DNA of 29,680 nt from IMG/VR virus record IMGVR_UViG_3300022858_000738, positions 1-29,680 of that record. One strand, 5' to 3'. The notes beneath the pieces were generated by a model that was not told the origin of the DNA, searched no databases, and saw only the letters and a program-made list of their open reading frames with translations. This DNA comes from a virus. How positions within the stretch are numbered: the first letter of the stretch is position 1; every line of letters begins with the position of its first letter. Of the stretch, positions 1-29,680 are shown piece by piece. The position numbers and the translations under genes were made by a program.

Positions 1-1
1 T

Positions 2-127
2 TCTGGCTTCAATGATTACATAGAAATAGGGCATAGATATTATCCTGATGGGCTAAAAAGATATGAAGTTAGAGATTATCAGGGGAAGATATTAGAGAAA
101 AAACATAAGATGATAGGAACATTCTAA
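2..127 (+). CDS. C-terminal end of a late (tail?) protein, partial
   Basis: This is the last 41 codons of a frame that enters from before the window and stops at TAA 125-127. The visible tail is polar and aromatic, with segments such as YIEIGHRYYPDG, and ends KMIGTF. Nothing in it identifies a family. Its place just before the holin-like and endolysin genes suggests a tail or host-recognition protein, by analogy with common phage gene order. The gene is cut by the window edge, not broken. Confidence 0.55.
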   Translation, partial: SGFNDYIEIGHRYYPDGLKRYEVRDYQGKILEKKHKMIGTF

Positions 128-145
128 ATAGAAGGAGTTAAAACA

Positions 146-367
146 ATGGACATAGCAACTTTAATAAAAGACTTGGGATTTCCAATAACTGTATGTGTGA
201 TACTTTTATGGAAATTAATACCCACAGTTAATGAACTTAAGACAGTAGTAACAGAACTAAAAGGAGTAGTGACAGAGGATAGCAATAATACAAGAACTAT
301 GGGAACGAATATAGCAAGTTTAACAACTGAAATAGCCCGACTTAATAAGAATGGAGTTAAGAAATGA
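146..367 (+). CDS. Holin-like small membrane protein
   Basis: A 73-residue protein with one hydrophobic segment at about residues 9-27 (GFPITVCVILLWKLI), followed by a soluble helical tail rich in T, E and N that probably forms a coiled coil. A GAAGGAG ribosome site lies just before the ATG. The form, an N-terminal membrane helix plus a charged tail, resembles the BhlA/YvrJ-type small proteins annotated as phage holins. It overlaps the endolysin start by four bases (ATGA), so the two are translationally coupled, which supports a lysis role: letting the M15 enzyme reach the wall. Family assignment is by form only. Confidence 0.55.
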   Translation: MDIATLIKDLGFPITVCVILLWKLIPTVNELKTVVTELKGVVTEDSNNTRTMGTNIASLTTEIARLNKNGVKK

Positions 368-801
368 GTATATTTCTAAGTAAAAATTTTCGCTTTTTAG
401 AGATAGCCTGCCCTTGTTGTGGCAAGGTGAGACCGATTGATCCACGTTTAATCTTTTTGTTACAATCACTACGTAATAAAATAGGTAAACCAATTTATAT
501 TAGTATAGGTGGCGGAATAAGGTGCAAGGCGTACAATAAGAAAATTGGTGGTTATAAGTACAGTCCTCATCTTTTGGGCAAAGCGGTAGATATCCACGCT
601 AAAAATATGGATATTGTTACTCTTGCTAAACAAGCAAAAGACGTAGGGTTCACTCGCATAGGCTTATATCCTTCAAATTACTTTATACACGTAGATGTTT
701 TAGCACCCCGACCATCGGCAAGTTGGGTCCGGGACATTCAAGGTAGATACATATATTTCAAGAAATTGGAAGAGGCAATTGAATTTATAAACAAAAAGTG
801 A
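364..801 (+). CDS. Peptidase M15 family endolysin (D-Ala-D-Ala carboxypeptidase-like)
   Basis: A 145-residue protein of the zinc-dependent M15_3 peptidase fold, which cleaves peptidoglycan cross-links or stem peptides at the end of infection. The metal site is visible: SPHLLGKAVDIH (about residues 67-78) gives H69 and D76, and FIHVD (108-111) gives the second histidine, H109, with D111 beside it. An arginine in GGGIRC (R53) is typical of the family. CPCC at 16-19 may be a structural metal site. The length fits a single-domain phage enzyme; no separate wall-binding domain is seen. It starts at an ATGA overlap with the holin-like gene. Confidence 0.88.
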   Translation: MSIFLSKNFRFLEIACPCCGKVRPIDPRLIFLLQSLRNKIGKPIYISIGGGIRCKAYNKKIGGYKYSPHLLGKAVDIHAKNMDIVTLAKQAKDVGFTRIGLYPSNYFIHVDVLAPRPSASWVRDIQGRYIYFKKLEEAIEFINKK

Positions 802-910
802 TATTATAATTATAAAGGGGGTGTAAAAATCCGACCAGTGTTGCCATAACTACGTTGTGAACAATGTCTGGAAACGTGAGGAAACTCACCACTTCCACCA
901 TATATTCGTA
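802..910 (+). ncRNA. Structured intergenic RNA candidate A
   Basis: The gap between the endolysin and the next gene can fold into two hairpins. The first pairs CCAG 835-838 with CTGG 868-871 and GTTG 840-843 with CAAT 862-865. The second pairs GTGAG 876-880 with CTCAC 885-889 around a GAAA tetraloop, extended by TGGAA 869-873 with TTCCA 893-897; the two share bases 869-871, so their outermost pairs compete. A TATAAT-like box (805-810) lies just upstream but lacks a good -35 box. The fold ends beside the AGGAG ribosome site (911-915) of the next gene, so it may be a leader. Function unknown. Confidence 0.4.
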
Positions 911-920
911 AGGAGTAAAT

Positions 921-1175
921 GTGTATATAGATAAAATTAAGGAATTGAAGTTAAAAGAACCTGTAAAGATAGATATTAGCAATACCTATATTGCAACAAC
1001 GATTATAGGGGATAAAGAATTCTATGGTGAAGGGGTAACCGAAGAAGACGCCATTAACGATCTGGAAGAGGCCATAAAAGATATATATGAAGATTTTAGG
1101 GAAGATAACACACCTTATACTGATAAAGGCGAAAAAATAAAGAAGAAGTTTTTAGATAGATTTAAAATTGGTTAA
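921..1175 (+). CDS. Small acidic protein, HicB-like in form
   Basis: An 84-residue protein starting at GTG after AGGAG (911-915). An ATG at 919 is in another frame. The segment GDKEFYGEGVTEEDAINDLEEAIKDIYEDF (quoted in parts: GEGVTEEDAIND, then LEEAIKDIYEDF) resembles the strand-plus-helix end of the HicB/DUF1902-like fold, where G.G.T.EEA...L..AI is typical. A partner HicA-like toxin is not visible, so a toxin-antitoxin role is not claimed. It stands alone between two structured spacers in the lysis region. Real gene likely; function unknown. Confidence 0.5.
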   Translation: MYIDKIKELKLKEPVKIDISNTYIATTIIGDKEFYGEGVTEEDAINDLEEAIKDIYEDFREDNTPYTDKGEKIKKKFLDRFKIG

Positions 1176-1181
1176 GACCGA

Positions 1182-1220
1182 TTCAACTCTGGCTGTTACG
1201 AGGATTACTCGGTAATTGAA
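1182..1220 (+). ncRNA. Hairpin in the 1176-1237 spacer
   Basis: TTCAA 1182-1186 pairs with TTGAA 1216-1220, and inside it TTACGAG 1196-1202 pairs with CTCGGTAA 1208-1215 with one bulged G. It lies right after the stop of the small acidic gene and before a very strong AAAGGAGG ribosome site. There is no U-tract, so it is not an intrinsic terminator; it may be an mRNA processing or stability element. Confidence 0.4.
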
Positions 1221-1237
1221 ATAAAAGAAAGGAGGTG

Positions 1238-1404
1238 ATGATGATGTTAAATGGTTAATAAAGCAATTAATTAAATTAGGACTTAAAGCTATGATTTATC
1301 CAGCAAGTAATGAAATTGGGATTTCTGCGTATTCAACTAAATCTTTGTTAAATTATATCGGGGAATGTCCTGTAGAATGTTATAAATATAAATTCGAATA
1401 TTAA
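1238..1404 (+). pseudogene. Frameshifted small gene, possible homing-endonuclease C-terminal remnant
   Basis: A strong GGAGG (1231-1235) is followed by ATGATGATG at 1238, but that frame stops after six codons at TAA 1256. The next frame is open from there to TAA 1402-1404 and encodes VKWLIKQLIKLGLKAMIYP, then ASNEIGISAYSTKSLLNYIG, then ECPVECYKYKFEY. That open frame has no start codon beside the ribosome site. One missing base in or after the ATG run explains this: restoring it gives a protein of about 55 residues. The ending (YIG.CPVECYKYKF) resembles C-termini I recall from LAGLIDADG homing endonucleases, a tentative match. A programmed frameshift or assembly error is also possible. Confidence 0.4.
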
Positions 1405-1426
1405 AAAATGAAAGGAGATGAGAACC

Positions 1427-1606
1427 TTGGAGAAAATAATTCTAATTATAATCACCGCATTGGGAACACTCGGGGAGACTTACGCACATAAAGCACTTGA
1501 TGCTATAGAAGCATGGGTAACCAGAAGTGAAACCGAAGTAGATAATGCACTATTTTACAAAGTAGTTACTTACATTAAGAGCTGGGAACCAAAAAACCCT
1601 ACATAA
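1427..1606 (+). CDS. Small protein with an N-terminal hydrophobic helix
   Basis: A protein of about 59 residues. TTG 1427 is preferred because GGAG (1414-1417) is nine bases upstream; the in-frame ATG at 1418 directly abuts that site. Residues 4-15 (IILIIITALGTL) form a membrane or signal-like helix, followed by a soluble helical part ending in YIKSWEPKNPT. Not recognised. It lies in the lysis region, so an auxiliary membrane or lysis role is possible but unproved. Confidence 0.5.
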   Translation: MEKIILIIITALGTLGETYAHKALDAIEAWVTRSETEVDNALFYKVVTYIKSWEPKNPT

Positions 1607-1623
1607 AACCAAGTAAAAAAGAA

Positions 1624-1845
1624 GTGCTAAAAGCCAGGTTGGCGATAATAGCCTGGCTTACCCTGTATTTAATTAAAACTAACCAAAAGAATAAGATAAT
1701 AACAATATTTAAGAATAGGGGAATATTTTTAAAGCATGCTGAATATATAGCAAGTTGGAAACAGGACAAAGATAATCAGGGATTCGCAAAGAGACTTGAT
1801 CAAGAAATGAGAGATGAGATAGATAGTTTTTTAAATAGCAGATAA
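1624..1845 (+). CDS. Hypothetical protein at the end of the late operon
   Basis: A 73-residue protein from GTG 1624 with a weak ribosome site (purine-rich AAAAAAGAA). It opens with a short hydrophobic stretch (LAIIAWLTLYLI) and continues as a basic then acidic helix ending in DEIDSFLNSR. The motif YIASW echoes YIKSW in the gene just before it, so the two may be distantly related or share a partner. It is the last gene before the terminator at 1900. No family recognised. Confidence 0.45.
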   Translation: MLKARLAIIAWLTLYLIKTNQKNKIITIFKNRGIFLKHAEYIASWKQDKDNQGFAKRLDQEMRDEIDSFLNSR

Positions 1846-1899
1846 CTCCGCACACAACCACAACTAAGTTCTGAGATACGAGAGCTCAGGCACCTCCAA

Positions 1900-1934
1900 G
1901 GCTACTCAGCCTCATCCACTGGGTAGTCTTTTTT
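1900..1934 (+). terminator. Intrinsic terminator of the late/lysis operon
   Basis: GGCTACTCAG (1900-1909) pairs with CTGGGTAGTC (1919-1928), ten pairs allowing G-T, and is followed at once by a run of six T. This is a textbook Rho-independent terminator placed after the last late gene. Confidence 0.85.
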
Positions 1935-1936
1935 AT

Positions 1937-1965
1937 TTGATAAAGAATAGAATATATGATATAAT
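1937..1965 (+). promoter_or_regulatory. Sigma70-type promoter between two terminators
   Basis: TTGATA (1937-1942) and TATAAT (1960-1965) are separated by exactly 17 bases. The -35 box sits in the T-rich tail of the preceding terminator. Transcription should begin near 1972. The bases after the -10 box (TTAGTAG) resemble those after the two HNH-cassette promoters at 5599 and 9491. Confidence 0.8.
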
Positions 1966-1971
1966 TTAGTA

Positions 1972-2024
1972 GTCGGATCAGTTGAGTCGGGGAGCAGTCG
2001 AAACTCTCCGGCTCTTTTTATTTT
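1972..2024 (+). ncRNA. Candidate small RNA of about 50 nt ending in an intrinsic terminator
   Basis: The promoter at 1937 would make an RNA from about 1972 that ends at the hairpin GAGTCGGGGAG (1984-1994) with CTCTCCGGCTC (2004-2014), eleven pairs with a loop CAGTCGAAA, followed by TTTTTATTTT. Only about 12 unpaired bases precede the hairpin. No ribosome site or reading frame fits inside. The RNA could be a regulatory small RNA, or the promoter could fire past a leaky terminator into the early region. Transcription itself is inferred. Confidence 0.6.
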
Positions 2025-2245
2025 AATAACCCTTCCAGCCCGCCCTGAAACTTTCTCCCATTACATAATTGCTTCTAAAATTTACTATAATTAGGCTGAA
2101 ACAAGCCATATCCCCTTACGCCATTACCTAAAAAGTATAATATCCAAAAAAAGGGCATTCTGAAGCGATTATGGCGATTCATAGCTTCTGAAGGACATTC
2201 CATCATAAATATAAATAAAAAATATAAATAAATAACAAAAAACAC

Positions 2246-2274
2246 TTGACAATTTAAAAAGAATAGTATAAGAT
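2246..2274 (+). promoter_or_regulatory. Early/replication operon promoter
   Basis: A perfect TTGACA (2246-2251) is followed after 17 bases by TAAGAT (2269-2274); a TATAAG at 2267 gives 15-base spacing. It is the nearest promoter upstream of the first early gene at 2310 and follows an A/T-rich tract that could act as an UP element. Confidence 0.7.
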
Positions 2275-2309
2275 ATAGGTAGATATTAAAAAGAAAGGAG
2301 ATAGAGAAT

Positions 2310-2486
2310 ATGCCAGATAAAATTATCATAGGATTCCAAGTCGATAAGGAGTTTAAAAAAAGAGCAATCGAGGCAGGTAAAAAATATAAAGTTAATGGAA
2401 TTCCTTTTCCTCTAAATTTATCATGCTTTTGTAAAATGGCTACAGGAATGTTAATGAGAAAAATAGAAGGAGGAAAAGATGACTAA
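2310..2486 (+). CDS. Small ribbon-helix-helix-like protein
   Basis: A 58-residue protein from ATG 2310 with an AAAGGAG site at 2294-2300. The outline is one short hydrophobic strand (KIIIGFQV), a basic helix (EFKKRAIEAGKKYK) and a second helix (LSCFCKMATGMLMRKI). This is the pattern of Arc/MetJ/CopG-type DNA-binding dimers, with the strand reading the groove. As first gene of the early operon it could be an autoregulator or replication-associated factor. The fold is inferred from pattern only. It overlaps the next gene by eight bases (ATGACTAA). Confidence 0.55.
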   Translation: MPDKIIIGFQVDKEFKKRAIEAGKKYKVNGIPFPLNLSCFCKMATGMLMRKIEGGKDD

Positions 2487-2688
2487 AAAAGAAATTATTG
2501 CAGGGCTTGTTAAAAAGTATCACGAAGCAGACTATAAGTGGGAACATGCAAGCTGGGAAGGGAAAGAAAAGTATCACGAAGGTCAAGTTGATATATTAGA
2601 GGAAATATTAGAGGATATATTTGGCTTTAAAGACCTTTATTGTACTAAAGAAGGAATATTAATGGGTGGACAGAAAGAAGTAAAATAA
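2479..2688 (+). CDS. Hypothetical early protein
   Basis: A 69-residue charged, mostly helical protein that starts inside the last codons of the upstream gene, after AGAAGGAGG. Two copies of the short motif KYHE occur (about residues 13-16 and 31-34), suggesting a repeated helix. No metal site or membrane segment. Not recognised; real because of the ribosome site and tight coupling. Confidence 0.55.
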   Translation: MTKKEIIAGLVKKYHEADYKWEHASWEGKEKYHEGQVDILEEILEDIFGFKDLYCTKEGILMGGQKEVK

Positions 2689-2702
2689 GAAGGGGGAAAT
2701 AA

Positions 2703-2759
2703 ATGTTAAAGAATGAAGGAGGATTAAATGATGGATATTTACCGAAAACAAATTATTGA
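2703..2759 (+). CDS. Possible 18-residue leader peptide
   Basis: ATG 2703 follows AGAAGGGGG and encodes 18 residues ending at TGA 2757-2759. It covers the ribosome site and start of the next gene in another frame, so its translation would couple to or expose that site. It may be only a chance frame. Confidence 0.25.
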   Translation: MLKNEGGLNDGYLPKTNY

Positions 2760-2901
2760 GTTAACAAAAGGTATTCAGTATCGGTTAACACCGTTGGATG
2801 GCGAATGGGATAAAATAAACATAACTCGTATTTTTCATAGAGATGATTACAAGAGCTTGGATAAAGTTATTGATTTACTTAAAAAGAAAGGAGGTGAATA
2901 A
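2728..2901 (+). CDS. Hypothetical small early protein
   Basis: A 57-residue protein (56 if the second ATG is used) after GAAGGAGG. It runs MDIYRKQIIELTKGI to the end LLKKKGGE. Mixed strand and helix, with no known motif. Its stop lies in the ribosome site of the following zinc-ribbon gene, so the two are packed in one operon. Confidence 0.5.
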   Translation: MMDIYRKQIIELTKGIQYRLTPLDGEWDKINITRIFHRDDYKSLDKVIDLLKKKGGE

Positions 2902-2902
2902 A

Positions 2903-3127
2903 TTGAAATTAATGAAAATAATATCACAGCATAGAAGGGATTTTAGTGGTATATATAAATGTGAAGGTTGTGGAAATGAAGAAGAAAATAGTGGTTATGA
3001 TGATAGAAATTTTCACGATAATGTTACTCCACATTGGAAGTGTAGTAAATGTGGGAAATCCACTATTGATATTAAGGGAAAACCGGATTTTATTCAGACT
3101 AAATATAATGATTATGAAGTTGTATAA
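2903..3127 (+). CDS. Small zinc-ribbon protein
   Basis: A 74-residue protein read from TTG 2903 after AAAGGAGG; longer in-frame starts upstream would run through the neighbouring gene. It has two CxxC knuckles: CEGCG at about residues 18-22 and CSKCG at about 47-51, the usual spacing of a zinc ribbon. Between them is a polar loop with D, N and H. Likely a nucleic-acid or protein-binding accessory factor; no specific family recognised. Confidence 0.6.
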   Translation: MKLMKIISQHRRDFSGIYKCEGCGNEEENSGYDDRNFHDNVTPHWKCSKCGKSTIDIKGKPDFIQTKYNDYEVV

Positions 3128-3160
3128 ATGTTAATTAAAAGAGAAAGGAGGTGAAAAAGA

Positions 3161-3661
3161 ATGTTAGAAGAAGATTTAAAGACAATAAAAAATTGTGAAC
3201 TTGATATTGAACTGCTGAATAGGAAGAATGAATTATTGTGTAATGAGAATAATTCAGAAATTACCAAACTTAGAAATAAAATCATATTAACCGAATCAAT
3301 AATTGAAGAAGAGTTGAAAAAATCCGGAGAAGATAAAATTGAGTGTAAATTAGGTTCGGCCAGTTTTAAAAAGATGCCTGATGAATGGATTTACACAGAT
3401 GAATTGATGGCTTGGATAAATTCTCTACCTGAAAAACTCAAAGAACTATACCTCAAAGTTGTTACCACAGTTAAAAAGGGCGACCTGAAGAAACAGATAA
3501 TAGCTTACAATGATATGCTATTTGAGAAAAGTATATTTCTTGAGAAATGGTCTGAGGACGTTGAATTATTTTTGCATACGGAAGAAAAAGACTTCAAAGT
3601 CAAAGGTATAGAAATAAAACGTCAGGATCCTAAATTCAGTTACACAATTAAAAAGAAGTGA
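3161..3661 (+). CDS. Gp157/Gam-like phage early protein
   Basis: A 166-residue protein after AAAGGAGG. Residues 1-55 are a long coiled coil (KNELLCNENNSEITKLRNK and following). A compact C-terminal part follows, with KIECKLGSASFKKMPDEWIY and later VVTTVKKGDLKKQI. This order, a coiled coil, then a strand with K(M/V)P.EW, then KKGDLKK, recalls the siphovirus Gp157 and Mu Gam families. Gam-type proteins bind DNA ends and protect phage DNA from host nucleases. The match is remote; position in an early operon before an OB-fold protein supports it. Confidence 0.5.
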   Translation: MLEEDLKTIKNCELDIELLNRKNELLCNENNSEITKLRNKIILTESIIEEELKKSGEDKIECKLGSASFKKMPDEWIYTDELMAWINSLPEKLKELYLKVVTTVKKGDLKKQIIAYNDMLFEKSIFLEKWSEDVELFLHTEEKDFKVKGIEIKRQDPKFSYTIKKK

Positions 3662-3671
3662 GGTGTTATAT

Positions 3672-3857
3672 TTGTTAAGCATAAGAAAACTCCGGACAGT
3701 TTTAGAACAATTTGTTATGTTTTGGGACAAGGAGCCTAGTAAAACAGTAAAGGATAGAATAAATATCAAGAGAAAGAAGAAAATGGTCATTGAAGAACAA
3801 AACGGAAAAACGAGGTCGGTTCGAAAAACTATAATCTATATTGAGATTGTAGAATAA
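3672..3857 (+). CDS. Small basic protein
   Basis: About 61 residues from TTG 3672, which lies six bases after GAGGTG (3660-3665); GTG 3663 is also in frame but inside that site. Strongly basic, with KDRINIKRKKK in the middle and VRKTIIYIEIVE at the end. Not recognised. It sits between the Gp157-like and OB-fold genes, so a nucleic-acid role is plausible. Confidence 0.45.
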   Translation: MLSIRKLRTVLEQFVMFWDKEPSKTVKDRINIKRKKKMVIEEQNGKTRSVRKTIIYIEIVE

Positions 3858-3889
3858 TGTTAGTAACAAAAATTTAGGAGGTGATTTAA

Positions 3890-5005
3890 TTGAAAATGAA
3901 AATTGAAGAACTAAACCGAGCAAGTGAAGGAGACACTCTCGAACTTGAAGGAACAGTCTTTAGATTGAAAGAACCAAACTCAAATGATTTCGATGGTGAA
4001 ATTATATGGGGTCAGTTCATCGTGCTAAAAGATGACTCAGGCGAACAGGGAGCTTGGTTAAAGTTGGGGGCAAAGGAGGACAGGGTTGCAAAGGGAACTA
4101 AAATAAAAATTAAAGGTAAGTTAGGTAAAGAGTACACAACCAGCCGTGGAGCAAAGGCAAGGTCTATCAATAACTGTGATTTTGAAGTATTAGAAGCAGG
4201 ACAAGCACCTACACAATCTTCAGCAAAATCTACTAAACAATCTTCGGAGAGTCCAACACAAAATGGAAAAGTTGATGATAAGGTTTGGAGAGAAAAAGAC
4301 TTGAGGATGGCAAGAGAATCAGCACTTAAAAATATAACACAATTTGTAGTGGCAAAAATGGTGAAATTAGAAGATCGCTTTAAATATGCTCAAGAAGATG
4401 TTGATTTTATCTACGAGGATATGCGATTAACCAGTGAAGATATCACCAAAGAGTTTGGCGGGACTACTAAAGAAGAACCCAAGGAAGAAAGCAAAGAAGA
4501 AAAGATAGAAAAAGCAAGAGAAGCAGTAGGTAAGACTGAATTTAAACCAGCTTCTACCAAACAAAAGAATATAATCTTTGGCTATCGTGATGAAAAAGGT
4601 TGGCATAAGGGTATTATCGAATCCCGTTATGTTGAAAAAGACGAAATAAAAGAGATAGGAGACCCCAAGAATCTTTCCGTAGAAAAAGCAAGTGAATGGA
4701 TTGAGCTTTGGTGGGGTGAAGAAGGCAATCCCGAAGATATCGGAGCAAGGAAGCAGAGAGAGATTGACAATCCCAGGGATAAAAACGGAAAACTTGTAAA
4801 TGCTTTAGTAAAAGGGGATAAGACTTCTCTTGCTAAAGATATCTTAATCGATGAAATCAATGCTTTAAGACGAGAGAATTTCTTAAATGATGATGTAAAA
4901 TTTGAAGAAGAGTTGGGTTATAATCCTAGACTTGAGAACCTGACTGAAAAAGAACTATCAGCATTGAAGGCTCTATTGAAGAAGTATCATCCGAAAGATT
5001 GGTAA
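3890..5005 (+). CDS. OB-fold single-stranded-nucleic-acid-binding-like protein
   Basis: A 371-residue protein from TTG 3890 after AGGAGG. Residues about 8-105 look like an OB fold: alternating strands in GDTLELEGTVFRLKEP, GQFIVLKDDSGEQGAWLKL and KGTKIKIKGKL. A Ser/Thr/Gln-rich linker (about 107-125) follows, then a long acidic helical part with EE/KEE runs, and a C-terminal domain ending KALLKKYHPKDW. A phage OB-fold protein in a replication operon probably coats or recruits to single-stranded DNA. The C-terminal half is unrecognised; it may bind helicase or initiator. Confidence 0.55.
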   Translation: MKMKIEELNRASEGDTLELEGTVFRLKEPNSNDFDGEIIWGQFIVLKDDSGEQGAWLKLGAKEDRVAKGTKIKIKGKLGKEYTTSRGAKARSINNCDFEVLEAGQAPTQSSAKSTKQSSESPTQNGKVDDKVWREKDLRMARESALKNITQFVVAKMVKLEDRFKYAQEDVDFIYEDMRLTSEDITKEFGGTTKEEPKEESKEEKIEKAREAVGKTEFKPASTKQKNIIFGYRDEKGWHKGIIESRYVEKDEIKEIGDPKNLSVEKASEWIELWWGEEGNPEDIGARKQREIDNPRDKNGKLVNALVKGDKTSLAKDILIDEINALRRENFLNDDVKFEEELGYNPRLENLTEKELSALKALLKKYHPKDW

Positions 5006-5008
5006 TAT

Positions 5009-5114
5009 TTGCCTGCCCTGTTGATGCGCTGCCATCAAGGTAAGAGAGCACAGATTTGTAGCAGAGGCATCACTGTGTTGGGAACAGGGTGGGGAATCCT
5101 GTCAGGGCAGGCAA
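5009..5114 (+). ncRNA. Structured RNA element B (four-way junction)
   Basis: A perfect 12-pair closing stem joins TTGCCTGCCCTG (5009-5020) and CAGGGCAGGCAA (5103-5114). P2 follows without a gap: TTGATG 5021-5026 with CATCAA 5033-5038. After GGTAAGAGA comes P3, GCACAG 5048-5053 with CTGTGT 5073-5078, then P4, ACAGG 5084-5088 with CCTGT 5098-5102, capped by TGGGGAA and abutting the closing stem. The ribosome site of the 47-residue membrane gene begins four bases later, so this may be its leader. Element C at 5499-5594 has the same plan. Confidence 0.7.
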
Positions 5115-5130
5115 TAAAAGGAGATAAATA

Positions 5131-5274
5131 ATGGATAATTATGTTTTGGGAATTATTTCGGGAATTTTGGTTTTTATTTTATGGAAGATTATATCACCGT
5201 TTATAATGTTTATATTAGAAACTTTGGAAGTTGCTTATAAATATAATATTAATAAAAAGGAGGTGATAAAATGA
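5131..5274 (+). CDS. Single-pass small membrane protein
   Basis: A 47-residue protein after AAAGGAGA. Residues about 4-29 are hydrophobic (LGIISGILVFILW, then SPFIMFIL), followed by a polar, basic tail. No signal cleavage site is evident. Its mRNA would begin with structured RNA B, and it overlaps the next gene at ATGA. Candidates include a small membrane toxin, a holin-like or a superinfection-exclusion protein; nothing chooses among them. Confidence 0.55.
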   Translation: MDNYVLGIISGILVFILWKIISPFIMFILETLEVAYKYNINKKEVIK

Positions 5275-5492
5275 CTGATTTCACGGTTAATAAAGAAGAT
5301 AAATATTATGAATATCATGGTGAAGTTTGGAGGATTCTACAAAATGGCGAAAATATTCTATTTGCAAAAAAGGAAACATTAATGGATTCTGGAGAGGGTA
5401 CGTACGTGCTTCTTTATGACCCTAACAACAAAGGCTTTAAAGATAGATATTCTGATATTTCTGATGTAGATAGAATATTTATAAAAAAATAA
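5271..5492 (+). CDS. Hypothetical 73-residue protein
   Basis: Starts by ATGA overlap with the membrane protein after AAAAGGAGG. It looks like a small all-beta fold: YYEYHGEVWRILQNGENILFA in parts, then TYVLLYDPNNKGFKDRYSD. No motif recognised. It forms a two-gene unit with the membrane protein, and this unit is bracketed by the related structured RNAs B and C. Confidence 0.55.
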   Translation: MTDFTVNKEDKYYEYHGEVWRILQNGENILFAKKETLMDSGEGTYVLLYDPNNKGFKDRYSDISDVDRIFIKK

Positions 5493-5498
5493 TATTAT

Positions 5499-5594
5499 AA
5501 CCTATCCTGTAACATGAAAGTGTTAGGTTTGGACTACGGTAATGTTCGGTGTGGAGAAGGTAGTGGAGTTGGGGTAGCTTCACCAGGATAGGTT
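5499..5594 (+). ncRNA. Structured RNA element C (same plan as B)
   Basis: A perfect 11-pair closing stem joins AACCTATCCTG (5499-5509) and CAGGATAGGTT (5584-5594). P2 follows at once: TAACA 5510-5514 with TGTTA 5521-5525. It is followed by GGT, as in B. A weak P3 pairs AC 5533-5534 with GT 5549-5550 and CGG 5537-5539 with TCG 5546-5548, with a two-base bulge. P4 pairs GTGGAG 5551-5556 with CTTCAC 5578-5583, holds TGGGGTA in its apex and abuts the closing stem. Nearly every stem differs from B in sequence while the arrangement is kept. Confidence 0.65.
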
Positions 5595-5598
5595 TTAA

Positions 5599-5627
5599 TT
5601 GATTAAAAAAGGAAGGTGTGATATAAT
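5599..5627 (+). promoter_or_regulatory. Promoter of the first HNH cassette
   Basis: TTGATT (5599-5604), 17 bases, then TATAAT (5622-5627). Transcription should start near 5634. It begins five bases after element C ends. Boxes, spacing and the bases just downstream (CTTTAGTAGGAGC) match the promoter at 9491. Confidence 0.8.
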
Positions 5628-5633
5628 CTTTAG

Positions 5634-5754
5634 TAGGAGCATAAAATCGTGATAAAATTAAAATTAAATCAAAATCAAATAATAGCCAAACAGAGACCAT
5701 CGTTTCACGTTTCCTATCTGTCACGAGATAGGTTGCTCCTGCGGTGGTTTTTTT
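5634..5754 (+). ncRNA. Leader RNA D of the first HNH cassette, with terminator-like end
   Basis: From the promoter at 5599. AGGAGCA (5635-5641) can pair with TGCTCCT (5734-5740). CCATCG (5697-5702) pairs with CGGTGG (5742-5747), and AGCCAAACA (5684-5692) with TGTTTGGCT (5754-5762). Inside is a 7-pair hairpin, CCTATCT 5713-5719 with AGATAGG 5726-5732. The 5' pairing crosses the long stem, so the fold is a potential pseudoknot. A run of seven T (5748-5754) after CGGTGG makes a terminator-like end. It could be a stable RNA of about 120 nt or a leader that limits HNH expression. Confidence 0.6.
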
Positions 5755-5783
5755 GTTTGGCTATTTTATTTGAAAGGAGATAG
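5649..5783 (+). CDS. Possible 44-residue leader peptide in RNA D
   Basis: GTG 5649 lies nine bases after TAGGAG (5634-5639) and opens a 44-codon frame ending at TAG 5781-5783. It is basic with a hydrophobic end (LLLRWFFCLAILFERR). The frame is the same as that of the HNH gene, whose CTG start is only three bases past this stop. Its ribosome site is one strand of the pseudoknot, so translation and folding would compete. It may be a chance frame inside a structured RNA. Confidence 0.3.
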   Translation: MIKLKLNQNQIIAKQRPSFHVSYLSRDRLLLRWFFCLAILFERR

Positions 5784-5786
5784 GTT

Positions 5787-6368
5787 CTGTTTAATAAAAA
5801 AGAATATAAAAGACAATGGAAACTTAATCACCCAAAGGAACTAAAAGCATATGATAAACAATATAACCTTGACCATAAGAAAGAACGAAAACAATGGTAT
5901 ATCGACCACAAAGAAGAAAGAAATGAATATAGTAAACAATGGAATCACGACCATAAAGAAGAAATAGCAACAAATAAGAGGAAATGGAATGAAGAAAATC
6001 CAGAATATTATAAACAATACTATCTTAATAATAGAGAAGCATTGTATGGACAAAATCAACAATATCGTAAAGATAATCCAGAATGTGATAAGCAGTATCG
6101 TTTTAGCCATAAAAAGGAAACAGCGGAATATATGAAACAACACCTTCAAACTCCAGAAGGTAAATTGAGTCATCAGAGGGCTAACTTTAAAAGACGTGAT
6201 TTAGGGTTTATTCCTTTGAATGAATACTTCGAGGGAAGTGAAGGACACCATATCAGTCAGAACTTCGTAATCTACATGCCTAAAGAAATACATAAGAGTT
6301 TATACCACAACCTTCGGACAGGTAAAAATATGGAGAAGATAAATAAATTAGCGATAGAATTTTTGTAA
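5787..6368 (+). CDS. HNH-like free-standing homing endonuclease, apparent CTG start
   Basis: A 193-residue protein. The N-terminal two-thirds is a run of imperfect ~11-15-residue basic repeats of the type KQYRKDNPE, shared with the other HNH genes here. The C-terminus (GHHISQNFVIYMP, then EIHKSLYHN) is a His-rich HNH-like region without CxxC knuckles. The first residues FNKKEY match the ATG-started HNH gene at 9649, placing CTG 5787 exactly where that gene has ATG, seven bases after GGAG (5776-5779). No ATG, GTG or TTG lies in frame until deep in the repeats (about 6036-6044). Likely a selfish intergenic element. Confidence 0.65.
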   Translation: MFNKKEYKRQWKLNHPKELKAYDKQYNLDHKKERKQWYIDHKEERNEYSKQWNHDHKEEIATNKRKWNEENPEYYKQYYLNNREALYGQNQQYRKDNPECDKQYRFSHKKETAEYMKQHLQTPEGKLSHQRANFKRRDLGFIPLNEYFEGSEGHHISQNFVIYMPKEIHKSLYHNLRTGKNMEKINKLAIEFL

Positions 6369-6384
6369 AGAGAGGAGAAAGAAA

Positions 6385-7125
6385 GTGGCAGACGTCAAAT
6401 GGATAAAGCTGGTCACCGAATTTTTTGACGATGAAAAAATTAAACTTATTGAAAATATTCCAGAGGCAGATATGGTTTTAATTATCTGGATTAAGTTATT
6501 AACATTAGCAGGTAAAAAAAATGTCAATGGTTATATATTTCTAACTGAAAATATTCCCTATACAGATGAAATGTTAGCTACAATATTTAATCGACCTCTT
6601 AATACAATAAGGCTGGCATTAGAGACTTTTAAAAAATTCGGAATGATTAGTTTCGATGAAAACGAGATTATGTATATAACTAATTGGGAAAAGCACCAGA
6701 ACATTGAAGGGCTTGAAAAAATAAGAGAGCAGAACAGATTAAGACAAATAAAATTTCAGAAAGAACATAAGAAATTACCTAAACCAAAGAAGGATAACGT
6801 TAGTATAACGTTGGATAACGCAACAGATAAGAAGAGATTAGATAAGAAGAGATTAGATAAGAAGAGATCAGAAGAAGAAGAAGAGAAAGATATTGTTTTT
6901 ACTAACACATTACAAGAATTCAAAGACATGAGAAAGACAAAAAAGAAACCAATGACAGAAAAAGCAATATCAATGTTGTTAAATAAATTAGATAAGATAA
7001 CTACTGATGATAACGAACAGATTAAAATAATGGAACAGAGCATATTTCATTGCTGGGATAGTGTATACCCACTAAAAGAAAATAATAACCAAGAGGCAAA
7101 AGATAATATGCCAATTTTAAAATAA
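6385..7125 (+). CDS. Phage replisome organizer (DnaD-like N-terminal domain)
   Basis: A 246-residue protein from GTG 6385 after GAGGAGA. Residues about 1-120 match the Phage_rep_org_N winged-helix type: VKWIKLVTEFFDDEKIKLIE (first 23 residues), then a helical wing and ITNWEKHQNIEGLEKIREQN at about 96-115. Such proteins bind the phage origin and load DnaB-type helicase, encoded next. A basic linker has tandem RLDKK repeats (about 147-163) encoded by 15-bp DNA repeats. The C-terminal 80 residues are helical, as in DnaD-like proteins. Good confidence by domain and neighbour. Confidence 0.75.
   Translation: MADVKWIKLVTEFFDDEKIKLIENIPEADMVLIIWIKLLTLAGKKNVNGYIFLTENIPYTDEMLATIFNRPLNTIRLALETFKKFGMISFDENEIMYITNWEKHQNIEGLEKIREQNRLRQIKFQKEHKKLPKPKKDNVSITLDNATDKKRLDKKRLDKKRSEEEEEKDIVFTNTLQEFKDMRKTKKKPMTEKAISMLLNKLDKITTDDNEQIKIMEQSIFHCWDSVYPLKENNNQEAKDNMPILK
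6794..6870 (+). repeat. Iteron-like and 15-bp tandem repeats: candidate replication origin
   Basis: Inside the replisome organizer gene, ATAACG recurs three times at 10-11 base spacing (GATAACGTTAG, TATAACGTTGG, ATAACGCAAC; about 6794-6824). It is followed directly by three 15-bp repeats GATAAGAAGAGATTA (6826-6840, 6841-6855, 6856-6870, the last ending TCA). Several phages place their origin inside the initiator gene with repeats at helical spacing. The role here is inferred. Confidence 0.45.
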
Positions 7126-7169
7126 ATAATATAATATTTTGTAAATTTTAAAATAAAGGAGGATCGGAC

Positions 7170-8438
7170 ATGGAATTTTACAATTATTCAGCTGAACAGG
7201 CAAGTTTAGGTTCACAGTTATTAAATGCAGAAGCTGTGGTAAATAGTATAGAGATGTTACAACCAGATGATTACGACAAAACTACACATCAATTAATATT
7301 TAATGAAATTAAAATAATGTTCAAAAATAATATAGGGGTCGATTTGGTTACCTTAACCGAACAATTGAAGAATAAAAACCTATTGGAGAAAATAGGCGGG
7401 GCTACTTACCTATTTCATTTGATTAACAGTGTGCCTACTTCGGCAAACATCGGATATTACAATAAAATTGTAAAGACAAAATCAAATCAGAGAAAAATAT
7501 TAGCTATTTATAATGATATGAAAGAAGGCAAATTAGAAATAGATACTGGGATACAAAAAATAATAGCAATTCCCCAGGTAGAAATAAAAGAAGAAACCTT
7601 AAAAGAAATATTTAGTAACGCTTTAAGTAAATCCGTAAAGGGGACAGAGTATAAATTCGATATACAGATATTGAACCGGTATTTGGGAGGGCTTGATAAG
7701 GCTGAAATATTAACTATTGGAGCTTTCACAAGCCAGGGTAAAACCAGCCTGGCGATTCAATTGGCAATAGATTTTGCAGAAAACGATAAGAAAGTATTAT
7801 ACATAAGTGGTGAAATGACTACCTATGAAGTGGCCAGGCGTATAATAGGAAACAATAATCAGAAAAATATTATGGATCTTCGTAAAGGAATAATAAGCAA
7901 AAAAGAAGAAGAGGAGATAGAAAAGATAATTGGCTTGGCCAGCAAATGGAAACTAAATATTAAGAAGGTTACCAGCCTGGATGATGCAGAGAAATATATT
8001 AGAAAATATAAACCGGAAATAGTATTTCTTGATTACCTTCAAAACCTGGGTGTTGAAAATGATTATAAAGAGATCACCAAAAACATGCTTCGTATCCACG
8101 CTATAGCCCTGCAAGAAGAAATTACAATAATAGTATTGAGCCAATTATCCAGGGGAAGTAAAGATTTAGTGAGGAGACCTCGATTAAATGATCTAAGGGG
8201 GTCTGGCAGGATTGAAGAAATAAGTAATATGGTGATACTAATCTACTGGGAAAATAGGATCAAAGAAAAATTAAAAGAAAGAAAGGGGGGAGAAGAACCT
8301 GAAAAATTAGAATTAACCATAGCAAAAAACCGTGCTGGGACGATCGGCCGCTTTGAATTAGCTTTCTGGCCTGAGTGGTGTCGTGTAAAAGAGATTGAAA
8401 CTAATTTTAAGGAGAGTTATTATGAGCAAAACCGATGA
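7170..8438 (+). CDS. dnaB-like: Replicative DNA helicase, DnaB family
   Basis: A 422-residue protein after GGAGG. It has the two-domain DnaB layout: an N-terminal helical domain (residues about 5-130, starting YSAEQASLGSQLLNAEAV) and a RecA-type ATPase domain. Walker A is GAFTSQGKTS (184-193), Walker B IVFLDYL (284-290), then LSQLSRGS (323-330) and the conserved RPRLNDLRGSG block (336-346). It unwinds the fork 5' to 3' as a hexamer, loaded by the replisome organizer encoded just upstream. The length is slightly short of bacterial DnaB, normal for phage. No intein or damage seen. Confidence 0.93.
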   Translation: MEFYNYSAEQASLGSQLLNAEAVVNSIEMLQPDDYDKTTHQLIFNEIKIMFKNNIGVDLVTLTEQLKNKNLLEKIGGATYLFHLINSVPTSANIGYYNKIVKTKSNQRKILAIYNDMKEGKLEIDTGIQKIIAIPQVEIKEETLKEIFSNALSKSVKGTEYKFDIQILNRYLGGLDKAEILTIGAFTSQGKTSLAIQLAIDFAENDKKVLYISGEMTTYEVARRIIGNNNQKNIMDLRKGIISKKEEEEIEKIIGLASKWKLNIKKVTSLDDAEKYIRKYKPEIVFLDYLQNLGVENDYKEITKNMLRIHAIALQEEITIIVLSQLSRGSKDLVRRPRLNDLRGSGRIEEISNMVILIYWENRIKEKLKERKGGEEPEKLELTIAKNRAGTIGRFELAFWPEWCRVKEIETNFKESYYEQNR

Positions 8439-8535
8439 TTATGAAAAAGCCAAAAGGGAAATACAGAAAAAGAACTTAACGCCGGATGAATACGAAAGAG
8501 CTATTCGGGAGTTGTGTAAAAGATTAAATTATTAA
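8422..8535 (+). CDS. Small 37-residue protein overlapping the helicase end
   Basis: ATG 8422 lies within the last codons of the helicase gene, after AAGGAGAG. The product is charged and helical: TDDYEKAKREIQKKN, then LTPDEYERAIRELCKRLNY. The LTPDEYE pattern suggests a single helical hairpin. Not recognised. The coupling to the helicase hints at a helicase-associated role; this is inference. Confidence 0.45.
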   Translation: MSKTDDYEKAKREIQKKNLTPDEYERAIRELCKRLNY

Positions 8536-8544
8536 AGTAAATAA

Positions 8545-8562
8545 CGTTTCGCAAGCGAAACG
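8545..8562. promoter_or_regulatory. Perfect inverted repeat before a ribosome site
   Basis: CGTTTCGC (8545-8552) and GCGAAACG (8555-8562) are separated by AA. As RNA this is a 7-pair hairpin with a CAAG loop; as DNA it is an 18-base operator-like palindrome. It ends two bases before AGGAGGG of the next gene and could modulate its translation. No U-tract, so not a terminator. Confidence 0.5.
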
Positions 8563-8576
8563 GAAGGAGGGTAAAG

Positions 8577-9173
8577 ATGAGTTATAAAGATACTATGACT
8601 TATGCTGTCGCTATGCACGATTTCGATAAGATGTGCAAAATAAATTTTAAGAAGATGATAAAGAAATTAGAAGCTGACCCATTAATAAAGAAAATAATTA
8701 AAGAATGTAATGAAAAGGAGGAAAAGAAAATGACGATGAAATTTAAAATGAAACATGACAAGTTTAAAAAGTTACCGTACTTAGATGTTAAAGTTGTGAA
8801 GGTGGGGAAGGAGGAACCTAAATATTTTGTAAAAGGAAAAGTTGGAGGTAGATTGGTTGGGATGTTTGCCAAAAAAAATGGGGAAATATGTACCGAGGTA
8901 ATCAAGCCCAAGAAAGGTTGGTGGGTCAATGGCGAGAATTTGGGCAAGATAAAGTTCCCATGCTTTTGTAGTTATCGATATTTTATTAGCGGTAAAAAAG
9001 GCGATAAAAGTAACGGAATGTTAATGAAATTAGGAAACAATTATTATATTGCAAACATAGGTAGCCAAGGCGACTGGACTCCATATTTTGTAAGTTACGA
9101 TTTGAAATTTCTAATAGAGAATTTTAATATCCACATCCTAAAGGGGAAAATCATTCTCTGGGAGGAAGAATAA
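8577..9173 (+). CDS. Hypothetical protein with a possible internal start
   Basis: A 198-residue basic protein after GGAGGG. The first 50 residues are a separate helical piece (YAVAMHDFDKMCKINFKKM). A lysine-rich beta-type domain follows (LDVKVVKVGKEEPKYFVKG, then GWWVNGENLGKIKFPCFC). A very good internal site, AAGGAGG (8715-8721), stands eight bases before in-frame ATG 8730 and would give a 147-residue form without the helical piece. No family recognised. It sits between replication genes, so DNA or RNA binding is plausible. Confidence 0.5.
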   Translation: MSYKDTMTYAVAMHDFDKMCKINFKKMIKKLEADPLIKKIIKECNEKEEKKMTMKFKMKHDKFKKLPYLDVKVVKVGKEEPKYFVKGKVGGRLVGMFAKKNGEICTEVIKPKKGWWVNGENLGKIKFPCFCSYRYFISGKKGDKSNGMLMKLGNNYYIANIGSQGDWTPYFVSYDLKFLIENFNIHILKGKIILWEEE

Positions 9174-9174
9174 G

Positions 9175-9432
9175 ATGTCAATGAATACGAAAGAAGCGAT
9201 TGAGTTTTTAAATGATTTACAAGATGATTATGAGGAATTACAAGAAGAAGGTAACAATAAAGGCATATTAGAAGTTATTAAATTATTAGAAATGTTAGAA
9301 GAAATAGGAAGGGTTTATGATATAAGCCACTTTAAACAAAAATACTTTCCAGAACCAAAAGAGAGACTCGTTGAATTAGTAAAAAAGATGGATAGAGAAG
9401 TAAGAGAACTTTTAAATATGTTAGGAGGGTGA
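9175..9432 (+). CDS. Small coiled-coil protein
   Basis: An 85-residue acidic, leucine-rich helical protein starting two bases after the previous stop, with GGAGG (9162-9166) at the gene border. Heptad-like patterns (LNDLQDDYEELQEE, then VIKLLEMLEEIGRV, then VKKMDREVRELLNML) suggest a coiled coil. Not recognised; possibly an adaptor or oligomer partner of the preceding gene. Confidence 0.5.
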   Translation: MSMNTKEAIEFLNDLQDDYEELQEEGNNKGILEVIKLLEMLEEIGRVYDISHFKQKYFPEPKERLVELVKKMDREVRELLNMLGG

Positions 9433-9437
9433 TTAAA

Positions 9438-9494
9438 ATGAGATGGGGCAAAAGAATATTAAAAGTAGTTAAGAGTAAGAATATTGTTATTTGA
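9438..9494 (+). CDS. Possible 18-residue basic peptide
   Basis: ATG 9438 follows AGGAGGGTG and encodes MRWGKRILKVVKSKNIVI before TGA 9492-9494. The stop lies inside the -35 box of the next cassette promoter, so the HNH cassette may have been inserted here and cut a longer gene short. Coding is uncertain. Confidence 0.3.
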   Translation: MRWGKRILKVVKSKNIVI

Positions 9495-9519
9495 TTTCCA
9501 AAGTAAAATATGTTATAAT
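9491..9519 (+). promoter_or_regulatory. Promoter of the second HNH cassette
   Basis: TTGATT (9491-9496), 17 bases, TATAAT (9514-9519). The start should be near 9526. The boxes and spacing are identical to those of the promoter at 5599. Confidence 0.8.
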
Positions 9520-9526
9520 TCTTAAT

Positions 9527-9640
9527 AGCGGTAAGAAAAGCAATTTTTTATTTTGTATCAAAATTATAGGGTGTAGAGTAGGTTTTTAGGAAGTTTAATT
9601 GCTTTCTTATCGCTGACTGAAATATACCCTATTTTATTTG
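9527..9640 (+). ncRNA. Leader RNA E of the second HNH cassette, hairpin with pseudoknot
   Basis: An 18-pair stem with one bulged A joins 9527-9545 (begins AGCGGTAAG) and 9597-9614 (ends TTATCGCT), starting at about the first transcribed base. The loop holds a small hairpin, TTTTG 9551-9555 with CAAAA 9559-9563. ATAGGGTGTA (9566-9575) in the loop can pair with TATACCCTAT (9623-9632), ten pairs with one G-T, which lies outside the stem: a pseudoknot. That strand ends just upstream of GGAGG (9640-9644), so the fold could control translation of the HNH gene. Confidence 0.65.
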
Positions 9641-9648
9641 GAGGAATT

Positions 9649-10218
9649 ATGTTTAATAAAAAAGAATACTATAAACAATATCGTGAAGATAATCCTGAAA
9701 AGATAAAGGAATACAGGAAACAATGGTATAAAAATAATCCAGAAAAGGTGAAGGAACAAAATAAACAATATCGTGAAGATAATCCAGAATATCATAAACA
9801 ATGGCGTAAGGATAACCCAGAGAAGGTGAAGGAATGTAGAAATAAATGGAAAAAAAACAAGAGGAAAGTAAGCACAAAATATAATCTTACTTGCAAAATG
9901 AGTAGTGCAATAAGGAAGTCTTTGAAAAGTAATAAAGAAGGCAGACATTGGGAAGGTCTTGTTGGTTATACTTTGAAAGACTTAATAAGACGATTAAAAA
10001 AGACTGTACCTTCAGGTTATACTTGGCAGGACTTTTTGGAAGGCAAACTACATGTAGACCATATTATACCAATATCAGTTTTTAACTTTACAAACTCAAA
10101 TCATATAGATTTTAAACGGTGTTGGGCTTTGTCTAATTTACAATTGTTACCAGCTAAAGAAAATATAATTAAACATAATAAATTAATAAAATCATTTCAA
10201 CCAGCATTAGAAATTTAA
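9649..10218 (+). CDS. HNH endonuclease with basic N-terminal repeats
   Basis: A 189-residue protein after TTGGAGG. Residues 1-70 are about four repeats of a 15-residue basic unit (KQYREDNPEKIKEYR, KQWYKNNPEKVKEQN and so on). The C-terminal half is an HNH nuclease of the kind with HVDHIIPISVFNF (about 137-149), a conserved C-W in KRCWALSNLQLLPAKENI, and N/K contacts downstream. It is closely related to the gene at 16567 over this half. A free-standing homing endonuclease that cuts unoccupied sites to spread is the likely role. Two copies of a 24-base stretch (9671-9694, 9761-9784) recur exactly in the HNH gene at 21435. Confidence 0.85.
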   Translation: MFNKKEYYKQYREDNPEKIKEYRKQWYKNNPEKVKEQNKQYREDNPEYHKQWRKDNPEKVKECRNKWKKNKRKVSTKYNLTCKMSSAIRKSLKSNKEGRHWEGLVGYTLKDLIRRLKKTVPSGYTWQDFLEGKLHVDHIIPISVFNFTNSNHIDFKRCWALSNLQLLPAKENIIKHNKLIKSFQPALEI

Positions 10219-10243
10219 ATATTGATAAAAAGGAGGCAAATTT

Positions 10244-10384
10244 ATGAGATTACGTTGGTCTAACGAAGGATTAAAAAAGCCAATTAAGGAAGCGGAACGA
10301 CCCAATGAATCAAATTGGTGGGCTTTATTCATAGTTCTAATTGTGATGGTGATATGTTTTATTCTTAAAGTAATGGAGATGTAA
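10244..10384 (+). CDS. Small membrane protein
   Basis: A 46-residue protein after AAAGGAGG. Polar residues 1-24 (LRWSNEGLKKPIKEAERPNE) precede one membrane helix at about 27-42 (WALFIVLIVMVICFIL). It ends one base before the next ATG. Not recognised. Confidence 0.5.
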   Translation: MRLRWSNEGLKKPIKEAERPNESNWWALFIVLIVMVICFILKVMEM

Positions 10385-10385
10385 G

Positions 10386-10883
10386 ATGACCAGACTGGTA
10401 TTGATGAGGGGCAGTCTAAAAGATTGGCAACCAAAGAAGAAAAAGAAAAAAGACGAGAAACAAATACTCTATGATCAGCTTGATAAATTATGGCCTAAAG
10501 CTGTCAAAATAACCTATGGACACTTTGATGGGGATTATTATTATTGTGAAGTATGCGGTAAACCCTGTAAATCGGGAGAGGGTGCAGGCGTGGGATTGGG
10601 GATAGCTTCTCATCATATTGAAGGGAAACAAAGCTATAACCTAAGATGGGAGATCATAGGTGGCACTCCTGTGTGTTCAGGTTGCCATACTATGAGAAAA
10701 GATTCAGCACATCAAGACAATACCGCATTTAAAAATAAAATGATTGAAAAGCGAGGTCAGAAATGGTATGACAAATTATTAAAGATTAAAGGAGACAAAG
10801 AGAAATGGACAATAAAGAGAATGAAAGAGAGGAAAGAGGGATTACAGAAAATTATAAAATTAGCGATGGATGGAGATATTTGA
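10386..10883 (+). CDS. NinG/HNH-like zinc-binding recombination protein
   Basis: A 165-residue protein. After a basic N-terminus (KKKKKKDEK), it has CEVCGKPC (about 54-61), then ASHHIEGKQSYNLRW (77-91), then GTPVCSGCHTMRKDSAH (about 96-112), followed by FKNKMIEKRGQKWYDKLL. Two cysteine pairs around a His-rich core and the closing YD.L pattern resemble the lambda NinG (Rap) family and related HNH folds, which process recombination intermediates. Unlike the homing HNH genes it lacks N-terminal repeats and sits tightly in the operon, so it is probably a resident replication/recombination gene. Confidence 0.55.
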   Translation: MTRLVLMRGSLKDWQPKKKKKKDEKQILYDQLDKLWPKAVKITYGHFDGDYYYCEVCGKPCKSGEGAGVGLGIASHHIEGKQSYNLRWEIIGGTPVCSGCHTMRKDSAHQDNTAFKNKMIEKRGQKWYDKLLKIKGDKEKWTIKRMKERKEGLQKIIKLAMDGDI

Positions 10884-11311
10884 TAGAGGATTGCAAGGCA
10901 ATAATAAGCCAAAGGGTAAAGAACTTTAGAATGGAGTTAATATATGCTTATGCAGAAATAGGCGAAAGAATAGTAAATGATGATATTTACCAGAAATATG
11001 GAAAGGGAAACAATGAATTTCTATCATCTTTATTTGAAAGCGTAGAGATAGGCAAGACTAACGGATATGCGGCAATACATTTTTATGAAAGTTATTTTAT
11101 GGGAAAAGTGAAAGATGTTTCCACGGGCATGGAAACAATAATGAGCAATAACTTTATTGAAGAAGGGGATAACATAAGTTGGAACAAAATCAAAACCAAG
11201 TATTTAACTACATCAAAAGAACCGGAACAACCTACACAAGATTATATAAGATGTCCCCAGTGCGGTTTGGAATATGAATGTCCTAAGTGTGGAAGGAAAT
11301 ATAAATTGTGA
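10805..11311 (+). CDS. DUF1016-like helical protein with C-terminal zinc ribbon
   Basis: A 168-residue protein whose start (ATG 10805) lies 79 bases inside the previous gene; a TTG at about 10878 after GGAG is an alternative. Residues about 26-60 (LIEDCKAIISQRVKNF, then MELIYAYAEIGERIVND) resemble the N-terminal helices of DUF1016/YhcG-type proteins. The end has CPQCGLEYECPKCGRKYKL, a compact double CxxC zinc ribbon. It overlaps the methyltransferase by four bases (GTGA), suggesting the two products work together. Function unknown. Confidence 0.5.
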   Translation: MDNKENEREERGITENYKISDGWRYLIEDCKAIISQRVKNFRMELIYAYAEIGERIVNDDIYQKYGKGNNEFLSSLFESVEIGKTNGYAAIHFYESYFMGKVKDVSTGMETIMSNNFIEEGDNISWNKIKTKYLTTSKEPEQPTQDYIRCPQCGLEYECPKCGRKYKL

Positions 11312-12621
11312 ATAAAATAATATGCGGGAGTGCTAAACCAGTTTTGGAAACCTTACCGTCTGAATCAGTTAATTGCATTGTAACTTCTCCACCATATTTT
11401 GGATCGAGAGATTATGGTATCGAGCCGACTATCTGGGATGGGGCAGAAGGGTGCGATCATGAGTGGGGAGAAAAAAGGAAAATACCTAAAACAACTCAAT
11501 GGAACACAGGTGGTGTATTTGACCCTAATAATAGAAAAATAGTTCAAGAAGAAAAATACATAGGTCAATTCTGCACTAAATGCTCCGCCTGGCGTGGCAG
11601 TCTTGGACTTGAGCCAACCTTTGAGCTATATATCAAGCACTTATGCAATATATTTGATGAGGTCAAGCGGGTATTAAGAAATGACGGTACTTGCTGGGTG
11701 AATTTAGGGGATACATATAATTCTCATTCTGCTAAAAGTAAAAATGTAGGTGGTTTTGAAGGGAAGCAAATGAGAAATAATAAAGCATATTCGGATAGTA
11801 AAATAGTAATTAAAAAAACTGGCGTAGCTGATAAATCCCTTTGCCTCATTCCCCAACGCTTTGCAATAGAAATGGTAAATCGTGGCTGGATTTTGAGAAA
11901 TGTAATCATCTGGCATAAGCCAAATTGTATGCCCTCATCAGCGAAAGATAGGTTCACGGTGGATTTTGAGTATATTTACTTTTTCGTGAAGGGTAAGAAG
12001 TATTGGTTTGAACAGCAATTAGAACCACATAAAGAAGTTTCAATTAAAGCAAGAAATCCAAAACTTAATCAGACAACAAATATAGGTGCTAATAGAAGTG
12101 CTGTTAATGTTCAAATGGGTAATGAATCAAGTAGATTTATACCAGAAGGTGGCCGCAACAAGCGAACCGTCTGGACTATCACACCCAAGCCATTTAAGAA
12201 AGCCCATTTTGCAGTATTTCCAGAAGCACTTATCGAAACACCGATAAAAGCAGGGTGTCCGAGATATGTCTGCAAGAAGTGCGGTAAGGCGAGGGAGAAG
12301 ATGTATAAAGACATTGACAATAGACATTGGACTGATAGGCAGAAAGCAACGAAAAAAGGCATGATTTTAAATGAAACAGGGCAGAGAAACGATTTAGGAG
12401 GCTCATTTGAAACAAAAGAAACGCAATTTATAGGACTTACCGATTGCGGTTGTAATGCAGGGTTTGAGGGCGGTATAGTTTTAGACCCCTTCATGGGAGC
12501 AGGAACGACAGCGGTAGTAGCGAAGAAGCAAGGCAAGCAATATATCGGCATTGAGATTAAGCAGGAATATATTAATATAGCCAATAAGAGGATAAGGAAA
12601 ATCCCAGAATTATTATTTTAG
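11308..12621 (+). CDS. Site-specific DNA methyltransferase (N4-cytosine/N6-adenine, beta-class order)
   Basis: A 437-residue enzyme from GTG 11308. The catalytic motif IV is TSPPY at 26-30, near the N-terminus, and the AdoMet-binding motif I is LDPFMGAGTT (392-401) near the C-terminus; this order defines the beta class. Between them lie two Cys clusters (CDHEWGE with CTKCSAW, and CKKCGKAREKM with CGCNAGF) that could bind zinc. SPPY is most common in N4-cytosine enzymes, but N6-adenine specificity cannot be excluded. No restriction partner is adjacent, so this is probably an orphan protecting phage DNA or altering regulation. Last gene of the rightward early operon. Confidence 0.85.
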   Translation: MNKIICGSAKPVLETLPSESVNCIVTSPPYFGSRDYGIEPTIWDGAEGCDHEWGEKRKIPKTTQWNTGGVFDPNNRKIVQEEKYIGQFCTKCSAWRGSLGLEPTFELYIKHLCNIFDEVKRVLRNDGTCWVNLGDTYNSHSAKSKNVGGFEGKQMRNNKAYSDSKIVIKKTGVADKSLCLIPQRFAIEMVNRGWILRNVIIWHKPNCMPSSAKDRFTVDFEYIYFFVKGKKYWFEQQLEPHKEVSIKARNPKLNQTTNIGANRSAVNVQMGNESSRFIPEGGRNKRTVWTITPKPFKKAHFAVFPEALIETPIKAGCPRYVCKKCGKAREKMYKDIDNRHWTDRQKATKKGMILNETGQRNDLGGSFETKETQFIGLTDCGCNAGFEGGIVLDPFMGAGTTAVVAKKQGKQYIGIEIKQEYINIANKRIRKIPELLF

Positions 12622-12632
12622 GCTAAAATAGC

Positions 12633-12662
12633 GGGACAACGTTAACCGGGACAACGTTAACC
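12633..12662. repeat. Two tandem 15-bp repeats GGGACAACGTTAACC
   Basis: Exact copies at 12633-12647 and 12648-12662 lie between the methyltransferase stop and the terminator. Each contains the palindromes AACGTT and GTTAAC. The core AACGTT also occurs in the candidate origin (6796, 6807), in the hairpin at 8543 and in the HTH gene (12727). Could be a protein-binding site; role unknown. Confidence 0.7.
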
Positions 12663-12666
12663 GAAA

Positions 12667-12689
12667 AGGCGGAGCAAAACACTCCGCCT
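12667..12689. terminator. Two-way terminator between converging operons
   Basis: AGGCGGAG (12667-12674) pairs with CTCCGCCT (12682-12689), eight perfect G/C-rich pairs with a CAAAACA loop. On the minus strand the stem is followed by TTTT; on the plus strand by CGTTTCAATT, which is weaker. It lies exactly where the rightward early and leftward operons meet. Confidence 0.75.
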
Positions 12690-12711
12690 CGTTTCAATTA
12701 GATTTAACCCC

Positions 12712-12879
12712 CTATTCATCATCGATAACGTTTACCTTCTGCCAACTCCTCCGGTTCAATCCAAGCTTAACACTTATCTGCCTTATTCTCTCATAGCTGA
12801 CATCATAGATTTTACCAATCTCCCGGAGAGATTTGCTTTTCAATAGTTCTCTCAATTCGCTTTTCTTTAAATCTTTCAT
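12712..12879 (-). CDS. Tiny helix-turn-helix protein closing the leftward operon
   Basis: A 55-residue protein with ATG at 12877-12879 preceded by AAGGAGGAAAA on the minus strand. Residues about 16-44 form a clear HTH: SLREIGKIYDVSYERIRQIS, then VKLGLNRRSW, similar to sigma-region-4 or resolvase-type HTH units. It is the last gene of an operon of small genes driven by one strong promoter, the position occupied by small repressors such as anti-CRISPR-associated (Aca) proteins. That parallel is contextual only. It most likely represses its own operon promoter. Confidence 0.65.
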   Translation of the reverse strand: MKDLKKSELRELLKSKSLREIGKIYDVSYERIRQISVKLGLNRRSWQKVNVIDDE

Positions 12880-12888
12880 TTTTCCTCC

Positions 12889-13185
12889 TTATTTTAAATT
12901 GACTCTGATCTTTACTTCATATAATAATTTACTAACTAAACTATTTATAAATTCTAAAGCAGGGATATGCACATCATCAACTAATACTGTTTCATGGCCT
13001 TGTAATAGTTCTCTAATTTCTTTAGAAAATATCTTTCTTAATTGTTCTTCTTTAGTCAATGTTTTCACCTCCTCCGGGTTTAATATCATCACACCACCAT
13101 TTTTGATTAATTCGTCAATTCCCCAATCTTCCATTTTAGCTTTCTCCTCTTTAAAACCTTTTTCGCCGGATTTTAATACTTTCAT
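12889..13185 (-). CDS. Hypothetical leftward-operon protein
   Basis: A 98-residue protein after AAAGGAG on the minus strand. Mixed charge, with KTLTKEEQLRKIFSKEIREL in the middle and a strand-rich end (HETVLVDDVHIPALEFI). No motif recognised. It lies ten bases upstream of the HTH gene start and so would be the nearest partner gene if this is an anti-defence type operon. Confidence 0.5.
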   Translation of the reverse strand: MKVLKSGEKGFKEEKAKMEDWGIDELIKNGGVMILNPEEVKTLTKEEQLRKIFSKEIRELLQGHETVLVDDVHIPALEFINSLVSKLLYEVKIRVNLK

Positions 13186-13220
13186 AATCTTTTCTCCTTT
13201 CTTAATATTTTTATTAATCT

Positions 13221-13409
13221 TTATTCTACTATTTCCAGTCTACAACCACAATCACAATAACATTTCTTATACTTCAACGCCCAACCATAAAATATTTTTT
13301 GACATTTTGAACACACTGCTTTAGGCATCATAGCCACCCCCTTTCTTCTTAGCCATGCGACCCTAACGATCATCAAAATGAAAGCTGTAAAAATGAGATT
13401 TAAAAACAT
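13221..13409 (-). CDS. Small membrane-anchored zinc-knuckle protein
   Basis: A 62-residue protein after GAGGAGGTG. Residues 1-19 are a membrane helix (FLNLIFTAFILMIVRVAWL), then a basic stretch, then CSKCQK and CDCGCR cysteine pairs that could bind zinc. A second site (GGGGGTGG before ATGATG, about 13334) could make a soluble 36-residue form without the helix. Not recognised. Confidence 0.5.
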   Translation of the reverse strand: MFLNLIFTAFILMIVRVAWLRRKGVAMMPKAVCSKCQKIFYGWALKYKKCYCDCGCRLEIVE

Positions 13410-13573
13410 TGTTTCACCTCCTCTATTTCTTTTACTCTATATATTTTATAATCTTTATCTGTAATATCTCCGTTAAAGGCTATTACTTGACCAATCTTAA
13501 CAGGGTAGTCATCTTCTACTTCTTTCTTTCTGTGTCCCCCAGTGTAAAGATTTTGTAATAATAGCATTTTCAT
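13400..13573 (-). CDS. Hypothetical leftward-operon protein
   Basis: 57 residues from ATG 13571-13573, after AAAGGAGGTG; a GTG further upstream lies inside that ribosome site. The body is beta-rich (YPVKIGQVIAFNGDITDKDY, then KIYRVKEIEEV), like a small SH3/OB barrel. It overlaps the next gene's start by ten bases, so they are coupled. Function unknown. Confidence 0.5.
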   Translation of the reverse strand: MKMLLLQNLYTGGHRKKEVEDDYPVKIGQVIAFNGDITDKDYKIYRVKEIEEVKQCF

Positions 13574-13652
13574 CAAATTCACCTCCTTTCGGTTAAATAA
13601 TCAAAATAAAACGCTCCAGGATTGCATACAATGAACGAATCTATAGTAGCCC

Positions 13653-13799
13653 TTACGATTGTACCTGTGTTTTTGCCTCTTCTCTTTTACACTTCTCGCA
13701 AACTACCGGCTTGTCTAAATTCATAAGAAAATCCAGAGCATCGATTTTGACTTCTTTCTTGCATATTTTACAATATTGCTTTGTGTAAAAATCTGTCAT
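13653..13799 (-). CDS. Small zinc-ribbon protein
   Basis: 48 residues from ATG 13797-13799 after GAAGGAGGTG; an upstream ATG in frame lacks a ribosome site. Contains CKICKK (about 10-15) and CEKCKR (about 35-40), a compact zinc ribbon, and a charged tail. Typical of small phage regulatory or host-binding proteins; specific role unknown. Confidence 0.55.
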   Translation of the reverse strand: MTDFYTKQYCKICKKEVKIDALDFLMNLDKPVVCEKCKREEAKTQVQS

Positions 13800-13906
13800 C
13801 TGTTTCACCTCCTTCATTTTAAAATAGTAAATAATAATTAAATAATAAGTAATCACAACCCCGGACATTATAGAGTTCAATAAATAACATCCGGAGTTCT
13901 GACGGC

Positions 13907-14155
13907 TTATATTCTATATTCTCTTATGCCTAAAAATCCGTTAGCTTTTCTCTTTGCTTTTTCTCCATCATACCACCGGGTATTATCATAAACTATAACT
14001 ATATCTTTATTACCATCAAAGTATCTATAACCTTTATACATATACTTTTGACCAGATACGAACCTTTTCCAATAAGATAAATTATTTATAGAATGCTCCC
14101 CTAAGTAATTTTCTCCTCCGTTAGTATAAATCAATGTTTTTGTTTCGTTTAACAT
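13907..14155 (-). CDS. Hypothetical leftward-operon protein
   Basis: 82 residues from ATG 14153-14155, preferred over an upstream in-frame ATG because GGGGGG stands just before it. Rich in Tyr, Gly and Asn, with GGENYLGEHSINNLSYWKR and YKGYRYFDGNKDIVIVYDN, which suggests a small all-beta domain. No match recognised. Confidence 0.5.
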   Translation of the reverse strand: MLNETKTLIYTNGGENYLGEHSINNLSYWKRFVSGQKYMYKGYRYFDGNKDIVIVYDNTRWYDGEKAKRKANGFLGIREYRI

Positions 14156-14156
14156 A

Positions 14157-14336
14157 TTAATAACCCCCCTTATTAACGTCATACTGTTCTAATTCTTTCC
14201 TGATTTTCATTAAATCCGAACATTCTTCAGAGCCTAAACCTATCAAAGAAGCCGGAAACAAGCCAAATTGAACCCCAAATTTCTCATTATCATTTAATGA
14301 TTTATAAACTTCCCTTAATTCTTCTTTACTTAACAT
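14157..14336 (-). CDS. Hypothetical 59-residue leftward-operon protein
   Basis: ATG at 14334-14336 follows TGGAGG. The product is LSKEELREVYKSLND, then NEKFGVQFGLFPASLIGLG, then a helical acidic end. The stop at 14157-14159 directly precedes the next gene's start. Not recognised. A short GCGG/CCGC hairpin with a CCTA loop (about 14350-14361) lies just upstream of its ribosome site. Confidence 0.5.
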   Translation of the reverse strand: MLSKEELREVYKSLNDNEKFGVQFGLFPASLIGLGSEECSDLMKIRKELEQYDVNKGGY

Positions 14337-14372
14337 CCTTAAAACCTCCAGCGGTAGGCCGCCACCCTTATT

Positions 14373-14804
14373 TTAGATAAGTAATTCTCTTTGATATTTT
14401 TGATTCATATAAACAAATTTATTTCTTATAGCTTGCTTTTGTGTATTAGTCAAAATTATATTATTTTCGTGATTTTCTTTTTCTTTCCAAATATATTTAC
14501 CATCACCTAATATAGTTTGCCATTCAATTTTAACCCTATATTCTCCGGTAACTTTCCTAACCTTCTTTGCTTTTGCTTTCCACTCATTCGCTATATCAAT
14601 ATTTTCAGTTTCATGTAACATTTTGCCTTTATAACAATAAAAGTAAGGTTTAATTTCTTCATATTCTACCTTTATAGCTATATCATCAATACAATCAATA
14701 GCATGATATTTATATTTTCCCTTGATAATATCAATCTTGTTATCTTTTGTTATGCCGGTAGATAGATTAAAAGCGTTTTCACTGTGTATAAAATCATAAA
14801 CCAT
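14373..14804 (-). CDS. Hypothetical 143-residue leftward-operon protein
   Basis: The largest gene of the leftward operon, after AAGGGGG. An N-terminal beta-rich part (KIDIIKGKYKYHAIDCIDD, then IAIKVEYEEIKPYFYCYKG) is followed by a basic helix and a C-terminal segment LTNTQKQAIRNKFVYMNQKYQ. That segment resembles the start of the next upstream gene product (LTKKQKDLIRKWVND), so the two may share a domain. Function unknown. Confidence 0.55.
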   Translation of the reverse strand: MVYDFIHSENAFNLSTGITKDNKIDIIKGKYKYHAIDCIDDIAIKVEYEEIKPYFYCYKGKMLHETENIDIANEWKAKAKKVRKVTGEYRVKIEWQTILGDGKYIWKEKENHENNIILTNTQKQAIRNKFVYMNQKYQRELLI

Positions 14805-14817
14805 TAAACTAACCCCC

Positions 14818-15030
14818 TTATACTTGATTTAAATCTTTAATAAAATTATTTACATTCTGATATAATACTTCACTATCATTCATTTCTTCTAAAAGCTCCC
14901 ATTGTTCATAGGTTAAATCATCTACGTTACTAACCTTATAAGTGTAAAATGTTTCGAAAACTTGTTTATGTTTGCTATCATTAACCCATTTTCTTATTAA
15001 ATCTTTTTGCTTTTTAGTTAAATCCCTCAT
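14818..15030 (-). CDS. Hypothetical 70-residue leftward-operon protein
   Basis: Starts after AAAGGAGGTG. Helical and charged: RDLTKKQKDLIRKWVND, then TFYTYKVSNVDDLTYEQWEL, ending FIKDLNQV. Shares an LT..QK..IR motif with the neighbouring 143-residue protein. Small, acidic in its second half, and highly expressed by position. No family recognised. Confidence 0.55.
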   Translation of the reverse strand: MRDLTKKQKDLIRKWVNDSKHKQVFETFYTYKVSNVDDLTYEQWELLEEMNDSEVLYQNVNNFIKDLNQV

Positions 15031-15113
15031 TTATATTCACCTCCTTTAATTTAATAAAGTATCAAATAAAATAACCTTAATAATGCCCACCTAATAAGAT
15101 GGACACTATAAAG

Positions 15114-15272
15114 TTATCTACAATTAATATTTTCGTTAGGTGCTAACTTATACCCACAATCTTGGCAGTCTTTACATTTTACATTTTCATTTTGTAAAAT
15201 ATAAGGACATAATAAATTGCAACAACTTTCGTCAGTGGTGAAGTAATCACATTTTATTAATATAGTTACCAT
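15114..15272 (-). CDS. Cysteine-rich small protein, first gene of the leftward operon
   Basis: 52 residues from ATG 15270-15272 after AAGGAGG. Eight cysteines: one near residue 8, CCNLLC (18-23), CKDCQDC (34-40) and one at the end. This would fold around one or two zinc ions or an iron-sulphur cluster. As first gene after a near-consensus promoter it should be the most strongly made product of the operon. Not recognised. Confidence 0.6.
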   Translation of the reverse strand: MVTILIKCDYFTTDESCCNLLCPYILQNENVKCKDCQDCGYKLAPNENINCR

Positions 15273-15274
15273 CC

Positions 15275-15323
15275 TTTAAACCTCCTTATTTGTTTAACTA
15301 TACTTATTATATACCTATTAAAC
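15275..15323. promoter_or_regulatory. Repeated GTTTAA/TTAAAC half-sites across the leftward promoter
   Basis: TTAAAC at 15276-15281, GTTTAA at 15292-15297 and TTAAAC at 15318-15323. The last two form an inverted repeat that brackets the -10 box; the first lies in the leader. This is how operators for a small HTH repressor are often arranged. Such A/T-rich words also occur by chance in this sequence. Confidence 0.35.
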
Positions 15324-15334
15324 TAATTGTCAAG
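15306..15334 (-). promoter_or_regulatory. Leftward operon promoter
   Basis: On the minus strand, a perfect TTGACA (15329-15334) and a perfect TATAAT (15306-15311) are 17 bases apart, the consensus arrangement. It drives the ten small leftward genes. The start should be near 15299, giving a leader of about 27 bases. Confidence 0.9.
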
Positions 15335-15380
15335 CATATATTAAAAGAAAAGTAAAAATAAATGAAAATACTTTAAATAT

Positions 15381-15409
15381 TTGACAATCCCTTTTAAATA
15401 CCTTAGTAT
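15381..15409 (+). promoter_or_regulatory. Late operon promoter
   Basis: TTGACA (15381-15386), 17 bases, TAGTAT (15404-15409); TATAAA at 15407-15412 is an alternative -10 box at 20-base spacing. It points toward the terminase and structural genes and diverges from the leftward promoter about 50 bases away, so one regulator could act on both. Confidence 0.65.
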
Positions 15410-15415
15410 AAAGAC

Positions 15416-15550
15416 ATGATAAACACAGTAGATACTCCTAAACTAACCTACCCGGTAACAATACTTGAAATCGAGCCAAAAATACCAAACATAGATGATA
15501 CTGGTCCCACACAAGATAAAAAAGAGGATAAAGATAAATGCAAAAGCTAA
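15416..15550 (+). CDS. Small acidic protein, possibly from a leaderless mRNA
   Basis: 44 codons from ATG 15416, with no ribosome site upstream. The predicted transcription start (about seven bases past the -10 box) falls on or next to this ATG, so the mRNA may be leaderless. The product is Pro/Thr/Asp-rich (PKLTYPVTILEIEPKIPNI, then DDTGPTQDKKEDKDK), probably disordered. It overlaps the small terminase start by 13 bases and may couple to it. Coding is plausible, not certain. Confidence 0.4.
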   Translation: MINTVDTPKLTYPVTILEIEPKIPNIDDTGPTQDKKEDKDKCKS

Positions 15551-16032
15551 AGAGAACCATCAAAGAAGTAGAATTTCTAAACGCCTACATCAAGCATAAA
15601 GGCAATGCGACTAAGGCTTATCTAGAAGTTTTCCCTCAAGTTAAGAAAAACTCAGCTGCTGAATTAGGTTCAAAGCTTTTGAAAAAGATTGATATTTCCA
15701 TGTCCGAATTATTAGATAAAATAGGCATAGATGATCATACAATTAGCCAAAAACTATTAGAAGGCCTCAACGCCACAACTACAACCGGCAAGGGAAAAGA
15801 TAAGGTTATAAAGCCAAATTACTACATCCGGGCCAGATACTTAGATATGATCCATCGCTTAAAAGCCAAATATCCGATAGATGAGACCAGGCTAAGACTT
15901 CCCGGGATAGGAGACGGAGCCACATCAGTAACCTTACATGAGATAGTCTATGGAAAAGACGGCAAAAAGAAGATAAAAGAGAAAACAGAGACCACCAGGA
16001 GCGAAGACAGGAGCGAAGAGCCACCATTTTAG
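15538..16032 (+). CDS. terS: Terminase small subunit
   Basis: A 164-residue protein. The N-terminal part has the terminase_2-type HTH: EVEFLNAYIKHKGNATKAYLE in parts, with NATKAYLEVFP (about 23-33) as recognition element, followed by LGSKLLKK. A helical oligomerization region follows, then a basic and acidic disordered tail (KKKIKEKTETTRSEDRSEEPPF). It binds the packaging site and feeds DNA to the large subunit. The unusually long gap to the large subunit holds an HNH gene and a repeat-rich tract. Confidence 0.78.
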   Translation: MQKLKRTIKEVEFLNAYIKHKGNATKAYLEVFPQVKKNSAAELGSKLLKKIDISMSELLDKIGIDDHTISQKLLEGLNATTTTGKGKDKVIKPNYYIRARYLDMIHRLKAKYPIDETRLRLPGIGDGATSVTLHEIVYGKDGKKKIKEKTETTRSEDRSEEPPF

Positions 16033-16566
16033 CTAATTAGCTGATTTTTGAAAGTGTTATAAACAAACACTTAATTACCAATGCTGTACCAGTCCAGTAA
16101 AGAAATAGAGCAATCATAGAGGATTTAGAGGAGATTCAGAGGTATAAAGACAGGCAAAGCCTCCTCGAAGCCTCTTAAATGGTAAAATAGAGCGATTAAG
16201 AGGGTAGTATGAGTGAACCAGAGAGCAATAGAGGAGATAAGAGGCTAAAAGCTATCAAAGGTGGCTAATGAGTGAAAATTGAAAGCGTTGGTACATAAGG
16301 CTTTGTTATGGGTTGAGCATAGGGCTGATACAAGATAGAAAGTTAGAGCTTTGGAAGTTAAGAGCTAAGGCTTGAGGTTGAGCTTGAGGCTTGAGAGGTT
16401 GAGGAAGCTGGAAGCTGAGAGGTTGAGAGAAAAGGAAAAAAGATAATTCATATATCAAGATTGTATATAGAAGGGCGGAGGGGCAGGAGAGGAGAAAAAA
16501 TATATATATAGTACCTACTTCTCTACAAATTTTTTATAATTTCTGAAGGGGTAAAATAGATAAAAT
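16033..16566 (+). other. 534-base purine-rich non-coding tract; candidate packaging/regulatory site
   Basis: No supported gene. It begins with the palindrome AGCTAATTAGCT (about 16031-16042) and a hairpin AAGTGTT 16052-16058 with AACACTT 16066-16072. The plus strand is then strongly A/G-rich with few C. AGAGCRAT occurs at 16107, 16189 and 16222, each followed by GAGG words, and GGTTGAG at 16311, 16376, 16397 and 16421. An A/T tract (about 16500-16512) precedes the HNH gene. Lying beside the small terminase it could be a pac/cos region; invasion debris is another reading. A 19-codon frame at 16209 is probably not a gene. Confidence 0.55.
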
Positions 16567-17073
16567 ATGAATAAAGAGGAATTGAAAAATTATCGTAAAC
16601 TATATTATAGAATATGGCGAAAGAATAATCCTGAAACAGAAAAAGAAATAAAAAGAAGATATCGTAAAAAACATCGTTCTGAAAGGTGTGAATATAACCA
16701 ACAATGGAGAAAGGGAAAATATAAAACAGATTTAAAATTCAATCTTAATTCTAAAATATCAAAATCAGTAAGAAAATCTTTAAAAGGCAATAAAGTTGGT
16801 CGTTGGGAAGACTTGGTTGATTATACTACAAATGATTTAATTAAAAGGTTAAAGCAAACAATTCCCAAAGGGTATACTTGGAAAGATTATTTAGAAGCTA
16901 AATTACATCTCGACCATATTATACCAATTGATGTATTTAATTTTACCAAACCAGAACACATAGATTTCGAAAGGTGTTGGGCTTTAGAGAATTTAAGACT
17001 ATTGCCTGCTAAAGAAAATTTAATTAAGGGCAATAAATTAAGTAGACCATTTCAACCAGCTTTAAGTCTTTAA
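16567..17073 (+). CDS. HNH endonuclease inserted between the terminase genes
   Basis: A 168-residue paralogue of the gene at 9649. The N-terminus has fewer basic repeats (YRIWRKNNPETEKEIKR). The nuclease half matches closely: HLDHIIPIDVFNF (about 117-129), FERCWALENLRLLPAKENL and the end SRPFQPALSL. The ribosome site GAAGGGG is 18 bases upstream, further than usual. Like other free-standing homing endonucleases it sits between conserved phage genes, probably near its own recognition site in the terminase region. Codon use is more A/T-rich than the terminase. Confidence 0.83.
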   Translation: MNKEELKNYRKLYYRIWRKNNPETEKEIKRRYRKKHRSERCEYNQQWRKGKYKTDLKFNLNSKISKSVRKSLKGNKVGRWEDLVDYTTNDLIKRLKQTIPKGYTWKDYLEAKLHLDHIIPIDVFNFTKPEHIDFERCWALENLRLLPAKENLIKGNKLSRPFQPALSL

Positions 17074-17082
17074 GGGGGAATT

Positions 17083-17274
17083 ATGAAAGACAGATTAGAA
17101 AATTATGATAGAGAAAATGATGTTTTATATATTTCAAATACAAAAAATAAACCATGTATAAGTTCAGAACCTATTGATGGAGTTGTAATAAGACGTGATG
17201 AAACTTCAAAAATAATAGGGGTTACTATATTTGATGTTGGAAAAGCTATAGTTCTTAATTGTAAAGAAATTTAA
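17083..17274 (+). CDS. DUF2283 family small protein
   Basis: 63 residues after AAGGGGG. ENYDRENDVLYISNTKNKP at the N-terminus, then GVVIRRDETSKIIGVTIFDVG, is the standard DUF2283 pattern: Y(D) ... DVLYI ... GI ... D ... I.G..I. The family is a small beta protein of unknown function, common in prokaryotes and also found near phage and toxin-like genes. It lies nine bases after the HNH gene and may have moved with it. Confidence 0.7.
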   Translation: MKDRLENYDRENDVLYISNTKNKPCISSEPIDGVVIRRDETSKIIGVTIFDVGKAIVLNCKEI

Positions 17275-17285
17275 AAGGGGGAAAT

Positions 17286-18671
17286 ATGAATCTCGACATA
17301 AACTTACCACACCATTACAAGGAATATGACTGGCAAATTCCGATAGTTCGTGCGTTCCAAGACAATAAGGAAATATGGATGAACATACACCGTAGAGGAG
17401 GGAAAGACCTTCTCTGTTTTTGCCGTCTTCTCTTACCTTCGGCTTTTAAGAGGCCGGGAACCTATCCTTATGTCTGGCCGACCCTAAAGCAGGGAAGAGA
17501 CGCTATCTGGGAAGGCAAAGATGAGGAAGGAAGAGACCTCATGAAATATTACATCCCGCAGGAAATGATAATCAAAAAAGATAATGCAGATATGAAACTG
17601 ACCGTAAGGTCCGTGGGGGGGACTTCTCAGATACAGATATTCGGCACCAACAAACAACAGTATGAAGCAATGCGGGGAAAACCGGCTAATCTTGCGGTAT
17701 TTGCCGAATACGCCCGGCAAGACCCCAGAGGTGCGGAAGTTGTATCTCCCATGTTAGTGAAGACCAATGGAATAGCCGTATACAACTCGACTCCGAACGG
17801 AAACAACCATTTTAAACAAGGTTATCATATGTCCAAAAACAACCCTGACAGTTGTTATCACATAACGGCGACTGTCGATGATACCTTCAACCATAACGGC
17901 GACAGGCTCGTGACCGAAGAGGCAATCCAGAAGGAAAGGGACAAGGGTAAAACCGAAGATTACATCAATCAGGAATTTTACTGTTCGTTCAACCAAGGTA
18001 TAGAAGGGACTTACTTAGGCAAACAGATGCAGATTGCCGCCAATGATGGAAGGATACTCGGTCTGGCTTATGATGAGACCGTACCTGTGAACACAGCCTG
18101 GGATCTTGGGGTCGGAGATTTCATGTCTATTGTCTTCTACCAGATGATAGGAAATTGGGTTCATGTCATTGATTATCTCGAGGCTACGGGATACTCGTTT
18201 TTATACTATGCACAGAAACTGAAAGAAAGACACGATGAGAAAGGTTACTTCTACGGTACCCATTATGCACCTTTCGATATCAAGGAAAGAGAGATGGGAA
18301 GTGACCACGAAGAAGTCAAGGCCTTGACAAGAAAGGAAAAAGCTGAGAAAATAGGATTGATCTTTGAAGATGTGGAAAAGACCAGTTTTCAGAACAGCGT
18401 AGACAACGCCCGGGCTATTATGCGGAGATGTAAATTTAACTCCGACAGCAAGGGAGTTAGGCTGTTGATAACCCATCTCGAACAGTGGGGGAAGAAGTGG
18501 AACGACATCAATCAGGAATACGGTGATTTTGAGGCTACAACCGTCCATAAACACGCAGGAGCAGCTTTTAGGTACATGTCAACCACTGTAACGGAAATGA
18601 CGCATATGACAGATTATGACGACATTACTGATGATTATGAAAAGAAGTGTACCGAATTTGTAGGTTTATAA
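17286..18671 (+). CDS. terL: Terminase large subunit
   Basis: A 461-residue packaging motor. Walker A is HRRGGKD (35-41), the phage variant with arginines. The Walker B region is LAVFAEYA (136-143) with glutamate at 141 but alanine where aspartate is usual. The coupling motif is NSTPNGN (167-173). The nuclease part has WDLGVGD (272-278) and VIDYLEA (294-300), supplying the acidic metal ligands of the RNase H-like fold. It pumps DNA into the prohead through the portal and cuts the concatemer. More GC-rich than the neighbouring HNH genes. Confidence 0.92.
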   Translation: MNLDINLPHHYKEYDWQIPIVRAFQDNKEIWMNIHRRGGKDLLCFCRLLLPSAFKRPGTYPYVWPTLKQGRDAIWEGKDEEGRDLMKYYIPQEMIIKKDNADMKLTVRSVGGTSQIQIFGTNKQQYEAMRGKPANLAVFAEYARQDPRGAEVVSPMLVKTNGIAVYNSTPNGNNHFKQGYHMSKNNPDSCYHITATVDDTFNHNGDRLVTEEAIQKERDKGKTEDYINQEFYCSFNQGIEGTYLGKQMQIAANDGRILGLAYDETVPVNTAWDLGVGDFMSIVFYQMIGNWVHVIDYLEATGYSFLYYAQKLKERHDEKGYFYGTHYAPFDIKEREMGSDHEEVKALTRKEKAEKIGLIFEDVEKTSFQNSVDNARAIMRRCKFNSDSKGVRLLITHLEQWGKKWNDINQEYGDFEATTVHKHAGAAFRYMSTTVTEMTHMTDYDDITDDYEKKCTEFVGL

Positions 18672-18697
18672 GATTATAAAATTTGGAGGGGGAAATC

Positions 18698-18892
18698 ATG
18701 AAAGCCAAAGAAGTTAGTGGAGATATTATAAGTATCCAAATTAATGATAAAACTGGGGTTTGGAGACCAAAAACATTTATTAATATCAAAGCGAAAGCAA
18801 TTAATTTGAGCAAAATGATAAAAAAAGGTCATTTGAGAATGTTGATTAATGGCGAAGAATATTGGATACCATTTGTAAAAAAAATTAGTTAA
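18698..18892 (+). CDS. Hypothetical small late protein
   Basis: 64 residues from ATG 18698 after GGAGGGGG; an in-frame ATG at 18683 has no ribosome site. Basic and beta-rich: KEVSGDIISIQINDKTGVW, then a helix LSKMIKKGHL and MLINGEEYWIPF. No family recognised. Located between terminase and portal, a site where phages often carry small accessory genes. Confidence 0.5.
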   Translation: MKAKEVSGDIISIQINDKTGVWRPKTFINIKAKAINLSKMIKKGHLRMLINGEEYWIPFVKKIS

Positions 18893-18910
18893 AGGAAAAA
18901 TGGGGACATT

Positions 18911-19084
18911 ATGAATAGCAAGGAAATAATAAAAGAAATAAAAGGTTTAGATATTAGAGATAGTAAAAACCTAAATAAAATATCTTCTTTATTAAATAAA
19001 TTGAGAGATATAGAAGGAGTAAAACAATACAAGAAAGACTTGAAAATGATGAAGAAAATAAAAATGGAGTTTGTAGGATTGTGA
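18911..19084 (+). CDS. Hypothetical small helical protein
   Basis: 57 residues from ATG 18911, after a weak GGGG. Lysine-rich and helical: SKEIIKEIKGLDIRD, LNKISSLLNKLRDIEG, KKDLKMMKKIKMEF. Leucines at heptad spacing suggest a coiled coil. Not recognised. Its stop lies next to the ribosome site of the following gene. Confidence 0.45.
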   Translation: MNSKEIIKEIKGLDIRDSKNLNKISSLLNKLRDIEGVKQYKKDLKMMKKIKMEFVGL

Positions 19085-19092
19085 GGGGGAAA

Positions 19093-19506
19093 ATGATAAT
19101 AGAAGATGAATTGCTAAAAGCAGAAGTATCAAAAATGCTTAATGAAAAACTAAAAAAATATATAACTAAAATTATAGATGATTTTAACAAAGAAAATCAT
19201 GGAGTAGAAATAGACACAATAGAAATGCAGAATGTGCATTATATATTAAGTATCAAAGGTGGGGAATCTATTAGAATTTTCATGAACGAGAATGATATTA
19301 AAGCAATATTATGGTTACTTACAGCAATTAATGAAGATAAAATGATAGCAAGTTATTTTAGAGCTCATCTTAATTCACGACAAACAGATATAAGAAGACT
19401 AATAAATCAGTTTAGAGATATTGTGAAAATGCTTGAAAATCCGATGTATTACAAAGGTGATAATATAGACATTCCAATAACACCAAATGTAATAGTTACA
19501 AAATAA
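19093..19506 (+). CDS. Hypothetical late protein
   Basis: About 137 residues from ATG 19093 after GAGGGGG; GTG 19081 in frame is an alternative. N-terminal helix (EDELLKAEVSKMLNEKLKK), a middle beta part (GVEIDTIEMQNVHYILSIKG), and a helical end (RRLINQFRDIVKMLENP). Not recognised. The position immediately before portal fits a packaging or portal-associated accessory protein, but nothing shows it. Confidence 0.5.
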   Translation: MIIEDELLKAEVSKMLNEKLKKYITKIIDDFNKENHGVEIDTIEMQNVHYILSIKGGESIRIFMNENDIKAILWLLTAINEDKMIASYFRAHLNSRQTDIRRLINQFRDIVKMLENPMYYKGDNIDIPITPNVIVTK

Positions 19507-19546
19507 GAAAGGTAATAATAGGGAGCAGGGGTGGAAGGACTATGAA

Positions 19547-21433
19547 ATGCAGGAAGAAGCAGTTATCAAGAAAAAAGGTGAAATACTTTTAGACTGGGCG
19601 TTAACTCGTTATCAAACCGGTAAAACATTCTGGCAGCCTTATCAAGATGAATGGGCGAAGATAAAAATACAGTATAACGGCATCACCGTCGTAGGAAAAG
19701 AAATATGGCAGAGCAACATCGTAGTACCCACCCTGAAGAAGGTTGTCCGTGCTTTGTGTTCCCATTATATTAATATACTTCTTTCCAAAGGTGCTGAATC
19801 ATTCGATATAGCACCGGGAGAGGAATCAGACAAGAAGAACGCTGAATTATTACGTTACAAGATTGTATATGACCTGAACACTTTAGAGATAGAACGGAAG
19901 ATACTCCCTATCCTGAAGAATTTTGTTTTGTATGGTTATGCGGTTGCCTACGTCCCCTGGAAGCACACCGTAGAAAAGCATAGAATAAGTAAAAATACTG
20001 TGAAAAAAGTTATCACATTTGACGGACCCGATATAGTATGTGTCGATCTGGCAAAATTTGTGTCCGACCCGAACTGCCTCGATCTGTCCTCATGGAAAGT
20101 CTACGAAAAAGACGATATTCCCATCCACTATTTAAAAGCCAAAGAAAAAACAAACAGAAACCCAGAAGGTATATACTCTAATATCGAGGCTGTAAAAGAG
20201 ACCGTATATCCCAACACAGATGATACCGAACATAAAGATAAAGTGGAACTACTCGAATATCACGGACTCGTACCTAAAAAACTAATTGAAGGCAGAATAG
20301 ATGACGCTTCCGAGCCGAATCCTTTCGATGATGAATATGTTCAGGGGATTATCGTAATAGCCAATCAAAAAGTAGTAATCAGGGCAAGTGCATATCCTTA
20401 TTGGTGTAACGATATATTCGTACCATTCGTCAATGACCGCATGGTAGACGAAATCGTCGGTTGCGGCGTAGGACGGGACATCAGGGCACTCGCACCCATG
20501 CTGACCAACTTATATAATAAATTGACCGATTGCGTAAATATTATAGCCAATCCGATGTATGAAGCGGTGATAAATCGTTATCTTGGGAAGGCAAAGACCA
20601 TATTAACCAGACCGGGAAGAGTCCTTCCGGTGAGACAACTCGGAGGCATTAGAGAGGTCAACACTACTGCACAGGCTGCCTCGCTTAGGACACTTCAGGA
20701 CTTGATTGTAATGATTGACAAGATTATAGATGAACTCACCGGAACAACTCCGCAAGTCATGCCTGCTTCCGGTGAAGGTGATGTCCATCGAACAATGGGT
20801 GGACTGGCCATGATGAAAGAAGAATCCATGCTGCCGATAAATACAAAGATAAAATTCTACCTTGAACCTCCTTTCCGCAAGATACTTGGAATCATCTACC
20901 GCCACAATATACAAAGATTCAAGAAAGCCAGTATGTTCAGGATATTGGGAGAAAAAGCGAAAAAGTTCGATTTAGAACATCTCACTAAAGCCGATATTAT
21001 GATGAAGGGTAATCCTGATTTCATACCTACCGGTATATCGGGGTTTATGGAGAGAATGTCCGAGATTAGGAATTTATTAGATTATATGAAGTTACTGGCT
21101 GGGGTCGCTATTCCTGCAACCAAGATGGATATGATGGGGAATGAAGTCCCGATATTCGACCCCGAAGGCAAGCCAGCTATGAAACCTTACGGAAACATAG
21201 CTTATATAGCAAGGAGAATCGCCGAACTACTCAGATTAAAAGAAATTGATAAGATAGCACCTGAAGTAGAGGAAATGGAAAAACCTAAGAAAATTCCAAA
21301 ACAGACCCCCCCGCAGAAGGGCTCCCCTTCTGGAGTGGCTAGTGGGATTACCCCGTCCAACCAGCCCCGGGGGGATTATTTAGGCAAAAGTTTAGCAGGA
21401 GCAGGGAGAGCAACGGAGATGAGAGGAGAGTAA
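19547..21433 (+). CDS. Portal protein
   Basis: A 628-residue protein after the large terminase, the position and size of a podovirus-like portal. N-terminal part: WQPYQDEWAKIKIQYNG and ALCSHYINILLSKGAESFDI. A central clip/stem-like region follows (GRDIRALAPMLTNLYNKLTD, about 307-326), then a wing with ELTGTTPQVMPASGEGD (about 393-409). The tail after about residue 565 is Pro/Gly-rich and likely disordered. It forms the dodecameric ring for DNA entry, carrying the packaging motor and then the tail adaptor. Assigned by order, length and partial motifs. Confidence 0.78.
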   Translation: MQEEAVIKKKGEILLDWALTRYQTGKTFWQPYQDEWAKIKIQYNGITVVGKEIWQSNIVVPTLKKVVRALCSHYINILLSKGAESFDIAPGEESDKKNAELLRYKIVYDLNTLEIERKILPILKNFVLYGYAVAYVPWKHTVEKHRISKNTVKKVITFDGPDIVCVDLAKFVSDPNCLDLSSWKVYEKDDIPIHYLKAKEKTNRNPEGIYSNIEAVKETVYPNTDDTEHKDKVELLEYHGLVPKKLIEGRIDDASEPNPFDDEYVQGIIVIANQKVVIRASAYPYWCNDIFVPFVNDRMVDEIVGCGVGRDIRALAPMLTNLYNKLTDCVNIIANPMYEAVINRYLGKAKTILTRPGRVLPVRQLGGIREVNTTAQAASLRTLQDLIVMIDKIIDELTGTTPQVMPASGEGDVHRTMGGLAMMKEESMLPINTKIKFYLEPPFRKILGIIYRHNIQRFKKASMFRILGEKAKKFDLEHLTKADIMMKGNPDFIPTGISGFMERMSEIRNLLDYMKLLAGVAIPATKMDMMGNEVPIFDPEGKPAMKPYGNIAYIARRIAELLRLKEIDKIAPEVEEMEKPKKIPKQTPPQKGSPSGVASGITPSNQPRGDYLGKSLAGAGRATEMRGE

Positions 21434-21434
21434 A

Positions 21435-22193
21435 ATAATCAATAATAAAAAAGAATATAATAAAAAATATTATCAAAATAATAGAGAAAAAGTATTAGAA
21501 CGCTTAAAACGAAATCGCAAAAATCATCCTGAATATATGAAAGAATATTATCAAAAGAATAAAGAAAAAATATCAAAAAAACATAAACAATATCGTGAAG
21601 ATAATCTTGAGAAAGAACTAAAACAAAGGAAGATATATTATCAATGTAATAAAGAAAAAATAAGTGGGGATAAAAAACAATATTATAAAAATAACCGTGA
21701 AGTGATATTAAAATATAATAAGCAATGGTATAAAAATAATCCTGAGAAAAAAGAAGAATATTATAAGAACAATAAAGAAAGAATAGATGAACAACATAAA
21801 AAATGGTATATGAACAATCTTGAAGAAAGAAAAAAACGTAAGAAACAATATCGTAAATCAGACGAAGGCAAAGCAGCTAATCAAAGAGGTCATATGAGAA
21901 GACATTTAAAAGAGACTAATATGATTAATACTTTAACCGCCCAAGAATGGGAAAATATATTAAGTATATTTAATAATCATTGTGCTTATTGTGGTTGCGA
22001 ATTTACAGATAAAAATAAACCAGCAAGAGACCACATAATACCAATAAGCAAAGGCGGACACAATGTGAAAGAAAATATAGTACCTGCCTGCCAGAGTTGT
22101 AATTCAAGAAAATATAATAAAATATTAATAGGAGGGACTTATGATTTCAGAAGAAAAATCAGAAGAGGAACAAGAGCTTGCTTTATCAGCTGA
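21435..22193 (+). CDS. HNH endonuclease, apparent ATA (or ATC) start
   Basis: A 252-residue protein if read from ATA 21435, one base after the portal stop and four bases after GGAGAG. A TGA at 21420 closes the frame upstream, and no ATG, GTG or TTG follows until 21537, which lacks a ribosome site and would drop the conserved start NNKKEYNKKYY. About eight basic repeats (KQYREDN, KQWYKNNPEKK) precede an HNH domain: CAYCGCEF (about 180-187), DHIIPISKGGHNVKENI, and CQSCNSRK. A homing endonuclease inserted after portal. Its end overlaps the next gene by 53 bases. Confidence 0.8.
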   Translation: MINNKKEYNKKYYQNNREKVLERLKRNRKNHPEYMKEYYQKNKEKISKKHKQYREDNLEKELKQRKIYYQCNKEKISGDKKQYYKNNREVILKYNKQWYKNNPEKKEEYYKNNKERIDEQHKKWYMNNLEERKKRKKQYRKSDEGKAANQRGHMRRHLKETNMINTLTAQEWENILSIFNNHCAYCGCEFTDKNKPARDHIIPISKGGHNVKENIVPACQSCNSRKYNKILIGGTYDFRRKIRRGTRACFIS

Positions 22194-22449
22194 AGATGCA
22201 CACAACTTAATGGAGATGACTTCAAGCAAGGGCTGGAAAGTTTTAAAGGAAATGTATTTTGATGTCAAGTTAAGAGAATGTAAAGAATATTTATTTGATG
22301 TTAAAAATACCGACCCTGTAATGATAAGGGCAATGGTTATGAAGTTTGGTTTTATCGAGAACTTGTTAGATGATATCAAACTTACCATTGAGATTGGTTT
22401 AGCTTATGAGAAGGAGCTACAGAAAATGAAAGAAGAGAAGAAAAAATAG
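22141..22449 (+). CDS. Hypothetical late protein between portal and scaffold
   Basis: 102 residues after AGGAGGG, starting inside the HNH gene. Acidic N-terminus (EEKSEEEQELALSAEDAHN), then a helical core with GWKVLKEMYFDVKLRECKEYLF and a lysine-rich end. This small helical gene type is often seen between portal and scaffold genes in podovirus-like genomes, with no assigned role. The HNH gene probably invaded directly upstream of its start. Confidence 0.55.
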   Translation: MISEEKSEEEQELALSAEDAHNLMEMTSSKGWKVLKEMYFDVKLRECKEYLFDVKNTDPVMIRAMVMKFGFIENLLDDIKLTIEIGLAYEKELQKMKEEKKK

Positions 22450-22453
22450 CTTA

Positions 22454-22593
22454 TCTACCATGTGTAGAAAAAGTAACGGGAGTGTTACGACATTCCTTGT
22501 GGGTAAATAGATACCCATTATTAACCGCCTACTGAAGTCGACTAAAGGTAGGCTAAGCAGGGGAAGGCGTTAGCCACGCTGACAACCTTCCCC
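22454..22593 (+). ncRNA. Multi-hairpin structured RNA F before the scaffold gene
   Basis: Five hairpins follow one another in the 204-base gap: TCTAC/GTAGA (22454-22468), GTAAC/GTTAC (22473-22488), TGGGTA/TACCCA (22500-22517), GCCTAC/GTAGGC (22527-22553) and GGGGAAGG/CCTTCCCC (22560-22593). The last holds an inner GCGT/ACGC pairing that competes with it by one base. No U-tract follows, so it is not a simple terminator. In a late operon it may set processing or relative expression of the scaffold and capsid genes. Confidence 0.6.
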
Positions 22594-22653
22594 GAATATA
22601 ATAAAAATAAAGGGAGATTTTAAGGGGAATATAAAAAAAGGAGTTTATATCAA

Positions 22654-23673
22654 ATGGCCGACAATAACATTAAACCTAACCCTTCGGAAGAAGGACAATT
22701 AGAAAAAAATGCTGTCAAAAAACCTGCCGATATGAATGCACCGTTTTCGCTTGAAGAAGCAAAGGCAATCGAGAACGCAGAAGAAGGACAAATTGAAGAG
22801 GCAATAGAAAAACAGAAGACCGAGAAAACTGAGAAAGAAGTAGAACTTGCACCTGACTTGATAGAGTTGAAAAAAGAACAGACCGAAAAAAAGAAAGAAG
22901 TAAAACAGAAGGAAAAAGAAGTCAAGGCAGAAGTCAAAGTTGTAGAACCCAGTAAATTTGAAGGCAAGAGCGAAGAAGAACGTCAAAAAATTTATCTGGA
23001 GATGGAGAAAAGTTTCACCCAGAAGAGCCAGAAAGTTGCAGAATTAGAAGCAAAAGTAAGCGAACTAAGTATTGTGGATCAGAAAATAGAGGACTTGAAA
23101 AAGGAATCTGTTGTCAGACAACAAAAGGAAGTGAAGGTTAAATTACCTGAATATCCTAAAGATGATTTGTATTATGAAGACCCTGTAAAGTATAACCGAC
23201 AGGTCAAGGATTATAATGATGCACAATTAAACGCAAGACTGGCTCCTCTATATGGTAGTAACTGGACTACACAAGAGGATAAAGTAATCAAAACATTAAA
23301 AGATTCAACATCAAAAGACCTCGTTCCTTTTGAAGAAGTAGAGAAGGAAGTTCAATCGAGAGCAAGAAGAAATCCTGCCATAGTCAACCAATTGGGTTTG
23401 GGTGCAAATCAGTATTTTTATACTCAGGTCAGAAACGAAATGCTGCCTCAAAAGATAGAAGACATTAGAGCAAATGCCAAAGAAGAAGCGAAGCGTGAGT
23501 TGGAAGAGGAGAACAAAGAGATAAGCGAAGGGGATATTATGTCCTCTGATATTGTAACTCAAAAAAGGGAGAGTCAAGAAGTTGATTTTGCAAGAGAACT
23601 TGATAGCGGAACTGACCCTAATAAGGTCATCGAGAGCATCAAGAAAAAACACGGAATCACTCAAGACATTTAA
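22654..23673 (+). CDS. Scaffold-like protein
   Basis: A 339-residue, highly charged, mostly coiled-coil protein after AAAGGAG. Its N-terminal half is Glu/Lys-rich (EEGQIEEAIEKQKTEKTEKE), with a helical middle (KSQKVAELEAKVSELS) and a C-terminal part ending GTDPNKVIESIKKKHGI. It lies between the portal and the major capsid gene, where the scaffold that shapes the procapsid is normally encoded. Composition and position, not motif, support the call. Confidence 0.65.
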   Translation: MADNNIKPNPSEEGQLEKNAVKKPADMNAPFSLEEAKAIENAEEGQIEEAIEKQKTEKTEKEVELAPDLIELKKEQTEKKKEVKQKEKEVKAEVKVVEPSKFEGKSEEERQKIYLEMEKSFTQKSQKVAELEAKVSELSIVDQKIEDLKKESVVRQQKEVKVKLPEYPKDDLYYEDPVKYNRQVKDYNDAQLNARLAPLYGSNWTTQEDKVIKTLKDSTSKDLVPFEEVEKEVQSRARRNPAIVNQLGLGANQYFYTQVRNEMLPQKIEDIRANAKEEAKRELEEENKEISEGDIMSSDIVTQKRESQEVDFARELDSGTDPNKVIESIKKKHGITQDI

Positions 23674-23714
23674 AGACATACAAAGGGGAATATTAAAATA
23701 GGAAGTGATTTATA

Positions 23715-24965
23715 ATGGCATGGGATACAGGAGCCGCAGCCGCAAATTTAGCTAGAGCAGGCGGAGTTTCAACAGGAGCAGCCGCCAAAGATATTAAGAC
23801 ATTGTATAAGGCAGTCTACTTAAAAAATAGGCAGCCGAAGTTAGTTTTTCAACAGTTCGCAGCAAAGCAGGATAATGACACAACCATCCCCTTAAACAAA
23901 GGTGACAACATAGAGTATACCAGATATGCACCACTAAACGATTATAACCCCGATTCAAGGGCTTATGCACTATTAGCTGAAGGAACTACCCCCGACCCTG
24001 AAGTGTACTATGCACAGACCGTCACAGCGGTACTGGACGAGTATGGTAGTTTCATTCAACCTTCATCTCGAACCTGGCTGACAGCATACGACCCGAAACT
24101 GGGAGGGTTGATAAGTTTACTGGGAACACAGAGTGGTAAGACCTTAGACCTGAAGATACAGAATATACTTGCACAGGGATTTATGGGAATAAGAGCAGAT
24201 TCAGACACCAATTATCAAGGAGAAATCGTAGCCGCATCAAGTGCAGGTACAACTACTGTACCTATCTTTGATTCGTTACCAACTACTATTGCATCAGATA
24301 CGACATCAAGTTCGGGTGTTGTAGTATTTTTAGACGGCAAGAATCAAGGAATAGTCAGGACTTATGTAGGAGCAACTTCTACTACTATCACTATAGCAGC
24401 ATTACCACACGCTATGACCGATAATGAAAGAGCCTGGATATGCGACACTACAGGACTAACCACAGGTGATAAGATTACTCCTGCACTAATAAAGAAAGCA
24501 GTAGCTAAACTCGAGGACCAGGAAACACCTATGTTTGAGGACGGATACTATCATGCAGCAATTCCAAGAGGTGGAATGAAGTATGACTTTATGAACGACA
24601 CCGAATATATCAACTTAAAACATTATGCAGCACCTAAAGACCTTTACAGGAATTTAGTCGGTGAGTTTGCTGGTGTTCGTTTCCATGAGACTACAGTTCC
24701 TTACAGGCATACCGCAGGGACTATCGGGACTTATGTAGGAACTGCTTTACCGAGAATGGTTTCCATCTTCGGAAAATATGCTTTCGGGAATGTAAAGTTG
24801 GCAGGTAAAGATCAGAAGTTTTATGTTAATCCTCCTCCTGAGGAAGGTACTACTACCAATCCGTTAAGTATGTTTGGTACGGTTGGATGGAAAAATATGT
24901 ACGCCCCAATCGTCCTCAACGGATCGTGGGGAATTAACATTTTTTGTGTGCCTTCTGTGGTATAA
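23715..24965 (+). CDS. Major capsid protein, N4-gp56 family
   Basis: A 416-residue HK97-fold shell protein. The start MAWDTGAAAANLARAGG, then YLKNRQPKLVFQQFAAKQDN and IPLNKGDNIEYTRYAPL (about 59-75), followed by EGTTPDPEVYYAQTVTAVLDEYG in parts, is the characteristic N4-gp56 pattern (long N-arm, then E-loop). A middle insertion rich in Thr/Ser/Gly (about 171-235) may form a surface domain. The C-terminal segment (FGTVGWKNMYAPIVLN) matches the conserved family ending. Expressed with the scaffold; GC content higher than the HNH genes. Confidence 0.82.
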   Translation: MAWDTGAAAANLARAGGVSTGAAAKDIKTLYKAVYLKNRQPKLVFQQFAAKQDNDTTIPLNKGDNIEYTRYAPLNDYNPDSRAYALLAEGTTPDPEVYYAQTVTAVLDEYGSFIQPSSRTWLTAYDPKLGGLISLLGTQSGKTLDLKIQNILAQGFMGIRADSDTNYQGEIVAASSAGTTTVPIFDSLPTTIASDTTSSSGVVVFLDGKNQGIVRTYVGATSTTITIAALPHAMTDNERAWICDTTGLTTGDKITPALIKKAVAKLEDQETPMFEDGYYHAAIPRGGMKYDFMNDTEYINLKHYAAPKDLYRNLVGEFAGVRFHETTVPYRHTAGTIGTYVGTALPRMVSIFGKYAFGNVKLAGKDQKFYVNPPPEEGTTTNPLSMFGTVGWKNMYAPIVLNGSWGINIFCVPSVV

Positions 24966-24993
24966 ACTAACAAATTAACACAATGGGATTATA

Positions 24994-25020
24994 GGGGAAG
25001 GGACGCTAACTCCCTTCCCT
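24994..25020 (+). ncRNA. G/C-rich hairpin after the major capsid gene
   Basis: GGGGAAGGGA (24994-25003) pairs with TCCCTTCCC (25011-25019) with a short loop. The following bases are GTAAAAAATG, so there is no U-tract. The arms resemble the last hairpin of element F. It probably protects the 3' end of the abundant capsid message or is a partial terminator. Confidence 0.6.
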
Positions 25021-25047
25021 GTAAAAAATGAAAGGAAGTGAATTTTA

Positions 25048-25785
25048 ATGGAAACTATAAGTAAACATATTGGCGAGGGCTTCGGGAAAGGTGAACTTTA
25101 CGCAGCTTTAGCTTACGACTCAAGTGATGCCTTTGGTGGATTGGCGATAAAACAGGTCAGATTTAACCCTGCCACAGGCGTATCTTCGATTGTTATCGGA
25201 GATTCAACCACACATTGGAGCAGCTCAACAGCAGATACAAAGGTAATTAGTATATACGCTGATATCACAGCAACCAGTGGAGACAATAGGTCTATTTACA
25301 ACCGTCTCTATATTAAAGGTACTGGTGCAGGCGGTGAGTCTTTACGTTCCTACACTGAAATAACTGGTGTAGTAGCTGGGACTGCACATGGCGCACATTT
25401 ATCACTCGGTATGGGTGAATCTACTACTGGTGGTGCTGTAACTGGTCTTGGTGTAGCTGTAAGATGTACGCTTGGTTTACCAAGTGTAGCTTTAGCTTCT
25501 GGTGGAACATATTCTGCTTTAATGGCTGAGATATACTCATTTGGAACTGCTTCTGATCCTGCTGCGGTTACAGAATTATCATTCATACGAGTAGTAAATG
25601 GTGGACACGCTAATGGCATAACTGATGTTGATGATAAAGCATACTTATTGGTAATTGATGGAGTTACAGAAGGTGCTGGAAATATGGTCGTTGCTTCTGC
25701 CACAGAAGCAAATTATGCTTCTGCTGCAAGATGTAAAATTAATGGCGTAGAAAAATGGCTTATGTTTGCCAGTGCGTCTGGATAA
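25048..25785 (+). CDS. Putative capsid decoration or minor structural protein
   Basis: A 245-residue protein after AAAGGAAG. It is beta-rich and poor in charged residues: SSIVIGDSTTHWSSSTADTK, LSLGMGESTTGGAVTGLGVA and ASATEANYASAARCKING. Gly, Ser, Ala and Thr dominate, as in trimeric surface proteins. It lies between capsid and tail-connector genes and has its own strong ribosome site, fitting a head decoration protein; the family is not identified. Base composition is close to the capsid gene. Confidence 0.45.
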   Translation: METISKHIGEGFGKGELYAALAYDSSDAFGGLAIKQVRFNPATGVSSIVIGDSTTHWSSSTADTKVISIYADITATSGDNRSIYNRLYIKGTGAGGESLRSYTEITGVVAGTAHGAHLSLGMGESTTGGAVTGLGVAVRCTLGLPSVALASGGTYSALMAEIYSFGTASDPAAVTELSFIRVVNGGHANGITDVDDKAYLLVIDGVTEGAGNMVVASATEANYASAARCKINGVEKWLMFASASG

Positions 25786-25799
25786 AACTAAAAATCTTC

Positions 25800-25824
25800 G
25801 CAGGGTGGTATAGATAAACCCTGC
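25800..25824 (+). ncRNA. Hairpin after the decoration-like gene
   Basis: GCAGGGT (25800-25806) pairs with ACCCTGC (25818-25824), seven perfect pairs with an 11-base loop. It lies between two structural genes and lacks a U-tract. Likely an mRNA stability or processing hairpin, like those at 24994 and 22560. Confidence 0.55.
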
Positions 25825-25847
25825 ATATATTAAGAAAGGAGGAAATA

Positions 25848-26171
25848 ATGAGAAAACTTAATCTTGAGAAATACACAGTTTCAGTTAGAGATACTAAAGG
25901 TGGTACTACAGATATACTTTATGATTTTAAAGAATCACTTATACAATTGATGTTTCATCCAAATTTAAGATTATCAGGTAAAGCACTTTTGGAAACGAAT
26001 ATCGTAGCTGAAAAAATGATGAAATCTGATAAAGAAATATTACTTGAAGAAGCGGATTATCAAAATATTAAAAATGCTGTTGATAAATTTGAAGGATTTT
26101 CTCAGAATGAAGTTGAGTTAGTAAAAAGAGTTACAGAATGTCCGGAAATTAATGTTAAAGAAAAGAAATAA
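25848..26171 (+). CDS. Hypothetical late protein
   Basis: 107 residues after AAAGGAGG. Strand-rich start (YTVSVRDTKGGTTDILYDFK), then a helical part (SGKALLETNIVAEKMMKSDK) and an acidic end. The layout recalls small proteins encoded after capsid genes, but no family is recognised. More A/T-rich than its neighbours. Confidence 0.5.
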   Translation: MRKLNLEKYTVSVRDTKGGTTDILYDFKESLIQLMFHPNLRLSGKALLETNIVAEKMMKSDKEILLEEADYQNIKNAVDKFEGFSQNEVELVKRVTECPEINVKEKK

Positions 26172-26175
26172 GGAT

Positions 26176-26331
26176 GTGGTTAAAATTCCATTTAAATCGA
26201 AAAGTCAGGTTCGCAGATTTGGAGTAATGTTAGAACGTGGTGAAATTAGCAAGGCTACTTTTGAGAAATGGAAAAAGCATACTCCGAGTATGAAAAAATT
26301 ACCTGAAAGAGCGGAAAAAAAGAAAAAATAA
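26176..26331 (+). CDS. Small basic protein with a PFKSK...RRF motif
   Basis: 51 residues from GTG 26176, five bases after the previous stop, with only a weak AAGGA. The start VKIPFKSKSQVRRFGVMLER resembles a short domain found in many phage late proteins (P.KS..Q.R...). A lysine-rich end follows. The role of that domain is not established. Confidence 0.5.
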   Translation: MVKIPFKSKSQVRRFGVMLERGEISKATFEKWKKHTPSMKKLPERAEKKKK

Positions 26332-26359
26332 AAATAAAAAATAGAAGGGGGAAAACCAA

Positions 26360-26536
26360 TTGAGTATGATCATAAATCAGGATTATATGGATAATGAGAT
26401 TATCAAACCAATAATGAAAAAGTTTGATGAACTGGAACATCTAATCAAAAGTATCGATAAAGATACAAAGATGAAGATGGATTGGATGTCCAATAGTATT
26501 TCCAAGTTACCGAAAACAAAGAAAAGAGCAAAGTAA
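26360..26536 (+). CDS. Small hypothetical protein
   Basis: 58 residues from TTG 26360 after AGAAGGGGG; ATG 26366 is an in-frame alternative. Helical, with IIKPIMKKFDELEHLIKSI, then a Met-rich stretch and a basic end KTKKRAK. The direct repeat AAAGAGCAAAGTAAAG/AACAAAGTAAAG covers its stop. Not recognised. Confidence 0.4.
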   Translation: MSMIINQDYMDNEIIKPIMKKFDELEHLIKSIDKDTKMKMDWMSNSISKLPKTKKRAK

Positions 26537-26573
26537 AGAACAAAGTAAAGAAATAGAAAAGGAAGTGAAGTAA

Positions 26574-26882
26574 ATGAATACATCAAGCGGAAAACAGACC
26601 GGCAGTGCTTTAATATATACAGGTATTTGCCGATTAAAAAGTGTAGTATTTGCCGCAGATATAGCTAAGACTCCGACTATAACAGTTGAGGATAATATAA
26701 CATCGGCAGGAACAAACATAAAAGCTTTTGGAAGGGCTTGCGGCGGAACGGAAGCGGCTGGTGGAGCAGTTAACTTTATTATACGATGGACTGAAAAAGA
26801 CAATCTCATTTGTGATAACGGTTTGTATGTTACTTTGTCTGCTGCCGAAGGGGATTATATTATCGAATATGAAATTCTATAA
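26574..26882 (+). CDS. Small beta-rich structural protein
   Basis: 102 residues after GGAAGTGAAG. A beta-sandwich-like pattern: GSALIYTGICRLKSVVFAAD, then TPTITVEDNITSAGTNIKAFG, then NGLYVTLSAAEGDYIIEYEI. Such small proteins in phage head operons are often decoration proteins; a connector or fibre-attachment role is also possible. It lies next to the adaptor-like gene. Confidence 0.45.
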   Translation: MNTSSGKQTGSALIYTGICRLKSVVFAADIAKTPTITVEDNITSAGTNIKAFGRACGGTEAAGGAVNFIIRWTEKDNLICDNGLYVTLSAAEGDYIIEYEIL

Positions 26883-26896
26883 GTAGGTGATGATAT

Positions 26897-27583
26897 ATGG
26901 TAATGTATGCAACGATTGCAACTATAGAAGTGGCGGTAAGGAGTCTTATAAATGAATTAACCGAGGGTTTCTGGCTTTCTACCGAGATTCAAGCGTGGAT
27001 TCTGGAAGGGCTTGAGGATATTGCTCATGAGACTCATTGTTTAAGAACGTGGAAAACCTATACTATTTTAGCTGATGATATCTTTGATGAAAGGGAATTG
27101 AGATTTGATTCAGATTTTATTGCTATAGACGAAGGTAAGATTTATTACAATGATATATGCTGTTATCCTACAACTCAAGCAAGAATGTCAAATTATGATA
27201 ATGAGTGGCGTTCCAGAACAGGTGATCCTTCGGAGTATTACATAAGAGGTGATATGTACGGCTTCAATCGCAAGATATCGGCAGGCAATACAGTTAAGTT
27301 TTATATGATTGAAAGAGCCGAAGAAATAGCGGCAAGTGTAGCACCATTCAATGGGGATTATCGCTTGATCAATTTTAGGAAATTGGCTATACATTATGCA
27401 ATTAGCCAATGCTGGGAAAAGAAGAATGAGGATAGGAAAGCTGATAAATGGTTTGCCAGATATCAGTATGGATTAGAGAAAATGATGGATCTTCTCGGCA
27501 TTGATACAGACGGCACATCACAAATGGTTCCTGAAAGCAGCTTGTGTCATTTTGTTACAGAGGGAAAGTGGCCTCCGCAGTAG
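26897..27583 (+). CDS. Head-tail adaptor-like protein
   Basis: 228 residues after GTAGGTGATG. N-terminal helices (ATIEVAVRSLINELTEGFW, then STEIQAWILEGLEDIAHETH) are followed by a beta insertion (YTILADDIFDERELRFDSDF) and C-terminal helices (FRKLAIHYAISQCWEKKNED, then ADKWFARYQYGLEKMM). This helix bundle with an inserted sheet is typical of adaptor proteins that dock under the portal, such as the podoviral gatekeeper type. Gene order before the nozzle-like gene supports this. No sequence family claimed. Confidence 0.55.
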   Translation: MVMYATIATIEVAVRSLINELTEGFWLSTEIQAWILEGLEDIAHETHCLRTWKTYTILADDIFDERELRFDSDFIAIDEGKIYYNDICCYPTTQARMSNYDNEWRSRTGDPSEYYIRGDMYGFNRKISAGNTVKFYMIERAEEIAASVAPFNGDYRLINFRKLAIHYAISQCWEKKNEDRKADKWFARYQYGLEKMMDLLGIDTDGTSQMVPESSLCHFVTEGKWPPQ

Positions 27584-27613
27584 TAGGGGAATAAATAAAA
27601 GGATATTAATATT

Positions 27614-29398
27614 GTGGCTAAACAAATTTGGAAAGCCCTTGATGACCTTAGTCCGTCACAAATAAAGTTAAGAAATTTACCAAGAAAACCCGACGGGCTT
27701 TATAACTTAAAAGTAAATCAATACGGCCAGTTAGTAAAGCGTGCAGGATATTCTAAATACAATACAACTTCAATAGGTGCGGCTCATAAAATAACTGGAC
27801 TTCATAGGTTCTACAAACAAACTACCTCGTCTAAAGAATTTTTGTGTAGTTGGAACACAAGTCTATATAAAATAGCCGAGACCACCCCCTGGGGGGAGAC
27901 CTCTATAAAAGCAAGTTTGACTGCTGACAGTGATACCTTTTTCGCTGATTTTGCTAATCATTGTTATATCGTTAATGGTGCGGATACAATGATGAAATAC
28001 AATATGACTAATGTCAGGACAGTAGGTATTACCGTGCCTGCCGCTCCGACTGGTGTTTCTGATGTTGACGGCTCTTTAACCGAAGGAGTCTATTATTATA
28101 AATATACTTTTGTAGATGAAGACGGATATGAAAGCAACGGAGGTACTGCCTCTGCAGCTATAACTGCATTAGCTCACCCTAATGATGGTGTAACTTTAAC
28201 CATAGCCGCATCTGCTGACGCCAAAATAGCCAAACGAAGGATATACAGGACTACCGTAGGCGGTTCAATTTATTATTATGACGGAGAAGTGGCTGATAAT
28301 TCTACAACTACTTATAGCTCCACTATAGCAGACTCCGCGATATCACTAAAATCTGTCTTGCATACCGACCATAATGCACCACCTGCTGCACCTGATTTAG
28401 TGGTAAAAAGATTAAGCAGAATAAATATAGCGGTAGATGACGACCTATATGTATCGAAGAATTATGACAAGACAACAGGTGTTAGGAGTGTAGAATATTT
28501 TCCCTCAACTAATTATTATCCGACAGGTAACGGACAGAAGATAACGGGTTTAATCGAACAGTTAAATGGGCTTCCTGTATTTACCGAAGATACTGTCGAA
28601 AGACTCGTGGGTACAGATAAAGACAATTTTGAGTATAGGAATGCTCATCAAGAAGACGGGTGCATATCTAAGAGGTCAGTGGTCAACTGTAAGAATTATG
28701 TAGTATATTTAGCGTTTAACGGGATATACATATTCGATGGGGTTAGTGCGAAGGCGATAGATATTGAATTTAGGGGAAGACTCAATAAATACATACGAGA
28801 CAATATTAATTATAGTTACGCACATCTGTCTTGTGCAACCTATTATGATAATAAATATCTGCTCTGTATACCGACAGGGGCAAGTGCCGTTCCTAATGTA
28901 ACTATATATTATGATTTTGAAACAAAAAGTTATGGGGTATATTCCTTTGCTTTTAGCTGCTTTTGTAAATTTGATAAAGGCGGCGACGGTTTAAGACTTT
29001 TTGGTGGTTCAAATACAATCGGGCGGATTTATGAAATATTCAAATCTGATAGTTTAGATGATGATGATTCAGCTATTACCGCTTATGATGACATAGAACC
29101 TTTGGATTTTGGCAAACCTGAAGTATATAAAAATTACTACTCAGTATTAGTCAGGGTTAAAACGACTACAGGCACGGCATTTCGTTTTTATTATACACTC
29201 GATGATGGTACAGAGACTTATGCAAGCAAAACTTTAACGGCAGATAAAACACGTTGGTACAGAATTTCTTTAGGTAGTGGTGGGAAAAGGGGAAGAACAT
29301 TTAAACCACGACCGTATATGTCAGATAAATTTCATTTTGAGATTCACGGATTAGCGATATGTTATGATGAAGAAGCATTTGCCGAAGAAAAGGAGTAG
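27614..29398 (+). CDS. Tail nozzle/tubular-like protein
   Basis: 594 residues from GTG 27614 with AAGGA nine bases upstream. Almost all beta: the start gives KIRNLP-like text (SQIKLRNLPRKPDGLYNLKV, VNQYGQLVKRAGYSKYN), then an Fn3-like insert at about 148-200 (AAPTGVSDVDGSLTEGVYYY, then TFVDEDGYESNGGT), and a propeller-like remainder with INIAVDDDLYVSK and GIYIFDGVSAK. Podoviral nozzle (tubular B) proteins have a beta-propeller core with inserts. The family is assigned by form and gene order. Confidence 0.55.
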   Translation: MAKQIWKALDDLSPSQIKLRNLPRKPDGLYNLKVNQYGQLVKRAGYSKYNTTSIGAAHKITGLHRFYKQTTSSKEFLCSWNTSLYKIAETTPWGETSIKASLTADSDTFFADFANHCYIVNGADTMMKYNMTNVRTVGITVPAAPTGVSDVDGSLTEGVYYYKYTFVDEDGYESNGGTASAAITALAHPNDGVTLTIAASADAKIAKRRIYRTTVGGSIYYYDGEVADNSTTTYSSTIADSAISLKSVLHTDHNAPPAAPDLVVKRLSRINIAVDDDLYVSKNYDKTTGVRSVEYFPSTNYYPTGNGQKITGLIEQLNGLPVFTEDTVERLVGTDKDNFEYRNAHQEDGCISKRSVVNCKNYVVYLAFNGIYIFDGVSAKAIDIEFRGRLNKYIRDNINYSYAHLSCATYYDNKYLLCIPTGASAVPNVTIYYDFETKSYGVYSFAFSCFCKFDKGGDGLRLFGGSNTIGRIYEIFKSDSLDDDDSAITAYDDIEPLDFGKPEVYKNYYSVLVRVKTTTGTAFRFYYTLDDGTETYASKTLTADKTRWYRISLGSGGKRGRTFKPRPYMSDKFHFEIHGLAICYDEEAFAEEKE

Positions 29399-29401
29399 AT
29401 A

Positions 29402-29680
29402 ATGGAAATAACTGATATAAGGAAAGAATTAGGCTTAGAAAACATAGACCTTGAAGATATAGACAGAATCAAGCTACAGCTCCAAAATATCAACGACACT
29501 ATCCAGGGAGGCATACGTTCTGCTAATCTAAAGGAGTATAGGAATACATACGTCATAAATGCTCAAGACAGTTTAGACGCAACCTATCCTATGTATGTGA
29601 ATTTTAATATCATAAGCGAAATGACCAAGATAGTTTCGATAAATTTAGCTTTTTGGCTTTTAAATTATAGAGCTTATTCT
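29402..29680 (+). CDS. N-terminal part of a tail-region protein, partial
   Basis: ATG 29402 follows AAGGAG and the frame is open to the window end (93 codons). Acidic helical start: TDIRKELGLENIDLEDIDRI, then KLQLQNINDTIQGGIRSAN. Later FNIISEMTKIVSINLAFWLL is more hydrophobic. Likely a tail or internal virion protein by position. Its length is unknown as it leaves the window. Confidence 0.55.
   Translation, partial: MEITDIRKELGLENIDLEDIDRIKLQLQNINDTIQGGIRSANLKEYRNTYVINAQDSLDATYPMYVNFNIISEMTKIVSINLAFWLLNYRAYS

Follow-up and report, generated by a model that had tools for sequence, protein, structure and literature searches.

Two genes for HNH-type endonucleases, each behind its own promoter and a structured RNA leader, lie in the DNA analysed here, a stretch of 29,680 nt (IMG/VR record IMGVR_UViG_3300022858_000738, positions 1 to 29,680) referred to as a whole as the window. 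P1, P2 and P3 denote helices of the leaders. The features of both cassettes and of a third promoter copy are as follows.

1937-2024, + strand: third promoter copy and short RNA; promoter plus TTARTAG (1937-1972), then an ordinary intrinsic terminator
5599-5627, + strand: promoter 1, TTGATT-17-TATAAT, with TG one base 5′ of the -10
5633-5641, + strand: leader 1, P1 5′ strand GTAGGAGCA, partner 5734-5742
5682-5696, + strand: leader 1, P2 5′ strand ATAGCCAAACAGAGA, partner 5750-5764
5713-5732, + strand: leader 1, hairpin P3 CCTATCTGTCACGAGATAGG, from the computed fold
5734-5742, + strand: leader 1, P1 3′ strand TGCTCCTGC, partner 5633-5641
5750-5772, + strand: leader 1, P2 3′ strand (5750-5764) and U-rich tract, containing the 12-mer CTATTTTATTTG (5761-5772)
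5773-5779, + strand: Shine-Dalgarno sequence AAAGGAG of gene 1, immediately 3′ of the U-tract
5787-6368, + strand: gene 1, HNH-like endonuclease of 193 aa, likely CTG start; relatives L009 and L010
9491-9519, + strand: promoter 2, TTGATT-17-TATAAT, also with TG before the -10
9526-9545, + strand: leader 2, P1 5′ strand TAGCGGTAAGAAA(A)GCAATT, partner 9597-9615, with covariation
9566-9575, + strand: leader 2, P2 5′ strand ATAGGGTGTA, partner 9623-9632
9576-9596, + strand: leader 2, loop GAGTAGGTTTTTAGGAAGTTT; conserved counterparts GTAGGTTTAGGAAT and AAGTAAGTGTAAGAAT in other phages
9597-9615, + strand: leader 2, P1 3′ strand AATTGCTTTCTTATCGCTG, partner 9526-9545, with covariation
9616-9640, + strand: leader 2, conserved linker ACTGAAA, P2 3′ strand (9623-9632) and U-rich tract; 12-mer at 9629-9640
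9640-9644, + strand: Shine-Dalgarno sequence GGAGG of gene 2, abutting the U-tract
9649-10218, + strand: gene 2, HNH endonuclease of 189 aa with HVDHIIP...N...N; PHROG 1035, endonuclease VII, E 4.9e-10

The gene 1 product carries K-rich repeats in its N-terminal part and EGSEGHHI...YMPKEIHKSLYHN in its C-terminal part, where a low-confidence AlphaFold model places a strand-strand-helix at 151-178. No ATG, GTG or TTG is present at the start of its frame, which opens with GTT-CTG right after a TAG stop and AAAGGAG; CTG is therefore the likely start codon. Homologues of gene 2 were found in 88 phage records. The two genes have a homologous N-terminus and upstream stretch. The identity of the first 17 bases after the start codon, reported in an earlier note on this DNA, was confirmed and is due to the N-terminus of the protein family, whose relatives lacking a leader begin MFNRKEY, MINKKEY and similar.

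The promoters assigned to both genes were borne out as consensus sigma-70 sequences, and the proposed TARTAG start region is present as TTARTAG 3′ of each -10 (5630-5636 and 9522-9528). The exact TTGATT-17-TATAAT sequence occurs at these two sites and nowhere else in the window (expectation 0.10); promoter-like sites overall showed no enrichment in the region examined (30 found, 28.7 expected). The combination of promoter and TTARTAG occurs three times in the window and in none of the shuffles, the copy at 1937-1972 having been missed earlier. In this third copy a stem (1984-2014) and a U-tract (2015-2024) form the terminator, with neither a pseudoknot nor an HNH gene. TATAAT at a 17-nt spacer, again consensus sigma-70, was seen in all nine type I and type II promoters from the window and other phages. 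Transcription from promoter 1 would be expected to start near 5634-5635, where P1 begins.

In both leaders the helices are interleaved in the order P1 5′, P2 5′, P1 3′, P2 3′. The pseudoknot suggested for them is supported in each, and neither was reached by any of 1000 shuffles. The two leaders are unlike in overall sequence, as had been stated, but the architecture and the U-tract are common to both. The identical 12-mer is exact at its two positions and absent elsewhere in the window; it represents the 3′ end of P2 together with its U-tract, directly 5′ of the Shine-Dalgarno sequence. P2 and the U-tract score as a hairpin plus U-run in both leaders, and the order of stable stem, U-rich tract and gene is the layout of an intrinsic-terminator attenuator. 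In other type II copies P2 is AAAAG...CTTTT(TT), pairing an A-tract with a U-tract as intrinsic terminators do, and CTTTTTTATTTG, which resembles the 12-mer, closes ordinary terminators in several phages (window example, 1928-1939). In 12 of 13 copies neither P1 nor P2 includes the Shine-Dalgarno sequence, and in nearly all copies it follows the U-tract with almost no spacer. When P1 and P2 were held in folding, it was open in leader 2 and involved in only a weak hairpin in leader 1. Near P3, leader 1 has a possible extra helix (CGTGA, 5648-5652, with TCACG, 5705-5709). The P3 and extra-helix elements were recognised by eye in the leader at 24830 of phage G012.

Recurrence was searched for in IMG/VR phages with HNH homologues as seeds. 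The same architecture was found in unrelated phages, three times in G003, four times in G012 and three times in G001, with further copies in G002, G049 and G065. Matching promoter-RNA-endonuclease units thus exist beyond the two sites first noticed. Thirteen main copies comprise promoter, helices and gene, and none was reached by any of 1000 dinucleotide shuffles. In the G002 copy (L185) an ATG at 1884 opens an HNH frame that continues without a stop across the RNA; that copy is therefore uncertain. Six type II leaders were aligned without structure information, and 87.8% of the cells pair. Double-sided changes in P1 and P2 numbered 15 pairs, compared with 6.4 in shuffles (sd 1.8, 0 of 500) and at most 5 when the partners were slid; P2 columns were 100% paired over the six sequences, with double changes in 7 of 10 pairs. 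The two type I leaders alone gave no excess in the column-wise covariation count, in an alignment where MAFFT shifts P1. In a descriptor scan of 1.04 Mb, 14 matches passed a threshold of -27 kcal/mol, where five shuffles gave 0-3, and 8 passed -30 kcal/mol, where shuffles gave 0-1. The leader precedes 8 of 56 profile-detected HNH genes; among the other genes, whose total is estimated at roughly 1,000-1,400, it precedes about nine (Fisher probability 1e-6 to 5e-8). The matches L098 and L100, like most of those that the descriptor scans gave on the minus strand, were set aside as chance. L099, a promoter-leader before a small terminase gene, was met through a chance pattern match and counts as an analogue only. 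The likeness of 5572 to 10589 did not exceed that of shuffles. Pattern scans of viral contigs for the 12-mer with an HNH start, or for the spacer motif with the 12-mer, gave nothing or chance matches except the already known L051.

The genes behind the RNA vary. Similar leaders stand before a PD-(D/E)XK nuclease, a Dam methylase, an MT-A70-like gene and a replication gene. The closest relative of leader 1, in G012, precedes the unrelated PD-(D/E)XK nuclease, and relatives of leader 2 stand before several HNH genes. The idea that the RNA part is swapped between copies thus stands as far as exchange between units is concerned, but the exchange is not confined to HNH genes. Promoter and RNA lacking the HNH gene in relatives, an outcome that the earlier note named as speaking against its proposal, was encountered in part: at one site the related phages G003 and G012 have promoter and RNA in common, but an HNH gene follows in G003 alone. 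At this G012 site (17333, at 17.3 kb) P1 is still paired. The HNH genes of G003 at 20.9-21.8 kb and 32.6-33.2 kb are missing at the matching G012 sites, the presence or absence at the same site that characterises free-standing homing endonucleases. For the window's own two sites no relative was found, and a DnaB-based search for close relatives came back empty. Isolate phages, searched for both near and distant similarity, matched neither the window DNA nor the leaders; a type III copy gave one trivial 30-base match. Rfam models matched nothing in window positions 4900-10300 at E values up to 1, and none of the other copies at the gathering score. These comparisons demonstrate the promoter match, the P1 and P2 helices, an unchanging arrangement of P2, U-tract and Shine-Dalgarno sequence, the recurrence and the exchange of genes. 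The leader type apparently represents an undescribed RNA control element that recurs in several phages and is absent from Rfam.

From the sequence, we favour a module in which a constitutive promoter is coupled to a pseudoknotted, terminator-like attenuator that would hold endonuclease expression low, a reading to which we give about as much belief as doubt. Each cassette would be an autonomous unit of host sigma-70-type promoter, RNA of roughly 110-140 nt, U-rich tract, Shine-Dalgarno sequence and endonuclease gene. The RNA would begin at or near P1 and fold as a pseudoknot, P1 closing first and drawing the two P2 strands together. P2 and the U-tract, with the form of an intrinsic terminator, would be the last element 5′ of the Shine-Dalgarno sequence. 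Most transcripts from the strong promoter would then stop at P2, short of the ribosome site, and occasional or regulated read-through would supply a low and presumably beneficial dose of endonuclease. Since other phages place the same leader type before other single-gene units, it may be a portable attenuator leader, with which free-standing nuclease genes would travel or behind which they would settle, the RNA part being exchanged between units. Termination may be weak, because A or G interrupts the U-tracts at one or two positions (UAUUUUAUUUG) and, without P1, the loop of P2 is long. The type II linker of 7-9 nt cannot span a P1 of 17-19 bp in a classic stacked pseudoknot; P2 therefore lies beside P1, or the helices alternate. 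Similar leaders also precede replication and methylase genes, which have no need for a low level, an observation that counts against an attenuator.

Alternatively, the RNA could be a stabilising, translation-controlling 5′ leader, its pseudoknot blocking decay from the 5′ end, no termination taking place, and the U-rich stretch with the Shine-Dalgarno sequence offering ribosomes an open place to land, which a protein of phage or host might switch. The leaders at replication and methylase genes agree with this reading. P1 begins at the expected +1 in the window, G003 and G012 copies, neither helix covers the ribosome site in all but one of the 13 copies, and the loops AGTARGTTTAAGAA and CYGAAA show the conservation expected of a protein-binding site. 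In T4 gene 32, too, a pseudoknot in the leader precedes an A+U-rich stretch, behind which lies the ribosome site (PMC3014915). The constantly strong stem and U-run, however, would be superfluous in such a leader and are terminator-shaped, and the type II copies keep the A-tract/U-tract symmetry. We consider a stabilising leader rather unlikely.

By analogy, the RNA could act in trans as an antidote, as in type III toxin-antitoxin or AbiF/RCd22-like systems, the pseudoknot binding and restraining the endonuclease. The operon layout matches that of type III systems (PMC5086642) and AbiF/RCd22 (PMC12373285), and G012 keeps the RNA, with P1 paired, at a site where the HNH gene is absent. Neither window leader, however, contains tandem (direct) repeats, PADLOC and Pfam found no ToxN/AbiF-like protein, and the same RNA type stands before unrelated proteins (HNH and PD-(D/E)XK), the general architecture also before the Dam methylase. 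We consider an antidote improbable; slightly less probable still is that RNA made in excess from the strong promoter binds and restrains the nuclease, so that a phage keeping the RNA after nuclease loss (G012, 17.3 kb) would be protected. If true, it would amount to toxin-antitoxin-like RNA control of a homing endonuclease.

Quite improbable, too, is that these are independent small-RNA genes, each with a promoter and a terminator of its own and functionally unrelated to the genes behind them, the nuclease genes simply inserting behind terminators as safe sites. The third window promoter is predicted to yield a terminated RNA only, the G012 RNA at 17333 has no HNH gene behind it, and the HNH genes of L027 and L036 lie just 3′ of strong hairpins with U-runs. 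HNH genes in general, however, showed no significant enrichment behind terminators (4 of 68 versus 5 of 209, p 0.23) or behind promoters, and the Shine-Dalgarno sequence abutting the U-tract in nearly all copies argues for a linked function. Chance, or plain common descent of two neighbouring gene copies whose RNA has no function, would account for the homologous N-terminus and upstream stretch of the window genes and is hardly credible in view of the shuffle tests, the covariation and the recurrence in phages that otherwise have little DNA in common with the window.

Phages carry free-standing homing endonucleases in abundance, and we know of no established means by which most of them are restrained. 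The promoter-attenuator reading offers phage endonucleases a concrete control module that brings its own promoter and can be put to the test, and an RNA element that is exchanged between unrelated nuclease genes and retained without a nuclease bears on the evolution of selfish genes and their regulators.

Among known systems, the RNA structures in the leaders of T4 I-TevI, segB and mobE sequester the ribosome site, which is thought to limit expression, and these leaders are transcribed from late or middle promoters within longer transcripts; seg43(25) of Aeromonas phage 25 is unusual in having a very stable hairpin just upstream of the ribosome site, not covering it (PMC2988022). The cassettes resemble them in placing a promoter and an RNA structure beside a phage endonuclease gene, but their RNA is a pseudoknot that starts from a consensus sigma-70 promoter, ends in a U-tract and leaves the ribosome site free. 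The T4 parallel drawn in the earlier note is therefore a loose one. The T4 gene 32 leader shares the succession of mRNA pseudoknot, A+U-rich stretch and ribosome site; here the helices are much larger, the U-tract adjoins P2 directly, and the leader type is found at many genes. In AbiF/RCd22, a SigA promoter drives an ncRNA of ~100-132 nt with a terminator 5′ of the toxin, where most transcription stops (PMC12373285), and type III toxin-antitoxin loci consist of promoter, pseudoknotted ncRNA, terminator and then toxin gene (PMC5086642). The cassettes share with both the order of promoter, structured RNA of ~100-130 nt, putative terminator, ribosome site and protein gene, but they lack tandem repeats and encode DNA endonucleases or other phage enzymes instead of ToxN or AbiF, and Rfam, which includes the abiF motif, left the leaders unmatched. 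As in HEARO and IscB omega-RNA, a structured RNA lies directly 5′ of a gene for an HNH protein; unlike those, the RNA has no Rfam match and also precedes non-HNH genes, and, unlike IscB, the proteins (189-250 aa) combine K-rich repeats with a terminal HNH domain, Pfam detecting no RuvC/IscB-like domain. Covariance models found no group I intron core in the window leaders or the other copies, and an HDV-like ribozyme topology, which has a similar helix order, was dropped, the P1-P2 junction being far too long. Phage morons are single genes with their own promoter and terminator. Like them, the cassettes are autonomous single-gene units in a phage genome; unlike them, they carry the terminator-like element 5′ of the gene, within the leader.

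The window, a linear IMG/VR phage record of 29,680 bases, carries lysis genes, early and replication genes (Phage_rep_org_N, DnaB), and after these terminase, portal and capsid genes. Four HNH-type genes are present, starting at 5787, 9649, 16567 and about 21437. The earlier note had described matching promoter-RNA-HNH cassettes at 5787 and 9649, and every feature it claimed there was found in the sequence. The other two HNH genes, at 16567 and 21437, have no such leader. The promoter with its TTARTAG start occurs a third time at 1937-1972; behind it lies a short predicted RNA that ends in an ordinary terminator, and no HNH gene follows.

Other non-coding stretches were seen in the window. The end of a terminator, GGCTACTCAG..CTGGGTAGTC-TTTTTTATTTG (1900-1939), coincides exactly with the -35 element of the third promoter. 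Two stretches of about 100 nt without a listed ORF (5010-5116 and 5501-5596) fold strongly, are closed by perfect stems of 11-12 bp (TTGCCTGCCCTG/CAGGGCAGGCAA; AACCTATCCTG/CAGGATAGGTT) and match nothing in Rfam; one lies upstream of and adjoining a ribosome site, the other likewise at promoter 1 (5599-5627). The HNH gene at 16567 is preceded by about 530 G/A-rich, repeat-like bases (16033-16560) without a convincing ORF on the plus strand.

Leaders were read by hand and with a descriptor specifying, in order, P1 5', P2 5', P1 3', P2 3' and a U-rich tract. Both approaches gave the same interleaved helices in leaders 1 and 2, which precede the genes at 5787 and 9649. In leader 1, P1 has 9 pairs and P2 at least 15 with an internal hairpin; in leader 2, P1 contains a single bulge and has 19 pairs, against 10 for P2. 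The 12-mer common to both takes in the last bases of the P2 3' strand together with the tract that follows, and the Shine-Dalgarno sequence comes immediately next. The U-tracts are imperfect. In the leader-2 kind (type II), simultaneous formation of P1 and P2 requires P2 to lie alongside P1, and the two helices may alternate instead.

HNH homologues were collected from viral contigs and genomes, and whole contigs were then read. Sequence patterns yielded no extra copies except one locus, L051. Over 1.0 Mb, the top descriptor matches were L185, L051, a second site in the L051 phage and both window leaders. The copies in other phage contigs are as follows.

Leaders in other IMG/VR phage contigs and the genes behind them
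G003 (IMGVR_UViG_3300047201_000122), 20903, 25366 and 32449: HNH gene behind each
G012 (IMGVR_UViG_3300044799_000335), 15073 and 18957: HNH genes
G012, 17333: 93-aa membrane-like gene
G012, 24830: PD-(D/E)XK nuclease (PF18741)
G001 (IMGVR_UViG_3300002220_000408): leaders before Dam methylase, replication gene and HNH gene
G002 (L185): HNH gene; a coding frame may run through the RNA
G065, further copy: small HNH gene
G049, further copy: gene similar to one that carries an MT-A70-like motif

The observed helices were reached by 0 of 1000 shuffles in each of 13 main copies. With thresholds fixed on the first few copies, the descriptor gave 14 matches at -27 or better over 1.04 Mb, against 0-3 in shuffled sequence.

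Six type II copies (window 9520-, G003 b and c, G012 a, b and c) were aligned with MAFFT, no structure being used. Standard pairs made up 87.8%, P2 was completely paired, and double-sided changes occurred at 15 pairs compared with 6.4 in shuffles (0/500); sliding the partner by 1-3 columns left at most 5. A hand alignment, biased towards structure, gave 103/105 paired cells for P1 and 64/64 for P2. Conservation is also seen in the loops AGTARGTTTAAGAA and CYGAAA. Type I, the leader-1 kind, has two members only (window 5628- and G012 24830), with four helices alike by eye; a column count on this pair showed no excess of covariation.

A profile detected 56 HNH genes in 36 contigs, and the leader precedes 8 of them, as it does an estimated nine or so per roughly thousand or more other genes; the contigs were selected for holding HNH genes, and these rates are valid for such phages only. 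Exchange of the RNA part between units, as proposed earlier, is borne out by type I: in the window the gene behind it is HNH-like, in G012 it is that of the PD-(D/E)XK nuclease. The related phages G003 and G012 have one site where promoter and RNA occur in both, 85% alike as far as the U-tract. Beyond the tract, G003 continues with an HNH gene followed by a small membrane gene, and G012 directly with a small membrane gene of its own. P1 pairing is kept there by matched changes (GCGG/CCGC vs GTGG/CCAC). The RNA is thus separable from the nuclease. At a second site the entire cassette is present in G003 and missing in G012. At 29.1 kb of G003 (L221 19077-19205), 129 bases match the 374-position tmRNA model RF00023 with 53.6 bits.

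Other arrangements were also noted. In other phages, at L009 2870-2910, L022 20-72 and L034 1780-1839, a consensus sigma-70 promoter with only a short leader lies directly before an HNH gene. In G006, G020 and G005 (L227-L231, L238-L239), hairpins of a AGAGAGCC...GGCTCTCTTTTTTTATT family precede genes (e.g. G020 11350, G006 minus 34717). These genes include an HNH gene (L027), one that carries an MT-A70-like motif and one that resembles a portal gene; the hairpins are possibly a further leader type.

The 17 identical bases behind the start codons of the two window genes are attributable to the N-terminus of the protein family, since leaderless relatives begin MFNRKEY, MINKKEY and the like. The proper start of the 5787 gene has no ATG, GTG or TTG, and is likely a CTG behind AAAGGAG. 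In the HNH gene at 21423-22193 the conserved N-terminus NNKKEY likewise lacks these codons, and its start is likely ATA or ATC behind GAGGAG. Expression of these genes may be held low in a second way, by weak start codons. The 5787-6368 product has no match in Pfam, PHROG or PADLOC; together with L009 and L010 it marks out a family whose C-terminus reads EGSE(G/A)HHI...(Y)IPKELHKSIWHN(x)TG.

No Rfam family matches any leader copy searched, and no leader was found in isolate phages. Full-text searching of the literature yielded no description of it, though one could exist in subscription papers. The strong constitutive promoter, the pseudoknot from the expected +1 and the terminator-like stem and U-run adjoining the ribosome site suggest attenuation. 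The promoter would drive the RNA, most of which would end at the stem and U-run ahead of the ribosome site, and read-through would give little endonuclease. A stabilising leader like the one of T4 gene 32 (PMC3014915) is possible. Attenuation is the most likely mode of action. In I-TevI, segB and mobE the Shine-Dalgarno sequence is sequestered (PMC2988022), whereas here it is left free. The layout is that of type III toxin-antitoxin operons (PMC5086642) and of AbiF/RCd22, in which a SigA promoter is followed by an ncRNA of ~100-132 nt, a terminator that stops most transcription, and then the toxin (PMC12373285), but the repeats and protein families of those systems are absent here.
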